Assembly: GCA_026129465.1 (NCBI GenBank)
Contig: JAHCIA010000001.1
Span: 1,249,964 to 1,313,963, forward strand
DNA: 64,000 nucleotides
Source: Flavobacteriales bacterium
GTDB taxonomy: Bacteria > Bacteroidota > Bacteroidia > Flavobacteriales_F > PHOS-HE28
Direction: 5' to 3'
Numbering within the stretch: position 1 is the first letter of the stretch; the number at the start of each line of letters is the position of its first letter. The notes beneath the pieces are model-generated. The model was not told where the DNA came from. It ran no database searches and saw nothing but the letters and a program-made list of their open reading frames with translations. The position numbers and the translations under genes are program-made. Positions 1 to 64,000 of the stretch are shown piece by piece.

Positions 1-201
1 CAGACGCCGCGCCGGCAGAACGATGTCCGCGTCACAGCGATACTCGGCCGCTTCGCTGAAGATCACCGCCGTGGCATCTTCGGGAAGTGTGGCGAAGAAG
101 CCCGCCACATCCTTCACAGGCACAACGTACTCCCTGGACCAAGCGGCCGCCGGAAGGGAGAACATGGTCGCCAACAAGAGCAGGGCTGGAACTGGTCGCA
201 T
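1..201 (-). CDS. Secreted protein, 5' part only (runs off left edge)
   Basis: Sixty-seven codons are open from an ATG at 201 down to the window edge, so the gene is truncated by the contig end. The first 20 or so residues form a clear signal peptide: Arg at position 2, a leucine-rich core, then an Ala-Ala-Ala-Trp-Ser cleavage-like region. The following residues do not identify a family. The start lies 38 bp from the divergent hydrolase start at 240, so the two share a promoter region. I infer an exported protein of unknown function. Confidence 0.6.
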   Translation of the reverse strand, partial: MRPVPALLLLATMFSLPAAAWSREYVVPVKDVAGFFATLPEDATAVIFSEAAEYRCDADIVLPARRL

Positions 202-239
202 GGTGCGAAGGAAAGCAAGCCGGGCGCCATATTCGTGGC

Positions 240-1001
240 ATGGCACGCGAACGACCCACCCTGGTCCTGCTTCATGGATTCCCGCTGGACCACACCATGT
301 GGCAAGGACAGGTCCAGGGCCTGGCCGATGTGGCCGACGTGTTCGCGCCCGATCTGCGCGGGTTTGGCGCCTGGAAGAAGAAGATCGACCACGTGCTGAC
401 CATGGAGGACTTCGCGACCGGGTTGCGACAGGAGCTGGCCCTGCGCGCGGCCGATCGTGTGGTGTTGTGCGGCCTGAGCATGGGCGGCTATGTGGCGATG
501 GACTTCGCCGCGCGCTGGCCCCATCGTGTACAGGGCATGGTGCTGGCCAACACGCGCGCCAACGCCGACGATGCGGAGGGTATGGCGGCACGTGAGGGCA
601 TGGCGCAGGATGCCCTCACCAAGGGCATGGCGGTGATCGCGCGGGGCATGGTGCCCAAACTCATCGGGCGGCGCAGCCTGGCCTGGAAACCCGGGTTGCA
701 GCAGACCCTCCGGGAGATCATCGTTCGGCAGAGACCTGAAGCCGTCGCTGCGGCTGCACGGGGCATGGCGCTGCGGCCCGACCGCTTCGCCGACCTGCGC
801 CGTTGGACCTTCCCCACCCTGGTGATCACCGGCGATGACGACGATCTGATGCCCTTGCCCACCAGCCGGGCCATGGCCGATGCCGTGCCGGGTGCGCGGC
901 TGGTGGTGGTCCCTGGCGCCGGACACCTGAGCCCCATGGAACAGCCAGACGCCTTCAACGCGGCGGTGCGCGGTTTCCTGCTCGGCATCGCCGATGCTTG
1001 A
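240..1001 (+). CDS. Alpha/beta hydrolase (about 253 aa)
   Basis: A compact cytosolic alpha/beta-hydrolase. The oxyanion-hole motif HGFP is at residues 12-15. The nucleophile elbow GLSMGG has its Ser near residue 80. The acid follows the strand TLVITGD near residue 200, and the catalytic His is in GAGHLSP near 230. This is the full 3-oxoadipate enol-lactonase/haloperoxidase-like triad. The frame is open further upstream to 87, but that stretch is low-complexity and overlaps the divergent gene, so the ATG at 240 is preferred. The substrate cannot be read from the sequence. The gene ends at a strong hairpin shared with the convergent YtxH-like gene. Confidence 0.85.
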   Translation: MARERPTLVLLHGFPLDHTMWQGQVQGLADVADVFAPDLRGFGAWKKKIDHVLTMEDFATGLRQELALRAADRVVLCGLSMGGYVAMDFAARWPHRVQGMVLANTRANADDAEGMAAREGMAQDALTKGMAVIARGMVPKLIGRRSLAWKPGLQQTLREIIVRQRPEAVAAAARGMALRPDRFADLRRWTFPTLVITGDDDDLMPLPTSRAMADAVPGARLVVVPGAGHLSPMEQPDAFNAAVRGFLLGIADA

Positions 1002-1027
1002 TCGCATCGCGAGCACGCGACAAGGGA

Positions 1028-1057
1028 ACGCCCCTTCCGATCGCTCGGAAGGGGCGT
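1028..1057. terminator. Bidirectional hairpin terminator
   Basis: A perfect 13-bp inverted repeat (ACGCCCCTTCCGA / TCGGAAGGGGCGT) with a 4-nt loop lies between the convergent hydrolase and YtxH-like genes. Confidence 0.75.
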
Positions 1058-1079
1058 CACCAACGAGCAGGCCGGGTCC

Positions 1080-1370
1080 CTAAGACCTTGCCGCCGCGGC
1101 CGCTTCACGGGCGGCTTTCGCGGTCTCGTTGGCACCATTGCGCAGGGCGGTCTTGGCTCGTTCGGCGCTCTCATCCGCCTCCTGCCGCATCTTGCCGAAG
1201 AGGGCCTTGCCTTCTTCCAGCAACTCGTTCAACTTCTCCCTGGCATCGCGTCCCCGCCTGGCGATCCGCTTGCGCGTCTTGCGGCCCGAGGCCGGTGCGA
1301 AGAGAATGCCCAGTGCGGCTCCCGTGGCCAAGGCGGCCACTGTCAGTCCTATCGCTCCTTTCTTGTTCAT
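1080..1370 (-). CDS. YtxH-domain protein (96 aa)
   Basis: A small protein with one N-terminal membrane segment (about residues 6-23, rich in Ala, Gly and Leu) followed by FAPASGRKTRKRI, the classic YtxH-family junction. The rest is a highly charged, Ala-rich helix that probably forms a coiled coil. The ATG giving MNKKGAIGL is chosen because it places the membrane helix at the N terminus. YtxH proteins are envelope-associated and often stress-linked; their biochemical role is unknown. Confidence 0.75.
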   Translation of the reverse strand: MNKKGAIGLTVAALATGAALGILFAPASGRKTRKRIARRGRDAREKLNELLEEGKALFGKMRQEADESAERAKTALRNGANETAKAAREAAAAARS

Positions 1371-1552
1371 GATCCTATGGTGTTCGTGGTTCAACAATGA
1401 ATGGACGTCATCGATCATGCAGCCACCGTGCCATCACCGCCTGTCATACGCCCTGGCCCATTTGGCGCGGCATCCGGTGATCCCGGGCATCCGCGGGGCC
1501 GTCATGCCGCGCGTGATCGGGTCCACACTTCGTGGCGCACATGCCACACGAA

Positions 1553-1579
1553 AAGATCCCGGCACTTGGCCGGGATCTT
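1553..1579 (-). terminator. Hairpin terminator
   Basis: An 11-bp perfect stem (AAGATCCCGGC / GCCGGGATCTT) with a 5-nt loop lies just downstream of the minus-strand LTPEQ gene ending at 1636. Confidence 0.6.
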
Positions 1580-1635
1580 CCTGGGGATCGATGCCATGGT
1601 CGGCCCATGGCTCGAGGGGGGGCGTGTCAACCCTG

Positions 1636-1995
1636 TCAGGGTGTCGGCTTCATGTGCGTGCCCTCGGGCTTCTGGGCCTTGCGCTCGCACCAACCTTTCC
1701 ACGTTTCATACTGCTCCGGCGTGAGCACCGTCTTGAGACGTGCTTCATGGGCGTCCACCGTCACGCTGGCATCGCGCCCCGCGTTGACGGCCGCGGTGTA
1801 CTCGCGCTCACAGCTCGCCTGGATCTCCGTCACGGAGGCACGCTGCTGCTCGGTGAGGCCGAGCTTCTGCCACTTCTCCGCACCGAACATGATGCACTTG
1901 TGCTTGCCCTCATGGTCGTGGGCCACGGGTTCCGTGGCGTTCGCGCCGGCGCCGATCAACAAGGTCGCCGCCAGCATCATCATCAACTTCTTCAT
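1636..1995 (-). CDS. LTPEQ-motif (Spy/CpxP-like) exported protein (119 aa)
   Basis: Signal peptide MKKLMMMLAATLLIGAGANA, then a His-rich linker and two LTxxQ-type motifs (LTEQQRASV and LTPEQYETW) separated by a charged helix. This is the arrangement of Spy/CpxP-like periplasmic chaperone or metal-stress proteins. A Cys pair (in HKCIMFG and QASCERE) plus a third Cys near the C terminus could form a disulphide or bind metal. The start at 1995 is chosen for its signal peptide. Two further intact LTPEQ proteins and one pseudogene lie elsewhere in this window. Confidence 0.75.
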   Translation of the reverse strand: MKKLMMMLAATLLIGAGANATEPVAHDHEGKHKCIMFGAEKWQKLGLTEQQRASVTEIQASCEREYTAAVNAGRDASVTVDAHEARLKTVLTPEQYETWKGWCERKAQKPEGTHMKPTP

Positions 1996-2210
1996 GGTCT
2001 TGGGTTTTGGGGATTGAAAATGCTCACTCATCGCCTGACGCGACGAGGACCGTGCCGATCCGGCGATGAATACCCGGAACACGCATGGCGCCCGGCGATG
2101 CGGCCGGTCCACGCGATCACCGGAGCAACCTCCGCCGTGGTCCTGGCACCCCGATACGTGGTGCCGCTTGCCGACGGACCGGATCCCCAGGCGGATATTT
2201 TCGCCTCGCC

Positions 2211-3230
2211 ATGGAACAGACCCTGTGGGTGAACATGACCATTGTGCGGCCCATCATCATGGCCGCCGTGGATGCCGGTGCCACGCTTGCGGAGATCTGC
2301 GCCGCGGCGGGCATCGATCCGGCGTTGGTCAGCGACCCACAGGCGCGCGTGACGCTGGAGCAGCGCTACGCCATTCTCGCGGCCTGCGAGCGGTCGTCAG
2401 GCGAACCTCATTTGGGCCTCATCGCCGGACAAAGCGCTTCGCCCATGATATTGGGCCTGGCAGGACATCTGATGGAGACGAGCGCCACGATGCGCGACGC
2501 GCTGCATGGCATGGTCGCCTTCGCATCCACGTTCTCCCAGCAGATATCCTTCCGCATCGAGGAGGACCACGGCCGGTTCGCACTGGTCATCGAGCCCACG
2601 CCGCTGTGGGAGGAAAGCTCTCCGGGCACGGTGGCGATGCCGGTGGACCTGATCATGTCATCGGCGGTCTTTCTGTTCAAACTGTTGGGCGGAAGGCACA
2701 TCCGGCCCCTGGTGGCGGAGTTCCGCAGGGAACCGCCCAAGGACCAGGACCGCTTCGAGGAGACCCTGCGCGTGCGTCCCACCTGGCGAGCTTCGCGCGA
2801 CCGCATCGTGGTGAGCAGCGCGGACGCCGACCTCCCGGTGATCGGCCATAACCCGGAGTTGAACCTCCACTTCCAACGGATGCTGGAGACACAATTGGCA
2901 GGCATCGCACAGGAACGGGGGGTCCGCGATGAGGTGCGGCGGGTGATCCTCCAACACTTCAAATTCCTCCTGCCCAGCCTCACAGAAGTGGCGAAGCTGC
3001 TGCATGTGACGCCCCGTACGCTTCAGCGCAAACTGGCCGCGGAAGGCACCTCCTTCCAACGGGTGGCCGACGAGGTGCGGCACGATCTGAGCAAGGGCAT
3101 GCTGGCCAACCAGCGGCTGACGGTGAGCGAGGTGGCCTACAAGCTGGGCTATGCGGAACCTGCGGCGTTCCAGCGTGCTTTCAAGCAGTGGACCGGTCTG
3201 ACACCGAAGAACTACCGCGCCGCATTGTGA
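2211..3230 (+). CDS. AraC-family transcriptional regulator (339 aa)
   Basis: The N-terminal 200 or so residues match the layout of the 'arabinose-binding domain of AraC' family (PF12625 type), as in OruR/ArgR-like regulators. The C-terminal part (about residues 255-335) is a double helix-turn-helix: VAKLLHVTPRTLQRKL is the first HTH, and a segment ending in GLTPKNYR closes the second, the AraC/XylS signature. The start at 2211 gives the length normal for this family; the upstream extension to 2085 is low-complexity. The effector is unknown. A hairpin separates it from the convergent secreted-protein gene. Confidence 0.85.
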   Translation: MEQTLWVNMTIVRPIIMAAVDAGATLAEICAAAGIDPALVSDPQARVTLEQRYAILAACERSSGEPHLGLIAGQSASPMILGLAGHLMETSATMRDALHGMVAFASTFSQQISFRIEEDHGRFALVIEPTPLWEESSPGTVAMPVDLIMSSAVFLFKLLGGRHIRPLVAEFRREPPKDQDRFEETLRVRPTWRASRDRIVVSSADADLPVIGHNPELNLHFQRMLETQLAGIAQERGVRDEVRRVILQHFKFLLPSLTEVAKLLHVTPRTLQRKLAAEGTSFQRVADEVRHDLSKGMLANQRLTVSEVAYKLGYAEPAAFQRAFKQWTGLTPKNYRAAL

Positions 3231-3244
3231 TCCCCAATGCGAAC

Positions 3245-3270
3245 GGGGACCCACCTCCCGGTGGATCCCC
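3245..3270. terminator. Hairpin between convergent genes
   Basis: An 11-bp stem with one mismatch (GGGGACCCACC / GGTGGATCCCC) and a 4-nt loop lies between the AraC regulator and the T9SS-sorted protein. It could terminate both. Confidence 0.5.
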
Positions 3271-3304
3271 GCCACGTTCGCGGCACCCTTGGCGTGTACC
3301 TCCC

Positions 3305-4294
3305 TCAAAGCACCATGATGCGCACGGTGCCGCGTTCGCCACCCTGGCTTGTGGTGGTGGCGATGTAAGTGCCTCCTTCCAATCCTGTCAGATCGAGCAC
3401 ATGTTCGCGGCCACCGGCGAGGCCGGCCTCACGGCGCACCACGCGGCCCGCACCATCACAAAGCTCCAGGAGCAAGCCCTCTCCTTCAGGCAGTGTGACG
3501 CGCACATGGTCATGGGCCGGGTTGGGCCAGGCATGCAGGGTCATTGGCCCGCGCGATGCCTCAGGCACGCTGGTGACCGCAGGATACGCCCACTCGGTGA
3601 ACTCGAACTCGATGGGCTCCTCGCCCAGCCACAAGGTGATCCGGACCAGGCGCACCAAGGGCCATGGCGTTCCCGGCACATGGTAGCAGAACAACTCGGT
3701 GATGGCCGTGAACTCCACCTCACCTTCGGTCTCCACCTCCACCTCCACCGTGTGCACGCGCAGCACATTGCCCACCGTGCCGTAGGGCATTTCCAGTGTG
3801 CCATGGCCGTCGGCCACGCCCAGGATCATGCCTGCCACTTCCCACAGCACGCCGTTCTCCAGATAGGTGCCTCCGTACTCGTCCTCCCATTCGGTGCCGA
3901 ACGTGCAGGGAAAAGGCATCTCCAGCTTGTGATCATCGTAGGGCACCACAAGATCATCGTAGCCGCGGCCCACGAGCAGCAGCGCATCGTTCTGCAACCG
4001 GATGAAGCGGTTGGAGAAAAGATCGGCCTGCGCCACGGTGGCCTCCGGGAAGCTTCCGCCGTTGGGCAGATCGCCGGGGCTGAAGAGGGTCACCTCTTCT
4101 TCCTCCATGCCTTCCAGCATGCTGAAGTCCCAGGTGACGTTCGCTCCCGATGGGCCGGGTGCCTCGTACATGTGGAAAAAGCGCGTGTACGCCTGTCCCG
4201 CTTGCGGGCCGTTGCCGTTGGCGGTGAGCGTGGGTTGTGCGGCGGCCGTGCCGATGGTCTTGGCCGCGATCAGGAAGAGTAGGAAGTGCTTCAT
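3305..4294 (-). CDS. Secreted protein with T9SS type A sorting domain (329 aa)
   Basis: Starts with a signal peptide (MKHFLLFLIAAKTIGTAAAQ) followed by a beta-rich, acidic body of about 230 residues that I do not recognise. The C-terminal 80 or so residues are a type IX sorting domain: WPNPAHDHVRVTLPEGEG, a G-x-V-x-R-like strand, GLEGGTYIATTTS and a final basic-hydrophobic VRIMVL. The protein should be exported by Sec and then T9SS and retained at, or released from, the cell surface. The frame is open upstream to 5809, but that is antisense to the methyltransferase, so the ATG with the signal peptide is used. Confidence 0.8.
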   Translation of the reverse strand: MKHFLLFLIAAKTIGTAAAQPTLTANGNGPQAGQAYTRFFHMYEAPGPSGANVTWDFSMLEGMEEEEVTLFSPGDLPNGGSFPEATVAQADLFSNRFIRLQNDALLLVGRGYDDLVVPYDDHKLEMPFPCTFGTEWEDEYGGTYLENGVLWEVAGMILGVADGHGTLEMPYGTVGNVLRVHTVEVEVETEGEVEFTAITELFCYHVPGTPWPLVRLVRITLWLGEEPIEFEFTEWAYPAVTSVPEASRGPMTLHAWPNPAHDHVRVTLPEGEGLLLELCDGAGRVVRREAGLAGGREHVLDLTGLEGGTYIATTTSQGGERGTVRIMVL

Positions 4295-4426
4295 GGTGTC
4301 TTGGGTCTTGTTCGGATCTGGGACTCCCATGGGCCATGGATCGTTACATGGGCCGCCCAACTTTTCATCCAGTGATGGATGGTGGCCGCGTGGGCCCGCT
4401 TCGTGCGCGCGGCCGATCTTCGCCAC

Positions 4427-6031
4427 ATGCCAGTGCACATGGAACCGAACGAACGCCTGCTCCGTGCCTCGCTCTTCACCCACCTCGATGGCCTGGTGGT
4501 GCTGCCCACCCTGGCCGCCCTGCAACATCGGGGGCTCCACCTCCAGTTGTTGGACCGAGGCGGCGCGGATGTGGACGAGCTGGCGGCGCGCTGCGAAGGC
4601 CATGCCGGCTACCTGAACGTGGCCTTGCGCCTGCTGGCCTCGCAGGGCTGGCTGGCCATGCGGGTGGAGGGTGACCGGGTCGGTTACGACCTGCTGCCTG
4701 AAGGGGAGGCCATTTTCCGGGCCGGGCGTTTCGCCGAACCGATCGCCGCGTTGGTGCCCATGGTCATCGGCATGCACCGCGTGTTGGAAGAAGATGGCGC
4801 CAAGGAGATCGCCCGTCTTTTCCAGGAGGCCAGGGCCAGGTTGGCGCGGCGCGGTCTGCCGGCCGTACCTCATGCCCGGTTGGACCGAATGCTGGAAGGG
4901 CTGTTGGCCGGACCCTTGCTCACGCACCTTGCGATGCACGGTGCCAAGGCCAAGCGCGACCATTTGGGGCGCGGCCGCCTGGCGGGCATCGCCACACCCT
5001 TGCGAGGCGGCGCGGACATTCTGCTCGGCGCACTGGGTTGGGTGGAAACACAGGACCTGGAAGCCCCGTCCATCACGGAGGAGGCCTTCTTCTTCGCGCA
5101 GCGCGCATCGGCCTATGGGGTGACGACCAGCTACCTGCGCACCATGGACCGCCTGGATGAGCTGCTCTTCGGGCGTGGCGACGTGCTGTGGAACGTGCCA
5201 GCGGGTTCGCCGGAGATCCACGTGGACCGGACGATGAACGTGTGGGGCAGTGGTGGCGCGCATGCCGCCTACTTCAAGCGCATGGACGAACTGGTGGTGG
5301 AACTGTTCGACCGGCCCATCGAGGAACAACCGCGCGGATTCGCCGACATGGGATCGGGTAATGGCGCGCTCATCGTACACCTTTTCGACCTGATCTACCA
5401 GCATACGCGCCGTGGCCGGATGCTGCGCGAACACCCCCTCTTCATCGTGGGAGCCGACTACAACGAGGCCGCACAGCGGGCCACGCGCGAAAGCCTGTCT
5501 CGCGCGGATGTATGGGGCGAGGTGATGTTCGGCGATGTGAGCGACCCCGGCCGGTTGGCGGATGACCTGCGCGTACGGCACGGCGTGGACCTCGGCGACC
5601 TGCTCAACATCCGCACCTTCATCGACCACAACCGCATGTACCGGCCGCCCGCATCCCTGGATCCCGGGCGAACATCCCGCTCCACCGGAGCCTTCGCCTT
5701 CCGCGGCCAACGCCTGCGCAATGCCGACGTGGAACAGGACCTGTGCGACCATCTGCGACGGTGGACGCCCCATCTGGAGCGCTTCGGATTGATCGTGATC
5801 GAATTGCATACGCTACCGCCCGATCTGGCCGCGGCGCATCCGGGGCGCACGGCCATCACCGCCTACGATGGCACGCACGGTTACAGCGACCAGTACATCG
5901 TGGAGCACGATGTCTTCCTGGCCGTGGCGGCCGAAGCGGGACTGCATCCGGTGCCTGGCAGCGGCACCGTGTTCCCAGGCACGGATCTGCCCGTGATCAG
6001 TGTGAACTGGTTGAAGGCGGCCGTTGCTTAG
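4427..6031 (+). CDS. Class I SAM-dependent methyltransferase (about 534 aa)
   Basis: The N-terminal region resembles the dimerisation/winged-helix part of small-molecule O-methyltransferases. After it comes a long helical segment, then a Rossmann-type SAM site, FADMGSGNGALIVHLF near residue 320, with an acidic strand-2 residue in FIVGADYN. The C-terminal third (GTHGYSDQYIVEHDVFL and onward) is reminiscent of AprA-type, polyketide-associated methyltransferases; that assignment is tentative. Alternative starts are at 4379 and 4439. No other biosynthetic genes are adjacent, so the substrate is unknown. Its stop codon overlaps the stop of the convergent transporter gene by a few bases. Confidence 0.7.
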   Translation: MPVHMEPNERLLRASLFTHLDGLVVLPTLAALQHRGLHLQLLDRGGADVDELAARCEGHAGYLNVALRLLASQGWLAMRVEGDRVGYDLLPEGEAIFRAGRFAEPIAALVPMVIGMHRVLEEDGAKEIARLFQEARARLARRGLPAVPHARLDRMLEGLLAGPLLTHLAMHGAKAKRDHLGRGRLAGIATPLRGGADILLGALGWVETQDLEAPSITEEAFFFAQRASAYGVTTSYLRTMDRLDELLFGRGDVLWNVPAGSPEIHVDRTMNVWGSGGAHAAYFKRMDELVVELFDRPIEEQPRGFADMGSGNGALIVHLFDLIYQHTRRGRMLREHPLFIVGADYNEAAQRATRESLSRADVWGEVMFGDVSDPGRLADDLRVRHGVDLGDLLNIRTFIDHNRMYRPPASLDPGRTSRSTGAFAFRGQRLRNADVEQDLCDHLRRWTPHLERFGLIVIELHTLPPDLAAAHPGRTAITAYDGTHGYSDQYIVEHDVFLAVAAEAGLHPVPGSGTVFPGTDLPVISVNWLKAAVA

Positions 6032-7191
6032 GAACGGTCCTCGCCGGTTTCTTTTTTCGCCAGCGGGGAGAAAGCGAAGAAGCGGCGGATCTTGCGCCCC
6101 GTGATCGAATGCCGTTCGGTGCCCTTGTCACCCAGCAGGAACGCCCAGGGCTTCAGCATGGGCACGTGGTCGCAGGCCACTTTCACCATGGCCAGCACGG
6201 GCACCACCACGAACATGCCCGGCAGTCCCCACAACATGCCTCCGCCAAGCACACCGAGTATGATCATGAAAGGGTTGATGCGCAGCATGCCACCGACGAT
6301 GTTCGGCGTGAGGATGTTGTTCTCCGTGAACTGGATGATCGCGAATTGCAGCAGCACGGCGAAGGCCATGTCCGGGCCCGAACCGGTGAGCAAGGCGAAA
6401 AGGAAGGGGATGGAATAGCCGATGATGGTGCCGAAGTAGGGAATGAAGTTGCAGATGGCCGCGATAACGCCCAGCAGAACGGCGTACTTCAGGCCGATGA
6501 GCAGGAAGCCCGCGGAATTGACCACCGCCAGAATAAGCACCACGGCGGACATACCGGTCATGTAGCGCGTGGTGACCTGCCCCACCTGACGCAGGATGGT
6601 GCCCGCCAGCGCCTGGTCCTTGTCGGGCACGAGCATGAGCAGGAAGCGGGAGAACTTGTCGCGGTAATAGAGGAACATGAAAACGTAGACCGGCATGAGT
6701 CCAACGGCCAGCAGGGTATTGCCGGTGGCCGTGAGGATGTTGGCCAGTGAATCGCCGGTGAAGCGCAGCAACTCCTCGATCCGATCCAACAGCATGTTCT
6801 CCGTGTCGCGCGTCACCGCGATGCCCAGGCGCGCACCGGCGCCCTCCAGGATGATGCGCAGGTTCTCCACCACCTTCTCCTTCAACTCGGGCATGTCGCC
6901 CAGCAGCCCGCTGAGCCTGCGGTAGAGGAAGAGCATGACACCGTAGACCACGCCGATGCCGAGAATGATGCTCAACAGGTTGGCGAGGATGCGCGGCAGT
7001 CCGACGCGCTCCAGCCGCCGCGCCACAGGCAGCAGCAGAAAGGCGAATAGCACCCCCAGGGCCATCGGGTAGAGGAAGTTGCGCGCGAGGATCAGCGTCC
7101 AACCGGCCAGCAACCAGAAGATGAGCACCAGTGTAAGGCGCAGCAGCAGCGGCATGGGCAGGCGGTCGCGGTCGAGGAATCGCTGGGGCAT
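6028..7191 (-). CDS. AI-2E family transporter (387 aa)
   Basis: A polytopic inner-membrane protein with about eight predicted helices. Two lie near the N terminus, followed by a charged amphipathic stretch and a cluster of six toward the C terminus. Landmarks of the AI-2E/TqsA/PerM family are the segment around NFIPYFGTIIGY and the following ENNILTPNIVGG, both highly conserved. Family members export diverse small molecules or exchange Na+/H+, and the name does not prove autoinducer export. The start at 7191 is 48 bp from the divergent AsmA-like gene. Confidence 0.85.
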   Translation of the reverse strand: MPQRFLDRDRLPMPLLLRLTLVLIFWLLAGWTLILARNFLYPMALGVLFAFLLLPVARRLERVGLPRILANLLSIILGIGVVYGVMLFLYRRLSGLLGDMPELKEKVVENLRIILEGAGARLGIAVTRDTENMLLDRIEELLRFTGDSLANILTATGNTLLAVGLMPVYVFMFLYYRDKFSRFLLMLVPDKDQALAGTILRQVGQVTTRYMTGMSAVVLILAVVNSAGFLLIGLKYAVLLGVIAAICNFIPYFGTIIGYSIPFLFALLTGSGPDMAFAVLLQFAIIQFTENNILTPNIVGGMLRINPFMIILGVLGGGMLWGLPGMFVVVPVLAMVKVACDHVPMLKPWAFLLGDKGTERHSITGRKIRRFFAFSPLAKKETGEDRS

Positions 7192-7239
7192 GGCCACGAA
7201 GGTATCCCCCCTCTCACCGCCCATGGCGATCTTCGTTCC

Positions 7240-8961
7240 ATGCACTGGTGGAGGTGGGCGGTCATGGCAGGGGGCATTGTGCTCCTGGGATGGATCGGTG
7301 GCCTGATCTTCGACGAACTCGTTCGCCGGAAGTTGGAACAGGTGGCCACCAAGGCCGCGGGAGTGGACCATCGCGTAAGCATCGGCGCCCTGCGGAGCAA
7401 CTTGTGGAGCGGCTCGGTGGAATTGAAGGACCTGCGCATGGAACACGACAGCCTGGCGGATGATGCCGACCTCACCACAGGGCTGATCGCCATCCATGCG
7501 GAGCGCCTCGGCCTTACGGGGGTCTCCTACCGGGCGCTGCTATTCGGTGGCCGTATCCATGTGGCGCGCGTGGAGATGCATGCACCACGTGTGGCACATG
7601 TGCACCACTCCGGGGCGCCACGCCCCGTTGTGGAACCGGATACCGCCACCAACGCGTTGGCGGGCCTGCCACCATCCATCCGGCTTGATTCGCTCATCAT
7701 TCGTGACGCATCGGCACGCACGTCCGACCTGGGTGGAAAGAAGTTCAGCGCCGATGTGGGCACCCTGGACCTATGGGCCGGGGGCTTGGCCTTGCACAAC
7801 CTGCCCGGCAGGGGGGCGCAATTCGTCGTCAACAGCGCGCGCATCAGCATCCGCGAGACCACCGCCGCCTTCCCACCGCTCTACGACCTGCGGATCGGGG
7901 AGATGTGGCTGGAACATCCGGCCGGCCGCGCCAACGTGAAGGACCTCTCCTTCCTGCCACGGACCGACCAGCACAACTACCACAAGTTGCTCGACCATGA
8001 AACGGACCTTTTCATGGTGGAAGTGGACAGCATAGCACTTGGCGGACTCCATGTGGGCCGATTCCTGGCGGAACACGCGCTGTGGATGCGGCGCATGGAC
8101 ATCCACAGGCCCGAAGTGGAGGTCTATCGTGACAAGACCATGCCCGATGCGCCATGGAAACACAAGCCACTGCCCACGGGCATCCTGCGGAACATCACCC
8201 TCCCGATGCGGATCGACACGGCCATCTTCCACCACGGGAAGGTGACCTACCACGAGCGCGTGGAGCAGGAGCATGAATATGGAAGCCTGGAATTCACGGC
8301 ACTCCACGGTGACATCACGGGCATCGCGTCCGGCGCACCATCCGGCAGGCGGCTCGAACTCCGCGCGCACGCTCGCATCTACGGGCGCAGCAAGGCCTTC
8401 CTTTCCTATGGCGCCGACCTGGACAAACCCGGCGACGCCTTCTCGCTGAGCGCCCACACCACCGACCTTCCTTTCGACATCTTCAATCAAATGACGGACA
8501 GCCTGCTGCGCGTGGAGGCCACGGCGGGCACCATCCATCGCTTGGAACTGCAAATGACCGGCGACGACCACCGTGGGCACGGCACCCTCCACCTGGCCTA
8601 CGATGATCTGCGGCTGGCCATCCACATCACAGGCGGAAAGGGACGCGACAAATTGTTGGGATTGCTGGCCAATACGGCGGTGCGCAGCCGAAACGTGCCA
8701 GACCTCAAGGGCTATCGCCAGGGCTCCTTTGCCATTGACCGCCGCCGGGACCGCAGCCTCTTCAACTTTCTGTGGCAGGCGGTGAAGGCCGGCAGCATCG
8801 ACACCATGGCGCCGGGCATCCTTCGGAAGAAGGCCAGTGAGGCCGGCAAGGGCCCCGCCAAAGCGGACCGGCTTGGACAGGATAAGATCCGCCGGTATGG
8901 CCGGTCGGCATCGTTGGAAAGCGTTGGAGGAGCGTTGGCGATCATACTACCTTCGGCATGA
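7240..8961 (+). CDS. AsmA/DUF748-like envelope protein (573 aa)
   Basis: One N-terminal transmembrane helix (about residues 7-25) anchors a large periplasmic region dominated by alternating beta-strands. The early part, in which VRRKLEQVATKAAGVDHRVSIG leads to strands such as SGSVELKDLRMEH, matches the start of AsmA-like/DUF748 proteins. Such proteins are thought to form lipid-transfer grooves between the membranes. No catalytic motif is visible. The family assignment rests on architecture and the N-terminal pattern only. Confidence 0.6.
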   Translation: MHWWRWAVMAGGIVLLGWIGGLIFDELVRRKLEQVATKAAGVDHRVSIGALRSNLWSGSVELKDLRMEHDSLADDADLTTGLIAIHAERLGLTGVSYRALLFGGRIHVARVEMHAPRVAHVHHSGAPRPVVEPDTATNALAGLPPSIRLDSLIIRDASARTSDLGGKKFSADVGTLDLWAGGLALHNLPGRGAQFVVNSARISIRETTAAFPPLYDLRIGEMWLEHPAGRANVKDLSFLPRTDQHNYHKLLDHETDLFMVEVDSIALGGLHVGRFLAEHALWMRRMDIHRPEVEVYRDKTMPDAPWKHKPLPTGILRNITLPMRIDTAIFHHGKVTYHERVEQEHEYGSLEFTALHGDITGIASGAPSGRRLELRAHARIYGRSKAFLSYGADLDKPGDAFSLSAHTTDLPFDIFNQMTDSLLRVEATAGTIHRLELQMTGDDHRGHGTLHLAYDDLRLAIHITGGKGRDKLLGLLANTAVRSRNVPDLKGYRQGSFAIDRRRDRSLFNFLWQAVKAGSIDTMAPGILRKKASEAGKGPAKADRLGQDKIRRYGRSASLESVGGALAIILPSA

Positions 8962-9008
8962 TCGTTGAAGTCCACACCGCCCATCCAACCCCCTAAAACC
9001 CAAAAGAC

Positions 9009-9497
9009 ATGATGAACCGTTTGATCACGGCCGCTTTGATATCGGCCACGGCCTTCACCGTGCAGGCCCAGAGCTTGACACCCGCCTCCCAGGAGCGTAC
9101 CCGCCCCACCCAGGATGCCCAAGTGAAGCAGGAACGCGCCGCAGCGGCCGCCACCGCCACCGATGCGAACAACCAGCCCGTTCAAGCACAGGGCGCAGAC
9201 CGCATCTCCCGCCTGGTGCAGGAGTTGGGCCTCACCCCGGAACAGGAAAAAGGGCTCCGTGCCGCACAGGAGAAGCGCGACAACCAGATGAACGATCTGC
9301 GCAGCACGCCCGGCCTGGACCGCACACAGCAAGGCACCCGTGGCGATGCCATCCTGGCCGAGCATGACGCGCATGTGCGCACCATCCTCACGCCAGAGCA
9401 ATACGAGAAGTACCAGTCCTCCCTCCGCGTGCGCAGGGTGGAGGCCGCTCCCGAGCAAATGCGCGAACGCCCCGCGGCCGCGCCTGAGAACCGCTGA
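9009..9497 (+). CDS. LTPEQ-motif (Spy-like) exported protein (162 aa)
   Basis: Signal peptide (about 20 residues ending VQAQ), then an Ala/Gln-rich linker, then a helical core with two LTPEQ motifs (LGLTPEQEKGL and ILTPEQYEKY), as in Spy/CpxP-like proteins. A strong hairpin follows. The 3' half of this gene has a decayed relative at 18783-18968, and the DNA just downstream (9539-9626) recurs almost unchanged at 19009-19096, marking this gene as the left neighbour of an inserted island. Confidence 0.75.
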   Translation: MMNRLITAALISATAFTVQAQSLTPASQERTRPTQDAQVKQERAAAAATATDANNQPVQAQGADRISRLVQELGLTPEQEKGLRAAQEKRDNQMNDLRSTPGLDRTQQGTRGDAILAEHDAHVRTILTPEQYEKYQSSLRVRRVEAAPEQMRERPAAAPENR

Positions 9498-9522
9498 TCG
9501 GCCGGGGAATGATACGAACATG

Positions 9523-9547
9523 GGACGCGCCCTTCTAGGGCGCGTCC
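9523..9547 (+). terminator. Rho-independent-type terminator
   Basis: A perfect 10-bp stem (GGACGCGCCC / GGGCGCGTCC), a 5-nt loop and a T-containing tail (TTGTTT) lie directly downstream of the LTPEQ gene. Its 3' arm overlaps the start of the 88-bp direct repeat. Confidence 0.7.
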
Positions 9548-9626
9548 TTGTTTCCGGCCATGTCATTCCCCCGCTAACTTGTGCGCCACCTGCCCATGTG
9601 GGAACATCTGGACATCTGGCTGCTGC
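9539..9626. repeat. Left 88-bp direct repeat flanking the island
   Basis: It matches 19009-19096 at 87 of 88 positions; the only mismatch is G at 9557 against C at 19027. It contains the candidate promoter element CTAACTTG and the first ten codons of the Na/Pi cotransporter gene (an ATG at 9596 giving MWEHLDIWLL). It then diverges and reaches a stop at 9629, so this copy is a truncated 5' gene fragment. Confidence 0.9.
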
Positions 9627-9727
9627 CGTAGTGTTACCGGAATGGGCCTATGCGTTCCCATGCGCGGGGTACCACTTGCCTCCGGAAGTCAGATTCGTGC
9701 CTCTGTAGAGCCTGTAGAGGCTTGGGG

Positions 9728-9765
9728 CAGGGTCCCTTCGTGCCTCAGGAGAGCCTGCGGAGGTT
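9728..9765. repeat. Interspersed repeat, copy 1
   Basis: First of three related copies in the island sharing GGTCCCTTCGTGCCTCAGGA and then a short palindromic part (CAGG-AGAG-CCTG). The others are at 11141-11179 and 16235-16268. The 232-bp gap 9627-9858 holds this repeat and no gene I can support. Confidence 0.7.
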
Positions 9766-9858
9766 TGAGAGCGCGGGGCGTGGTGCCATGGAAGACGTCT
9801 TCAGAGGTCCAGGCTGGCTCGTTATCTTGTCCCAGCGGCATGCGCTGCGCTTTTCGTC

Positions 9859-10350
9859 ATGTCTTTTGATGGGATGACCGATGCTGAGTTGGATCGCCTA
9901 CGGCGCATGCCGAAGCGGGTGGAGAACCCCCGTGCCCGTGCCCAGCGGTTGGAAGGCCGGGAGCAGTATAACTACACGTTGACCACAGAAGACGGCGAGC
10001 ACCGCTTTCAGCTCTACACCAGACAGAACATCCGGCCGGGTATGGAAGACAGCTTTTCCTGTGGCCTCAATGTGGTGAAGGCCAATGGCGAAACGCTCAC
10101 CCTGTGCCGATACAACGGCCCCAGCCACCCGCATCGGAACCATTTGGAGGGCGAAGCGTTCGCGTTCGTTTGCCACATCCACACCGCCACCGAGCGCTAC
10201 CTGCTGGCAGGGCGGGATGCCGAGACCTTTGCCACCACCACGGAACGGTTCAGAACTTTGCAGGGCGCCCTGCACTGCCTGGTCACCGACTGTGCAGTTT
10301 CGGGCTTGGAACCCACACCCGACGAACCCACCTTGTTCCCCGTGCCATGA
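9859..10350 (+). CDS. Hypothetical protein, DUF6978-like (163 aa)
   Basis: A soluble protein with no signal peptide or membrane segment. The central part is beta-rich (YNYTLTTEDGEHRFQLYTRQ) and followed by a conserved-looking HRNHLEGEAFAFVCHIH His cluster. It resembles, from memory only, the small DUF6978-type proteins paired with DUF1828 proteins. The last codon overlaps the next ATG (ATGA at 10347-10350), so the two genes are translationally coupled and probably act together. Function is not known; the setting suggests defence or toxin-antitoxin biology. Confidence 0.55.
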   Translation: MSFDGMTDAELDRLRRMPKRVENPRARAQRLEGREQYNYTLTTEDGEHRFQLYTRQNIRPGMEDSFSCGLNVVKANGETLTLCRYNGPSHPHRNHLEGEAFAFVCHIHTATERYLLAGRDAETFATTTERFRTLQGALHCLVTDCAVSGLEPTPDEPTLFPVP

Positions 10351-11126
10351 ACACGAACCTCGACCTGTTGCAGGAGAGCCTCTGCAAGGCCATGTGCGCC
10401 GAGGTACAGGTGCGGCCCAAGGGCCGGGACTCGGCCATGGTGCTCACGCCCTTCGCCTTTGCCGATGGTGATGCCTACCAGCTCTACCTCACCGAGTTGC
10501 CGGGGGGGCTGCTGCGCCTGAGCGACATGGGGCACACCCTCATGCACCTCAGCTACCGCAACGACACGGAGAAGTTCCGCAATGGCACCCGCGCCAAGCT
10601 GCTTGAGCGGATCAAGGCGGAGACGGACGTGGCCGAGGATGACGGGGCCTTTTATGTGGACACCACGGCGCAGGAACTTGCGCCTGCCATCTGGCGCCTC
10701 TCCAAGGCCTTGGTGCAGGTGAACGACCTCACCTTCCTGAACCGTGAGCGTGCCGAAAGTACCTTCTATGAGGACCTCCACGAGCAGTTGATGCGCCTGG
10801 TGCCCGAGGATCAGGTGCAGCGCAATTACATCCATGCGGCGCTGGAGGATGCGGCCAACTACCCCATCGACTACCGCATCGAAGGCAAGCATGCGCCCCT
10901 GTTCATCTTCGGCATCGCCAACAAGGACAAGGCCCAGCTTGCCACCATCATCCTGGAGCGCCTCAAGCGCCACAAGGCCGACTACGAGTCGCTGCTCATC
11001 TTCGCCGACCAAGGCAGCCTGCCCCGGCCAGTATTGGCCCGCCTGAGCAACGTGGGCGGCGAGCAGATCGCCAGCCTCGACGCCCAGGAGGATATCGAGT
11101 GGAAGATCTTGCGGAAGAGAGCGTAA
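10347..11126 (+). CDS. DUF1828/DUF1829 domain protein (259 aa)
   Basis: The N-terminal 100 or so residues match DUF1828: a beta-strand start, then LRLSDMGHTLMHLSYRND, the family's typical 'LSD-G-T' turn. The C-terminal half (AANYPIDYRIEGKHAPLFIFG and then a helix containing ATIILERLKRH) fits DUF1829. Together they form the known two-domain protein found in mobile regions and prophages. The start overlaps the upstream stop by four bases. The biochemical activity of the family is unknown; the DUF1829 part looks like a degraded nuclease fold, which is speculation. Confidence 0.7.
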   Translation: MNTNLDLLQESLCKAMCAEVQVRPKGRDSAMVLTPFAFADGDAYQLYLTELPGGLLRLSDMGHTLMHLSYRNDTEKFRNGTRAKLLERIKAETDVAEDDGAFYVDTTAQELAPAIWRLSKALVQVNDLTFLNRERAESTFYEDLHEQLMRLVPEDQVQRNYIHAALEDAANYPIDYRIEGKHAPLFIFGIANKDKAQLATIILERLKRHKADYESLLIFADQGSLPRPVLARLSNVGGEQIASLDAQEDIEWKILRKRA

Positions 11127-11140
11127 GGGGAGCGGGTGCG

Positions 11141-11179
11141 CAGGGTCCCTTCGTGCCTCAAGAGAGCCTACAGAGGTTC
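11141..11179. repeat. Interspersed repeat, copy 2
   Basis: CAGGGTCCCTTCGTGCCTCA followed by AGAGAGCCTACAGAGG, closely matching the copy at 9728. It sits 14 bp after the DUF1828/1829 stop codon, so both copies flank the same two-gene operon. Confidence 0.7.
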
Positions 11180-11229
11180 AGGGTTTTCGTGGGCGGTCCG
11201 GTCGTTCAACTTGGCATTGGCCGGTGCGA

Positions 11230-11964
11230 TCAATGGCTGGCCGAAGGGTACTCTCGTGATTCGGGTGACCATACCGAGAGCTCTGTGTTCTGGTCCGACA
11301 GGTCCACCACTTGAACATGGCATAGGCTCACCAAGTTGTTCAGCATTCCCGGCCGCACGAAAACGGTCCGCCAACGCCGGCTGTACATCAAGCAGTGCTT
11401 CGCCTTTTCGCCGATCCTGATCGATACGGGCGCATGTTCATTGTCCTTGTAACGGAGCACTCCGAAGACCACCAGGTCATCGCGGCTGTGGCCATAACTC
11501 GCACGGAACTCTTTCATGCATAGGTACCCCTTCCGTACGTAGCGGTTTCGCACTTCATTCCATGAAGCTTCATCCAGGCCCATGGGATATTCCGGCAAGG
11601 CTCGTTCGCCCTCCAGGCTTCGTCTGTAGAAATAGTCGGCGACCGCTTCTTCGTACTCGATCTCCACCGATCGCATCACGCGCTTTTCGACAGCTTCCAC
11701 ATACTGCTTCTTGATCAGGATCAGGTGGTAATTCTCATCGAACAACAGGTACTCCAGACCTGCGCAGGTAGGTCTGTATCCTTTGTAAGGGTCCATAGGG
11801 TGCACGGGGTCGTGCCGTTGCATCCAGCCCCATGCGGCAAGTTGATAGAGGCTGGGCGTTAGTCTGCACCTGTCCAACAGATCCACATGTCCCTTCCAAA
11901 TGAGCTTCAGCCAACGCTCATTGCGGCCCGGAGGGAGTTTGAATTCAAGGATGCGCTTGGTCAT
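11230..11964 (-). CDS. Unrecognised protein (244 aa)
   Basis: I do not recognise a family. The protein appears soluble, without signal peptide or membrane helix. It is rich in Tyr, Trp and charged residues, with an N-terminal basic helical part (WLKLIWKGHVDLLDRC) and a beta-rich C-terminal part. The coding DNA is visibly less GC-rich than the flanking chromosome, as expected for acquired DNA. On the minus strand it lies just downstream of a decayed MmeI-type C terminus (12061-12210), the same position the gene at 12229-12846 has relative to the intact MmeI gene. Confidence 0.55.
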   Translation of the reverse strand: MTKRILEFKLPPGRNERWLKLIWKGHVDLLDRCRLTPSLYQLAAWGWMQRHDPVHPMDPYKGYRPTCAGLEYLLFDENYHLILIKKQYVEAVEKRVMRSVEIEYEEAVADYFYRRSLEGERALPEYPMGLDEASWNEVRNRYVRKGYLCMKEFRASYGHSRDDLVVFGVLRYKDNEHAPVSIRIGEKAKHCLMYSRRWRTVFVRPGMLNNLVSLCHVQVVDLSDQNTELSVWSPESREYPSASH

Positions 11965-12060
11965 GGACTGATGGATCTTCGCGATATCCCTGGATGGAAT
12001 GATCCGATCGGCGCATACACATTGGCGCCTTGCTTCGTTCGTTGGCTTGCCCTATCCCGT

Positions 12061-12210
12061 TCCCACCCACCATCTCTACATGTTTCTCGAATAGGAACGC
12101 CACCTGCTGCCCCCCTCCTTCTCGAAGCCCTGCTTACCGTAGCACTGGTCCATCGCGCTTCCAACGCTTGCTGGGCTTTCAACGGGTTGGCGCGCATCGT
12201 GGCTGAAGAG
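12061..12210 (-). pseudogene. Relic of the C terminus of an MmeI-family enzyme
   Basis: Translating the minus strand from about 12197 gives MRANPLKAQQALEA, then after a frameshift MDQCYGKQGFEKE, then after another shift VAFLFEKHVEMVGG. These line up in order with the C-terminal end of the intact enzyme (PANLVKAHQALDRAVDKCY...VAYLFEKYEEVVGG). At least two frameshifts are needed. It is the remnant of a second, diverged restriction-modification gene. Confidence 0.7.
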
Positions 12211-12228
12211 TGGGTCATGTTCATGTCT

Positions 12229-12846
12229 TCAGGTGCTCTTCATTTCATCCTGCTTGGACTCGCGCTCGCTTTTCAACGCATCCAGGAAGCGTTCCAAGGC
12301 TTCATAGGTGACGATCGCATTGAAGCAGAGGTCGCCATAGCACAGCGGCTCTCGTCCCTTGCCCCCGTCCACATCGAAGGCGGCCGAATCGAAAGTGATA
12401 CTGAGCCTGACCCTTGGGTCACCGGGATCGCGCTGCAAATGGAACCTCTTCGGACGACCGAGCCGATCCATACGATCGTGGTCCCTATCCTTGGCGGCGT
12501 CACCAAGTCTCCACCAGGATTCCTCGTTATAGCCGAAGGGGTCACGCATTTCCAGCGCATTATGGAAGGCACTGGGGTAGCCGAGCACTACGCACCATTG
12601 GCCGCCTTCCCGGTCCATCCAACGAACAGGCCATTCCTCATGCAACAGGTCGCGGAACGTCTCATCGAAAGCATCATCCGCAGGTATAAAAAGATGGCCT
12701 TCTGGAAAGGTATCATCCCCCTTCATCCAAGGGGCAAAGACCTGGATGCCTCCGCAGGTCAGGCTCAGCATGTAATCGTATCCAAAGGACATAATGTCAA
12801 GGAGGGTCAGCTCCATCACATAGGTCCCTAAGTTGAGTTTGGCCAT
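12229..12846 (-). CDS. Unrecognised protein (205 aa)
   Basis: No family recognised. A soluble acidic protein beginning MAKLNLGTYVMELTLLDIMS, with several Trp residues (EEWPVRWMDREGGQW) and a beta-rich centre ending in a charged helical tail. The ATG at 12846 is preferred to the longer frame from 12933, which would overlap the upstream gene. It follows the 3' end of the MmeI-family gene by 34 bp on the same strand and could be co-transcribed with it. The base composition is less GC-rich than that of flanking core genes. Confidence 0.55.
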   Translation of the reverse strand: MAKLNLGTYVMELTLLDIMSFGYDYMLSLTCGGIQVFAPWMKGDDTFPEGHLFIPADDAFDETFRDLLHEEWPVRWMDREGGQWCVVLGYPSAFHNALEMRDPFGYNEESWWRLGDAAKDRDHDRMDRLGRPKRFHLQRDPGDPRVRLSITFDSAAFDVDGGKGREPLCYGDLCFNAIVTYEALERFLDALKSERESKQDEMKST

Positions 12847-12880
12847 GTTGGTGTGGGCTTGGTTGGCTCGTACACTGTGT

Positions 12881-15625
12881 TCATCTGCGTTTCGTTCTCC
12901 CACCCCCCAACAATCCCCCCACCACCTCCTCATACTTCTCGAACAAGTACGCCACGCGTTCCTCCTCGCTCCCGAAGGCCTTGCTCCGGTAGCACTTGTC
13001 CACCGCGCGGTCCAGCGCTTGGTGGGCTTTCACCAGGTTGGCCGGCATGGTGAGCGGGTCGTACAGATCGGCCAGGCTGGCGCCGGGGTGCGCCGCACGC
13101 GCGTCCAGCACCCCTTGGGCGGCGGCCTCCACCGCGGAGCGCTGCGCGGGCGTGGGCGACATGGGCCAGGGGAAGTTGTTGTAGACGATCTTGTTCGAGT
13201 AGCGATAGCGACTCTCCAAGCGGCCGCATACGGCTCTGATCCAAGCATTGTGCATGGTGCTCTGAAGCACTCCAAAATGGTAAAGCGTACAGCGCGGCAC
13301 GCACAGGCAGCTATCCGCCACGATGTCCTTCGGACTTTCCCATCCCATCGGAATGAACCTGCGTGTCTCTGATGAATGGCGTGGCACCAGGATGTAGTGT
13401 CCCTTCGGTTGCCGGATCTCCCCGAAGAGGGCCGGTGTTTCCGCCAGCTTGCGCGTACCCTCCCGGTTGCTGGCACTCCTGTGGTCGCGGACTGCGTTGA
13501 CCCGCTCCAATACTTGGGGCATTCCACGCAGTTTGGCCGCCGGGGCATCCACGAGCCAAAGGCACCAACGCGCGTGTCCGTTGAGGAACTCATGTGCGCT
13601 CAGGAAGCGCTTCATGTAGGGAGCGGCTGCAGGCTCCTCCTTCAGGAAGGCCTTCTTCTCTTCGTCGGTGAATAGGAAATGGCCGCCATCATTGGGCATG
13701 TTCCCGAACACGATCTCCGGCACGTTGCAGATCGGTTTACTGCGGCTGGGGATCAGCACATCGCGCCCGCCCACCAGGTAGGGGTTGATGTTGTCCACCA
13801 CTTCCACCGTGGCTTCGGCCTTGGGGTCGGCGTAGTGGTACAGCCGCTTCTTCGCTACGTCATGGTCCGCGAAGCCGATGATGACGCAATGCACGGCCGC
13901 CACGCCGCGTGCCTCGTTGTTCCAGCGGAAGGTGCGGTGCGCGAAGTGGATCTTGATGCCCTGCGCCAGCAGCGGCCCCCACAGCGCGGCCACTTGCTCG
14001 CCCTGGCTGATGCTGTTGGTGCTGACGAAGGCGCAGCGCGTGCGGCCCCTGCCGTGTTGCTGCAGGTAGCGAGCCGCCAGGCCATACCACGCGCACACGA
14101 AGTCCAGCACGCCGCTGGTGGGCGTGTGGCCCATGGCGGCGGTGAGCCCCTCGCGCATGGCGGGCGTCATCATCTTGCTGCCCACGAACGGCGGGTTGCC
14201 AAGGATGTAGTCGTACGCGCCGCCATCGGGCAGCAGCGAAGCCCAATCGGTGCGCAGCGCATCGGCGTTGCGGATGGTGGCGCTCTTGCGCAGCGGTATG
14301 CGCACCATGTACTCCCCAAAGGCCTGGCTCACCTCCTGGTTCATCTGGTGGTCGGTGAGCCACAGGGCCACCTGCGCGATCTGCGCGGGGAAGTCCTCGA
14401 TCTCGATGCCGTAGAACTGGTCCACGTTCAGGCGCACCAGTTGGTCCACGTTGGTCACCTGCTGGCCGCCTTTCAGCAGCACGCGCACCACCTCCATCTC
14501 CAGGCGCCGCAGTTCGCGGTAGGTGATCACCAGGAAGTTGCCGCAACCGCAGGCGGGGTCCAGGAAGCGCAGTTCGCCCAGCTTCTGGTGGAAGCGCACC
14601 AACTGGGGCTTGCTCCGCCGGGCGCGGTTGAACTCCTCCCACAGCTCGTCCAGGAAGAGCGGCTGGATGAGCTTGAGGATGTTTGCCTCGCTGGTGTAGT
14701 GGGCGCCCAGGTCGCGGCGGGCCCTGGGGTCCATCACGCTTTGGAACAGCGCGCCGAAGATGGCCGGGCTGATGCGGCTCCAGTCCAGTGCGCAGGCCTC
14801 CAGCAGGGTGATACGCATGGCCCCGTCCCAGTCGGCCATGGGCAGGCGCTCCTCGAAGAGTTTGCCGTTCACATAGGGAAAGGCGGCGAGGCGTTCGTCC
14901 AGGTTGCGGGAGCGCTCCTCCTTTTCGGTATCGAGCACTTGAAAGAGGCGCTCGAGCCTGGGGCCCAGGTCGCTGCCGTCCTCGCTGGTGTGGCCCTCCA
15001 GCCAGTCGTAGAAGGCGCCGTTCTCGAAGATGCCCGTGTCGTCCGCGAAGAGGATGAAGAGCAGCCGCACGAGGTACACCTCCAGGGCGTGGCCGGTGTA
15101 GCCGTTGGCCTTCAGTTCATCGTGCAACCTGCCCATCAGCTCGGCCGCGCGGATGTTCACCGGGTCCTGTTCGCGCGGGGTGTGGCTCCTGTACCCGCTG
15201 ATGAAGTCGAAGCGGTCGATGTGCCTGGGCAGGTCGGCCAGCTTCAGCTCGAAGGCTTCGCCGCTCTCCAGGCGGTGCAGGTGGATGCGCGCGAAATCGC
15301 TGACGATGATGTATTCGGGCAGTTCGTGGTCCTTCAGCCCGTGCAGGTAGCCGATGGCCTGGCCGTGCGCCTTGCCCAGGTCCTTGCCGCGGCTCTTGTG
15401 CTCCACCACCAATTTGCCGGGCCAGTAGAGGTCGATGAAGCCATGTTCCTGGTCCAGCTTCTTCACGATCTGCTCGAAGTAGGACACTCGCCTGCGGTTG
15501 ACGCCGAACACCTGGAGGAAGCCGTCCCAGAAGCTCTTGGCATCGGCATCCTCGCTGTGGGCGTCGCGCCATTCGTGGGCGAAGGCCGTGGCACGGCGGC
15601 GGATCTCGTTCTTGGAGAGTGGCAT
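12881..15625 (-). CDS. MmeI-family type IIL restriction-modification enzyme (914 aa)
   Basis: A single polypeptide joining endonuclease and adenine methyltransferase, close in length and layout to MmeI (919 aa). The N-terminal nuclease site is D65-x9-E75-x-K77 (within FIDLYWPGKLVVEHK), with the same spacing as MmeI. A helical spacer is followed by the SAM motif DPACGCGNF (356-364) and the catalytic motif NPPF (477-480) typical of N6-adenine methylation. The target-recognition region lies around 640-830 and includes a segment ending RRFIPMGW, and the family C-terminal helices finish the protein. All catalytic residues are present, so it should cut unmodified DNA at a distance from its site and methylate one strand. 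The recognition sequence cannot be read reliably here. Confidence 0.92.
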   Translation of the reverse strand: MPLSKNEIRRRATAFAHEWRDAHSEDADAKSFWDGFLQVFGVNRRRVSYFEQIVKKLDQEHGFIDLYWPGKLVVEHKSRGKDLGKAHGQAIGYLHGLKDHELPEYIIVSDFARIHLHRLESGEAFELKLADLPRHIDRFDFISGYRSHTPREQDPVNIRAAELMGRLHDELKANGYTGHALEVYLVRLLFILFADDTGIFENGAFYDWLEGHTSEDGSDLGPRLERLFQVLDTEKEERSRNLDERLAAFPYVNGKLFEERLPMADWDGAMRITLLEACALDWSRISPAIFGALFQSVMDPRARRDLGAHYTSEANILKLIQPLFLDELWEEFNRARRSKPQLVRFHQKLGELRFLDPACGCGNFLVITYRELRRLEMEVVRVLLKGGQQVTNVDQLVRLNVDQFYGIEIEDFPAQIAQVALWLTDHQMNQEVSQAFGEYMVRIPLRKSATIRNADALRTDWASLLPDGGAYDYILGNPPFVGSKMMTPAMREGLTAAMGHTPTSGVLDFVCAWYGLAARYLQQHGRGRTRCAFVSTNSISQGEQVAALWGPLLAQGIKIHFAHRTFRWNNEARGVAAVHCVIIGFADHDVAKKRLYHYADPKAEATVEVVDNINPYLVGGRDVLIPSRSKPICNVPEIVFGNMPNDGGHFLFTDEEKKAFLKEEPAAAPYMKRFLSAHEFLNGHARWCLWLVDAPAAKLRGMPQVLERVNAVRDHRSASNREGTRKLAETPALFGEIRQPKGHYILVPRHSSETRRFIPMGWESPKDIVADSCLCVPRCTLYHFGVLQSTMHNAWIRAVCGRLESRYRYSNKIVYNNFPWPMSPTPAQRSAVEAAAQGVLDARAAHPGASLADLYDPLTMPANLVKAHQALDRAVDKCYRSKAFGSEEERVAYLFEKYEEVVGGLLGGGRTKRR

Positions 15626-15631
15626 GTGGAA

Positions 15632-15847
15632 TTACGACAAGAGCGCTGGTATGCCGCTGAAGGCCAAGGATAGTACAAGCCTGATCCATTCCCAAAGCAG
15701 GCCAGGTGGTACTTTCCACCTGGTCCGCGGCTGAGCTCCGCGGCTTAGTGTCTTCAAAGCTGCGGGCACATCTTGCACAGCGCATCGGATCGCCACCTTC
15801 CGTTTGCCTCCGTCAGGGTAATGCTCCTTGATGAAGATGGTGCCCAT
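15632..15847 (-). CDS. Possible small protein upstream of the restriction gene (71 aa)
   Basis: An ATG at 15847 opens 71 codons ending 6 bp before the restriction enzyme's start. The N-terminal half is polar (MGTIFIKEHYPDGGKRKVAI) and the C-terminal half has a hydrophobic stretch (LLWEWIRLVLSLAF) that might span a membrane. No helix-turn-helix is visible, so it is not an obvious controller protein. Proximity is the main support and the call is weak. Confidence 0.3.
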   Translation of the reverse strand: MGTIFIKEHYPDGGKRKVAIRCAVQDVPAALKTLSRGAQPRTRWKVPPGLLWEWIRLVLSLAFSGIPALLS

Positions 15848-16430
15848 GGTCTTGTTCCTATGCGTCATTGGATCGGTGGGTCCCAATACGGGGAGCCCGG
15901 GCCAAACCTGCCTTCGAGGGCCAGGGGGAAAAAAGGCAGCCATGCGGCAGAGGGGGTTGGAGTCGGGTTCAAAGGAGTGCAGTAGGGTCCGTACCACTTA
16001 CGACCATTCCACAAACCGGCGGCAAGCTGCATGAATAGAAAGTAAGAAGTGGGGACAGCTGGCATTTGGCCATGCTCGGGCACCGGCCACAACCGGACCG
16101 GCCCTTGGTCGGACCAAGAGCTATACACCTGAATCACCAAGCATCAAAAACTGGGGACAGAGTGTGACCAAATTTTGTAGCACAGCTATTTCTGCACAGG
16201 TCCGAAGTGCATCGGCCCTGTATTGACCTCCACTGGGTCCCTTCGTACCTCAGGAGCCCCTGCGCAGGATTGGGCCGGCCGGATACAGGCAGGCTTGAAG
16301 GAAGCACGAAAGGCGCGTTTCGAGCATGAGGGTCGAGAAGTAGCCTGATCAAACCCCACACTGTCAGTTGTTCAATGTGCTCACATCATGGCACGCAAAT
16401 GGTCTTGAGGCCTGCCATATCCAAAGTGGC
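15848..16430. other. Gene-poor interval with palindromes and repeats
   Basis: I see no convincing gene in these 583 bases. They hold a perfect 7-bp palindrome CTTGGTC-G-GACCAAG (16104-16118), two copies of a TGGGGACAG word (in AAGTGGGGACAGCTGG near 16050 and ACTGGGGACAGAGTG near 16155), and the third interspersed repeat at 16235. The TGGGGACAG words recall sequences near REP-type transposase remnants, but no transposase is present. The downstream end must contain the promoter of the Crp/Fnr-like gene. Confidence 0.5.
16235..16268. repeat. Interspersed repeat, copy 3
   Basis: GGGTCCCTTCGTACCTCAGG followed by AGCCCCTGCGCAGG, a shorter and slightly diverged version of the copies at 9728 and 11141. 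Confidence 0.65.
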
Positions 16431-17012
16431 ATGAATGATCTAAGGGAATGGCTGAAGGCCTACACCACGTTACCCGATGATGCCTGGCAAGACCTCGCGG
16501 TCGCGCTTTGTGAGCAGCATCTTCCCAAAGGAGCCGATTTCCAGCGGGCGGGTGCCATGGCGGATCGCATCGCCTTCCTGAAGCATGGCGCCCTGTATGC
16601 CCGCTATGCCAAGGAATGCGCTCGGCACAGCGTTGCATTCTTCAACCTGCCCGAGGTGAACCGGGTGGTGTGCGACTTGAGTGCCTTTGTGGATAGGAAG
16701 CCAGCCTCCATGTGCATCAAGGCCGTCGCGGATTGTGGTCTGTTGGTATTGACCCGCGACCAGCTCTATGGCCTGTACGACAAACATCCTTCCATTGAGC
16801 GCCTGGGCCGGAGGATGGCGGAATACAGCTACACCAACGCCATGCTGCGCTTGGCTCGGATGGATATGGGCCGCGCTGAGCGGATCGCGGACCTTCAGGA
16901 GCGTCATCCGGAAGTGTTCGGCACCTTTCAAGACCAGCTCATTGCGGACTACCTTGGCATGACCAAGAGTCAGTTCAGTAAGCTGAAAGCAGCCAAGTTG
17001 AAGGCAGCATGA
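16431..17012 (+). CDS. Crp/Fnr-family-like regulator (193 aa)
   Basis: The length and layout fit Bacteroidota Crp/Fnr regulators: an N-terminal cyclic-nucleotide-binding-like barrel of about 120 residues, a long dimer helix, then a short C-terminal HTH, DYLGMTKSQFSKLK, at residues 173-186. The barrel lacks an obvious cAMP-binding Arg-Ser signature, common in this group, so the ligand is unknown. The start at 16431 removes a poorly coding extension to 16368. It heads a run of same-strand genes ending with the HIRAN gene and may control it or the island. Confidence 0.7.
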   Translation: MNDLREWLKAYTTLPDDAWQDLAVALCEQHLPKGADFQRAGAMADRIAFLKHGALYARYAKECARHSVAFFNLPEVNRVVCDLSAFVDRKPASMCIKAVADCGLLVLTRDQLYGLYDKHPSIERLGRRMAEYSYTNAMLRLARMDMGRAERIADLQERHPEVFGTFQDQLIADYLGMTKSQFSKLKAAKLKAA

Positions 17013-17082
17013 TTTGTTGTCTTTTGACAACTGGATGTATTGGATGCCCGGGGATCTTTGCCATTACAGAAACCAAACAGCA

Positions 17083-17418
17083 ATGCAACACCAATACCCT
17101 CGCCCTACCAAAGTGGACTACAATGGCATCGACGAGATCTCACGCAATCTGAACCGCTTGCTGGGCGACCTGACCGGTCGCACGGTAACCCAACGGACCC
17201 AGGACGGTATCTACCGCATCACCAATGGCCAATGGGACCCCTCCGGTGAGATCACGCACACCATCATGGCCGCTACATTGGCTGGCTTGGTATCCCGGAG
17301 CAACACCGGTGTACTGCTGGGCTTGGCCGGTCTCTTCTTTCTTGCGGCGGCGTGGCGGGAAGGCGCACATGAAGGCGCTGTGCGCCCGCACCCTATTGCA
17401 GGTTATACCTATTTCTGA
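17083..17418 (+). CDS. Small hypothetical protein, probable membrane segment (111 aa)
   Basis: Unrecognised. The N-terminal 65 residues are polar (YNGIDEISRNLNRLLGDLTG and so on). The following stretch, SNTGVLLGLAGLFFLAAAW, is one strong hydrophobic helix, followed by a short tail. Its stop overlaps the next start (TGATG at 17416-17420), so the pair is translationally coupled. The start at 17083 is the last ATG before the conserved-looking polar domain; 17014 is an alternative. Confidence 0.5.
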   Translation: MQHQYPRPTKVDYNGIDEISRNLNRLLGDLTGRTVTQRTQDGIYRITNGQWDPSGEITHTIMAATLAGLVSRSNTGVLLGLAGLFFLAAAWREGAHEGAVRPHPIAGYTYF

Positions 17419-17666
17419 TGACCTATCACGATCTCGCCTTCCATCCCGCACACAACCGCCATTGCCGCCTTCACTTCCATGACGGCAGCAGCGTGAGTGG
17501 TGTATTCAGCTCCTACTTTGATGACGAACCGGAGCGGCTGTATTTGGTGCGTTCCAATGACCTTATCGCCTTCAAGCCGCTCATGGAGTCCGGAGATGCC
17601 AAAGCCATGCGGCCGTATTGCATCCCGGTGGATCCGGCGTTGGTGAAGGATGTGGAGTTGCTCTAG
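17418..17666 (+). CDS. Small hypothetical protein (82 aa)
   Basis: Unrecognised soluble protein, His-rich at the N terminus (HDLAFHPAHNRHCRLHFHDG) and then beta-strand-like with alternating charges, reminiscent of small SH3-like or WYL-like folds, without a firm match. It overlaps the preceding gene by one base and precedes the HIRAN gene by 35 bp. The tight packing supports a four-gene unit from the Crp/Fnr-like gene onward. Confidence 0.5.
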   Translation: MTYHDLAFHPAHNRHCRLHFHDGSSVSGVFSSYFDDEPERLYLVRSNDLIAFKPLMESGDAKAMRPYCIPVDPALVKDVELL

Positions 17667-17701
17667 CTTGTGCCATCGTGCACAGCCGGCACAGCCCTGC
17701 C

Positions 17702-18298
17702 ATGGACCGCATCACCTTCCTCCGTTCCCTGCTGGGCAGCACCAGCCTGCTCACGCTGCCACCTTGGGAGCTGCTCCCGCCAGAGGAACAGGACCGCATG
17801 GCCTGGACCAAGGAGGCCCACCACATCTTCATCTACGATGCCTTCGTGCGCGGCTTCAGGCACCACCAGGGGCAGCAAGTGCTGGCCCGCATCAATGACC
17901 ACGACGACCTGGACCTGGTGCGGGAGTACGAAAACCCGCACGACGCCGATGCGGTGGCCATTTACTGGGAGGGCCACAAGCTGGGCTACCTGCCCATGGG
18001 GGAGAACCGCATGCTGGCCAACCTGATCGACCACGGCATGCTGCTGGCCGCCTATGTACTGTATACCGCAGCGGATGCGCCGCCTTGGGAGCAGTGCTTT
18101 GTAGGCGTGGAACTGCTGCTGCCCGGCAACCCCAGCTTCGATGACTACATCGACCACTACATGGAAAGACCGGATGCGGGCTACAAACTGCACCAACACT
18201 ACGGCGGTGAGGCATGCCCAGGTCCTACGCGGATCAAAGTGATCGATCCACCTGCCAAAAGAATGGATCCTCTTGATCCAAGGGATCGATCCATCTGA
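17702..18298 (+). CDS. HIRAN-domain protein (198 aa)
   Basis: The core around residues 45-110 (FIYDAFVRGFRHHQG, a strand, then EYENPHDADAVAIYWEGHKLGYLP) is a HIRAN domain: N-P-x-D-x-x-A-V followed by a G-x-x-x-G-Y-L/I-P turn. HIRAN domains bind DNA 3' ends or damaged DNA and occur alone in bacteria near repair and restriction genes. The ATG at 17702 is used. The last 19 codons (from 18241) lie inside the tandem-repeat array, so the C terminus is probably secondary and the ancestral stop lost. Confidence 0.75.
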   Translation: MDRITFLRSLLGSTSLLTLPPWELLPPEEQDRMAWTKEAHHIFIYDAFVRGFRHHQGQQVLARINDHDDLDLVREYENPHDADAVAIYWEGHKLGYLPMGENRMLANLIDHGMLLAAYVLYTAADAPPWEQCFVGVELLLPGNPSFDDYIDHYMERPDAGYKLHQHYGGEACPGPTRIKVIDPPAKRMDPLDPRDRSI

Positions 18299-18600
18299 CA
18301 GAAGAAGGGATCCACTTGATCAAAGGGGTCGATCCATGTGACAGCAGAAGGGATCCACCTGATCAAAGGGGTCGGTCCATTTGCCGGAAGAAGGGATCCA
18401 ATTGATCAAAGGGATCGATCCATCTGCCGGAATATGGGATCCACCTGATCATGTGTATCGATCCATCTGGCAAAAGAAGGGACCCACTTGATAGGTGATC
18501 GATCCATCTGGCAAGAGAAGGGATCCACTTGATCAAAGGGATCGATCCATCTGGCAAGAGAAGGGATCCACTTGATAGGTGATCGATCCATTTGCCGGAT
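18241..18600. repeat. Tandem array of a 43-bp GATC-rich unit
   Basis: Units begin at 18241, 18284, 18327, 18370, 18413, 18456, 18497, 18540 and 18581. The spacing is 43 bp, or 41 bp for the two units preceding 18497 and 18581. Each unit carries three self-complementary words: GATCGATC, GGATCC and TTGATCAA (or variants). The units are imperfect copies of one another with no unique spacers, so this is a minisatellite and not a CRISPR. Confidence 0.9.
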
Positions 18601-18782
18601 GAGCTTGGATTCAGGGCTACCCCGGCAGGCGCTTGCCGGTGGAGCATCCGCATGGCATGTCGAATTGCATCTGGCATGAACAGCACACCAACGAACCGGT
18701 CATGGCGGCTTGCTGACATGCCATTGGGGATCAAGGGGCGGGCAGCGCAAACCCTGGTGGGGCAGGCGCGTTGCAGGCCCCG

Positions 18783-18968
18783 CGCAACGCCCCCGGCCTG
18801 GACCGTAGCCAGCAGGGCACACGCGGCGATGCCATCCTCTCCGAACATGATGCCGGGCTGCGCCCGATCATGACGCCGGAGCAGTAGGTGAAATAAAAGT
18901 CCTTCTTGCGCATCCGCCGCGTGGAAGGAACCCCTGAACAGCTGTGCAAGGCAGCAGCCGATCGGTGA
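18783..18968 (+). pseudogene. Decayed 3' half of an LTPEQ (Spy-like) gene
   Basis: The reading frame gives RNAPGLDRSQQGTRGDAILS...IMTPEQ-stop-VK-stop-KSFLRIRRVEGTPEQ, aligning codon for codon with the second half of the intact protein at 9009-9497. The two Tyr codons of LTPEQYEKY have become TAG and TAA. The 5' half is missing. It lies just upstream of the right direct repeat, exactly as the intact gene lies just upstream of the left one. The rest of 18601-18782 shows no gene. Confidence 0.8.
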
Positions 18969-19008
18969 ACCTTGTTCCGGACCACCAGATGCAGGTCGCG
19001 CATTTCGC

Positions 19009-19096
19009 GGCGCGTCCTTGTTTCCGCCCATGTCATTCCCCCGCTAACTTGTGCGCCACCTGCCCATGTGGGAACATCTGGACATCTGGCTGCTGC
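19009..19096. repeat. Right 88-bp direct repeat flanking the island
   Basis: Partner of 9539-9626, with a single mismatch. Here the repeat runs on into the intact Na/Pi cotransporter gene, and it contains CTAACTTG, a plausible -7 promoter element of the TAnnTTTG type, 18-25 bp before the ATG. Confidence 0.9.
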
Positions 19097-20775
19097 TCGC
19101 CGGGCTGGGCATTTTCCTCTTCGGCATACGGCTCATTGAGGATTCCATCGCCAAACTTGGCGGCCGGAGCTTCAAGCGGCTGGTGCGTGAAGGCACCAGC
19201 ACGCGCGGCAGGGCCATCGCCACGGGCACTGTGGCCACCGCCCTGCTGCAGAGCAGCTCGGCCGTCACCCTCATGGTGCTCGCTTTCGTGGGGGCGGGCA
19301 TCGTCACCTTGGAAAGCGGCATCGGCGTGGTGCTGGGCAGCAACATCGGCACCACGGCCACCAGCTGGATCGTGGCCACCATCGGCTTCAAGCTGGATAT
19401 CGAGCAACTCGCACTGCCCTTCATCGGCGTGGGCGGCCTTGTCCTCATCTTCCTGGGCAAGTCACCACGGTACAGCCAGGTGAGCCACCTGCTGGTGGGC
19501 TTCGGGTTCCTCTTCCTGGGCCTGGATCAGATGAAGGACAGTGTATCCGCCTTCGCCGAGGACTTCGACCCCTCCCTGCTCGTGAACGCCAGGCCCTGGG
19601 TCTTCCTGCTCATGGGCCTGGTGCTCACCGCCGCGATGCAGAGCAGCTCGGCCACCGTGGCCATACTGCTCACCGCGCTTTACGCCGGGGTATTCGATTT
19701 CCGGGAGGGCGCCCTCGCGATCATCGGCAGCAACGTGGGCACCACCATCACGGTCTTCCTCGGGGCGCTGGGCGGCACCGTGGTGAAGAAACGGCTGGCG
19801 TGGTCGCACCTCTCCTTCAACACCTTCGCCGCGGTGATCGCGCTGGCAGGGCTCTCCATCTATCTGCGTGCGGTGTCCTTCGTCCTGGGCGAGGGCTTCG
19901 ACCCGGTGATGGGCCTGGCCCTCTTCCACACCTTGTTCAATCTGGTGGGCGTGCTGGTCTTCCTGCCTTTCGTCACTTGGTTCTCCGGGTGGATCAAGCG
20001 CGCGATACCGGAGAAGGAGGAGCAACGCACACGGTTCATTGGCCGCACGGTGCCCGATGTGCCGGAGGCCGCCATCACCGGTGTGCGCAACGAAGTGCGC
20101 CAGCTGCTGCTGGAAACGATCGGCTTCCACCTCGATCTGGTCGGTATCGAGAAAAAGCTGGTGCTGCCGGACGGGGCGCAACTGATGGAACAGGAGGACC
20201 ATGCCACCTACCAGGAACATTACACCGCGCTGAAACTGCTTCAGGCCGACATCATCACCTTCGTCACGCAGGTGGAGAAGCATGAACTCACCGAGGCGGA
20301 ATCACACGAGTTGAACCGGATGGTACATGCCGCGCGCCTGGCCTTGTACGCGGCCAAGAATCTCAAGGACGTGAAGGGCAACATCGACGGTTTCGAGGAC
20401 ACCAGCGCCTTCCTGGACCGCTTCCATGCCATGCTGCGCAAGCGGATGATGGTCTCCCACATGCGCATCGCGAAGGTGCTGGAGGACGGCGAGCCGCATG
20501 ATGACGTCACCGAGCTCGCCGCCATCATGCGTGTGCTGGAACAGGCTGATGCGAACGGCATGCGCGAAGTGAACATCGCCGCGCGCGAGGGCCATCTGCG
20601 GAGCATCGACCTCAGCACCGCGCAACTGGTGAACCGCGCCATTTCGCGCAGCACGCACGATCTGGCCCTGGCCGCGGCGGAGCTTGTGCTGCCACCCGCG
20701 GAATACCACACCTTGGAGCGGATGCAGGAAGTGGAGGAGGCCATCGGTGGTGCGGACGCCCGGCTGGATGCTTGA
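19066..20775 (+). CDS. Na/Pi cotransporter family protein (569 aa)
   Basis: An inner-membrane Na+-dependent phosphate carrier. It has the two inverted-repeat signatures QSSSAVT (near residue 65) and QSSSATV (near 195), each followed by a GSN-x-GTT motif (GSNIGTT, GSNVGTT), and eight or more hydrophobic segments in the first 320 residues. The C-terminal 230 residues are helical and PhoU-like, as in the longer NptA/YjbB-type proteins. The ATG at 19066 is used; a GTG at 19051 is possible. Its first codons and promoter are duplicated at the far end of the island. Confidence 0.9.
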   Translation: MWEHLDIWLLLAGLGIFLFGIRLIEDSIAKLGGRSFKRLVREGTSTRGRAIATGTVATALLQSSSAVTLMVLAFVGAGIVTLESGIGVVLGSNIGTTATSWIVATIGFKLDIEQLALPFIGVGGLVLIFLGKSPRYSQVSHLLVGFGFLFLGLDQMKDSVSAFAEDFDPSLLVNARPWVFLLMGLVLTAAMQSSSATVAILLTALYAGVFDFREGALAIIGSNVGTTITVFLGALGGTVVKKRLAWSHLSFNTFAAVIALAGLSIYLRAVSFVLGEGFDPVMGLALFHTLFNLVGVLVFLPFVTWFSGWIKRAIPEKEEQRTRFIGRTVPDVPEAAITGVRNEVRQLLLETIGFHLDLVGIEKKLVLPDGAQLMEQEDHATYQEHYTALKLLQADIITFVTQVEKHELTEAESHELNRMVHAARLALYAAKNLKDVKGNIDGFEDTSAFLDRFHAMLRKRMMVSHMRIAKVLEDGEPHDDVTELAAIMRVLEQADANGMREVNIAAREGHLRSIDLSTAQLVNRAISRSTHDLALAAAELVLPPAEYHTLERMQEVEEAIGGADARLDA

Positions 20776-20843
20776 CATTTCTTGGCATTTCGGGATCGAA
20801 CCTTGCCACAGGCAGCGGGTCGTACAACCAAAACCAAAGGACC

Positions 20844-21281
20844 ATGAAGAACTGGAACAGAATGATGGGGCACCTGCTGGTGGCGGGTTCCCTGTTGGTG
20901 GGCACCGCCGCGTTCGCGCAGGACACCTCGAAGCCCATGCACAAGGGCAAGGACTTCGAAACGCGCCTGGCCCGGATGACCGAGCAATTGTCGCTGAGCG
21001 AGGACCAGACGGCCAGGATGCGCGCGATCCACGCGGACCATGCGCGGCGCATGGCGGATGTGCGCAAGATGGAGGACGAGGCGGAACGCCAGGCCGCGAT
21101 GAAGGAATTGCGCAACGCGAAACACGATGCGATGCAGGCCGTGCTAACCCCGGAGCAGAAAGCACGCAAGGAACAGTTGAAGGCCGAGCGCAGGGCCGCG
21201 CATGAAAAGGGCGACGGCCAACGCAAGGGCCACCAGCACGGCGGCCACCGGCACAAGGGCGGCAAGCCCGTTGATCGCTGA
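20844..21281 (+). CDS. LTPEQ-motif exported protein, His-rich tail (145 aa)
   Basis: Signal peptide of about 26 residues ending AAFAQ, then a long charged helical region with LSLSEDQTARM and VLTPEQKARKE, the paired LTxxQ motifs of Spy/CpxP-like proteins. The last 30 residues are a His/Gly/Lys-rich tail (HQHGGHRHKGG) that could bind metal. It follows the Na/Pi gene by 68 bp on the same strand. Confidence 0.75.
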   Translation: MKNWNRMMGHLLVAGSLLVGTAAFAQDTSKPMHKGKDFETRLARMTEQLSLSEDQTARMRAIHADHARRMADVRKMEDEAERQAAMKELRNAKHDAMQAVLTPEQKARKEQLKAERRAAHEKGDGQRKGHQHGGHRHKGGKPVDR

Positions 21282-21310
21282 CAGCGGAGGCCCCCGGCTA
21301 TATTGCCGCC

Positions 21311-22819
21311 ATGTGGGCCCTGCTCCCCTTCATGGCGATGGTGGCCTTGGTGGCCACGCAGTTGCGGCGGGACCATCGCATCGTATCACGCATCCACCGA
21401 TCCGGCGTGCTTGGTCCTCCCACCAGGCGCGCCGGCCTGGTGTTCGCCCTGCTCATCGTGGTGCCGGTGGTCTTCGTGCGGTACAGCGGACTCGAAGGGA
21501 TTCTCGCGGGTATCTCCTGGATGGCCATGACGGTCAACGTCGTCGTCTCCTTCCTGATCTCCTACACCTGGTACCGCTACCTCACCTGGCTCGATCCCTT
21601 CGCCCATGAGGGATGGGGCTGGGTGCTGGCCACCTTCCTTCTGGGCTGTGTGGTGGTGCCGCTGGTATTCCCGCTGCGCGAAATGGCCGAGAGCGGCCTG
21701 GGGCTTCGGCTGGATGGCACACTGTGGAACGACTGGTGGTATTGCTTCATCGCCATCGGCCTCACGGAGGAGATCGTGAAGCTCATACCCCTGGTGGCCA
21801 TCCTGCTGTTCACCAAGCAGGCCGACGAACCCTTCGACCTGATCCTCTACGGCAGCATCAGCGCGCTGGCCTTCGCCTTTGTGGAGAACGTGGACTACCT
21901 GGGCGGATCCGAACTCTTCGCCGTGGGTGGACGAACGCTCTACGCCAGTGTGGCGCACATGTTCTTCACCTCCATTGTGGCCTACGCCATCGCCATCGCC
22001 CGGCACCGCGGCCGCTCCACGGTACTCGCTGGTGCCGCGGCCTTGCTGCTGGCCGCCATGGCGCATGGCTTTTACGATCTGTGGCTCATGGCGCCCGACC
22101 GCCCCTACCTCATCACCCTGCTTTTCCTGCTGGCCAGCATGCATCTGTGGGTGGCCATGAAGACCAACCTCGTGAACCTCTCGCCACACTACCAGGAACA
22201 CATGGTGCCGAAGCCCACGATGTTCCGCTACCGCATCATCAATGCGCTGCTGGCGATCTTCCTGTTCACCTATGTGATGAAGTTCCTGCTCACTGATCGC
22301 CACGCCGCCCAGGCCTTGCTGCTGGTGCAGGGTGGCACCATGGGCGCCACGCTGCTCTATCTGGCGGTGAGCTTCAGTTCCTTCCGCTTCATACCCGGCT
22401 ACATCGGCCCGCTGCGCCCCAAAGGCGGCCTGTGGCGCATGCTGCTGCCGGTGACCAACTGGGGCGAGGACCTCACGGGCAGGGAATTGCTGCTGCGGAT
22501 CCCGGAGAAACGCTCCGATGTGCGGCACTACATGCCGTTGCACCGCATGCTGCCATTGCGCGGCCGATTGCGCCAACGCGTGGTGCTGGGCGATGACCGT
22601 GACTGGTACCTCTTCCGGCCCGAGCGGCCCATTCCCTTCGATGGGGCGTTCGGCGAGGCGCTGCTGATCCGCCCGCACGCCACCAACGACACGATCCCCG
22701 ATGACCGCTACGTGGTGGTGGTGGCGATGGTATTCCGCCATACGCCCATGCTGGCGGCCGGTACCGCGCGTGTTGACGAACTGGAGTTCGCCGGATACGT
22801 CCACGGCAAACTGGGCTGA
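21311..22819 (+). CDS. PrsW-family intramembrane protease with C-terminal extension (502 aa)
   Basis: A multi-pass membrane protein carrying the PrsW/CAAX-related glutamic protease motifs in order: TEEIVKLIPL (near residue 155), FAFVENVDYL (near 195), HMFFTSI (near 215) and AHGFYDLWL (near 255). The paired Glu and the two His residues are the expected catalytic set. Families such as PrsW cleave anti-sigma factors or other single-pass proteins. The last 170 residues form a mostly soluble domain beyond the usual PrsW length; its role is unknown. Confidence 0.8.
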   Translation: MWALLPFMAMVALVATQLRRDHRIVSRIHRSGVLGPPTRRAGLVFALLIVVPVVFVRYSGLEGILAGISWMAMTVNVVVSFLISYTWYRYLTWLDPFAHEGWGWVLATFLLGCVVVPLVFPLREMAESGLGLRLDGTLWNDWWYCFIAIGLTEEIVKLIPLVAILLFTKQADEPFDLILYGSISALAFAFVENVDYLGGSELFAVGGRTLYASVAHMFFTSIVAYAIAIARHRGRSTVLAGAAALLLAAMAHGFYDLWLMAPDRPYLITLLFLLASMHLWVAMKTNLVNLSPHYQEHMVPKPTMFRYRIINALLAIFLFTYVMKFLLTDRHAAQALLLVQGGTMGATLLYLAVSFSSFRFIPGYIGPLRPKGGLWRMLLPVTNWGEDLTGRELLLRIPEKRSDVRHYMPLHRMLPLRGRLRQRVVLGDDRDWYLFRPERPIPFDGAFGEALLIRPHATNDTIPDDRYVVVVAMVFRHTPMLAAGTARVDELEFAGYVHGKLG

Positions 22820-22834
22820 TCGGAGGGCCTGAAT

Positions 22835-23314
22835 CTATTGCGGCTGGTCGAAGCGTACATCCACCTCGCGCCACACCTTCACCGGCCTGCCATCCTGCGA
22901 GCCAGGCTTCCAGCGTGGCATGGCGCCCACCACGCGCAGGGCTTCCTCATCGCACCCGTATCCCAGTCCACGCTTCACGCGCGTCTCCAGGATCTCGCCC
23001 TTCTCCCCCACCACGAATGCCACGCGCACCGCGCCGACCATCTGCGCATCGCGGAATGCCGGCGGCACCCGGGTGTTCTTCGCCAGGTAGCGCTGGATGG
23101 CCTTGGCACCACCGGGGAACTCGGGCATGCGCTCCACGCGCAGATACACGCGCGATGTGTCCTCCACCATCTGGGGACCCGGAATGGGCAGGTGGATCTC
23201 CGGGCGCATCACTTCACGGCCCTTGCCCGAGGCCTGCTTCAGATCCTTGACGCTCTCCTGGGACAATGCACCAAGTGGTGCGAGCAAAAGAAGGAACATG
23301 CATGACCGTGACAT
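22835..23314 (-). CDS. TonB C-terminal domain protein (159 aa)
   Basis: A short N-terminal signal (MSRSCMFLLLLAPLGALSQ) is followed by a linker and a C-terminal TonB/TolA-like fold. The fold is recognised by FPGGAKAIQRYLAKNTRVP, then VRVAFVVGEKGEI and a final MPRWKPGSQDGRPVKV, typical of the Bacteroidota 'energy transducer TonB' family. It lacks the usual long N-terminal anchor, so it may be a secreted or periplasmic TonB-like protein and not a motor partner. It is divergent from tryptophan dioxygenase. Confidence 0.8.
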   Translation of the reverse strand: MSRSCMFLLLLAPLGALSQESVKDLKQASGKGREVMRPEIHLPIPGPQMVEDTSRVYLRVERMPEFPGGAKAIQRYLAKNTRVPPAFRDAQMVGAVRVAFVVGEKGEILETRVKRGLGYGCDEEALRVVGAMPRWKPGSQDGRPVKVWREVDVRFDQPQ

Positions 23315-23380
23315 GGACGCGAATTTATCGGTGCACAAGGCAAGTACCGGACCGCACCGGAACGCGGGGCCTCCCGGACG

Positions 23381-24457
23381 ATGAGCGGCATCAAGCTGGC
23401 GGCGACAAGGCCCGGCTACATTTGGCCCGCGCCCCATGTGGCGCACGAGCCCATGAGCAACGTGTACTACCCCGACTACCTGCAGCTGGACAAGATCCTT
23501 GGCGCGCAGGCCCCCGAGAGCGACAAGCTCGGCGTGGAAGCCCATGATGAAATGCTGTTCATCATCGTGCACCAGGCCTATGAGCTCTGGTTCAAACAGG
23601 TGCTCCATGAGGTGGGCAGCGTGATCGGCATGTTCGCCGACGGCCATGTGGACGACAACGCCGGGGAACTCTCCATCGCGGTACACCGGTTGGAACGCGT
23701 CAAGACCATTCTGGGCCTGCTCGTGCACCAGATGGATGTGCTGGAGACCATGACCCCGCTGGATTTCCTGGACTTCCGCGATCTGCTGCGCCCGGCGAGC
23801 GGCTTCCAGAGCATGCAGTTCAAGGTGGTCGAGGCGAAGCTCGGTCTGCGCATGGAGGACCGATTCGGCAGGCAGTACTACACCAGCCAGCTGCGGCCCG
23901 AGCACAAGGCGGAGATCGAGGCGCTGGAGCAGGAACCCACCCTGGTGGACCTTGTGAACGGCTGGCTGGAACGCATGCCCTTCCTCGATGCGCGCTATTG
24001 GTCCGCCGATGAGGATCCCTTCTTCGATCGGCTGGAGCGCATCTACACCGATACGCTGGTGGCCGGCGAGGAGAAGAACGCCCAACTCTGGCGGAACATC
24101 TTCGTGGAAGGTGACACGCCACGCCGGCTCTCCCCCGCGGCCTGCCGCAGCGCGTTGTTCATCATGCTCTATCGCGACGAGCCGCTGCTGCAGATGCCCT
24201 TCCGCTTCCTGCAAGTGCTGCTGGACATCGACGCGGGCATGGCCCAATGGCGATCGCGGCACATCGACGTGGTGCACCGCATGATCGGCCTGCGCATGGG
24301 CACCGGAGGCAGCACCGGCAGCGGCTACCTCAAGGGCGCCAAGGACAGCCACTACATCTTCAAGGACATCGCCGACCTGAGCAGTTTCCTATTCGAACGC
24401 CGCAAGCTGCCGGCCCTGCCGGAAGCGGTGCGGCACGCCGTGCGCTTCCGGTCCTAG
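23381..24457 (+). CDS. kynA: Tryptophan 2,3-dioxygenase (358 aa)
   Basis: A cytosolic haem enzyme that opens the indole ring of tryptophan to N-formylkynurenine, the first step of the kynurenine route. The family signature FIIVHQAYELWFKQ is near residue 60, and the proximal haem ligand is a His in the SRHIDVVHRMIGLRMGTGG region near residue 300. The next segment, TGSGYLKGAK, is also conserved. Length matches the bacterial family. No other kynurenine genes are in the window, so the pathway must be completed elsewhere. Confidence 0.92.
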   Translation: MSGIKLAATRPGYIWPAPHVAHEPMSNVYYPDYLQLDKILGAQAPESDKLGVEAHDEMLFIIVHQAYELWFKQVLHEVGSVIGMFADGHVDDNAGELSIAVHRLERVKTILGLLVHQMDVLETMTPLDFLDFRDLLRPASGFQSMQFKVVEAKLGLRMEDRFGRQYYTSQLRPEHKAEIEALEQEPTLVDLVNGWLERMPFLDARYWSADEDPFFDRLERIYTDTLVAGEEKNAQLWRNIFVEGDTPRRLSPAACRSALFIMLYRDEPLLQMPFRFLQVLLDIDAGMAQWRSRHIDVVHRMIGLRMGTGGSTGSGYLKGAKDSHYIFKDIADLSSFLFERRKLPALPEAVRHAVRFRS

Positions 24458-24463
24458 CGCCCA

Positions 24464-24482
24464 CGTTCAGCTCAGCTGAACG
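24464..24482. terminator. Palindrome at convergent gene ends
   Basis: A perfect 9-bp inverted repeat (CGTTCAGCT / AGCTGAACG) around one central base, overlapping the stop codon of the minus-strand gene at 24472. It could be a short terminator, although the one-base loop is tight. Confidence 0.35.
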
Positions 24483-24813
24483 CGTTGCGCACGCGATCGC
24501 CCAGCAGTGCGCCCAGGCCGGCGAGCAGCGCTCCCAGTGCGGCGGTGATCAACACCATGCCGGTTGCACCGGTGCCGAAGAACTGACCGATGCGTGTGGC
24601 CAGAATCGAAGCGTTGGCACTGTCGATATGCCAAGCCAGACCACCCCAGAGCAGCGCACCTGCCAGAAGGCCCGCCAACAGTGAACGCCAGCCGCCGGGA
24701 TGGACGAGGAAACCAACGGCCGCAGCGGCGATGGACAGGCTCCAGAACGGCAGGAACAGGCCCAGCAGCCAGGCCAGGGTGATGATGGCCACGAAGGTGA
24801 GCGGCGTTCTCAT
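24472..24813 (-). CDS. Small membrane protein (113 aa)
   Basis: Three to four hydrophobic helices cover most of the protein (for example LTFVAIITLAWLLGLFLPFW and MVLITAALGALLAGLGALLG), with a short soluble loop. I do not recognise a family. Its start overlaps the end of the penicillin-acylase-like gene by four bases (ATGA), so it is the last gene of a three-gene minus-strand operon with the acylase and the beta-CASP nuclease. Confidence 0.7.
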   Translation of the reverse strand: MRTPLTFVAIITLAWLLGLFLPFWSLSIAAAAVGFLVHPGGWRSLLAGLLAGALLWGGLAWHIDSANASILATRIGQFFGTGATGMVLITAALGALLAGLGALLGDRVRNAFS

Positions 24814-27215
24814 GGTTGGAAGGTGGTGGTCGGCATGCCCTGTTTCGAACCCTCCTCGGCACTGGAAAGGAACCGCACCTGGCGGTATACGCCTTCATGC
24901 CATTCCCCCAACAGATCGTCGTAGCGCGGGCTGCCCGGGTTGCCGCTGACACCACCGGGCAATTGGAACCATGCCTTCGGTGGCGACGAAAGTTCCACCA
25001 CGAAGCGCTGCGAGGGGCCATGGCCGCCACGCTGCGCGTTGATGGCCGTACCGCTGCCGTTCACGGGGATCAATTCCCTGCTGAACGGCGCGATCATGGC
25101 CAGGTGCGTGACGCGGGCATTGTTGTGGTCGCGCCAGAGCAAGGGTCCTTCCGCCACGCGTTTTTCAAGCATGCGGATGAAAGCCATGAAGACCACCTCG
25201 CGCGCATCCACGCCCAAGGCCTTCTCCACGCGATCGAGGAGTGTGCTGTCCGCCAGGATGCGGATGGTGTTGTAGGCCGTGGGCAGACCGATAGGATGAA
25301 CGGACAGATGGGCAAGTGGCGCCCACAAGCTGTCGCGCACACCATCGAACCACAGGTTGAAAAGCGTCGGCTCCTCACGGTCGTGCCGGCTGTCGCAGTC
25401 CCACTCGCGGAGCATGTGCAGCGTGGCCATGGCCATGCTGTCCATCGGCAGAGTGTCCAGCAAAGGCACCAGGGCTTGCAGGGCTTCAGCGGCTTTGAGG
25501 TCGAAGGCGCTCTGCTGCAGGTCCATCATGTCCTGCACATTGAACTGGCGAAGACTGTTCAGCGCAGCGTTGATGCTGCGGTTGCGGTAGTACTCCAGAT
25601 GGTCGTTGTGGAACCAGTAGGGATAGGCCTCGTCCACGCTGTGCTGGTTGGCACTGCTGACGAATCCGCGCGCGGGGTCCACCTGGACTGCGGTGTGTTC
25701 AAAGGGGATCCAACCCTGCCAGCGATGCGCGATATCGGCCCCATCGAGAATGAAGCGGCCCTGCTCCTTCCACTTGTTGGGGAAACGCCCCTGCACACGC
25801 ATGCTGATGGTCCCGTCCACCGTGGCGAAGGCCCAGTTCTGCGCCGGGGCGTGGAACCAGCGCATCGCTTCCACGTGGTCCGCGTGGCCGCGGACCCTGT
25901 TGTTCAGATAGAGCGCCCGTTGCGTCAGGTTCGCTTCATGCCCGGTCCAACGCAAGGCCAGCGCATGCCCCGAAGCCGGGTCGCCGCCGCCGGCTTCATG
26001 CACCACCGGGCCGTGCAGGGTGAGACGTACCGTATCGATGACGTCCGCTTCACCGCGCACCTTGATCGTTTCCACGCAGTGGTCCACCGGCAGCCATTCC
26101 CCGCCATGCAGATATTTCGATCGCTTCCCATCCTGCCAGGTGATGCGGTACCAGTCCCTGGTGTCGCGCGGCGCGTTGGTCACGCCCCAGGCCGCATGCT
26201 CGTTGTGGCCGATGATGACCCCGCAGGCCCCCGGTATGGTGAAGCCGAAGACCTTGTGCTCCGGCGTCGAAAGTTGGATCGGCATCCAGATGGGCGGAAA
26301 ATTCAAGCCCAGATGTGTGTCGTTCGCCAGCAGCGGATGTCCGTTGACGCTGCGGCTCCCATGAACCGCCCAGTTGTTGCTGCCATTGGCCGGATCGCTG
26401 CGGTGCGCATCGGTGGCGTAGCCGTAGAGTGGATCGTAGTCCGGCGGCGGGGCCATGGTTTCCGGGATGAAGGGCCACACGGAGTCCGTGGGCACCGTGG
26501 GCACCACCCCCGGCGGGCGTGATGGGAACAGCAACTCGAAGAGGTCCCTGCCGAGGGCGGCGAGTGCGTGGGTGTTCTCCGCGTCGCGGTCCCAGCCGCT
26601 GAGGTTGTCGATCATGTATTGCTGCACCAGCGCCGAACGCAGCGGGGACCAGGGCTCAGGCCGGTAGGACAGCAACTTGTACTCCACCGGCAGATCCCGG
26701 TAGCGCAGGGTGGCCAGATACTGGTTGTATCCATCGGCATAGGCGCGCAGCAAGGGTTCCATGCCCCCTTCGTCCAACAAGGGGTCGATGCTGGCCTGGG
26801 CGCCTGTGAGCATGCCTTTGCGTCGCTTGTCGCGATCGAACTCCAAGGCCCGCGCACCCACGATATCGCTGATGCGCCCAGCCGCGGCACGTGCCACGAA
26901 ATCGAGCTGCCACAGCCGCAGCATGGCCATCACATGGCCCTGTGCGCGGTAGAGGTCCGTGTCGTTGGCGGCGAAGAGATGTGGCACGCCACTCTCGTCC
27001 CACGCCACTTCCACCGGCGCGGAAAGGCCCTGGAGTCCTATCGTCCGCGGGGGCCTCGCGTCCAAGGGATCCGCATTGCGCCAGAAACCTTCCTGCGGGG
27101 AAAGGAAGCGGCCCAGCGGCGGCAGCGGGTTCTCGCCCACCACCAAACGCACGTTCAGCAGGCAGTTGAGGCTTACCAGGACAAGCAGCAGGAAGGCCGT
27201 CAGAAGTTGTCGCAT
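24810..27215 (-). CDS. Penicillin acylase family amidase (801 aa)
   Basis: An Ntn-hydrolase exported by an N-terminal hydrophobic segment. The precursor is self-cleaved to expose a catalytic Ser; the site here is S279 in ANGSNNWAVHG, the family signature. Upstream is the alpha-chain region with LYRAQGHVMAMLRLWQLD. Later conserved features include LLANDTHLGL and the GACGVIIGHNEHAAWGVTN segment. Members hydrolyse penicillins, acyl-homoserine lactones or other N-acyl compounds; the substrate is not evident. The gene lies 64 bp after the beta-CASP gene and overlaps the next small membrane gene. Confidence 0.88.
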   Translation of the reverse strand: MRQLLTAFLLLVLVSLNCLLNVRLVVGENPLPPLGRFLSPQEGFWRNADPLDARPPRTIGLQGLSAPVEVAWDESGVPHLFAANDTDLYRAQGHVMAMLRLWQLDFVARAAAGRISDIVGARALEFDRDKRRKGMLTGAQASIDPLLDEGGMEPLLRAYADGYNQYLATLRYRDLPVEYKLLSYRPEPWSPLRSALVQQYMIDNLSGWDRDAENTHALAALGRDLFELLFPSRPPGVVPTVPTDSVWPFIPETMAPPPDYDPLYGYATDAHRSDPANGSNNWAVHGSRSVNGHPLLANDTHLGLNFPPIWMPIQLSTPEHKVFGFTIPGACGVIIGHNEHAAWGVTNAPRDTRDWYRITWQDGKRSKYLHGGEWLPVDHCVETIKVRGEADVIDTVRLTLHGPVVHEAGGGDPASGHALALRWTGHEANLTQRALYLNNRVRGHADHVEAMRWFHAPAQNWAFATVDGTISMRVQGRFPNKWKEQGRFILDGADIAHRWQGWIPFEHTAVQVDPARGFVSSANQHSVDEAYPYWFHNDHLEYYRNRSINAALNSLRQFNVQDMMDLQQSAFDLKAAEALQALVPLLDTLPMDSMAMATLHMLREWDCDSRHDREEPTLFNLWFDGVRDSLWAPLAHLSVHPIGLPTAYNTIRILADSTLLDRVEKALGVDAREVVFMAFIRMLEKRVAEGPLLWRDHNNARVTHLAMIAPFSRELIPVNGSGTAINAQRGGHGPSQRFVVELSSPPKAWFQLPGGVSGNPGSPRYDDLLGEWHEGVYRQVRFLSSAEEGSKQGMPTTTFQP

Positions 27216-27279
27216 GGGGTCCGGTCGTCCAGCCGCAGGGATCGGTGCGCCGCCAATATCGGCATCGGGCGCGTTCCTT

Positions 27280-28713
27280 TCAAAGGAAGAAGCGTTGGGC
27301 CCGGCGCGGCACCACCGTGTCCGTGAAGCCCGCCCGCACCACTTGTTCCTGGAAGGCGCCCAGGGCCTTCTGGTGTCCGTGGACCAGGAAGAACTTCCGC
27401 ACTTCTGCGGCGTTCTGGCAGGCGAGATAGCGCAGCAATTCGCCACGGTCGGCGTGGGCACTGTAAAAGTCCATGCGCAGCACCTCGGCGCGCACAGGCA
27501 CCTCCTCGCCGAAGATGCGCACTGTGCGCGCACCGGCCAGCAATTCATGGCCCAGCGTACCGGGCGCGCAAAAACCAACGGCGAGCAAGGCATTGGCGGG
27601 ATCGGGCAGGGCGTGCAGCAGGTGGTGGCGCACCCGGCCGGCCTCCATCATGCCACTGGCGCTGACGACGATGCAGGGTTCACGCAGCGTATTGAGTCGC
27701 TTGCTGCCTTCGGCATCGCGTACGAAGGTGACCCCGGGGAAGGAGAAGAGGTCGGGGTCGTGATGCAACTCCTCGCGCACCTCATTGCGGAAGAGTTTCT
27801 CATATCGGCGCACGATCTCCGTGGCGCCAATGGCCAGGGGGCTGTCCACGTAGACCGGGATCCTGGGCAACCGGCCGGCGTTGCTCAACGCGTTCAGGGT
27901 GTAGAGGATCTCCTGGGTCTTGCCGATGCTGAACGCCGGGATGATGAGGCGCGCACTGCGCTCTACACAGACCTCCCGCACATGGCGCAGCAGTTCCTCC
28001 TCCGCCTCGGCGATGGGCGCATGGTCGCGGTCGCCGTAGGTGCCTTCACAGATGATCGCATCGGCTTGCGGGAAGGGCACCGGTGGTGGCAGCAGTCTGT
28101 CCACATAGCGGCCCACGTCGCCGGTGAAGGCGAGCCGCACCATGCGGTCACCATCATCGAGGTGGAGATGCACGGCCGCACTGCCGAGGATGTGGCCCGT
28201 ATCGGTGAAGGTGAGCGCTACGCCCGGGAGGATGTCGAGCCGCTCACCGTATTCCATGGTCTGGAAACGCGCCATGGCGGGGGGCACATCGTCCACGGTG
28301 TAGAGCGGCTCACCGCCCTCCACGCTGCGGCCCTGGCGATGCGCGCGCTTGCGCTCATAACCGGCATCATACTCCTGTATCCGGGCGCTGTCCTCCAGCA
28401 TGATGGCGCAGAGGTCGCGCGTGGCGGGGGTGCTCCAGATGCTTCCGCGAAAACCCTCCTTCACCAGGCGGGGCACCAGACCACTGTGGTCGATGTGCGC
28501 ATGGCTGAGGACGAGCGCATCGATCGATTCGGGGTCGAAGCCGAACCGGCGGTTGCGGTCCTTGCCGCTGCCATCGGCCAACGCTTCGCCTTGGAACATG
28601 CCACAATCCAACAACAGCCGTGCGATGCTGCCATCCTTTCGCTCGATCTCCAACAAGTGCTTGCTGCCTGTGACCGTGCCGGCCGCGCCGTGGAAGGTGA
28701 TGGAGATGGGCAT
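27280..28713 (-). CDS. Beta-CASP metallo-beta-lactamase nuclease (477 aa)
   Basis: A probable RNA-processing nuclease of the CPSF73/YSH1-like bacterial family. The zinc motif HAHIDH is at residues 71-76, followed by the expected metal-binding Asp (FTGDVGR). The beta-CASP part has CEGTYGDR and SGMMEAGRV, and a C-terminal RMMBL-like segment (MDFYSAHADR, FLVHGHQKALGAF) is present. The ATG at 28713 gives MPISITFHGAAGTVTGS, the usual N terminus. Predicted substrate is single-stranded RNA. It leads an operon with the acylase. Confidence 0.88.
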   Translation of the reverse strand: MPISITFHGAAGTVTGSKHLLEIERKDGSIARLLLDCGMFQGEALADGSGKDRNRRFGFDPESIDALVLSHAHIDHSGLVPRLVKEGFRGSIWSTPATRDLCAIMLEDSARIQEYDAGYERKRAHRQGRSVEGGEPLYTVDDVPPAMARFQTMEYGERLDILPGVALTFTDTGHILGSAAVHLHLDDGDRMVRLAFTGDVGRYVDRLLPPPVPFPQADAIICEGTYGDRDHAPIAEAEEELLRHVREVCVERSARLIIPAFSIGKTQEILYTLNALSNAGRLPRIPVYVDSPLAIGATEIVRRYEKLFRNEVREELHHDPDLFSFPGVTFVRDAEGSKRLNTLREPCIVVSASGMMEAGRVRHHLLHALPDPANALLAVGFCAPGTLGHELLAGARTVRIFGEEVPVRAEVLRMDFYSAHADRGELLRYLACQNAAEVRKFFLVHGHQKALGAFQEQVVRAGFTDTVVPRRAQRFFL

Positions 28714-28850
28714 GGCCGGGATGGATCGGACAGGATGCGTTGAACGATGGCAAAGTTGCAACAGCAACTCCGAGGTCGATGCGACAAAGGCCCGGAAGCC
28801 CCAAGCTGGGTGCGGAACCAATTCGGCGCCTTCCCGTTCAAAGCCGCGCC

Positions 28851-29873
28851 ATGACAGGAACCTGGAAGACTTGCGGGGCTCGGGGGTTGTTCCATTCCAT
28901 TACCCGGACCATCGCTGCCCTGGCGATGACGCTCGCCTATATCGATGCCTCCGCCGTGACCTGCACCACCATCAGCAACGGAGCTTGGAACCAAGCTGCC
29001 AGATGGAGTTGTGGACGTGCCCCGGTGGCCGGCGACACCCTGATCATACAGGCCGGACACATCATCACCGTCACCGGCAACCATGTGTACAACGGCGCGC
29101 CCATCTTCCTCATCATCCATGGCACGCTCCAATTCAGCGGCACGGGTTCCAAACTCACCTTTTCCTGTGGCTCCTTCGTGCTGGTGCAGGCCGGTGGTGC
29201 CGTGCTGCCCGATCCCAACGCATCGGGCAACAGTGAGACCATCAGGATCTGCAACACCACGTACTGGAGCACCAACAATGGTGCAACGTATGGACCGGTG
29301 GCCTGGCCTTATGATGTGCTGCCCGTGGAACTGATCGCCTTTACCGGATCATCCAGCGGTGACGGGGTGGACCTGCACTGGTCCACCGCCTCGGAGAGCG
29401 GGTCGCAACGCTTCCTGGTGCAGCGCAGCACGGACCTGCTGGACCGCACAACGGTGTCGGCACAAGCGGCCATGGGCCACAGCATGACCGTGACGCACTA
29501 CCAGGCGACCGACCGGCCCGCGCACGGTGGAGTTCTCTATTACCACCTGGTGGAAGAGGACGAGGACGGCACCCCGCACGATCTGCGTGTGGTGGCCGTG
29601 GACCATACATCGGATCCGACCATGCGCTGTTGGCCCAACCCCATCGCCCGGGGCCAGGAACTGACGATCCAGCATGCCGCGGTGAAAGGAGCCGCACAAC
29701 TCGAATGGTGGTCCGACGAAGGCAGGATGCGCCCCTTGGACATCACGCCCGGGCCAGGCTACTCCCAGCTGGCGCCTTCACAAATGCCGATCGTGCCGGG
29801 TATCCAATGGATCGTGCTGCGGCACGGCGGCAAGCCCATCGGGCAATGCCGCCTGGTGGTCGAGGACCGCTGA
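28851..29873 (+). CDS. Secreted protein with cell-surface sorting features (340 aa)
   Basis: An N-terminal signal of about 35 residues ends before a Cys-containing beta-rich segment (TISNGAWNQAARWSCGRAPVAG, PIFLIIHGTLQF) resembling G8/right-handed-helix lead-in strands common in Bacteroidota surface proteins. Residues 150-250 contain DGVDLHWSTASESGSQRFLVQRS, a motif typical of proteins with T9SS sorting. The C-terminal WPNPIARGQELTI is a type A sorting-domain motif. Its own function is unknown. It begins a run of exported proteins. Confidence 0.7.
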   Translation: MTGTWKTCGARGLFHSITRTIAALAMTLAYIDASAVTCTTISNGAWNQAARWSCGRAPVAGDTLIIQAGHIITVTGNHVYNGAPIFLIIHGTLQFSGTGSKLTFSCGSFVLVQAGGAVLPDPNASGNSETIRICNTTYWSTNNGATYGPVAWPYDVLPVELIAFTGSSSGDGVDLHWSTASESGSQRFLVQRSTDLLDRTTVSAQAAMGHSMTVTHYQATDRPAHGGVLYYHLVEEDEDGTPHDLRVVAVDHTSDPTMRCWPNPIARGQELTIQHAAVKGAAQLEWWSDEGRMRPLDITPGPGYSQLAPSQMPIVPGIQWIVLRHGGKPIGQCRLVVEDR

Positions 29874-29945
29874 GCCGGTCCCTGCGCATGATCCGAATGG
29901 CCCGCTATCTTGGCGGCCATCCAACCATTTACCCGGCCGCATCCC

Positions 29946-32873
29946 ATGTCGCGTTGCGCTTTCCCACCACGGCTGTCGGCCTTGGTCGTGGCGGTCCTGC
30001 TGTTGAACCTGCACCTCGCGGCCCAGCAATACATGCTGCGCGGCACGGTGGTGGACGGCATCACCGGCGAGACGCTCATCGGCGCGGCCGTGGTGCTGAA
30101 GGGAACGACCACCGGCGGGGTCACCGATGTCAACGGGCGTTTCGAGATCGGGGTGAATGAACTGCCCCCGTACACCCTGGAGGTGAGCTACCTGGGCTAC
30201 CTCACGCAGACCATCGAGGTGAAGAGCCTGGACCAGAACCTGCGCTTCAAGCTGAGCACCGACCAGGTGTTGCTGAAGGAGGCCGAGGTGATCGGCAGCC
30301 GCATCAGCGAGAAGCAGAAACAGGCCCCACTGACCGTGGAGAGCATGGATGTGATCGCCATCCGCGAAGCGGCCAGCGGCGATTTCTACGAAAGCCTGGG
30401 CACGCTGAAGGGCGTGGACATGGTGGCGGCCAGCTTCGGCTTCAAGGTGATCAACACGCGCGGTTTCAACAGCACCAGCCCCGTGCGCAGCCTGCAACTG
30501 ATCGATGGTGTGGACAACCAGAGCCCCGGCCTGAACTTCTCGCTGGGCAATTTCCTGGGCGCCTCCGACCTGGACGTGATGAAGGTGGACGTGATCGCCG
30601 GGGCCAGCACCGCCTACTTCGGACCGGGCGCCTTCAATGGCGTGGTGAACATGACCACCAAGAGCCCCTGGGCCTTCCCCGGCCTTTCAGTCAGCGCCAA
30701 AGGCGGCCAGCGCGACATGCTGGAGGGGGCTGTGCGCTGGGCGCAGGTGCTCAAAGGCAAGGATGGCCAGGAGCGCTTCGCCTACAAACTGAACCTCTTC
30801 GCCCTGCGCGCCGAGGACTGGTACGCCGAGAACTATGACCCCACGAGCAACTCCCCCACCGGACGCCTCAACCCCGGGCGTTTCGATGCGGTGAACATCT
30901 ACGGCGACGAACTGACCGAGGTGAACAGTGACTTCACGCGCAACTTCTTCGACCGCCGCAGCTATCCCGGTCTGGGTCTCTTCGTGCGACCCGGTTACCG
31001 GGAGACCGACCTGGTGGACTATGGCACCGACAATCTGAAGGCGGGCGCATCGCTGCACTACAAGCTGACCGACAGTGTGGAGGTGATCGCCGCGAGCAAC
31101 TACAGCCGGGGCAGCACGGTATATCAGGGCGAGAACCGATACCGCCTGAAGGACATCCAATTCTGGCAACAGCGGCTGGAGATCCGCCGCGAGGGCAGGT
31201 GGTTCCTGCGCGGCTACCTCACCGGCGAGGACGCGGGCCGCACGTACGACATCTTCACCACCGGCGTGCGCATGCAGGAGGCCGCCGGGCCCACGCGTGA
31301 ATGGAACATCCGCTACTTCACCCTGTGGGACTTCTGGGTGCGCCCCACCCTGCTGCCCCAGATCCCCGGGTGGCTAACCACCAGCCAGGCCGGGGCACAA
31401 GGGATCAACTCGGAGGAACTCTATGACGCATGGCTCACCAACTTCATCAACAACAACCAGGAGACCTTCGCGAACATCCACCAGATGGTGGCCGACTCGG
31501 TGAACAGCGTTGACAACCTGCAGCTGGACCCGGCCTACGTGGTGGGCACCCAGCGCTTCGACGACAAGCTGGAGGAGATCACCAGCAAGCGCTTCACCGA
31601 GGGCGGCTCACTCTTCTTCGACCGGTCGCAGCTGGCGCATGCCATGGGCGAATACCGTTTCAAGCCCGGCGGTGAGCAGGACACCGTGGCCCGCATGGAG
31701 GTGGCGGTGGGCGGCAACTTCCGGCAATACATGCCCAACAGCGCGGGTACCATCTTCCGCGACACCGGCGACGTGCGCATCCGCAACAGCGAGTTCGGCA
31801 TCTACACCGGCGTGGAGCGCAGCTTCATGGAGAACAAGCTGCGCGGCACCGTGACGATGCGCATGGACAAGAACCAGAATTTCAAGGCACTGTTCAGCCC
31901 CGCGGCAACGCTGGTGTATGTGCCCAACGCCGATCGCACTTTCCGCGTGAGCTTCAGCAGCGCCGTGCGCAACCCCACCCTGGCGGACCAATACCTCTAT
32001 TACAATGTGGGCCGCGCCATCCTGCTGGGGAACGTGGATGGCCAGTTCGAGGAGGGGCGTGACAGCCTGATCACCATCGCCAGCTTCAACGCCTACCGAT
32101 CGGCCACCAACCTGGTCACCGGCAGGTCCCTGCTGGAATACTTCAACGTGGACCGCCTGCGGCCCGAGCAGGTGAAGACCATCGAGGCAGGCTACCGGGG
32201 CACGCACTTCGAGAAATTCTACGTGGACCTGGGCGCCTACAGCAGCTGGTACACCGACTTCATCGGCTACCTGATCGGCATCAGCGCCAACATCGACCCC
32301 ATCACGGGATTCCCTGTGGGCGGTCTCCAGGCCTACCGCCTGGCCGCGAACGCCACGGACATGGTGCGGACCCAGGGCGCCAATGCGGGGGTGAACTACT
32401 ACCGCCAGCGGATGACCTACGCGGTGAACTACAGCTACAACCAGCTGGTGAGCGGTGAGGACGACCCGATCATCCCCGCCTTCAACACCCCCCGGAACAA
32501 GTTCAATGTGAGCATCGTCGGACACGATATGAAGGTGCCCTTCAGCGGCAAGCCCAACCTGGGCTGGGGCGTGACGCACCGCTACATCGAGGGTTTCGTC
32601 TTCGAGGGCTCGCCACAGTTCACCGGGCGCATTCCCAGCTACGACATGGTGGACGCGCAGGTGAACGTGAAGTTCCCCGAGCGGCACCTGATGGTGAAGG
32701 TGGGCTGCAGCAACCTCTTCGGCCTGGTGCCCTTGTTCGACCGCCGTGTGCCGGATGGTGAGCGCTTGGAACGGGCCTGGAACAACAACGTGTTGATGGT
32801 CTATGGCGGACCCTACATCGGCCGCCTGGGTTACGTCCAGGTCATCTACGAATTAGACAAGCGAGCACGCTGA
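29946..32873 (+). CDS. TonB-dependent outer-membrane receptor (975 aa)
   Basis: Signal peptide, then a carboxypeptidase-D regulatory-like domain (LRGTVVDGITGETLIGAAVV...GRFEIG, about residues 30-105), then a plug domain (about 120-240; TRGFNSTSPVRSLQLIDGVD, GASTAYFGPGAFNGVVNMTT) and a long beta-barrel ending RLGYVQVIYELDKRAR. This is the standard Bacteroidota outer-membrane transporter layout, powered by TonB/ExbBD. The ligand is unknown, and no SusD partner follows; instead come two T9SS-sorted esterase-fold proteins 31 bp downstream. Confidence 0.9.
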   Translation: MSRCAFPPRLSALVVAVLLLNLHLAAQQYMLRGTVVDGITGETLIGAAVVLKGTTTGGVTDVNGRFEIGVNELPPYTLEVSYLGYLTQTIEVKSLDQNLRFKLSTDQVLLKEAEVIGSRISEKQKQAPLTVESMDVIAIREAASGDFYESLGTLKGVDMVAASFGFKVINTRGFNSTSPVRSLQLIDGVDNQSPGLNFSLGNFLGASDLDVMKVDVIAGASTAYFGPGAFNGVVNMTTKSPWAFPGLSVSAKGGQRDMLEGAVRWAQVLKGKDGQERFAYKLNLFALRAEDWYAENYDPTSNSPTGRLNPGRFDAVNIYGDELTEVNSDFTRNFFDRRSYPGLGLFVRPGYRETDLVDYGTDNLKAGASLHYKLTDSVEVIAASNYSRGSTVYQGENRYRLKDIQFWQQRLEIRREGRWFLRGYLTGEDAGRTYDIFTTGVRMQEAAGPTREWNIRYFTLWDFWVRPTLLPQIPGWLTTSQAGAQGINSEELYDAWLTNFINNNQETFANIHQMVADSVNSVDNLQLDPAYVVGTQRFDDKLEEITSKRFTEGGSLFFDRSQLAHAMGEYRFKPGGEQDTVARMEVAVGGNFRQYMPNSAGTIFRDTGDVRIRNSEFGIYTGVERSFMENKLRGTVTMRMDKNQNFKALFSPAATLVYVPNADRTFRVSFSSAVRNPTLADQYLYYNVGRAILLGNVDGQFEEGRDSLITIASFNAYRSATNLVTGRSLLEYFNVDRLRPEQVKTIEAGYRGTHFEKFYVDLGAYSSWYTDFIGYLIGISANIDPITGFPVGGLQAYRLAANATDMVRTQGANAGVNYYRQRMTYAVNYSYNQLVSGEDDPIIPAFNTPRNKFNVSIVGHDMKVPFSGKPNLGWGVTHRYIEGFVFEGSPQFTGRIPSYDMVDAQVNVKFPERHLMVKVGCSNLFGLVPLFDRRVPDGERLERAWNNNVLMVYGGPYIGRLGYVQVIYELDKRAR

Positions 32874-32904
32874 TTACCTTTATCGGCACAAACCCATTTC
32901 GATC

Positions 32905-34578
32905 ATGAAACGAACCCTACGCGCCCTTCTGGGTATCGCCCTTGTGGCCGTGGCGGCCAACGCCCCCGCCCAGCGATACCTCACCGAGGTGTTCACCAAT
33001 GCCCAGATCACGGTGACACCGGACATCCCCTATGGGGTGAACATCGATTTCCTCACTTCCACGCTGACCGATCAGCAGCAGGTGCTGGCCAACGCCATTG
33101 AACTGCAGGGCCTGGTGACCCAGGGCCAGCCCATACCCCCGGCCTACTTCGACCCCACCAACCCCAGTACGGCCCTGAAGGTGACCACGGTCCGCTTCGA
33201 CCTCTACCAGCCGGACCAGAGCATCGACACCGAAACGAAACGCCCATTGGTGGTCTACCTGCACACGGGCAACGCGCTGCCGCCGCCCTTCAACGGCAGC
33301 CCCAATGGCCGCCGTACGGACAGCACCGCCGTGGAGGTCTGCAAGCGCATGGCCCGCCGCGGCTACGTGGCCGCCAGCGTGAGCTACCGCCTGGGCTGGA
33401 ACCCGCTGGCCCCCACCGAGGAGGAGCGCCGCGCGCAATTGCTGAACGCCATCTACCGTGCGCTGCATGACACGCGCCACTTCATCCGCACCATGAAGGA
33501 GAGCGCCGAGGCTGGTGGCGAGAACCAATACAACATCTGCGGAGACCGGATCATCGTGCTCGGGGAAGGTACCGGCGGCTATATCGCTTTGGCCCATGCC
33601 ACGCTGGACAAGCCCGCCGAACTGTTCATTGAAAAGTTCCGCCCCAATCCTTTCGATCCCACGGTGAGCTATGTGGATACGAACCTCGTGGGCAACCTGT
33701 CCGGATTCGGCGGCCTGCTCAACCTGTACCGGCCCAACGGCTACGACCACAAGTCGCATTTCACCGCCAACATGGGCGGGGCACTGGCCGACACCAGCTG
33801 GCTGGAACCAGGTGACGGTCCCATGGTATGCTTCCACACCGTGTTCGATCCCTTCGCGCCATTTACTGAAGGCATCGTGATCGTGCCCACCACCGGTGGC
33901 CCCGTGGTGGATGTGCAGGGTCCGAACCTGTTCCTGCAACTGGCGAACCAGTACAACAGCAACATGAGCTTCTCGGAGTTCCCCAGCGCCGACCCATACA
34001 CGATCGCGGCCCGCAGCCGCTATGGCAACACCTACGACGGCGTGACGGTGAACACCGGTGTGGAGGGACTCAACGCGTTCCTGCGACCGCGCTGGCCCGC
34101 ACCTGCCGGCGATGAGGCCAGCCCCTGGCAATTCTGGGACCCCAACCATCCGCTGGCGCTCGCCGAAGTTGCGCCCGGGATCACCGCCCACATGGCCTCG
34201 ATGGCGAGCAACCCGGACATGAGCCCACAGAAGGCCCGCGCCTACATCGACACCGTCATGGGCTACCTGAATCCGCGCATCTATGCCGCCCTGAGTTTCG
34301 ACGCGCCCTGCCTGTGGGTGGGCCAGGAGGAGGAGACCGCGCAGGCCCATGAGGTGAGCGTGTTCCCGAACCCGGCCAATGACCGCGTGTTCATGGTAAG
34401 CAAGCATGCCGGCATCCGCGCCTATGAGGTGTTCGATGTGAACGGCCGCCTGCAGCGCACCGCCACTGTGAACAGCGACCGCGTGGTGATGGAGCGCCAG
34501 GGCTTGCAGCCCGGCGTGTACATCATCAAGCTGCATTTCGCTGATGGTGAACTCGTGCGCCGGGTGGTGCTCGAGTGA
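32905..34578 (+). CDS. T9SS-sorted esterase-fold protein, nucleophile lost (557 aa)
   Basis: Signal peptide ending PAQ, a 120-residue N-terminal part, then an alpha/beta-hydrolase-like core. The core has strand RPLVVYLHTGN and a nucleophile elbow, VLGEGTGG, in which the Ser of the usual G-x-S-x-G is Gly. A probable acid follows in CFHTVFDPFAPF. The C-terminal 80 residues are a type A sorting domain (VFPNPANDRVFMVS, GLQPGVYIIKLH, VRRVVLE). The fold is kept but the catalytic serine is absent, so it may be a binding protein and not an enzyme. A paralogue is adjacent. Confidence 0.75.
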   Translation: MKRTLRALLGIALVAVAANAPAQRYLTEVFTNAQITVTPDIPYGVNIDFLTSTLTDQQQVLANAIELQGLVTQGQPIPPAYFDPTNPSTALKVTTVRFDLYQPDQSIDTETKRPLVVYLHTGNALPPPFNGSPNGRRTDSTAVEVCKRMARRGYVAASVSYRLGWNPLAPTEEERRAQLLNAIYRALHDTRHFIRTMKESAEAGGENQYNICGDRIIVLGEGTGGYIALAHATLDKPAELFIEKFRPNPFDPTVSYVDTNLVGNLSGFGGLLNLYRPNGYDHKSHFTANMGGALADTSWLEPGDGPMVCFHTVFDPFAPFTEGIVIVPTTGGPVVDVQGPNLFLQLANQYNSNMSFSEFPSADPYTIAARSRYGNTYDGVTVNTGVEGLNAFLRPRWPAPAGDEASPWQFWDPNHPLALAEVAPGITAHMASMASNPDMSPQKARAYIDTVMGYLNPRIYAALSFDAPCLWVGQEEETAQAHEVSVFPNPANDRVFMVSKHAGIRAYEVFDVNGRLQRTATVNSDRVVMERQGLQPGVYIIKLHFADGELVRRVVLE

Positions 34579-34602
34579 CCCACGACCGTCCTGACCTTCT
34601 CG

Positions 34603-34628
34603 AAAGGGCCGCCGCTTGGCGGCCCTTT
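34603..34628 (+). terminator. Hairpin terminator between paralogues
   Basis: A perfect 11-bp stem (AAAGGGCCGCC / GGCGGCCCTTT) with a 4-nt loop and a CCTTGTT tail separates the two esterase-fold genes, so they are not a simple two-gene operon. Confidence 0.75.
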
Positions 34629-34664
34629 CCTTGTTACATCCGGTCAGGTACGGCCCTATCTTCG

Positions 34665-36326
34665 ATGGACCACATGCGGCGCCTGGTCCTCTTCTCCGCC
34701 AACCTCTGCATGGCGATGACCGCCACGGGTCAACGCTATCTCCAGGAGGTCTTCACCGATGCGCAGATCGGCATCACCACGGATCTCGTCTTCGGGATCA
34801 ATACGAACTGGCTGAACTCCCCCTGGACCTGCCCGGGCTTCGCCACCGAAATGGCCTTGTTGCAGCAGCTCACGGATGAGGCCGTGGCCTATCCGGAAGC
34901 CTGGTTCGACGAGGCCGATCCCAGCACCTGCGTCAAACTGTCGGCCTTGCACATGGACGTTTATGCCCCGCTGCCCGCGGATGACCCCTGCACGGACCGG
35001 CCTGTGGTGCTGGTGCTGCACGATGGATCCTGGCTGCCCGTGCCCAATACCTGGCAGCCTTATGGCATGCGTACGGACAGCAGCGTGGTGGAATGGTGCC
35101 GCCGGCTGGCCAGGCGCGGCTATGTGGCGGCTGCTATCGACACGCGACCGGGCTGGAACCCGCTCGCCTGGACCCTGGACGATCTCCGCTGGTCGTACTA
35201 CAACGCGCTGTACCGCACCATGCAGGATACCAGGCAGGCCATGCGTTGGCTCACCAACAGCGCCGGTGAGGACGACCCGCACGGTATCGACCCCGACCGC
35301 ATGGCCGTGATGGGCGTAGGCTTCGGTGGGCGCACCGCGATCGCGACCGGCTATTGGGACCGCACGGAGGAATTGCACAGCGGACAGTTGCTCATGGACC
35401 CGAATGATGCCAACAGCAGTTACATCGACACCTTGCTCGCCGGCGGACCGCAAGGCGAGGGAGGCCTCCTCAACCTCTACCGGCCGACTGGCCAGACGAC
35501 CTCGGTGCGCGTGGTGGTGGGTCTTGGCGCCAACCTGCCCGACACCTTGTGGATCGAACCTGGCGATGCTCCATTGGTGGCCTTCCATGGCGTCGCGGAC
35601 CCCTTCGTTCCCTTCGACCATGCCCCCATCATCGCGCCTGGCCTGGCCGCCTACATGATGCACTCCCATGGTTCCGAAGCGTTGGTGAGGCGCAGCAACG
35701 CCGTGGGCAACAACGCGGCTTTCCCAAGTATGCCCGGCGACCCCTTCACCGACCGCGCACGAGCCCTGTATAGCACCACCGTATGGGATGAGGTGATCTC
35801 TCCACCCGAGCAGGCGGAAGGTCTATTCCCCGTGGTGCGTCCTCTTGTCCCCGGCTTCAACCACGAAGCACATCCCTGGCATTGGTGGGACCCTCAGCAT
35901 CCCAACGCGCAGGTGGAGATCGTACCGGGCGTGACGACCCATGACGCGGCGCTTCTGTACAACCCCGACATGGGTCCTGCCAAAGGCAGGCATTACGCCG
36001 ACACCATCTTCGGCTACCTCACGCCCCGGCTTTTCCTGGCCATGGACCTTGGGGAAGCATGTGGCTTCGTGGGTGTGGACGAACCGACCGATGTGGACCT
36101 GCTGCGTGTTTTCCCCATTCCCGCCAGCGATGCCTGGCACATCGATGCGAAGGACCATCGCATCCTGCGTGTGGAGTTGCTGGACGCCACAGGCCGCATG
36201 CTGCGCGACATCAGCATCAACGCAGGCCGGGCCACCTTCCAACGTGGCACACTACCGGCCGGCACCTGCCTGTTGCGCGTGCATCTCGCGGATGCCGTGG
36301 TGGTTTGCAAATTGGTGCTCGAATAG
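34665..36326 (+). CDS. T9SS-sorted esterase-fold protein, paralogue, nucleophile lost (553 aa)
   Basis: Colinear with the preceding gene: signal peptide, then QRYLQEVFTDAQIGITTDLVFG, core strands (VVLVLHDGSWLP), and an elbow VMGVGFGG again with Gly in place of the nucleophilic Ser. The acid-like segment FHGVADPFVPF is kept. The C-terminal type A sorting domain (FPIPASDAWHI, GTLPAGTCLLRVH) ends in CKLVLE. The same catalytic loss in both copies argues against random decay. Starts at 34665 or 34674 are possible; the latter gives the more compact signal peptide. Confidence 0.75.
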   Translation: MDHMRRLVLFSANLCMAMTATGQRYLQEVFTDAQIGITTDLVFGINTNWLNSPWTCPGFATEMALLQQLTDEAVAYPEAWFDEADPSTCVKLSALHMDVYAPLPADDPCTDRPVVLVLHDGSWLPVPNTWQPYGMRTDSSVVEWCRRLARRGYVAAAIDTRPGWNPLAWTLDDLRWSYYNALYRTMQDTRQAMRWLTNSAGEDDPHGIDPDRMAVMGVGFGGRTAIATGYWDRTEELHSGQLLMDPNDANSSYIDTLLAGGPQGEGGLLNLYRPTGQTTSVRVVVGLGANLPDTLWIEPGDAPLVAFHGVADPFVPFDHAPIIAPGLAAYMMHSHGSEALVRRSNAVGNNAAFPSMPGDPFTDRARALYSTTVWDEVISPPEQAEGLFPVVRPLVPGFNHEAHPWHWWDPQHPNAQVEIVPGVTTHDAALLYNPDMGPAKGRHYADTIFGYLTPRLFLAMDLGEACGFVGVDEPTDVDLLRVFPIPASDAWHIDAKDHRILRVELLDATGRMLRDISINAGRATFQRGTLPAGTCLLRVHLADAVVVCKLVLE

Positions 36327-36353
36327 GGGGGCGTGCCCGCTTCCTTTGTGGCC

Positions 36354-37163
36354 ATGGAGCGCATCACCGAGCAAACCTCGCGGCACGACGATCTGGAGCG
36401 CATGTCCACCGGCGACCTGCTGCGCGCCATCAACAGCGAGGACCGCACCGTGGCCGATGCCGTGGCGCAGGCCATCCCAGCGATCGAGGCTTTCGTGGAC
36501 GCCCTGCACGAGCGTATGGCGCGTGGCGGCAGGTTGTTCTACCTCGGCGCGGGCACCAGCGGCCGCCTCGGCATCGTGGACGCCAGCGAATGCCCGCCCA
36601 CCTTCGGCGTGCCGCATGGCCTGGTCATCGGTCTGATCGCCGGTGGTGATGGTGCCATCCGCCGTGCGGTGGAATTCGCCGAGGACGACCCGCAACAGGG
36701 CTGGAAGGACCTGCAGGAACACCACATCGGTGGGGACGACACCGTGGTGGGCATCGCCGCCAGCGGTACCACGCCCTATGTGATCGGCGCGCTGGAGTCC
36801 AGCAGCGACAAAGGCATCCTCACCGGCGGCATCACCTGCAACCCCGGCAGCCCGGTGGCCGTCATCGCGAAGCATCCCATGGTCGTGGCCGTGGGTCCGG
36901 AGTTCGTGACCGGCAGCACACGCATGAAGAGCGGCACCGCGCAGAAACTCGTGCTGAACATGATCAGCACCAGCGTGATGATCAAACTCGGGCGTGTGAA
37001 GGGCAACCGCATGGTGGACATGCAACTGAGCAACAACAAGCTCATTGACCGCGGAACCCGGATGGTGATGGAGGGGCTTGGCGTGACCTATGAGGTGGCC
37101 AACGAACTGCTGCGCCACTACGGCAGCGTGCGCCGGGCTATCGAGGCCGGGCATCGGCTCTGA
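36354..37163 (+). CDS. murQ: N-acetylmuramic acid 6-phosphate etherase (269 aa)
   Basis: A cytosolic SIS-fold lyase of cell-wall recycling that splits MurNAc-6-phosphate into GlcNAc-6-phosphate and D-lactate. The family signature FYLGAGTSGRLGIVDASECPP is near residue 60. The later GPEFVTGSTRMKSGTAQK (near 180) includes the conserved phosphate-binding Ser/Thr residues. Length is somewhat short of the roughly 300-residue E. coli enzyme, mainly at the C-terminal tail. It probably works with recycling amidases encoded elsewhere. Confidence 0.9.
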   Translation: MERITEQTSRHDDLERMSTGDLLRAINSEDRTVADAVAQAIPAIEAFVDALHERMARGGRLFYLGAGTSGRLGIVDASECPPTFGVPHGLVIGLIAGGDGAIRRAVEFAEDDPQQGWKDLQEHHIGGDDTVVGIAASGTTPYVIGALESSSDKGILTGGITCNPGSPVAVIAKHPMVVAVGPEFVTGSTRMKSGTAQKLVLNMISTSVMIKLGRVKGNRMVDMQLSNNKLIDRGTRMVMEGLGVTYEVANELLRHYGSVRRAIEAGHRL

Positions 37164-37203
37164 TGGTGGCCTCACGCGCGATCTTCGCATCGGCACAACG
37201 GTC

Positions 37204-37779
37204 ATGCACGACATCGAGCCCTTCTGGAACTGGCGGCACCGCTACATGGCCGAGGAGGATGAGCGCTCGCCCTTCTTCGGTCGGGAGCACAGCGAGTTGT
37301 TCTACACCCACGCGGTGTACGACCACGCCATCCACCCGCAGTGGGATGAGATCGGGAGCGAAACGCTGTACGTGAAACTGCTCTTCGCCGACTACGACGA
37401 GGGCTATGCCATCCTGGAATTCATCGGTGAATGGAACGACCTGCTGGGCAACGACATCATGTTCCTGAAACGCGACCACATCGAACCGATGATGGCGGAG
37501 GGGATCGGCAAATTCATCCTCATCGGCGAGAACGTGCTGAACTTCCACAGCAGTGACGAGGAGTACTACAGCGAGTGGTTCGACGAGGCCTCCGACCGCG
37601 ACGGCTGGATCGCCCTGCTGAACTTCCGGCCACACGTGCTTGCCGATCTGCAGCAGGCCAACATCGACCAGTACTTCCTGCTGGGCGGTCAGTTGAACGC
37701 GCTTCGGTGGCGTACGCAGGAGCCGGAGGATCTCTACCGGCGTGTGGAAAGCCTCGTGGTACGCAGACTCGGCGCGTGA
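37204..37779 (+). CDS. Conserved hypothetical protein (191 aa)
   Basis: Unrecognised soluble protein, rich in acidic and aromatic residues (HPQWDEIGSETLYVKLLFAD, DEEYYSEWFDEASD). No signal or membrane segment. It starts 40 bp after murQ on the same strand, so the two may be co-expressed. Its stop codon abuts the stop of the convergent Nudix gene. Confidence 0.6.
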   Translation: MHDIEPFWNWRHRYMAEEDERSPFFGREHSELFYTHAVYDHAIHPQWDEIGSETLYVKLLFADYDEGYAILEFIGEWNDLLGNDIMFLKRDHIEPMMAEGIGKFILIGENVLNFHSSDEEYYSEWFDEASDRDGWIALLNFRPHVLADLQQANIDQYFLLGGQLNALRWRTQEPEDLYRRVESLVVRRLGA

Positions 37780-38214
37780 TCAACGCCCCCGCAACATCGC
37801 CCACACCAGGCGATCGATCGGCAGGGTGACGGCTTCCTCCGCCGGGGTGCCGACGGCCATCCAGCGGAACACTTCCCGATCGCCCGGTCCGGTGATGCCG
37901 GAGAACGGCTCGGCCACCACGGCGATGGACCTGGGATCCTCCACACGGAAAGTGAAGTACACGCTCACCACCTGCATGGGCGTGCTGTGGAAGGCGCTTT
38001 GCTGGAAGAAGTCGGTGGTGTAGAAATGCAGCACCTCCAATGCCTCGACACCGATCTCTTCGCGGATCTCCCGTATCACACAATCCCTCAATCCCTCCCC
38101 ATGCTCCAACCCGCCACCGGGGAATTTCGTGATGCGACGGCCCTTGATCAGTTCATCGGCGACCAGCACCTTCCCTTCATGGATCAACAGGCCGTATGCG
38201 CGGAGTGTCAGCAA
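37780..38214 (-). CDS. Nudix hydrolase (144 aa)
   Basis: A small cytosolic pyrophosphohydrolase with a complete Nudix box, GGLEHGEGLRDCVIREIREEIG (residues 34-55), fitting G-x5-E-x7-R-E-U-x-E-E-x-G-U. The catalytic Glu pair is intact, so it should cleave a nucleoside-diphosphate-linked substrate with Mg2+. Specificity cannot be read. It is the last gene of a minus-strand trio with mnmD and a TPR/PD40 protein. Confidence 0.88.
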   Translation of the reverse strand: MLTLRAYGLLIHEGKVLVADELIKGRRITKFPGGGLEHGEGLRDCVIREIREEIGVEALEVLHFYTTDFFQQSAFHSTPMQVVSVYFTFRVEDPRSIAVVAEPFSGITGPGDREVFRWMAVGTPAEEAVTLPIDRLVWAMLRGR

Positions 38215-38255
38215 AGGTGGAGGGTTGGGAAGTCGAGGTGTTGGATGCTGGCGCT

Positions 38256-38948
38256 CTAAGGAAAGGGTTTCGTGGCGCGGAGCATCTCGCGTTTCCCCGG
38301 CGGGCCGGGCAGCCTTTCCACGGCGAAACCCGCCGCCTGCATCGTGCGGCGCACTTCACCCTTGGCGCAATAGGTCACCAGGACGCCGGACGGGCGAAGA
38401 CAGGCCCACATCCGCCGGAAGACATCGAGGGTCCACATGTGCGGCGCGCTGTTCGGCGCGAAGGCATCGAAGTAGACCACATCGAAAGCTTCCCGCGCTT
38501 CGAGATCCTGCACAGCCGTGGACGATCGTGTGAACTCCAGACCTCCTTCCGCTTCTTGTCCCACGCCCAGCGGTCCGGTCATCATGCGGATGAGATCATC
38601 GTGCAGGCCAGGCCAACCAAGGTCCTGCGCATGGGCGAGCCGGTGCAGGACGGCCTCCTCCAAAGGGTATGGCTCCAGCGCGGTGTAACGAACCACGCAT
38701 TTGCCTTCCAAGCAGCGGATCCAGGTGAGCAGCAGGTTCAATCCCGTTCCCAAGCCCACTTCCAGCACGTCCACCCGGTGTTCGCCCGCGTGCTCCAGAC
38801 CCGCCCGGATGAAGACGTGCGTGCTTTCCGTGACGGCCCCATGCAGGCTGTGGTAGTGTTCACCCACCTGCGCGTGGCGCAGCGTGAAGGACCCATCGGC
38901 GGTGCGGTGCGGAAGAAGATGGTCGGACGGCATGCGCTTCGTGGGCAC
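38256..38948 (-). CDS. mnmD: tRNA 5-methylaminomethyl-2-thiouridine methyltransferase domain (MnmD-like, 230 aa)
   Basis: A stand-alone version of the methyltransferase half of MnmC, as found in many bacteria lacking the bifunctional protein. The SAM motif VLEVGLGTGLNLL (near residue 63) and FDVVYFDAFAPNSAPHMW (near 160), containing the DAFAP motif, are diagnostic of this DUF752/MnmC family. It would finish the mnm5s2U34 wobble modification of tRNA. It is 42 bp upstream of the Nudix gene on the same strand. Confidence 0.85.
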   Translation of the reverse strand: MPTKRMPSDHLLPHRTADGSFTLRHAQVGEHYHSLHGAVTESTHVFIRAGLEHAGEHRVDVLEVGLGTGLNLLLTWIRCLEGKCVVRYTALEPYPLEEAVLHRLAHAQDLGWPGLHDDLIRMMTGPLGVGQEAEGGLEFTRSSTAVQDLEAREAFDVVYFDAFAPNSAPHMWTLDVFRRMWACLRPSGVLVTYCAKGEVRRTMQAAGFAVERLPGPPGKREMLRATKPFP

Positions 38949-38962
38949 GAAGCTATCGTGCC

Positions 38963-40303
38963 TCAGCGCGCCGGTGTGGCGGTGTCCTCGTGCTCCGTGG
39001 CGAAGGACACGCGGTAGATGTCGTCCTCGCCCAGGCCTCCGGCACGCACGGAACTGAACCAGCCCGTAGTGCCATCCGCGGAGAGCACAAAGAAGAGGTC
39101 GTCGTCCGGCGAGTTGATCGGCCAGCCCAGGTTCTCGGCCTTCGTCCAGCGGCCATCCACCAGGGTGCTGCGGAAAATGTCGTAGCCGCCCATACTGTCA
39201 TGGCCCTTGCTGCTGAAGTAGATGGTGCCGCCGTCGGGGGTGACGAATACGCCATCCTCGTCGTACATGCTGTTCACATCGGGGCCCAGGTTCTCGGCCA
39301 TGCCCCAGTCGCTGGTGGTCTCGTCCCAGCGGCTGCGGTAGATGTCCTGCCCGCCCACGTTGTCGTCCGGCCTGTCGCTCACGAAGTAGATCCACTGCCT
39401 GTCGGTGGTGATCCACGCGCTGCTCTCGTGATGCTTGGTGTTGATGTGAAGGCCCAGCGCCAGGGGCGCCTGCCAGGCATTCCCGTCCCAGAGACTCTGA
39501 AGGATGTCGCCATGGCCCTTGTCGTCGCGGTAGATGAGGAGCGTTCGGCCTTCCACGTCGATGCCCACGCTGGCGTCGTTCCCGGGACCGTTGATCGGCG
39601 GAGCCAGGGCGAACGCATCACTCCACCTGCCATCCACCAGTCTGCTGATGTGGATGTCCTCGTAATACTCACGTGTGGCCTTGTTCACTTTGGCGGTGGG
39701 GCCGGGGCGGCGCGAAGTGAAGAGGATCGTGGCACCATCAGCGTGCGGGAGCACACCGTAGTCGGCCTGCATGGAATTGATGGCCTCACCGAGATTCTCG
39801 ATCATCACCTGTGCGGAACGCCCCGCGAAGCGCTGGCCGTTGCGGCATTCGGCGATGCGCTTGTTGGCCAGGCCATAAAGGGGATCGTCTCCAGGTTGCG
39901 GATTGTAGGCCAGCCGGTGTTTCTCATAGGCGGCCACCGCCTCTTCCCAACGGGCATTGAGCTGGTAGGCATAGCCGGTGAGGAAGTGGATGCGCTGCGG
40001 CTCGGCACCCAGTTCGCGGGCCTTCTCGAAATATGGGAGGGCCTGGTGGCGGTAGGGACCGTTCAACTGGCAGAGGCCCATCTTGAAATTGAGCTCGGCA
40101 TGGTCGGGCGCCAGGACCAGCGCTTCGCCGTAGATCGTTTCGGCATGCACGAATTCGATCACCCCGCTCTGGGCGTACTTGTCGGCCTTGCGGATGAGAT
40201 CCTGGACCCTTTTGGCGGTGGTCGCATCGGCCTGTGCCATGGCGCTGGTGGCGGCCATGGTGGCGAGCACCAGGACCGTCAGGGCCTTGAGGGAATGCTG
40301 CAT
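38963..40303 (-). CDS. Exported TPR/PD40-repeat protein (446 aa)
   Basis: Signal peptide ending SAMAQ, then TPR-like helices (about residues 30-130: AELNFKMGLCQLNGPYRHQ and following), then four or so WD40-like PD40 blades (DGATILFTSRRPG, DRQWIYFVSDRPDDNVGG, DGGTIYFSSKGHDSMGG, DGTTGWFSSVRAGGLGEDDI). This is the layout of the N-terminal part of PorE/OmpA-type T9SS proteins, but without a C-terminal OmpA domain. Likely periplasmic, with a possible envelope assembly role. Confidence 0.8.
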   Translation of the reverse strand: MQHSLKALTVLVLATMAATSAMAQADATTAKRVQDLIRKADKYAQSGVIEFVHAETIYGEALVLAPDHAELNFKMGLCQLNGPYRHQALPYFEKARELGAEPQRIHFLTGYAYQLNARWEEAVAAYEKHRLAYNPQPGDDPLYGLANKRIAECRNGQRFAGRSAQVMIENLGEAINSMQADYGVLPHADGATILFTSRRPGPTAKVNKATREYYEDIHISRLVDGRWSDAFALAPPINGPGNDASVGIDVEGRTLLIYRDDKGHGDILQSLWDGNAWQAPLALGLHINTKHHESSAWITTDRQWIYFVSDRPDDNVGGQDIYRSRWDETTSDWGMAENLGPDVNSMYDEDGVFVTPDGGTIYFSSKGHDSMGGYDIFRSTLVDGRWTKAENLGWPINSPDDDLFFVLSADGTTGWFSSVRAGGLGEDDIYRVSFATEHEDTATPAR

Positions 40304-40431
40304 GGCGATGGTCTTTTCGTTGAGGGGTATCCTGCTGAAGGTGCGGTTCATACGGCGACGGCCCCGCAGGGTTCCCTCTCCGGCCGCTTGGTAGCTTTGG
40401 CCCGCGCGGAACCAGAACGCACGCCTCTCCC

Positions 40432-41529
40432 ATGGCCAAGAAAAGCGGCAAAACGATATTCAGCGGGGCCTCCATGGCCTTCCTGGAACGCTACCTGAAC
40501 AACCCCTCGCCCACCGGCTTCGAGAGCGACGGTCAGAAGCTCTGGCTCGAATACGTGAGACCCTTCGTGGACGAGCACTTCGTGGACCCCTATGGCACCG
40601 TGGTGGGCGTGGTGAACCCCGAGGCGAAATGGAAGGTGGTGATCGAGGCGCACGCCGACGAGATCGGATGGTACGTGCATTACATCACCAAGGAAGGTTT
40701 CATCTACGTGCGCCGCAATGGCGGCAGCGACCACATCATCGCGCCCAGCAAACGTGTGAACATCCATACGGACAAAGGCGTGGTGAAGGCCGTGTTCGGC
40801 TGGCCAGCGATCCATGTGCGCAACGGCAAAACGGAGATCACCCCCACCACCGAGAACATCTTCCTGGATTGCGGCGCATCCAGCAAGGATGAAGTGGAGA
40901 AGCTCGGCATACACGTGGGCTGCCCCATCACCTACGAGGACGAGTTCATGGTGCTCAACGGCAAATGCTGGACGGGCCGCGCGTTGGACAACCGCATCGG
41001 CGGGTTCATGATCGCCGAGGTGGCACGCCTGCTGAAGGAGAACCGCGTGAAGCTGCCCTTCGGCCTGTATGTGACCAACAGCGTGCAGGAGGAGGTGGGC
41101 CTGCGTGGCGCGGAGATGATCGTGGAACGCATCAAACCCGACCTGGCCATCGTGACCGATGTGACGCACGACACGCAGACCCCGATGATGAGCAAGGTGC
41201 AGAGTGGTGACATAGCCTGCGGGCAGGGGCCCGTGGTGAGCTACGCGCCCGCGGTGCACAACAACGTGCTGCGCCACATCGTGCGCACCGCCGAAAAGGA
41301 GAAGATACCCTTCCAACGCCTGGCCGCAAGCCGCGCCACAGGCACCGACACCGATGCCTTCGCCTACGGCGCCGCCGGTGTGCCCAGTGCGCTCATCAGC
41401 CTGCCACTGCGCTACATGCACACCACTGTGGAAACGGTGCACCGCACGGATGTGGAACAGGTGGTACGGCTGATCTATGCCAGCCTGCGCGCCCTGCGCC
41501 CCGACCAGGACCTGCGCTATCTCAAATAG
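40432..41529 (+). CDS. M42-family aminopeptidase/glutamyl aminopeptidase-like (365 aa)
   Basis: A cytosolic dinuclear zinc peptidase related to M42/FrvX. The metal ligands are visible in order: H in VIEAHADEIG, D in GRALDNRIGG, the Glu pair in SVQEEVGLRG (general base and ligand), D in IVTDVTHD, and a C-terminal His in LRYMHTTVE. Length and order match the family. Substrate is probably short peptides. A membrane-protein gene follows four bases after the stop. Confidence 0.88.
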   Translation: MAKKSGKTIFSGASMAFLERYLNNPSPTGFESDGQKLWLEYVRPFVDEHFVDPYGTVVGVVNPEAKWKVVIEAHADEIGWYVHYITKEGFIYVRRNGGSDHIIAPSKRVNIHTDKGVVKAVFGWPAIHVRNGKTEITPTTENIFLDCGASSKDEVEKLGIHVGCPITYEDEFMVLNGKCWTGRALDNRIGGFMIAEVARLLKENRVKLPFGLYVTNSVQEEVGLRGAEMIVERIKPDLAIVTDVTHDTQTPMMSKVQSGDIACGQGPVVSYAPAVHNNVLRHIVRTAEKEKIPFQRLAASRATGTDTDAFAYGAAGVPSALISLPLRYMHTTVETVHRTDVEQVVRLIYASLRALRPDQDLRYLK

Positions 41530-41533
41530 GCCC

Positions 41534-42259
41534 ATGGCCATGCGCGCCGGACTGGACGACAACGCCCGTGAGGCCTTCCAGTTCCTGATGATCGGAGCGG
41601 GGCTGACGCTGCTGGGCCGCGCCGTCTATTGGGCCGCTTTCAGGTTCTGGCGCACCAGCACCGACCCGATCATCGCCGATGCCGCCGAGGCTTTCCAGGA
41701 CGGCTACCTCGTGGGCGGTGAGGTGTTGGTCGCGGCCGGTTCGGGCATCGGCGGCCGGCTGGCCCTGGCCGGCGTGGCCGCCGTCGCCATCGCATCAATG
41801 ACCGCCGCACTGGCCGGCGTGGTGGCGCGCCTCACAGGGGCGGCCGTGCCCTTGACACACGCGGTGCGGTGGGCGCGCATCGGCATCGTGCTCGCCGCGT
41901 TCTGGGGCCTGTATGCCGCCCTTTTCCTGCCCCCCCGCAGCAGCCATGTCCGACCTGATGGGCTGCTGGTCCGCGAGCGGCCGGCATTGCTTGGCACCCT
42001 TGCTCTGCCCTGGCCGGCGCAGGAAGAGTCCGTGGCATGGAACCACCTCGGCCAGGCGCACGCCCACGCGGTGACGGCACCGGCCGCAGGTTGTGGTAGC
42101 GAACTGCACGTCATGGTGGACCATGCGGGCGACCAGCGCACCATTGCGGCATTGTCACCGGGCGGACGCGATTGCGCCCAAGCCATGGCACAGGCCCGTT
42201 CGGACGCCGATCGGTTGATCGCCGCACTGGAAGCCTATCGCCGGACCTCCCTCCGTTGA
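41534..42259 (+). CDS. Hypothetical membrane protein (241 aa)
   Basis: Three or so hydrophobic segments occupy the N-terminal 140 residues (FLMIGAGLTLLGRAVYWAAF, LALAGVAAVAIASMTAALAG, IGIVLAAFWGLYAALFLP), followed by a soluble C-terminal part. No family recognised. It begins four bases after the M42 peptidase stop, so the two are probably co-transcribed. Confidence 0.65.
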   Translation: MAMRAGLDDNAREAFQFLMIGAGLTLLGRAVYWAAFRFWRTSTDPIIADAAEAFQDGYLVGGEVLVAAGSGIGGRLALAGVAAVAIASMTAALAGVVARLTGAAVPLTHAVRWARIGIVLAAFWGLYAALFLPPRSSHVRPDGLLVRERPALLGTLALPWPAQEESVAWNHLGQAHAHAVTAPAAGCGSELHVMVDHAGDQRTIAALSPGGRDCAQAMAQARSDADRLIAALEAYRRTSLR

Positions 42260-42274
42260 CCTTCGTACTTCCGC

Positions 42275-42290
42275 CCCGCTAACTTCCGCG
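42275..42290 (+). promoter_or_regulatory. Candidate -7 promoter element before the GNAT gene
   Basis: CCGCTAACTTCCGCG contains TAACTTCC, an approximate match to the Bacteroidota -7 consensus TAnnTTTG, about 20-25 bp before the ATG at 42304. The same TAACTT core occurs before several other genes here. Confidence 0.4.
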
Positions 42291-42303
42291 TCTTCCCGGC
42301 CCC

Positions 42304-42738
42304 ATGCGCATCCGCTTCATCAGAACGGCAGACACCTATCCGCTGCGGTTGAAAGTGCTGCGTCCCGGTGGAACCGAGGAGGATGTCCATTGGGCCAACG
42401 ACCGGCTGGAGGGCTCCTTCCACCTGGCCGCCCAGATCGGTGAGCACCGCATCGCCGTGGCATCCTTCTATCCGGAAAAGCATCCCGCGCTCAGCGGTTG
42501 GAAACAGTTCCGGTTGCGCGGCATGGCCACCCACCCAGACTTCCAAGGGCAGGGCGCCGGCCGCAAACTGCTGCTCTTCGCCTTGGAACACCTGAAGGCC
42601 CAACATGCGGACCGCCTATGGTGCAACGCCCGTTTGGTGGCGGTTCCATTCTATGAGAAACTGGGGTTCATCATCGAAGGCGATCGCTTCGACATCCCGG
42701 GCATCGGGCCGCACTATTTGATGCATCGCGCGGTGTGA
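42304..42738 (+). CDS. GNAT N-acetyltransferase (144 aa)
   Basis: A single GNAT domain: the acetyl-CoA loop FQGQGAGRKLL (around residue 80) follows a conserved beta-4 strand, FRLRGMATHPD, and the C-terminal VPFYEKLGF is the usual GNAT ending. A small-molecule or protein acetyltransferase of unknown substrate. It overlaps no neighbour; the downstream glycosyltransferase begins 61 bp later. Confidence 0.85.
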   Translation: MRIRFIRTADTYPLRLKVLRPGGTEEDVHWANDRLEGSFHLAAQIGEHRIAVASFYPEKHPALSGWKQFRLRGMATHPDFQGQGAGRKLLLFALEHLKAQHADRLWCNARLVAVPFYEKLGFIIEGDRFDIPGIGPHYLMHRAV

Positions 42739-42799
42739 GGTGATCGCTTGGCGCTCCACGCCGAACACCGACCTTCACCGGCCATTGACCTGTGCACAC

Positions 42800-44182
42800 A
42801 TGGTTCAAAGGGACCGGACCTTTCTATGGGCCTTCGTGCTCGTAGGTCTGGGGCTGAAGCTCCTGTGGCTGGGCCGCGATGAGCTGGCCCACGACGAGCC
42901 CTTCACGGTGTACCAGGCTTTCCGCCCTTGGGCCGACTTCGTGGCCATGCTGGGTACGGAGAACAACCCGCCGCTCCACTTCCTGCTGATGCGGGCCTGG
43001 GCACCCTGGGTGCCGCTGGATGCGGGCTGGCTGCGTGTGCCATCCGCCCTGGCCAGCGCATTCACCGTTTGGCCGCTCTTCCTGCTCGCGCGGCGGCAAG
43101 CGGGCACGATCGCCGCCATCTCGGCCGCGGCCATCTTCACCCTGAACCAGCACCTCTATGGATACGCCCATGAAGTGCGCGCCTATGCCCTGTTCATGTT
43201 GCTCACCGTGGCCGCCTTCTGGCAGCTGGTGCGCATGGCGGATGGGAAGCCGGGTGCTCGGGGATGGTCCTTGGTGGTGAACGTGCTGCTCGTGTACACC
43301 CACTTCTTCGGCTGGCTGGTGGTGGGGCTGCAGGGCTTGTGCATGCTCCTCATCAAGGAACTCAGGCCACGCGCATCACCATGGGGCATCGCTTTGGCGG
43401 TGGTGGCCGCCTACCTGCCCTACGCGGGCATCACCCTGCGGCGGGCGGGCGACAGCATCGGCGGCACCTGGCTCGCCGCGCCTGCTGCCGAGGAGGTGTA
43501 CAACATGGTGTGGCGGTGGAGCAACATGCCGGTGGTGGCCATCGGGCTGCTGTTGCTGATCGCCATGGCACTATGGCGCACAAAGGGCCGGGGAACCGGA
43601 CTGGCGCTGGGCCTGGTGTGGGCCATGGTGCCGCTGCTGGGCATGTTCCTGCTTTCCTTCTGGCTTCCGGTGTATCTGGACCGCTACCTGGTCTTCGCCG
43701 CGCCGGGATTCGCCATCCTGGCAGGATGCGCGGTGGCCGCCATGCCCGGCCGGATGTCCCTCGTGGCCGCCACCGCCGTAGTGCTGGCCATGGCGGCGAC
43801 CTTCGAACCTTGGAAGGGCCATGGCCGAAGGCCCAGCGCTGTGGTGGACATGGCCGAGGACTGGCGCGACAGCGGTCCTGTGCTGATCCAACCACCCTTT
43901 TTTGACCATACCTACGCCTGGCATCTGGACTCTACGCTGCTGCGCGATGCCCGGGACCTGCGCGCCGCACTCGGGGAGCGAGGCATCCATGCGGTGCACA
44001 ACACGGACGATCTGCCGTTCGGCCCACAAGCGTGGGACACCCTGGTGCTGGTGGATGCCTGGGCCGCCTTGACCGACCCCGATGCCACGGTAAAGCGCGC
44101 CCTGCGGGCGAACTACGCGCAAGTGGACAGTGTGGAGGCCATGCACAAAGTGTGGGTGTACCGCTTCGCACGGCGGCCCTGA
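42800..44182 (+). CDS. GT-C (family 39-type) glycosyltransferase (460 aa)
   Basis: An integral membrane protein with about ten hydrophobic helices. The first periplasmic loop carries the acidic pair of the GT-C fold (GRDELAHDEPFTVYQ, residues 26-40), the catalytic region in ArnT/PMT-like enzymes using polyprenyl-linked sugars. A C-terminal soluble region of about 110 residues follows. The acceptor is unknown. The ATG at 42800 begins a cleaner N terminus than the GTG at 42740. Confidence 0.75.
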   Translation: MVQRDRTFLWAFVLVGLGLKLLWLGRDELAHDEPFTVYQAFRPWADFVAMLGTENNPPLHFLLMRAWAPWVPLDAGWLRVPSALASAFTVWPLFLLARRQAGTIAAISAAAIFTLNQHLYGYAHEVRAYALFMLLTVAAFWQLVRMADGKPGARGWSLVVNVLLVYTHFFGWLVVGLQGLCMLLIKELRPRASPWGIALAVVAAYLPYAGITLRRAGDSIGGTWLAAPAAEEVYNMVWRWSNMPVVAIGLLLLIAMALWRTKGRGTGLALGLVWAMVPLLGMFLLSFWLPVYLDRYLVFAAPGFAILAGCAVAAMPGRMSLVAATAVVLAMAATFEPWKGHGRRPSAVVDMAEDWRDSGPVLIQPPFFDHTYAWHLDSTLLRDARDLRAALGERGIHAVHNTDDLPFGPQAWDTLVLVDAWAALTDPDATVKRALRANYAQVDSVEAMHKVWVYRFARRP

Positions 44183-44272
44183 CCCAACGGTCCGTCACAG
44201 CATTGTGCCGTTCATGGATCGTACCGTGGATCCGGGCCTGCGCGACTGACCTTTGCGGAAACCTTTCATTCC

Positions 44273-46228
44273 ATGCCCATGAACTTCGGATCGAGCTTGG
44301 CAGGTCTGGCCATCACGGCCACAGTGATGATCTCGCTGAACAGCTGCGGTGACAGCGCCCAACCCATGGCGGAGGCCCCACCGCCACGTGTCGACATGAA
44401 GGACCTTTTCAAGAACCCTGAGAAGGCCAGCTTCCGCATCAGCCCGGATGGGAAGTACATCAGCTACCGGGCACCGTGGAAGAACCGCATGAACATCTTC
44501 GTGCAGGCCCGCGGCAGCAGTGATGCCGTGCAGGTGACGCGTGACACCATCCGCGATGTGGGCGGCTACTTCTGGAAGGGCGATCGCATCATCTACAGCC
44601 GCGACATCAATGGCGATGAGAACTTCATCGTGTTCAGCGCCGCCATCGATGGCGGCGATGTGAAGGCCCTGACCCCGCAACAGGGCGTGCGCGCCGGCAC
44701 CCTGGACGTGCTGCACAACATCCCCGGCCACGAGCAGCACATCATCGTGCAGATGAACCAGCGCAACCCGCAGGTCTTCGATCCCTATCTGGTGAACGTG
44801 AACACCGGCGAGATCAAGCCGCTCTATGCCAATGTGGAGAACTACGAAGGCTGGCTCACGGACCACACCGGCACGATCCGCATCGCCTACAAGACCGATG
44901 GTACCGACCAAGTGATGTTCCACCGCGCCTCCGAGAAGGAGCCCTTCAAAGAGTTCATGCGCACCAGTTTCAAGGACAGCTTCCAGCCGCTGTTCTTCAC
45001 CTTCGACAACAAGAACCTTTACGCCAGCAGCAACCTCAATGGGCGGGACAAGACGGCCATTGTGGTGTACGACATCGCCGAAGGCAGGGAGGTGGAGGAG
45101 ATCTTCGCCAACAAGGACAACGACGTCTATGGCCTGAACTACAGCCGCAAGCGCAAGGTGCCCACCATGGTCACCTGGACCGGCGCCAAGGAGCAGCGGC
45201 ACTTCCTGGATGCGGAGACCAAGGCCCGCTACGACAAGGTGGCCTCCAAGTTCAAGGACCTGGAGTACTGGTTCTATGGGGAGAACGACGACGAGACCAT
45301 GTTCATGGTATGGGCGGGCAGCGACCGCGACCCGGGCAGCTATTACTTCTATGACACCGCCACCGGCGAACTGGAGAAGGTGGCCGACCTGCGCCCCTGG
45401 ATCGACCCCGCGCAGATGGCCGAGATGAAGCCGATCCAGTACAAGAGCCGCGACGGGCTGACCATCCACGGCTACCTCACCCTGCCCAAAGGCCGCGCCG
45501 CCAAGAACCTGCCGGTGGTGATCAACCCCCATGGCGGGCCCTGGGCACGCGATGAGTGGGGCTTCAACCCCGAGGTGCAGTTGCTGGCCAACCGTGGATA
45601 CGCCGTGTTGCAGATGAACTTCCGCGGCAGCACAGGCTATGGCCGCGCCTTCTGGGAAGCCAGCTTCAAGCAATGGGGCCGCACCATGCAGGACGACATC
45701 ACCGACGGGGTGAAGTGGCTCATCGCCGAAGGCATCGCCGACCCGGACCGCGTGGCCATCTATGGCGGCAGCTATGGCGGCTACGCCACGCTGGCGGGCA
45801 TCACCTTCACGCCGGAACTGTACGCCGCTGCCGTGGACTATGTGGGCGTAAGCAACATGTTCACCTTCATGAACACCGTGCCCCCCTACTGGGAACCCTT
45901 CAAGAAGATGATGTACGAGATGGTGGGCGACCCCGTGGCCGACAGTGTGCTGCTGCGCGAGGTGTCACCGGTCTTCCATGTGGAGAACATCCGCTGCCCG
46001 CTCTTCATCGCCCAAGGTGCCACCGACCCGCGCGTGAACAAGGACGAGAGCGATCAGGTGGTGGAGGCCTTGCGCGCCCGCGGCGTGGAGGTGCAGTACC
46101 TGGTGAAGGACAATGAGGGCCACGGCTTCCGCAATGAGGAGAACCGGTTCGAGTTCTATGAGGCCATGGACAAATTCCTGGACGAACACATCGGCAGTGG
46201 CTACAAGCCCAAGGCGAAGGCCGCCTGA
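44273..46228 (+). CDS. S9-family prolyl oligopeptidase-like lipoprotein (651 aa)
   Basis: An N-terminal signal with lipobox ISLNSC-G anchors the protein (Cys near residue 25). A beta-propeller of about 370 residues is followed by an alpha/beta-hydrolase domain with oxyanion Gly-rich strand INPHGGPW, catalytic Ser in GGSYGGYA (near 500), Asp in QGATDPRV and His in NEGHGF. This is the S9 peptidase (acylaminoacyl/dipeptidyl peptidase) pattern. It probably works outside the cytoplasm on short peptides. A clear terminator hairpin follows. Confidence 0.9.
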   Translation: MPMNFGSSLAGLAITATVMISLNSCGDSAQPMAEAPPPRVDMKDLFKNPEKASFRISPDGKYISYRAPWKNRMNIFVQARGSSDAVQVTRDTIRDVGGYFWKGDRIIYSRDINGDENFIVFSAAIDGGDVKALTPQQGVRAGTLDVLHNIPGHEQHIIVQMNQRNPQVFDPYLVNVNTGEIKPLYANVENYEGWLTDHTGTIRIAYKTDGTDQVMFHRASEKEPFKEFMRTSFKDSFQPLFFTFDNKNLYASSNLNGRDKTAIVVYDIAEGREVEEIFANKDNDVYGLNYSRKRKVPTMVTWTGAKEQRHFLDAETKARYDKVASKFKDLEYWFYGENDDETMFMVWAGSDRDPGSYYFYDTATGELEKVADLRPWIDPAQMAEMKPIQYKSRDGLTIHGYLTLPKGRAAKNLPVVINPHGGPWARDEWGFNPEVQLLANRGYAVLQMNFRGSTGYGRAFWEASFKQWGRTMQDDITDGVKWLIAEGIADPDRVAIYGGSYGGYATLAGITFTPELYAAAVDYVGVSNMFTFMNTVPPYWEPFKKMMYEMVGDPVADSVLLREVSPVFHVENIRCPLFIAQGATDPRVNKDESDQVVEALRARGVEVQYLVKDNEGHGFRNEENRFEFYEAMDKFLDEHIGSGYKPKAKAA

Positions 46229-46250
46229 TGGTCCCGTGACAACTGTGAGT

Positions 46251-46278
46251 AGAAAGGCGGCTCCAGGGCCGCCTTTCT
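46251..46278 (+). terminator. Rho-independent-type terminator
   Basis: A perfect 11-bp stem (AGAAAGGCGGC / GCCGCCTTTCT) with a 6-nt loop lies 22 bp after the S9 peptidase stop. Confidence 0.75.
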
Positions 46279-46315
46279 TCATTCCAAGAGTATGGCGGGG
46301 GCGATACCTTGCGGC

Positions 46316-46816
46316 ATGTCCGTGAGCGAACAGCTGAAACAGGAAAGTCTGCGACGACTGGAGGAAAGCCGCCAACGCATCCACCGCTGTCTGGACCTGC
46401 TGGGCGAGGAACGTGCCTGGCACCGGCCCAACGCCAACACGCCAACGGTGGGCAACTTGGTGCTGCACCTGGCCGGCAACGTGGGGCAATGGATCACCAC
46501 CACCCTGGGCAACAGGCCCGATACGCGGGACCGTGACACGGAATTCGCCGAGACCGAGCCCCTCCCTATCGCCGACCTCAAACGCACCTTCGATAGCGTG
46601 TTGGACGCCGCCATGGGAACGATATCGAGCCTGACCGATCCCGACCTGGCGGCCACCTGGCGGGTGCAGGGCTTCCAAGAAACGGGCACCGCGATACTGG
46701 TGCATGTGGTGGAGCACATGAGCTACCATACAGGCCAGATCACCCTGCACACCAAGTTGGCGCTGGACATTGATACCGGCTGGTACGCGGACCAGGACCT
46801 CTCGGCGAAGGGTTGA
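46316..46816 (+). CDS. DinB-superfamily protein (166 aa)
   Basis: A four-helix-bundle protein of the DUF1572/DinB type. Metal-binding His residues are visible: LVLHLAGNVGQW (first His) and VVEHMSYHTGQI (two His), the typical triad. Homologues include bacillithiol-type transferases and uncharacterised damage-inducible proteins. The start at 46316 gives MSVSEQLKQESL, typical of this group. Confidence 0.8.
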   Translation: MSVSEQLKQESLRRLEESRQRIHRCLDLLGEERAWHRPNANTPTVGNLVLHLAGNVGQWITTTLGNRPDTRDRDTEFAETEPLPIADLKRTFDSVLDAAMGTISSLTDPDLAATWRVQGFQETGTAILVHVVEHMSYHTGQITLHTKLALDIDTGWYADQDLSAKG

Positions 46817-46879
46817 AACACCCGGGTTGGATCTTTTTTTGGGGGGTCCAGGCGACGTGGACAACTTGGACAACGTCAC

Positions 46880-46896
46880 GTGAACGATCCGTTCAC
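46880..46896. promoter_or_regulatory. Palindromic site upstream of the CotH-type gene
   Basis: A perfect inverted repeat, GTGAACG-ATC-CGTTCAC, lies about 60 bp upstream of a TAACTTG -7-like element (46960-46966) and 100 bp before the ATG at 46998. A dimeric regulator could bind here. The remaining bases of 46817-46997 hold no gene. Confidence 0.45.
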
Positions 46897-46997
46897 GATC
46901 GCTGTTAGGGAACCCAAGGAAGACCCTAAGCGTCAAGGCTTCGTGAGGGAACATTGCCTTAACTTGCACCGACCTGCCTGGAACCCCCTACGCTACC

Positions 46998-49751
46998 ATG
47001 AGAAAGGAACTACTGCTCTCCACTGCCATCGGACTGTGTTGTGCCCTGCCCCTGCGCGCCCAGGTGGTGATCAACGAGGTCACTTCTGCCAACTGGACCC
47101 TGATCCAGGACAACTTCGGGGAATACCGTGATTGGGTGGAGTTGTTCAACACCACGGCCGCACCGGTCGACCTGGGTGGCTGGTACTTGAGCGACAGCCA
47201 GAACAACAACATGAAGTGGCAATTCCCTGCGGGGGCCACCATCGCGGCCAACGGCTATCTCATCGTCTGGTGCTCCGGGAACGATGTGTCCGTGGGCAAC
47301 GTGCACCACACCAACTTCCGCATCAGCCAGACCCAAGGTGAGCGCGCTGTGCTGACCACGCCTGCTGGAGACATCGTCACGAACTTCAAGATCGAACAGC
47401 CGGTGAAGACCAACCACAGTTGGGGCCGCACCAGCGATGGCGCCAATACTTGGGACATCTTCCTCACGCCCACGCCGGGCGCCGCCAACGCGAACCCCAG
47501 TCCCTACTACGCCGAGAAGCCCGTCTTCGATCCGCCCGGGGGCTTCTATGCGGGTCCGGTGAGCGTGAGCATCTCCACCATCCAACCCAACGCCCAGATC
47601 CGTTACACGCTGGACGGCTCTACGCCCACCGCCGCCAGCGCGCTGTACGGCGGTCCCATCAACATCAACACCACCACCGTTTTGCGAGCGGGTGTCTTCT
47701 CCAACGACCCCGGCATCCCACCCAGCTTCATCGAGTTCTTCACCTACTTCATCAACGAGAGCCATACGATACCGGTCTACTCGTTGGCCGGCAACGCCGA
47801 TGTGCTGGGCCTGTTCAATGGCAACGCGGGTCTGCGCCCGGTGACCACGGCCGAATATTATGGCGAGGACGGCCAACTGCGCGACAAGACAGTGGGCGAC
47901 GCGAACAAGCATGGCAACGACTCCTGGGCCTATGGGCAGCGCGGTATCGACTACATCTCGCGCGATCAGTTCGGCTACAACGATGGCTTCCACTACCCCA
48001 TCTTCCGCACGAAGTCCCGAGATCAATATCAGCGCGTGATGTTCAAGGCCGCGGCCAACGACAACTACCCTTTCTCCGGCGGCGCCCACATCCGCGACGC
48101 CTTCGTGATGGCCCACAGCCAGGTGAACGATTTCTACTTGGACGAACGGAGCTATGAACCCTGCATCCTGTATGTGAACGGCCAATACTGGGGGGTGTAC
48201 GATGTGCGTGAAAAGGTGGACGACCCCGATTTCACCGAGTACTACTATGATCAGAAACGTAACGACCTGTACTTCCTCAAGACCTGGGGCGGCACCTGGG
48301 AAGAGTATGGCCAAGGCCAGGCCATGGCCAATTGGAACGCCCTGCGGAACTACATCGCCACCAATGATATGGGCGACCAGGCCGCGTGGGACTACGTGAA
48401 GAGCCAGTACAATTGGAAGAGCCTGATCGACTACATCATGCTCAACAGCTACATCGTGTCCAAGGACTGGCTCAACTGGAACACCGCTTGGTGGCGTGGG
48501 ATGAACCCCTTGGGCGATGGCCGCCGCTGGCGCTATGCGCTGTGGGACATGGACGCCAGCTTCGGGCACTATGTGAACTACACCGGTATCCCGGACACCA
48601 GCCCCGACGCCGATCCCTGCAATGCGGAGAACCTGCCGAACCCCGGAGGCCAGGGCCATACAGTGATCGCCACCAAGCTGTTGGAAGAGCAGCCCGAGTT
48701 CAAGAACTGGTATGTGAACCGCTACATCGACTTGGGAAATACAGCGTACAGCTGCGACCAGTGGCTGCCTTTCCTGGACAGCCTTATCGCCATCATCGAA
48801 CCCGAGATGCCCCGTCAAGTGGCACGCTGGGGAGGCAGCATGGCCGGCTGGCAGGCCAACGTGCAGACCTTGCGGACCTTCATCGAACAGCGCTGCACCG
48901 CCATACAAGAGGGCCTGATCGACTGCTATGACCTGGATGGGCCCTATGACATGGTCTTCAATGTGGACCCGCCGGAAAGCGGGCGCATCCGCATCAACTC
49001 CATCACCCCGGACACCTATCCCTTCACAGGCGTCTACTACGGCGGTATCGAGGCCACACTGGAGGCCTTGCCCGATGAAGGCTGGGTCTTCAGCCACTGG
49101 GAGGTCTTCGGCAGCACCACGATCCAACCATCCATGAACGATTCGCTGGTGACGGCCGAGTTCTTCGGGGTGGACAGCATCGTGGCCCATTTCATCCCGC
49201 CCACCAAGTACGAGGTGATGCTGAATGTGACCCCCGAGAAGAGCGGTTCCATCGTTTTCGATGGGGTGCTCTACGAGGAGTTGCCCGTGATCGTGGAAGT
49301 GCCCGAAGGCATGGAGGTACAGTTCCACGTGGTGCCGGCCCTGTACTACGACTTCTTGCACTGGACGGTGGAGAACCACATGTATGTGCCTGCGGACAGC
49401 ACCCGCGCCCAATTGGCGGTCACCTTCTGGGAGACCGATACCATCATCGCGCACCTGAAGCCGCAAGACCATGTGTTCTACCTGCCCAATGCCTTCACTC
49501 CAAATGGTGATGGCATCAACGATGTGTGGATCCCCGTGGCCAATGTGGTGGACCTGGAGAGCTACCACCTGCGCATCTACGATCGCTGGGGCCTGCTCCT
49601 CTTCGAGACCCGCGATCCCTGGGAAGGCTGGGACGGCACCATCGGTGGCCAACTCATGCCCGACGGCGTTTACGTCTATCAAGCCGATGTGGTCGACGCG
49701 ATCAAGCGCGACCGCTACAATTTCGCAGGCCACCTGACCCTCTTCAGGTAG
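46998..49751 (+). CDS. Secreted CotH-kinase/lamin-tail protein with T9SS type B sorting domain (917 aa)
   Basis: Domain order: signal peptide; lamin-tail domain (INEVTSANWTLIQDNFGEYR through WVELFNTT, about 25-130); chitobiase C-terminal-like bridge (IRYTLDGSTPT near 200); CotH-like kinase domain (about 250-620) with YVNGQYWGVYDVREK and the metal motif WDMDASFG; two repeats with a 'VFSHWEV / DFLHWTV' pattern; and finally a gliding-motility type B sorting domain (LPNAFTPNGDGINDVW, IYDRWGLLLFETRDP). CotH kinases phosphorylate other secreted proteins. This one probably works outside the cell and remains surface-associated. Confidence 0.85.
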   Translation: MRKELLLSTAIGLCCALPLRAQVVINEVTSANWTLIQDNFGEYRDWVELFNTTAAPVDLGGWYLSDSQNNNMKWQFPAGATIAANGYLIVWCSGNDVSVGNVHHTNFRISQTQGERAVLTTPAGDIVTNFKIEQPVKTNHSWGRTSDGANTWDIFLTPTPGAANANPSPYYAEKPVFDPPGGFYAGPVSVSISTIQPNAQIRYTLDGSTPTAASALYGGPININTTTVLRAGVFSNDPGIPPSFIEFFTYFINESHTIPVYSLAGNADVLGLFNGNAGLRPVTTAEYYGEDGQLRDKTVGDANKHGNDSWAYGQRGIDYISRDQFGYNDGFHYPIFRTKSRDQYQRVMFKAAANDNYPFSGGAHIRDAFVMAHSQVNDFYLDERSYEPCILYVNGQYWGVYDVREKVDDPDFTEYYYDQKRNDLYFLKTWGGTWEEYGQGQAMANWNALRNYIATNDMGDQAAWDYVKSQYNWKSLIDYIMLNSYIVSKDWLNWNTAWWRGMNPLGDGRRWRYALWDMDASFGHYVNYTGIPDTSPDADPCNAENLPNPGGQGHTVIATKLLEEQPEFKNWYVNRYIDLGNTAYSCDQWLPFLDSLIAIIEPEMPRQVARWGGSMAGWQANVQTLRTFIEQRCTAIQEGLIDCYDLDGPYDMVFNVDPPESGRIRINSITPDTYPFTGVYYGGIEATLEALPDEGWVFSHWEVFGSTTIQPSMNDSLVTAEFFGVDSIVAHFIPPTKYEVMLNVTPEKSGSIVFDGVLYEELPVIVEVPEGMEVQFHVVPALYYDFLHWTVENHMYVPADSTRAQLAVTFWETDTIIAHLKPQDHVFYLPNAFTPNGDGINDVWIPVANVVDLESYHLRIYDRWGLLLFETRDPWEGWDGTIGGQLMPDGVYVYQADVVDAIKRDRYNFAGHLTLFR

Positions 49752-49772
49752 GCGTTTCGCTCCCTACCTCCC

Positions 49773-49800
49773 ACGAAACCCGGCCATGGCCGGGTTTCGT
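49773..49800 (+). terminator. Strong palindromic terminator
   Basis: A 28-base perfect palindrome (two 14-base arms, ACGAAACCCGGCCA / TGGCCGGGTTTCGT) about 20 bp after the CotH-type gene. In RNA the central bases would form the loop. Confidence 0.7.
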
Positions 49801-49860
49801 GCTTTTGGGATGGACCGCCATGGGCGTGCCCATCCTCCTTACATGGCCATTCGTCTGTTT

Positions 49861-49890
49861 TGTTCAACTTTTTGTCTAATACATTGAACA
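49861..49890 (+). promoter_or_regulatory. Promoter with overlapping inverted repeat before the DUF4397-type gene
   Basis: A TTTTG -33-like element (49858-49862) and TACATTGA -7-like element (49880-49887) are the likely promoter. Across them lies a perfect 7-bp inverted repeat, TGTTCAA-N16-TTGAACA. The GTTC...GAAC outer words and total span match the site upstream of the CarH-like gene, so it is a candidate operator for that regulator. Confidence 0.55.
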
Positions 49891-49950
49891 TTTAGGCAGC
49901 GTCCGGGGTTCTCCACATGTCTTGCACACGAACCTGTAAACCCTGAACCG

Positions 49951-52347
49951 ATGAGACAGAAGAGAACACTGACCTGGATGACGGCCTTCCTCACCTCCAC
50001 CCTGCTGCTGGCCCAGACCGCCCGCGTGCAGGTGATCCACAACAGCGCGGACGCCGCCGCCGCCCAAGTGGATGTATATATCAATGGCGCACTGGCGATC
50101 GACGACTTCGCCTTTCGCACGGCCACACCCTTCATCGACCTGCCCGCCGGCGTGGACCTCACCGTGGGCATCGCCCCCGGCAACAGCAGCGGCGCGCAGG
50201 ATGTGATCGCCAACTTCAACTACAACCTGCCCGATGGTGGCACCTTCGTCCTGGTGGCCAACGGTATCGTAAGTCCGGCCGGCCACAGCCCCGCCACGCC
50301 CTTCGACATCTATGTGGCCGAAGGACGCGAAACCGCCCAAGGCCCTGGGACCGATGTGCTGGTATTCCACGGCAGCACCGATGCACCGACCGTGGACGTT
50401 TACGAGGCCGCCGTGGTGAACGGCACCCTGATCGATGATCTCGCCTACGGCGACTTCGCAGGCTACCTGGAAGTGCCCACGGCCGATTTCACCCTGCAGG
50501 TGCGCACCGCCGACAACAGCGCCATTGTGGCCGCCTACACCGCTCCCCTGGCCGCACTCGGTCTGAACGGCGCCGCGGTCACCGTGGTGGCCTCCGGCTT
50601 TCTGGACCCTGCCAACAACAACAATGGCCCCGGCTTCGGTCTCTATGTGGCCCTCCCCTCCGGCGGTCCCTTGGTGGCACTACCGGCTGCCGCCACGCCC
50701 GCACCCGCCCGTGTGCAGGTGATTCACAACAGCGCCGATGCCGCTGCCGCGTCCGTTGATGTGTATATCAATGGTGCGCTCGCGGTGAACGACTTCGGCT
50801 TCCGCACCGCCACGCCCTTCATCGACCTGCCCAGCACGGTGGACCTCACCGTGGGTATCGCCCCCGGCAACAGCACCGGACCGCAGGATGTGATCGCCAA
50901 CTTCAACTACAACCTGCCCGAGGGTGGCACCTTCGTGCTGGTGGCCAACGGCATTGTGAGCCCCGCTGGATACAACCCCACCATTCCCTTCGACATCTAT
51001 GTTTCCGCAGGACGCGAGAACGCCCAAGGCCCTGGGACCGATGTCCTCGTCTTCCACGGCAGCACCGATGCGCCGACGGTGGACGTGTACGAAGCCGCCG
51101 TGGTGAACGGCACCTTGATCGACGATCTCGCCTATGGTGAGTTCGCAGGCTACCTGGAAGTGCCCACGGCCGACTTCACCCTGCAGGTGCGCACCGCCGA
51201 TAACAGCGCCATAGTGGCCGCCTATGCCGCTCCCCTGGCCTCGCTGGGATTGAACGGCGCCGCCCTTACCGTGGTGGCCTCCGGCTTCCTGGACCCGGCC
51301 AATAACAATGGCGGCGCGGGCTTCGGCCTCTTTGTAGCGCTGCCTTCCGGTGGTCCGTTGGTGGCATTGCCGGCCGCCGCCACGCCAGCGCCCGCCCGTG
51401 TGCAGGTGGTCCACAACAGTGCCGATGCCGCTGCCGCCTTGGTGGATGTCTATGTCAATGGTGCCCTCGCGGTGAACGATTTCGCCTTCCGCACCGCCAC
51501 GCCCTTCATCGACCTGCCCAGCACCGTGGACCTCACTGTGGGTATCGCCCCCGGCAATAGCAGCGGCCCGCAGGACGCGATCGCCAATTTCAGTTACAAC
51601 CTGCCCGCAGGTGGCACCTTCGTGCTGGTGGCCAACGGCATTGTGAGCCCGGCCGGATACAACCCCGCCATTCCGTTCGACATCTATGTTTCAACCGGGC
51701 GTGAGACCGCGCAGGGTACCGGCACGGACGTGCTCGTCTTCCACGGCAGCACCGACGCGCCCACCGTGCAGGTGGCCGAGACCGCCCTGTTGGGCGGTGC
51801 ATTGTTGGTGCAGGACCTGAGCTATGGTGATTTCGACGGCTATCTCGAAGTACCCACCAACGACTATGTGCTCCAAGTGCAGTTGCCTGATGGCACGCCA
51901 GTAGTAAGCTACCAGGCACCCCTGTCGACCCTCGGTCTGCAAGGTGCGGCGCTCACCGTGCTGGCTTCCGGCTTCCTGAACCCGGCCAACAACAGCAATG
52001 GTGCGGAGTTCGGCCTGTGGGTGGCCCTGCCCGCCGGTGGTCCCTTGGTGGCCCTGCCCCTCAGCACGGGCATCGATGATGCGGCCGACCTGCTGAACGG
52101 CCTGCAGGTGTGGCCCAACCCGGCCAACGACCGCCTCTTCATCGATCTTGACGCCACGGCCAGCGCCCAGGCCCGCATCGAACTCACGGACAGCCGTGGA
52201 CGCATCGTGCGCACGGTGGACGGCAGCATCGCCCGCGGCGATAGCCGAGTGGAAATGGATGTGAACGGACTGGCCAACGGCACCTACATCCTGCGGGTAT
52301 TGGCCAACGATACCGCCCGCGCAATGCCTGTGAACATCGTTCGCTGA
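49951..52347 (+). CDS. Secreted protein with three DUF4397-type repeats and T9SS type A domain (798 aa)
   Basis: Signal peptide (LLLAQ) then three copies of a 229-residue module, each beginning ARVQVIHNSADAAAA and holding two DUF4397-like beta-sandwich units (for example VDVYINGALA and TDVLVFHGSTDAPTVDVYE). The copies start at 50023, 50710 and 51397, exactly 687 bp apart. The third copy is the most diverged in its second half. The protein ends in a type A sorting domain (VWPNPANDRLFIDLD, GLANGTYILRVLAND). No enzymatic motif is visible; a structural or adhesive surface role is inferred. Confidence 0.8.
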   Translation: MRQKRTLTWMTAFLTSTLLLAQTARVQVIHNSADAAAAQVDVYINGALAIDDFAFRTATPFIDLPAGVDLTVGIAPGNSSGAQDVIANFNYNLPDGGTFVLVANGIVSPAGHSPATPFDIYVAEGRETAQGPGTDVLVFHGSTDAPTVDVYEAAVVNGTLIDDLAYGDFAGYLEVPTADFTLQVRTADNSAIVAAYTAPLAALGLNGAAVTVVASGFLDPANNNNGPGFGLYVALPSGGPLVALPAAATPAPARVQVIHNSADAAAASVDVYINGALAVNDFGFRTATPFIDLPSTVDLTVGIAPGNSTGPQDVIANFNYNLPEGGTFVLVANGIVSPAGYNPTIPFDIYVSAGRENAQGPGTDVLVFHGSTDAPTVDVYEAAVVNGTLIDDLAYGEFAGYLEVPTADFTLQVRTADNSAIVAAYAAPLASLGLNGAALTVVASGFLDPANNNGGAGFGLFVALPSGGPLVALPAAATPAPARVQVVHNSADAAAALVDVYVNGALAVNDFAFRTATPFIDLPSTVDLTVGIAPGNSSGPQDAIANFSYNLPAGGTFVLVANGIVSPAGYNPAIPFDIYVSTGRETAQGTGTDVLVFHGSTDAPTVQVAETALLGGALLVQDLSYGDFDGYLEVPTNDYVLQVQLPDGTPVVSYQAPLSTLGLQGAALTVLASGFLNPANNSNGAEFGLWVALPAGGPLVALPLSTGIDDAADLLNGLQVWPNPANDRLFIDLDATASAQARIELTDSRGRIVRTVDGSIARGDSRVEMDVNGLANGTYILRVLANDTARAMPVNIVR
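50023..52083 (+). repeat. Three in-frame 687-bp tandem repeats
   Basis: Copies begin at 50023, 50710 and 51397 with identical phase. The first two are very similar at the DNA level over most of their length, and the third diverges after about 51760. Recent tandem expansion or ongoing gene conversion is likely. Confidence 0.85.
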
Positions 52348-52371
52348 TCCCCCTCTTCAAGCGAACCATCC

Positions 52372-52401
52372 GGAAGGGCTCCGCACCAGCGGAGCCCTTC
52401 C
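52372..52401 (+). terminator. Rho-independent-type terminator
   Basis: A perfect 13-bp stem (GGAAGGGCTCCGC / GCGGAGCCCTTCC), 4-nt loop and T-rich tail (TTCTTT). It separates the DUF4397-type gene from the regulator, implying the regulator uses its own promoter. Confidence 0.8.
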
Positions 52402-52453
52402 TTCTTTCCGACCGGTGTGAACAGAAACGATCCTTTGACGTTTAGCCCGTGTT

Positions 52454-52482
52454 GTTCGATCATTGGAACACTGGGATCGAAC
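52454..52482 (+). promoter_or_regulatory. Candidate autoregulatory operator of the CarH-like gene
   Basis: A perfect 8-bp inverted repeat, GTTCGATC-N13-GATCGAAC. It covers the -33-like ATTG (52462-52465) and ends just before a -7-like TACATTCG (52487-52494), ten bases upstream of the ATG at 52504. The leader is very short or absent. Confidence 0.55.
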
Positions 52483-52503
52483 GGTCTACATTCGCCGAGC
52501 CTG

Positions 52504-53409
52504 ATGGGACTCTACCTGCACCGCTTCAACATCCGCGACCTGGAGGAATTCTCCGGCGTAAAGGCCCATACCATCCGCATGTGGGAGAAGCGTTACGGCC
52601 TGTTGCGCCCCGATCGCACGGATACCAACATCCGCACCTACGGGCTGGAGGAGTTGAAGTCCATCCTGAACGTGGCCTTCCTGAACCGGCACGGCCACAA
52701 GATCTCCAAGATCGCAGCCATGAGCCCCGGGGAACGCGACCTGCTGGTGCGCGAAATGGCGGCGGCCAGCGGACAGGACGATGGCACCGTGGAGATGCTG
52801 AAAGTGGCCATGCTGGGATTCGACGAGGTGATGTTCGACAGCGTGGCCTCGAAGTTTCGCGAGGCGAATGGCTTTCGGGCCTTGGTGGAGCGTGTCTTCG
52901 TGCCGCTGTTGGAGCGGATCGGCCTGTTGTGGCAGGCCAATGCCATCTGCCCCGCGCAGGAGCATTTCGTCAGCAACATCATCCGGCACAAGTTGATCGT
53001 GGCCACGGATGCCCTGCCCATGCAGGCTGCGGGTGCGGGTCCCACCTATGTGCTCTACCTGCCCGAGAACGAGATCCATGAGTTGGGCCTGCTCTACCTG
53101 AACTACCTGCTGCGCGCCAAAGGGTGCCGCACCATCTATCTCGGCCAGAGCGTGCCACGATCGGACCTGGGGCAGGTGGCCGCCATGTTCACGGGTCCAC
53201 TGGTGCTGGTCTCGGTGCTCATGGCCGACCCGCCCGTCTCCGAAGTACCCGCCTACTTGACGGCCTTGCGCGCGGACCTGCCCGACCCCAGGATCAAGTT
53301 CTGGATCGCGGGTGCCCAATTGGCCCGGACGGAACCGATGAACGTGCCAGACGGCATGTCGCTGCATCCCTCGCTGAACGCGCTGGTGTCCACGGTTGAC
53401 CAGGCCTGA
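52504..53409 (+). CDS. CarH/LitR-like MerR regulator with B12-binding photoreceptor domain (301 aa)
   Basis: An N-terminal MerR winged helix (residues 6-75: DLEEFSGVKAHTIRMWEKRY) is followed by a helical bundle and a Rossmann B12-binding domain. The bundle has the adenosylcobalamin-capping motif W143-x9-E153-H154 (LLWQANAICPAQEHF). The Rossmann part has ExHxxG at residues 190-195 (EIHELG), whose His192 is the expected lower cobalt ligand. In CarH these residues make a light-sensitive repressor tetramer that leaves DNA on illumination. Both motifs are intact, so light or B12 sensing is plausible here. A palindrome over its own promoter suggests autorepression. The usual carotenoid genes are not in the window. 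Confidence 0.85.
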   Translation: MGLYLHRFNIRDLEEFSGVKAHTIRMWEKRYGLLRPDRTDTNIRTYGLEELKSILNVAFLNRHGHKISKIAAMSPGERDLLVREMAAASGQDDGTVEMLKVAMLGFDEVMFDSVASKFREANGFRALVERVFVPLLERIGLLWQANAICPAQEHFVSNIIRHKLIVATDALPMQAAGAGPTYVLYLPENEIHELGLLYLNYLLRAKGCRTIYLGQSVPRSDLGQVAAMFTGPLVLVSVLMADPPVSEVPAYLTALRADLPDPRIKFWIAGAQLARTEPMNVPDGMSLHPSLNALVSTVDQA

Positions 53410-53411
53410 TC

Positions 53412-54815
53412 TCAGGGCAGCACCTTGCCGGGGTTCATGATCCCCTGCGGATCGAAGGCCTGCTTGATGGCCCTCATCAAAGCGAGCTGGCGCGCATCGA
53501 AGGCGATGTCCATGTAAGGCCGTTGCACCAGCCCGATGCCGTGTTCGCCACTGAGCGTGCCACCCAGCGACACGGTGAGTTGGAAGATCTCGCGGATGGC
53601 CTCGGGCAGCCGGTGCTCCCAAAAGTGGTCGTCCAGGTCGCCCTTGATGATGTTCACGTGCAGGTTTCCATCACCGGCGTGGCCGTAGCACACGCTCTGG
53701 AAGCCGTACCGAGCGCCGATCGCCTTCACCCCTTCCAGCAAACGGGGCAGCTCATGACGTGGCACCACGGTGTCCTCCTCCTTGTACACGCTGTGCGCCT
53801 TCACGCTTACCGGCACACTGCGCCGCATGCGCCAAAGGGCCTCCTGCTCCGAGCTGCTTTCCGCGAAGAGAACCTCCCCTCCACCATGGGCCTCCATGAC
53901 ACCTGAGATGGTGACGCACTCCTCCTCCAAGGTGGCGGGATGGTTGCCATCCACCTCCACCAGCAGGTAAGCCGCCGGATCGGTGGAGATCCAGGCAGGC
54001 AGGTCGCTGGTGTGGCGCATGGTCCAGGCGATGGCGTCGCGCTCGATGAACTCCATGGCGCTGGGCGTGATGCCCGCGCGGAACACGGCCCCCACCGCCT
54101 CGCAGGCCTTGACCGCGCTGGGGAAGGGCACCAGCAACAAACGGCGATGCGCTGGCATGGGCACAAGCTTCAAAACCGCCTGGGTGATGATGCCCAGCGT
54201 GCCCTCGCTGCCCACCATCAGGTGGGTGAGGTCGTAGCCGGTGGCGTTCTTCAAGGTGTTGGCGCCGGTGCGGATGATGGCACCATCGGGCAGTACCACT
54301 TCCAGGTTCAGGACATGGTCGCGGGTGACGCCATACTTCACCGCCCGCGGCCCGCCTGCGTTCTCGGCCAGGTTGCCACCGATGGTGCAGGAACCCCGGC
54401 TGCTGGGGTCGGGCGGGTAGTAAAGGCCTTTCTCCGCAACGGCTTCCTGGAGCACCTGGGTGATCACCCCCGGCTGCACGGTCACCTGCAGGTTGTCCGT
54501 GTCGATGGACAGGATCCGGTCCATACGGTCCAGGGCCAGGCCCACGCCGCCATGTACAGACAGGGCGCCACCACTGAGCCCGGTTCGGCCTCCGATCGGT
54601 GTTACCGGTATCTTCCATTCGGCACACAGGCGCACCACGGCCGCCACCTGCGCGGCATCGCGGGGCCGCACCACCACCTCGGGGGGGTGGTTCAGGTCTT
54701 CCGTCTCGTCATGCCCGTATTGCTCCCGGGTGCCGGCATCCGAGAATACCCCCCTTTCGCCCAGGACAGCCCGCAAGGCGCTCAGGAAAGCCGCGTCAAC
54801 CCTGCCGAAGCTCAT
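53412..54815 (-). CDS. FAD-binding D-lactate/glycolate dehydrogenase-type oxidoreductase (467 aa)
   Basis: A GlcD/DLD-like flavoprotein. The N-terminal VAO-type FAD domain has VTPIGGRTGLSGGA (near residue 75) and the phosphate-binding PPDPSSRGSCTIGGNLAENAGG (about 130-155). The C-terminal cap ends with CYGHAGDGNLHVNI and GGTLSGEHGIGLVQ, where the His residues contact metal or substrate. It oxidises a 2-hydroxy acid such as D-lactate or glycolate. The start at 54815 gives a natural N terminus. Only two bases separate it from the convergent regulator gene. Confidence 0.87.
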   Translation of the reverse strand: MSFGRVDAAFLSALRAVLGERGVFSDAGTREQYGHDETEDLNHPPEVVVRPRDAAQVAAVVRLCAEWKIPVTPIGGRTGLSGGALSVHGGVGLALDRMDRILSIDTDNLQVTVQPGVITQVLQEAVAEKGLYYPPDPSSRGSCTIGGNLAENAGGPRAVKYGVTRDHVLNLEVVLPDGAIIRTGANTLKNATGYDLTHLMVGSEGTLGIITQAVLKLVPMPAHRRLLLVPFPSAVKACEAVGAVFRAGITPSAMEFIERDAIAWTMRHTSDLPAWISTDPAAYLLVEVDGNHPATLEEECVTISGVMEAHGGGEVLFAESSSEQEALWRMRRSVPVSVKAHSVYKEEDTVVPRHELPRLLEGVKAIGARYGFQSVCYGHAGDGNLHVNIIKGDLDDHFWEHRLPEAIREIFQLTVSLGGTLSGEHGIGLVQRPYMDIAFDARQLALMRAIKQAFDPQGIMNPGKVLP

Positions 54816-54975
54816 GGGGGCGAATGTAGCCTGCGGGTTCCGCCCACCGGGTGAACCAAAGCCCATGAACATTGGTTAGCAATTTGGACGGTTCCAACCG
54901 CCATCAGCGGATCGGTCCCATAGCTACCTTCGCTACTTGGAAAAGTCCCGTTCCGCCCTCCCTCAAGATCACAAC

Positions 54976-57900
54976 ATGCATCTCCCCATGCGTCTACCGA
55001 TACTCCTCCTGATCTTCGCGCTGTGTGCCCCTGCGTTGCTGCGTGCGCAGAACGTGGGTGTGAATGCTGACGGTGCCGCGCCGGCACCCTCAGCCATGCT
55101 GGACGTGGACGTGACGGCACTGCCTGCCGCCAACAAACGCGGTCTGTTGGTGCCGCGCATCGCCCTCACGGCAGCCAACGTGGCAGCGCCTGTGGTGGCC
55201 CCGGCCAATTCGCTGCTGATCTTCAACACGGCCACGGCGGGCGTCGCACCCAACGCGGTGACTCCAGGCTATTATTACTGGGACGCTCCTCTGGCGCGCT
55301 GGATCCGCTTCGCCAGCGATGGTGACAACTGGCGCCTAACCGGCAACGCGGGTACCACCCCGGCCACACAGTTTCTGGGCACCACGGACAACGTGGCCTT
55401 CCGCATCCGCACCAACAACATCGAGCGGATCATGGTGGAAGCCGCCGGCCAGGTGGGTGTCAACGGCGTTCCAGTGGCACCTGCCCAGTTGGACGTGCAA
55501 TCCACCAACCGCGGCGTGCGCATCCCACAGATCGGATTGACGAGCGGTGCCGCGAGCAACATCCCCATTGGCGCCGGCGTCGTCAACAGCCTGCTGGTGT
55601 TCAACACCGCCACCGCAGGCGCCGCTCCCAACGCGGTGACACCCGGCTACTATTACTGGGACACGCCCTCCGCGCGGTGGCGCCGCTTGCTGAATGATGC
55701 GGATGTGGGACCCGCTTGGCAGCTTCTGGGCAATGCGGGTACGGTGGCGGCCACCAACTTCCTGGGCACCACGGACAACATCGCCTTGCGCCTGCGCACC
55801 AACAACTTGGAACGATTCGAACTCGCGACAACAGGTGAACTGCGCTCTTTCGGCAATGGTACTGCCATAGCGCCAGCTTACAGTTGGACGACCAATACCA
55901 ATATGGGCATGTTCCGGCAGAACACGAACGTGCTCGGGTTCTCGACCACCAGCGTGGAGCGCCTGCGGATCATGGCCAACGGCCAGGTGGTGGCACCAGG
56001 CGTGGCCCCGATGTTCGCAGGTGATCTTCTTTCCGGAGTTGGGTTCGGAGCACTCCCTTATGGTGTCGTCGGCACCAGCGGCCCTGTTGCCGGTACATCA
56101 GGTGTTTGGGGTGAAGCATTCCCCAGCGCGGCCATTGGTGCCCATGGCGTTTTTGGCTTGGCGTATATGGGAAGTGCGGCTGGTGGGCTGTTGAATGGCA
56201 TTCCGGTCTATGCTCTACATGCAGGCGCCACAGGCACAGGTGTTTTCAGCATTGGCAACAACGTCGCAGCCCTCACGTATCTGCCTGCCGGTAGCGGAGG
56301 TACCTTCAATGGCTTCGGTGTCGGTTCATTCGGGGTAGCTCAAGGTGCAGCTGGTTTCGGGGTCTATGGTGTCGGAAATAGCGCAGCGAACGGAACCGGT
56401 GTTCTTGGTATCGGCAATGCCACTGTCGCAACAGTATTGCCCACTGGTGGTGGTGGCCAATTCTTCGGCACCGCAGTGGGCGCGTATGCACGTGCTACCA
56501 CGCTCGCGAGCGGTACCGGCGTGACCGGCATGGGCAACAACTTGGCGGTGGCCGCACCCGCTACCGGCGCCGGCGGTTTCTTCGCTGGCAACGCGATCGG
56601 TGCTTACGGTCGTGCCCAAACCGTGGCGACAGGGATCGGTGTGATCGGCACAGGCAACAACAATGCGCTCTTCACGCTTGGTACCGGCGCTGGTGGTGCT
56701 TTCAGCGGCACCTCTGTCGGTGCCTTCGGCGCGGCCACCACTGGAGCCACCCCCACAGGTGTCGTGGGTGTGGGCAACAATCTTGGGGTATTCACCCTGT
56801 GGGGCGGCGGCAGCGGCGGCGCCTTCAATGGAACTGCCGTTGGCGCCTACGGCCTCGGAACTGCAGCCCTCAACGGTACTGGCGTGGTGGGTGCGGGCAA
56901 CAACATCGCCCCTGCAGCGACCGTAACGATGGTGGATGGCAGTGGTGGTGCCTTCACTGGCACCTTGGTGGGCGCTTTGGGCGTAGCGACCAATGCCTTG
57001 GGAACCGGTTTGGACGGCCGGGCACTGGGTGTGGACGGAATAGGTGTAGTCGGCGAGGCATTGCCCGTGAATGGCTGGGGTGTGCTGGGATTGGGTGAGT
57101 GGTTGGGTTCTTTTAGCATAGCCACGTCTGTAGCCGATGGCGTAGGTGCAGTGGGAGCGGGCAATGGAGTGCCAACAGCTTTCATTCCAGTGCAAGGAAG
57201 TGGCGTGGCGGGAACGGGCACCCGCATGGGTGTATATGGCTTCGCGACCAACACGAATACTGGTGTAGCAGGAACTGTTGAACGCACTGGTGGCTACTTT
57301 GCCAGCGGCCCAGACGCCGCACCTGATGTATTCGCATACGTGGCCGCGGTGGACAACGTGCCCCGCAAGATCGAGGGCGTCGGCACCGTGAACACCATCA
57401 TCGAAGATGTGCAGGGCAGGAAGGTCCTGATGTCCGCGCCCGAAGCGCCTGAGAATCTCTTCCAGGACTATGGCACCGGACAGTTGGTGAATGGCCGCGC
57501 CGTGATCGCGCTCGACCCCTCCTACTCCAAGAACATATTGGTGAACGACCAGCACCCCTTGCGTGTGTTCGTTCAATTGCGTGGCGACTGCAATGGGGTT
57601 TACGTGACGAACGAAACAGCCGACGGTTTCGAGGTGGTGGAACTCATGGGCGGCTCTTCCAATGCCAAGTTCTACTGGACCGTGACGGCCAACCGCGCCA
57701 ATGTGATCTCGCCCTCGGGTGCCCCATGGAACTATGCGGAGGAGCGTTTCTCCCCCGCCATGTCACCCGCTGCTATGACGACGCAGGAACTGCAGACCCG
57801 TGGACCGAGCGCTTCCGAGCGTGTGAAAGAGCGCATGAAGTCACTGACCACGGGGATAGCGGGTGATACAACCGTGGAGATACAAGTGCTGCCCGAACAA

Positions 57901-58029
57901 CCCGCTCCGGAGCCGATCGAGGGTATCCAGGAGATCATCAATACTGAGACAGTACCAACGGACCAGATCGATCCCAGGAAGCAAAGGGAAAGCATGGGCA
58001 AGGGCGATGAGTCGGCCCCGCGGGACTGA
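54976..58029 (+). CDS. Large modular secreted protein, glycine-rich repeats (1017 aa)
   Basis: Signal peptide ending LLRAQ, then two N-terminal modules (each with NVGVNADGAAPAPSAMLDVD-like or LLVFNTATAG...GYYYWD motifs, about residues 25-290). A long Gly/Ala repeat region follows (about 420-680; six or so units of roughly 42 residues around GVxGxGNN...GGxFxGxxVGAxG). Last come a C-terminal module (LMSAPEAPENLFQDYGTGQL...GDCNGVYVTNETADGFEVVEL, about 820-930) and a charged tail. No T9SS motif is obvious. It resembles tail-fibre-like surface proteins. It is first of a four-member cluster. Confidence 0.75.
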   Translation: MHLPMRLPILLLIFALCAPALLRAQNVGVNADGAAPAPSAMLDVDVTALPAANKRGLLVPRIALTAANVAAPVVAPANSLLIFNTATAGVAPNAVTPGYYYWDAPLARWIRFASDGDNWRLTGNAGTTPATQFLGTTDNVAFRIRTNNIERIMVEAAGQVGVNGVPVAPAQLDVQSTNRGVRIPQIGLTSGAASNIPIGAGVVNSLLVFNTATAGAAPNAVTPGYYYWDTPSARWRRLLNDADVGPAWQLLGNAGTVAATNFLGTTDNIALRLRTNNLERFELATTGELRSFGNGTAIAPAYSWTTNTNMGMFRQNTNVLGFSTTSVERLRIMANGQVVAPGVAPMFAGDLLSGVGFGALPYGVVGTSGPVAGTSGVWGEAFPSAAIGAHGVFGLAYMGSAAGGLLNGIPVYALHAGATGTGVFSIGNNVAALTYLPAGSGGTFNGFGVGSFGVAQGAAGFGVYGVGNSAANGTGVLGIGNATVATVLPTGGGGQFFGTAVGAYARATTLASGTGVTGMGNNLAVAAPATGAGGFFAGNAIGAYGRAQTVATGIGVIGTGNNNALFTLGTGAGGAFSGTSVGAFGAATTGATPTGVVGVGNNLGVFTLWGGGSGGAFNGTAVGAYGLGTAALNGTGVVGAGNNIAPAATVTMVDGSGGAFTGTLVGALGVATNALGTGLDGRALGVDGIGVVGEALPVNGWGVLGLGEWLGSFSIATSVADGVGAVGAGNGVPTAFIPVQGSGVAGTGTRMGVYGFATNTNTGVAGTVERTGGYFASGPDAAPDVFAYVAAVDNVPRKIEGVGTVNTIIEDVQGRKVLMSAPEAPENLFQDYGTGQLVNGRAVIALDPSYSKNILVNDQHPLRVFVQLRGDCNGVYVTNETADGFEVVELMGGSSNAKFYWTVTANRANVISPSGAPWNYAEERFSPAMSPAAMTTQELQTRGPSASERVKERMKSLTTGIAGDTTVEIQVLPEQPAPEPIEGIQEIINTETVPTDQIDPRKQRESMGKGDESAPRD
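56238..57012 (+). repeat. Approximately 126-bp coding repeats (glycine-rich units)
   Basis: Six or so consecutive imperfect units of about 42 codons, each with GTGxxGxGNN followed by GGxFxGxxVGAxG. They resemble the stacked units of phage-fibre and trimeric-adhesin stalks. Confidence 0.65.
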
Positions 58030-58052
58030 TCACCGACGCTGACTCCGGCAGC

Positions 58053-58084
58053 AAAGCCCCGCTTGGAAGACCAAGCGGGGCTTT
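58053..58084 (+). terminator. Strong hairpin terminator
   Basis: A perfect 14-bp stem (AAAGCCCCGCTTGG / CCAAGCGGGGCTTT) with loop AAGA and a CTCTTCC tail, 24 bp after the large repeat protein. Confidence 0.8.
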
Positions 58085-58163
58085 CTCTTCCAGCCTGCCG
58101 CCGAGCGGTATCCCAATTGCGCAACTTCTCTGCGGGCGCTATGGCCTTTCATCGCCGGGAATC

Positions 58164-58173
58164 CTAACTTTCG
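58164..58173 (+). promoter_or_regulatory. Candidate -7 promoter element
   Basis: CTAACTTTCG closely fits TAnnTTTG, about 50 bp before the ATG at 58221. Together with the strong terminator upstream it suggests independent transcription of the next gene. Confidence 0.45.
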
Positions 58174-58220
58174 ATGGTGACGTCCATTGCTACCAACACG
58201 CCCCCAGCCCGCCATACCCC

Positions 58221-59864
58221 ATGCGCCTCACAAGTCTCGCCCTGCTATTGGCCGTGCCGGTATCGCTGGCCGCCCAGAACGTAGGCATCAACGCCAATGG
58301 GGCGGCCCCGGCCGCTTCGGCCATGCTGGACATTGATGTGACCGCCCTGCCGGCCAATGCCAAGCAGGGTATGCTCGTGCCCCGCATCGCCCTTACCGCC
58401 ACCAACGTGGCCGCCCCTGTGGTGGCGCCAGCGCAATCGTTGCTGGTGTTCAACACCAACACGGCCGGTGCGGGCCTCACCGGTGTTAGCCCCGGTTACT
58501 ACTACTGGGATGGCGCGCAATGGGTGCGCTTCGCCCAGGATGGTGTCGCCTGGCAGTTGCTGGGCAATGCGGGCACGGCGCCAGCCACCAATTTCATCGG
58601 CACCACGGACAACGTCGACTTCGTGACGCGCACCAACAATCTGGAACGTGTGCGGGTTATCGGCAACACGGGCAGGGTGGGCATCGGCGTGACCGTGCCG
58701 TTGGCCATGCTGGAGGTCAGTTCCGGCCCCATCGCCGACGGCATCTTCGGGCACAGCAACAACGTGGGCGGCTATCTGGGACGCGAGACCAACATCGTCT
58801 TCGGAACTCCCGCACAGACCCTTCAAGGCGCCGGGGTATATGCGAACAACCCCACGGCCGGTTACACGAGCACGTTCAGCCAAAGCACCGGGGCCGCCAC
58901 GGTGGCCGCCAACATCAGCTTCTCCGATGTCTGGATAGCCAACTACAATTACGTGCAGAACAACACGGCCACCTTCAATCCGCCGGGCATCTATGCCCAA
59001 CTGAACGTGACAAGTGCAGTGCTCGGGGGGTATCAGATCGCCAGCCGGGGATACAGCAACCGCGCCGCCACAGCGGGAAATCCGGGCTATACCGTCGGTG
59101 TGGACGGCGTGGCGAACGCACAGAACCAGGATGCCTTCGGCGTGACAGGATTCGCTTTCACCAATACCACCACCAGGGCAGGTGGCTACTTCGAAAGCTT
59201 CACTTATGCTGGCTTGTCGCAGGCCTTCGCCTATGTGGGCACCTCGGTGGGCGGCATCAACAGGAAGATCACCGGGACCAATGCCGTGAGTGAGATCATT
59301 CCCACACCCGATCATGGCCGGATCATGCTCACCGCACCGGAAGCACCAGAATATTGGTACCAGGACTATGGCACCGTTCGCCTGGAAGATGGAAAGGCCC
59401 ATGTTGACCTCGACCCCATCCTGGCCAGCATCATCATGGTCACGGAGGAATATCCCGTACGGGTCTTCTGCACGCCGGTGGACATGCTCGAGTTCAATGG
59501 TGTGGCGATCACGAACCGGACCGCCACAGGTTTCGACCTCGTGGAGTTGAATGGCGGGCAGCACAGTGGCACGATCGACTACCAACTGGTGGTGAAGCCC
59601 AGAACAGGATTCGGAGAAGGTCGATTCCCGCAAGCTCCCGGGCCGGCTTGGCTCAAACCGGAGCATGAACCCGCTGCCGCCCAAGCCAGGAACCGCCCCG
59701 ACCCCCGTGCGATCCACTACTGGCCAACGGATTGGGACACCTATGGCTACGATGTGGCGAAAGCCACCCCTGTGGGCATGCGCGTTCCGGCCGGGCCCAT
59801 GGCCGGCCAATGGAAAGTGGCCGAAGGCGTCTTCAGCGACGGTATTCCTGCGGAACGGCCCTGA
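58221..59864 (+). CDS. Modular secreted protein, paralogue 2 (547 aa)
   Basis: Signal peptide, then one copy of the N-terminal module (QNVGINANGAAPAASAMLD, GLTGVSPGYYYWDG), a variable beta-rich middle of its own (about 170-370), and the shared C-terminal module (TAPEAPEYWYQDYGTVRL, EFNGVAITNRTATGFDLVEL). The first 300 bp of the coding part are almost identical to those of the next gene (about 58267-58570 against 60000-60300), implying recent duplication or conversion. The long C-terminal tail is Pro/Ala-rich and differs from its relatives. Confidence 0.75.
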   Translation: MRLTSLALLLAVPVSLAAQNVGINANGAAPAASAMLDIDVTALPANAKQGMLVPRIALTATNVAAPVVAPAQSLLVFNTNTAGAGLTGVSPGYYYWDGAQWVRFAQDGVAWQLLGNAGTAPATNFIGTTDNVDFVTRTNNLERVRVIGNTGRVGIGVTVPLAMLEVSSGPIADGIFGHSNNVGGYLGRETNIVFGTPAQTLQGAGVYANNPTAGYTSTFSQSTGAATVAANISFSDVWIANYNYVQNNTATFNPPGIYAQLNVTSAVLGGYQIASRGYSNRAATAGNPGYTVGVDGVANAQNQDAFGVTGFAFTNTTTRAGGYFESFTYAGLSQAFAYVGTSVGGINRKITGTNAVSEIIPTPDHGRIMLTAPEAPEYWYQDYGTVRLEDGKAHVDLDPILASIIMVTEEYPVRVFCTPVDMLEFNGVAITNRTATGFDLVELNGGQHSGTIDYQLVVKPRTGFGEGRFPQAPGPAWLKPEHEPAAAQARNRPDPRAIHYWPTDWDTYGYDVAKATPVGMRVPAGPMAGQWKVAEGVFSDGIPAERP

Positions 59865-59947
59865 ACTTCTATTCCGGTTGGCCGGGCATCCTGAAGGGGG
59901 CTTGCAACGTCTTCACAGCGTGGCGTCCATAGCGCCGCCATCACTCC

Positions 59948-61549
59948 ATGCTCCGCCCTGTTGCTCTGCTCCTGCTCCCCTTGTTGCCCCTGTATGCGCT
60001 GGCCCAGAACGTGGGCATCAACGCCAATGGGGCCGCCCCTGCCGCATCAGCCATGCTGGACATCGATGTGACCGCCCTGCCGGCCAACGCCAAGCAGGGC
60101 CTGCTCGTGCCCCGCATCGCCCTCACCGCCACCAACGTGGCCGCCCCTGTGGTGGGGCCAGCGGCCTCGCTGCTGGTGTACAACACCAACACGGCCGGCG
60201 CCGGGCTCACGGCCGTAAGCCCCGGCTACTACTATTGGGGTGGCGCACAATGGGTGCGCTTCGCCCAAGACGGCGTCGCCTGGCAGTTGCTTGGCAACGC
60301 GGGCACGGTGGCGGCGACGAATTTCCTGGGCACCACGGACAACGTGGCATTGCGCCTGCGCACCAACAACTTGGAACGCTTCGAGATCAGCACCGGCACA
60401 GGCGGTGCGGCGGGCACCGGTGGCCGCCTGTGGGCCTTCCAGGATGGCACGGCCGCCTTGCCCATCTACTCTTGGAGCGCCAACAACAACACGGGCATTT
60501 TCCGCCCCCTGGCCAGCACGCTGGGCTTCTCCACCAACGCCGTGGAGCGCTTCCGCATCCCCAACGCCAACCAGGTGCACGCCATGGCCGATGGCACGGC
60601 GGCCCTGCCCTTCTATAGCTGGGGCGCGAACACGAACTTGGGGATGTACCGCATCGGTGCCAACATCTTGGGCCTTTCCACCACAGGCTTGGAGCGCATG
60701 CGCATCCAGGCGAATGGCCAGGTGAGCGTGAACAACGCAGCGCCACCGGCTGGCTATCAGTTCCATGTCGCCGCTTCCGCCGGCTTGCCAACGGCGATCT
60801 ATGGGGTCGCCGCTGGAGATTGGGATGGCGTTCATGGCCAGGCGGGCGGTCCGAACGGATTCGGCCTTTGGGGCCGCAACCTCAATGTGAATGGGACAGC
60901 GGTGGTGGGCGCCGGCAACAACTTGGTATCCTTCTATATGCCAGCGGGCAGTGGTGGTGCCTTCACGGGCTTCACCACCTCCACCTACCACTTCTACACC
61001 ACCGGCGGTGTGGGCCAGGCCGCCTTGATGCAGGATGCATTCGGGGCGCAATGGAATGTGGGTCTATGGAACCCCGGCTACTGGAAGATCCTCGGCACCG
61101 GCCTGGTGGGCACGGTGGTGAAGGACCTCGAAGACCGGTCCGTAGCCTTGATATGCCCGGAAGCGCCGGACGCCCTGTTCCAGGACCACGGCATGGGCCA
61201 ACTGGTGAACGGCCGCGCCAGGATCTCCTTCGACCCGATCTACAGCAAGAACATCCTGGTTGACAGCGAGCATCCCATCAAGGTGTTCGTGCAACTCGAG
61301 GGTGAATGCAACGGGGTGTATGTGACGAACAAGAGCGCGCAGGGCTTCGAAGTGGTGGAGTTGATGAACGGCGCCTCCAATGCGCCCTTCGCGTGGAGCG
61401 TGGTGGCCCAGCGCGCCAACGAAACGCTCAGCGGACCGAATGGAACGCGTGAAGTGGATTACCGCGGACGTTGGCAACCCGCGCCGAAGTACGAGACGCC
61501 AGTGAACGTGGAGGCGACACGGGGTGCGTTGGGCGGCCAACGCGAGTGA
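59948..61549 (+). CDS. Modular secreted protein, paralogue 3 (533 aa)
   Basis: Signal peptide, N-terminal module nearly identical at the DNA level to paralogue 2, then a middle region with two copies of a W-[ST]-x-N-x-x-x-G-[IM]-[FY]-R pattern (SWSANNNTGIFRP, SWGANTNLGMYRI). One glycine-rich unit like those in the first gene follows (VVGAGNN...GGAFTGF). The C-terminal module (ICPEAPDALFQDHGMGQL, GECNGVYVTNKSAQGFEVVEL) is closest to that of the first gene. It therefore looks like a mosaic of its two neighbours. Confidence 0.75.
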   Translation: MLRPVALLLLPLLPLYALAQNVGINANGAAPAASAMLDIDVTALPANAKQGLLVPRIALTATNVAAPVVGPAASLLVYNTNTAGAGLTAVSPGYYYWGGAQWVRFAQDGVAWQLLGNAGTVAATNFLGTTDNVALRLRTNNLERFEISTGTGGAAGTGGRLWAFQDGTAALPIYSWSANNNTGIFRPLASTLGFSTNAVERFRIPNANQVHAMADGTAALPFYSWGANTNLGMYRIGANILGLSTTGLERMRIQANGQVSVNNAAPPAGYQFHVAASAGLPTAIYGVAAGDWDGVHGQAGGPNGFGLWGRNLNVNGTAVVGAGNNLVSFYMPAGSGGAFTGFTTSTYHFYTTGGVGQAALMQDAFGAQWNVGLWNPGYWKILGTGLVGTVVKDLEDRSVALICPEAPDALFQDHGMGQLVNGRARISFDPIYSKNILVDSEHPIKVFVQLEGECNGVYVTNKSAQGFEVVELMNGASNAPFAWSVVAQRANETLSGPNGTREVDYRGRWQPAPKYETPVNVEATRGALGGQRE

Positions 61550-61616
61550 TCCTGGTCCCGGGCGGACCCTTCGTTGACTTGGCACCGCAACTGGTGTAGG
61601 TTCAACATTCCAAAGC

Positions 61617-62324
61617 ATGAAGCCCATGCGCCCTACCGTCCTCCTCATATGCCTGATATTGGTTGGCGGAGCACATGCCCAGAATGTGGGCATCAATGCC
61701 ACCGGAGCGGCACCTGCGGCTTCGGCCATGCTGGATGTGAGCAGCACCACTTCAGGCCTGCTCACCCCCCGGATGACGGCCGCCCAGCGCACCGCCATCG
61801 CGGCGCCCGCCACGGGTCTGTTGGTCTACCAGACCGATGGTCTGGATGGGTTCTGGTTCTTCAACGGCACCGTTTGGCTGAGGCTCTGCACCACCCCGGC
61901 CACCTACCAACGCTACACCAACAGTGGCATCACCGTCACGGTGAACAACACGTTCATCAACGTGCCCGACCTGACACAGGTCGTTACCGTGGATGTGCCC
62001 AGCCGGGTCCATATCACCTTGGGTGGCGGCATGCAGACCCTGAGCGCGGCCACCACGGGCTATACCAGCGCCGATGTGGTCATCCTGCAGAATGGGGCCC
62101 TGCTCCCTGGCGGTGGTGGATACAAGCGCGTGCTGGCGGTGAACAATGGCGGCATCGTCACCACGATCGAGAACTTCAGCATGACGGCCATCGTGGATGT
62201 GCCTCCAGGCTCGTGGACCTACTCGGTGGTCACCGCCAAGAACCTGGGGACCAATGGCGTGGTCTTCGGCGATGGCAACAGCGTGCTTCAGGGATCCCTC
62301 TCCATCATCGTGCTTCCCCAATGA
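61617..62324 (+). CDS. Modular secreted protein, short paralogue 4 (235 aa)
   Basis: Signal peptide (about 22 residues), the same N-terminal module in diverged form (QNVGINATGAAPAASAMLDV, LLTPRMTAAQRTAIAAPATG, LLVYQTDGLDGFWFFNGTVW) and then a different beta-rich C-terminal domain of about 125 residues. It lacks the C-terminal module of its neighbours. The motif form here is the one common in Bacteroidota secreted proteins. The stop overlaps the next ATG by four bases. Confidence 0.75.
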   Translation: MKPMRPTVLLICLILVGGAHAQNVGINATGAAPAASAMLDVSSTTSGLLTPRMTAAQRTAIAAPATGLLVYQTDGLDGFWFFNGTVWLRLCTTPATYQRYTNSGITVTVNNTFINVPDLTQVVTVDVPSRVHITLGGGMQTLSAATTGYTSADVVILQNGALLPGGGGYKRVLAVNNGGIVTTIENFSMTAIVDVPPGSWTYSVVTAKNLGTNGVVFGDGNSVLQGSLSIIVLPQ

Positions 62325-62656
62325 CAGCGATGCGATGCACCTTCCACAACGTGGCCTTGTCGATCCTGCTGGCCATGCCGGTAATGTCCTCCGCACAATC
62401 CATGGACGATCGCAGCAGGGTGCCACGCGACGGGACCCCGGTCCTAAGCACCATGCCGGCGGACAGCATCATCGCACCTGCACTGCCAGCGGCTTCCACT
62501 GGCCTGCCCATGCTCGCTGGACATGTCACGAGCATAGCGGCTCGTGATCCGCTGCCATGGGAACTGGTCCATGGCGAAGCCGATGCCGGCCCGCTGCCGG
62601 CAGGCGTGGTGCGCATGAGCGCGGTACGTGGTACGCCAAGCGTGCCGGAGCGTTGA
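62321..62656 (+). CDS. Small secreted protein coupled to paralogue 4 (111 aa)
   Basis: Starts inside the stop of the preceding gene (ATGA, 62321-62324). Residues 5-26 form a signal peptide (FHNVALSILLAMPVMSSAQ). The mature part is Pro/Ala/Asp-rich with little predicted structure. No family is recognised. Coupling to the modular protein suggests a helper or partner. Confidence 0.55.
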   Translation: MTAMRCTFHNVALSILLAMPVMSSAQSMDDRSRVPRDGTPVLSTMPADSIIAPALPAASTGLPMLAGHVTSIAARDPLPWELVHGEADAGPLPAGVVRMSAVRGTPSVPER

Positions 62657-62696
62657 GCGGGATCCCATCGACGTTGGCCGGAACTACCTTAGGACC

Positions 62697-63545
62697 ATGT
62701 CCTTGGAACGTGAACGCCTCCGTCAGCGACTGCGTGTGATCATCTTCGGCACGCACACCTGGGGCGGGCGCCTGTTCGACATCTGCCTGCTGGTGGCCAT
62801 CCTGATCAGTGTGGCGCTCGTGCTGCTCGAAAGCGTGCGCGAGATCCGCGAGGTGTACGGCACCTGGCTGCGTACAGCGGAATGGACCATCACCATCCTG
62901 TTCACCATCGAGTACTTCACACGGATCTGGATAAGCGAGAACGCCAGACGCTACGTCACCGGATTCTATGGCGTGGTGGACCTGGCCGCCACGCTGCCCA
63001 CCTGGCTGAGTCTGGTATTCCCCGGTGCCCAGGCACTGGCGGTGGTGCGCGCCCTGCGCCTCACACGCGTGTTCCGCATCCTCAACCTCTTCCAATACGT
63101 GGACGAGGCGCGGCTGCTGCTGGTGGCGCTCGTGGCCAGCCGGCACCGCCTGCTGGTCTTCATGCTCGCCGTGCTGGCCATGGTCACGGTCTTCGGCACC
63201 CTGGTGTATCTGGTGGAAGGCCCCGAGGCGGGCTTCACCAGCGTACCGCGCAGCATCTACTGGGCCATCGTCACCCTCACCACCGTGGGCTACGGCGACA
63301 TCGCCCCGCAGACGGCGCTCGGCCAGGCGATGGCCTCGGCGATCATGATCCTCGGTTACGCGATCATCGCCATCCCCACGGGCATCGTCAGTGTGGAGAT
63401 CGCACGCGGCGGACGCGGCAAGGACAAGAAACGCGTCTGCCGCCGTTGCGCGCAGACAGAGCACCATTCGGAAGCGCGCTTCTGCCATCGCTGCGGGGAA
63501 AGCCTCGACGAGGAGGACCCGATCGACGGTCCGATCATGCGCTGA
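62697..63545 (+). CDS. Voltage-gated-type potassium channel with C-terminal zinc ribbon (282 aa)
   Basis: Six transmembrane segments. The S4-like helix, ALAVVRALRLTRVFRILNLF (near residue 120), has Arg spaced every three residues. The pore loop TTVGYGD (near 200) is the K+ selectivity filter. After S6 comes a short cytosolic domain with paired Cys (CRRCAQTEHHSEARFCHRCG), a zinc-ribbon of the double CxxC type. The layout is Kv-like. The zinc ribbon is an unusual but recurring bacterial addition whose role may be redox or assembly sensing. Confidence 0.88.
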   Translation: MSLERERLRQRLRVIIFGTHTWGGRLFDICLLVAILISVALVLLESVREIREVYGTWLRTAEWTITILFTIEYFTRIWISENARRYVTGFYGVVDLAATLPTWLSLVFPGAQALAVVRALRLTRVFRILNLFQYVDEARLLLVALVASRHRLLVFMLAVLAMVTVFGTLVYLVEGPEAGFTSVPRSIYWAIVTLTTVGYGDIAPQTALGQAMASAIMILGYAIIAIPTGIVSVEIARGGRGKDKKRVCRRCAQTEHHSEARFCHRCGESLDEEDPIDGPIMR

Positions 63546-63549
63546 GCGG

Positions 63550-64000
63550 TCAGCGCACCACGGTCACGTGGCCGATGTGGTCACGCGCGTCACCATCGCG
63601 TTCCAGGACCACCTTCCACACGTACACACCGATCTGCACATCGCGGCCGCGCGCGCGGCCATCCCAGCCCTTGGTGCGGTCGGTGGTGTCGAAGATCACC
63701 TCGCCCCAACGGTCGAAGATCAGCAGGCGGTAGTTCCACAGGTCGTATCCGTTGAGGATCGGCAGGAAGTCGTCATTGGCTCCGTCCGCGTTCGGCGTGA
63801 AAGCATTGGGCACCCATATCCCGGGATCGGCGTTCACCGGCACCCACTGGCAAATGGTGTCGGTGCATCCGAAGGTGTTGGCCACCGCCAGGCATACGGT
63901 CCAGCCACCACCGTCCGCGTCGAAAAGGTGCACGGGATGCGTGTCCGTGCTGCCAAGTCCGTCGCCGAAGTCCCACTGGTTGGTGGTGGCGCCCTGGCTC
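63550..64000 (-). CDS. T9SS type B secreted protein, C-terminal part only (runs off right edge)
   Basis: The frame is open through the window edge, so the N terminus is missing. The visible portion begins in a PKD domain (NQWDFGDGLGSTDTHPVHLF) and ends in a gliding-motility-associated C-terminal sorting domain: VPNAFTPNADGANDDFLPIL, IFDRWGEVIFDTTDRTKGWDG and a final DHIGHVTVVR. It is exported through the type IX system and either attached or released. Nothing can be said of the catalytic part. Confidence 0.85.
   Translation of the reverse strand, partial: SQGATTNQWDFGDGLGSTDTHPVHLFDADGGGWTVCLAVANTFGCTDTICQWVPVNADPGIWVPNAFTPNADGANDDFLPILNGYDLWNYRLLIFDRWGEVIFDTTDRTKGWDGRARGRDVQIGVYVWKVVLERDGDARDHIGHVTVVR

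Follow-up and report, generated by a model that had tools for sequence, protein, structure and literature searches.

A 9.4-kb defence-gene island between 88-bp direct repeats at the 5' end of a Na/Pi transporter gene: a possible product of homologous recombination

Long target duplication of restriction-modification systems was reportedly described by Nobusato in 2000 and by Furuta in 2010. How defence genes move without an integrase or a transposon has been an open question since the 2000 description. Insertions of restriction-modification systems whose target duplications are long (~100 bp) and variable now form a published class (PMC3031569, PMC1643837; reviewed in PMC3874152), and the island described here fits it, being a chromosomal insert that carries a restriction-modification gene between ~100-bp direct repeats derived from the target sequence, with no transposase or integrase inside it; no transposase is needed in that class. 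Unlike other members, the island has a mixed defence cargo of larger size (9.4 kb), and next to one repeat it holds a diverged fragment of a flanking gene with its terminator, a sign of recombination at that junction. The junction is thus unusually legible: the diverged gene piece and an apparent hybrid terminator allow the putative recombination point to be placed, which most such loci do not.

Homology-facilitated illegitimate recombination and single-crossover duplication (PMC3240628, PMC5361080) resemble the locus in that one junction is homologous and the other is not, and in that older gene-end fragments remain beside new cargo. In homology-facilitated recombination, the non-homologous joint is expected to show 3-10 bp of microhomology. 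The classical form deletes recipient DNA of similar size, whereas here DNA was gained and 88 bp were doubled. The doubling has its counterpart in the single-crossover class of PMC3240628, where a single crossover with truncated homology gave 109-950-bp duplications in E. coli. Integrase-borne genomic islands share the direct repeats at both ends and the target gene left intact on one side, but the present island has no integrase, no tRNA and a repeat that is not reused elsewhere. The features of the locus, which lies within a 64-kb stretch of DNA analysed as a whole (the window), are listed in Table 1.

Table 1. Features of the island and its flanks (positions in the window)
Feature	Position	Strand	Evidence or remarks
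LTPEQ-motif gene, intact, 162 aa, left flank	9009..9497	+	Pfam: no match
Rho-independent-type terminator hairpin, perfect stem	9521..9549	+	Predicted by folding
Left 88-bp repeat	9539..9626	+	Terminator 3' arm, TAACTTG promoter-like site, Na/Pi ATG 9596 and ten codons, stop
Inserted segment, 9,382 bp	9627..19008		Parts 56-60% G+C vs 62-67% in flanks
DUF6978-like protein (PDC-M24A-like), 163 aa	9859..10350	+	Pfam E 0.0015, under gathering cut-off; PADLOC E 0.0018; phrog_27326 E 3e-50
DUF1828 protein (PDC-M24B-like candidate defence), overlaps DUF6978-like gene	10347..11126	+	Pfam E 3.5e-22; PADLOC E 1e-15
Uncharacterised protein, 244 aa	11230..11964	-	Weakly related proteins in 13 further congeneric genomes; no match to recombinases
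Uncharacterised protein, 234 aa	12229..12933	-	No family detected
MmeI-type (type IIG/IIL) fused restriction-modification enzyme, 914 aa	12881..15625	-	Pfam E 3e-87 to 5e-25; PADLOC REase_MTase_IIG 1197 bits
Crp-like protein	16368..17012	+	Weak cNMP-binding-domain match, E 0.0013, under gathering cut-off
Uncharacterised ORF, 111 aa	17083..17418	+	No family named
Uncharacterised ORF, 82 aa, overlaps 111-aa ORF	17418..17666	+	No family named
HIRAN-domain protein	17702..18298	+	Pfam E 7e-15; PADLOC PDC-M03B
43-bp tandem array, 8.6 degenerate copies	18232..18596		Repeat search
LTPEQ pseudogene remnant, 3' part, two in-frame stops	18782..18978	+	72% to 9299-9497, differences mostly at codon position 3
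Right terminator, apparent hybrid hairpin	18993..19019	+	Diverged 5' arm and repeat-derived 3' arm, one unpaired T.T; z = -0.95
Right 88-bp repeat	19009..19096	+	Continues into intact Na/Pi gene
Na/Pi transporter gene, intact	19066..20775	+	Start ATG 19066

Repeats, terminators and the LTPEQ remnant

The two copies of the repeat are identical at 87/88 positions, the sole mismatch being G9557 versus C19027, and are spaced 9,470 bp apart. From its ATG, the left copy reads ten Na/Pi codons and then a stop (MWEHLDIWLLP, stop). The sequence thereby bears out the initial annotation, which had described 88-bp repeats with a single difference, a left copy holding TAACTTG and ten codons of the transporter, and a right copy running into the intact gene. 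The repeat occurs only at these two places in the 3.88-Mb genome. Among pairs of 60-200 bp with at least 95% identity and a gap of more than 5 kb, it was the only one in 860 kb of the genome's own chromosome, where the remaining repeats were tandem, paralogous or dispersed. Since 800 kb scanned in a complete congener contained no comparable isolated repeat pair, a chance origin of the pair is excluded. A DNA transposon was considered and rejected, because terminal inverted repeats are absent from the island ends and the duplication is 88 bp instead of the short target duplication of such an element.

The left hairpin lies across the start of the left repeat, its 3' arm falling within the latter, and folds strongly (z = -6.2 for 9500-9560 as DNA; -24.4 kcal/mol as RNA), in agreement with the terminator proposed earlier between the LTPEQ and Na/Pi genes. 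The right terminator appears to be a hybrid: its diverged 5' arm pairs with the 3' arm supplied by the repeat except at a single T.T mismatch, as is to be expected of such a hairpin.

Similarity between the two junctions reaches ~240 bp further to the left of the repeats (9299-9538 against 18782-19008, ~72%). The degenerate LTPEQ 3' end that stands directly before the right repeat was absent from the first account of the locus. Together with its terminator, it matches the left locus in orientation and register. Its mismatches to the intact gene are distributed 13/6/27 over the codon positions (P = 7e-4), with dN 0.20, dS 1.09 and dN/dS ~0.18, a pattern which indicates that the remnant diverged while still a coding, functional gene. 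This codon-position bias and these dN and dS values rule it out as a sister of the 88-bp copy that decayed neutrally. A single long (~320-bp) duplication decaying neutrally was likewise rejected, given 28% beside 1% divergence and the codon-like differences. The contrast is sharp, with one mismatch in 88 bp versus 27.7% in the adjoining stretch (P ~1e-11), and coding-type divergence directly adjoining 99% identity suggests that the remnant and the 88 bp have different histories. The abrupt change in divergence at the terminator is as expected at a recombination point. It is very unlikely that an unrelated insert would end by chance in a collinear LTPEQ end and terminator. The remnant had no match elsewhere in 45 congeneric genomes, and no donor locus was found.

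Cargo, recombinases and congeneric loci

All five Pfam domains of the MmeI-type enzyme (N-terminal, spacer, methylase, target-recognition and C-terminal) were found above cut-off in one chain, as is typical of the family, and its activity is predicted on that basis. By family membership, the cargo as a whole probably serves restriction and other phage defence. AlphaFold models of the 244-aa and 234-aa proteins had pLDDT values of 60 and 41, respectively, too low to interpret. Neither the MmeI-type enzyme nor these two proteins had relatives on viral contigs, and plasmids contained no DUF1828 relative.

No recombinase was detected in the island by profile searches of the cargo or by a six-frame search of the genome. 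The latter yielded five tyrosine-recombinase matches (PF00589), none of them within the window and the nearest ~53 kb from the island, upholding the earlier remark that no integrase is visible. The window also contains no tRNA. A ComEC homologue is present in the genome; ComEC is nearly universal in bacteria.

A scan of named genomes for the locus in relatives returned none, and a second scan with alignment gave two congeners, G019 and G065, as best matches. In G019, the AI-2E gene, an LTPEQ-like gene and the Na/Pi gene are adjacent and there is no island; its Na/Pi protein is 58% identical and its LTPEQ-like gene is weakly similar. The gene order that had been proposed for the site before insertion, with the LTPEQ and Na/Pi genes as neighbors, is therefore found in this distant congener. 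In G065, an LTPEQ-like gene lies 6.5 kb upstream of the Na/Pi gene. This was considered as a second island at the locus and rejected, as ordinary genes, including an asparaginyl-tRNA-synthetase-like one, lie between and no repeat is present.

Similar gene-end duplications were found beside insertions in three congeners. DUF6978/DUF1828 cargo accompanies a 67-bp duplication of the iscS gene end in G002 and a 100-229-bp duplication of the hsdS gene end in G004, and a 113-bp duplication of a hydrolase gene end in G018 lies beside a secreted-protein gene, which is not a restriction gene. Related cargo in congeners thus has different repeats at different genes. The iscS fragment of G002 is 89.6% identical to iscS of a sister species versus 85% to its own. 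The iscS repeat was at one point taken to be flush with the cargo, a reading that was rejected since native-type DUF1287 and MORN genes stand between; this locus is an imperfect parallel to the 88-bp island.

Origin of the island

We give an even chance to the proposal that homologous recombination, rather than an integrase or a transposase, brought in the island, acting between similar but diverged sequences where the LTPEQ gene, the terminator and the Na/Pi gene meet. Besides the remnant, the abrupt change in divergence, the two hairpins and the lack of a recombinase and a tRNA, this is favored by the gene-end duplications in congeners, by laboratory precedents and by the ComEC homologue; the near-universal occurrence of ComEC, the distance of G019, the imperfect parallel in G002 and the lack of a donor match count against it. 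The incoming DNA, originating in a related species or lineage, would have consisted of defence cargo adjoining a second LTPEQ gene's 3' end and terminator. On the right, the donor LTPEQ and terminator would have recombined with the chromosome by a crossover in the terminator, with host sequence rightward of that point, so the Na/Pi gene would have retained its promoter and start. The required homology at one junction is seen in the collinear LTPEQ-terminator remnant on the right. The left joint would fall at codon 10 of the Na/Pi gene, which is 88 bp downstream of the crossover, and the stretch between the two joints would therefore be present twice. Such a product could arise from a circle that integrated by a single crossover and underwent conversion over the short homology, or from a linear fragment that bridged two sister chromosomes and was joined illegitimately on the left; interchromatid duplication has a precedent in transformation (PMC3784515). 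If a circle integrated by a plain single crossover, one of the 88-bp copies would contain donor sequence; the circular route thus needs either conversion or a donor that already matched.

The initial annotation placed the insertion in the transporter gene's 5' end, with duplication of host sequence, and this is supported. Its simple target duplication stands as far as the doubling of host sequence goes but is incomplete, since the right junction also holds the diverged LTPEQ-terminator remnant. The insertion was called unusual, which is only partly right in view of the published class with ~100-bp variable duplications. Of the origins it raised, homologous recombination is the best supported.

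Several other explanations were weighed. Insertion of a restriction-modification unit with long target duplication, of the Helicobacter type and tied to the unit's own activity or to DNA breakage, would account for the restriction-modification gene, the repeat of ~100 bp and the lack of a visible transposase, and it belongs to the described class; it would have duplicated ~100 bp, with the LTPEQ remnant already at the end of the unit. It leaves the collinear remnant at the right junction unexplained, however, and the gene-end duplication in G018 adjoins a non-restriction gene. The class is also more a description than a mechanism and is compatible with recombination. We regard this explanation as unlikely. 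The remnant itself could be an old native tandem paralogue, which is a caveat on import. The cargo would then have inserted between ancient LTPEQ paralogues, and the 88 bp would later have been copied leftward by gene conversion or unequal exchange. LTPEQ-type genes do form a local paralogous family, with another member at 20772-21281, and coding-type divergence fits an old paralogue as well. Against this, several independent events would be required, the third local gene matches the remnant at background level (alignment score 35 versus a shuffle maximum of 49) and G019 has one LTPEQ-like gene at the site, making such a history, in our view, quite unlikely.

A relic of an integrase-borne island, with the 88-bp repeat as attachment site and the integrase gene lost, is highly improbable. 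Direct repeats that restore a target gene's 5' end do resemble attachment sites, and defence cargo is common on such islands, but the six-frame search found no integrase, even a decayed one, near the island, there is no tRNA in the window, the repeat lies at no other locus and, as noted above, related cargo is associated with other repeats and genes. The attachment-site reading of the repeat was rejected accordingly. An assembly artefact, in the form of a chimeric join at the 88-bp overlap, would be favored by a short, nearly identical sequence at both junctions. The one-base difference between the copies, the 3.86-Mb contig from a genome 99.7% complete and 0.02% contaminated, and the biologically coherent remnant in the flank render it extremely improbable.

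If the island did arise by homologous recombination, defence genes in the genus may have spread by recurrent, integrase-free recombination at gene ends, adding DNA and duplicating the end, and many long target duplications of restriction-modification systems may be crossover scars with fossils of the donor flank. We offer this extension tentatively and consider it somewhat doubtful. The recombination hypothesis can be checked in other genomes by a simple search for defence cargo flanked by duplicated gene ends, one of which has a diverged piece of the flank next to it. The dispersed 39-bp repeats were also considered as integron-type recombination sites and rejected, as the copies in the window fold no better than shuffles; they look like genus-wide intergenic repeats.

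The repeats and the right junction

The two 88-bp direct repeats enclose 9,382 bp, differ from each other at a single position (G9557 versus C19027) and have no further copies in the whole genome. Other isolated pairs of 60-200 bp with at least 95% identity and a gap of more than 5 kb were absent from 860 kb of the same chromosome, and none of this kind were present in 800 kb of one complete congener. The left copy carries the start codon of the Na/Pi transporter gene at 9596 and ten codons, followed by a proline and a stop, and the right copy reads on into the intact gene. A perfect terminator hairpin extends across the left boundary of the left copy. Self-comparison also revealed a 108-bp (88%) and a 378-bp (87%) direct repeat toward the window's right end.

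Coordinates of features at the island and at related loci
Feature	Sequence	Position
LTPEQ gene (+)	window	9009-9497
Left 88-bp repeat	window	9539-9626
Inserted segment	window	9627-19008
LTPEQ 3' remnant (+)	window	18782-18978
Right 88-bp repeat	window	19009-19096
Na/Pi transporter gene (+)	window	19066-20775
Similarity left of the repeats	window	9299-9538; 18782-19008
GATC-rich tandem array	window	18232-18596
39-bp dispersed repeat	window	9684-9722; 9727-9765; 11140-11178; 16232-16270
39-bp repeat, tandem cluster	own genome	G000:C1:1569998-1570153
Gene excepted from G019 order	window	7240-8961
Direct repeats, right end	window	55713-60384
Variable region downstream of iscS	L075	6408-7547
Specificity-gene 3' ends	L081 (G004)	6935-7163; 9389-9489; 10837-11041
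Hydrolase gene-end duplication	L106 (G018)	6198-6305; 4201-4303
Intergenic repeat of about 230 bp	L080 (G013)	8234-8616; 11468-11850; 12179-12560

Similarity extends leftward beyond the repeats (~72%, with small gaps), which the initial annotation had overlooked before the right copy. The right side is collinear with the left and consists of an LTPEQ 3' remnant with two in-frame stops, a terminator, the 88-bp repeat and the Na/Pi gene. Relative to the intact LTPEQ gene, the remnant differs 13, 6 and 27 times at codon positions 1, 2 and 3 (P = 7e-4); dN is 0.20 and dS 1.09. This codon-like pattern indicates that the remnant stayed functional through a long period of divergence and decayed later; it is therefore not an equally old twin of the 88-bp copy with its one mismatch (P ~1e-11). 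The switch between the diverged and near-identical regimes falls within the terminator, where the 5' arm of the right hairpin is diverged and its 3' arm comes from the repeat, leaving a single T.T mismatch, as expected of a hybrid terminator. Taken together, the remnant and hairpin features suggest a crossover. A GATC-rich 43-bp tandem array (8.6 degenerate copies) lies just upstream of the remnant.

Proposed insertion and island-free gene order

Tested as an integrase-borne island and as a transposon, the locus qualified as neither, and its closest published class is that of restriction-modification insertions with long target duplications (PMC3031569, PMC1643837). We rate it as belonging to an already known kind, with the junction as its informative part. 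In our preferred reading, incoming DNA in which cargo adjoined a diverged LTPEQ end underwent a crossover with the chromosome inside the terminator, its other end joining the Na/Pi gene at codon 10. With the left joint 88 bp downstream of the crossover point, this stretch would end up duplicated, both copies being host sequence. A less favoured alternative is that the remnant is a native tandem paralogue. Recombination with incoming DNA could have involved either a circle with short homology plus conversion or a linear molecule that spanned two sister chromosomes. The genome encodes a ComEC homologue, which is weak support since ComEC is found in most bacteria. Comparable outcomes are known from the laboratory: of 60 E. 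coli integrants, 56 had a duplication in place of a deletion, and those sequenced measured 109-950 bp and were attributed to a circle with truncated homology integrating by single crossover (PMC3240628). Duplications in pneumococcus are made by interchromatid integration (PMC3784515), and one-sided homology has been proposed to underlie Vibrio gene arrays in which remnant gene ends persist (PMC5361080).

The window's contig comprises 3.86 Mb of a 3.88-Mb genome (completeness 99.7%), and the best transporter matches in the named genome collection were Flavobacteriales MAGs. The congener G019 has, in this order, an AI-2E transporter gene (59% identity, divergent), an LTPEQ-like gene and the Na/Pi gene (58%); it lacks the island and any second copy of the Na/Pi gene start. 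Removing the island from the window yields this order, one gene excepted. Since the LTPEQ-like gene of G019 has no more than weak similarity (31-34%) to the window's two LTPEQ genes, G019 provides a shared gene order, not a sequence-level empty site.

Cargo and parallels in the genus

The island encodes a DUF6978-like/DUF1828 pair, which PADLOC lists as candidate defence PDC-M24, and a complete restriction-modification enzyme of the MmeI type. Its other products are two uncharacterised proteins, a Crp-like protein, a HIRAN protein and those of two small ORFs; judging from family membership, the cargo probably serves restriction and further defence against phage. The island contains no integrase, transposase or tRNA, and its G+C content is 56-60% in parts versus 62-67% around it. 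The closest relatives found for the MmeI-type enzyme are congeneric (81% and 78% identity), which argues that the cargo circulates within the genus.

In the congener G002, HIRAN, DUF6978-like, DUF1828 and MmeI-type genes are grouped adjoining iscS, and two native-type genes separate this cargo from an iscS fragment of 67 bp, located further right, whose identity is 89.6% to a sister species' iscS versus 85% to its own. Content downstream of iscS varies among congeners, with DUF1287, MORN, urea-transporter-like, hydrolase and MmeI-type genes at this place, which looks like a hot spot of gene exchange. In G004, a DUF6978/DUF1828 pair is enclosed by repeated copies of the 3' end of a type I specificity gene, 97% identical over 101 bp and 84% over 229 bp. 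Two gene groups, including the pair, are each followed by this gene end, and the arrangement looks like serial additions that duplicated the end every time. Cargo other than restriction-modification genes can also be bordered in this way: in G018, a 113-bp hydrolase gene-end duplication (~95%) surrounds the gene of a secreted protein whose C-terminal tail is of the sorting type. Among DUF6978/DUF1828 loci with both flanks examinable (the window's own genome, G002 and G004), gene-end duplication was present in 3/3, a small, post hoc sample.

A 39-bp dispersed repeat (core GTCCCTTCGTGCCTCAGGAG) lies between the island's gene groups and also forms a tandem cluster with a 61-bp period elsewhere in the genome. 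It is present in 15 of 45 congeneric genomes (the reversed control pattern gave no match), and in G066 copies flank an MmeI-type gene on both sides. A different intergenic repeat brackets the MmeI-type gene of G013 in several copies.
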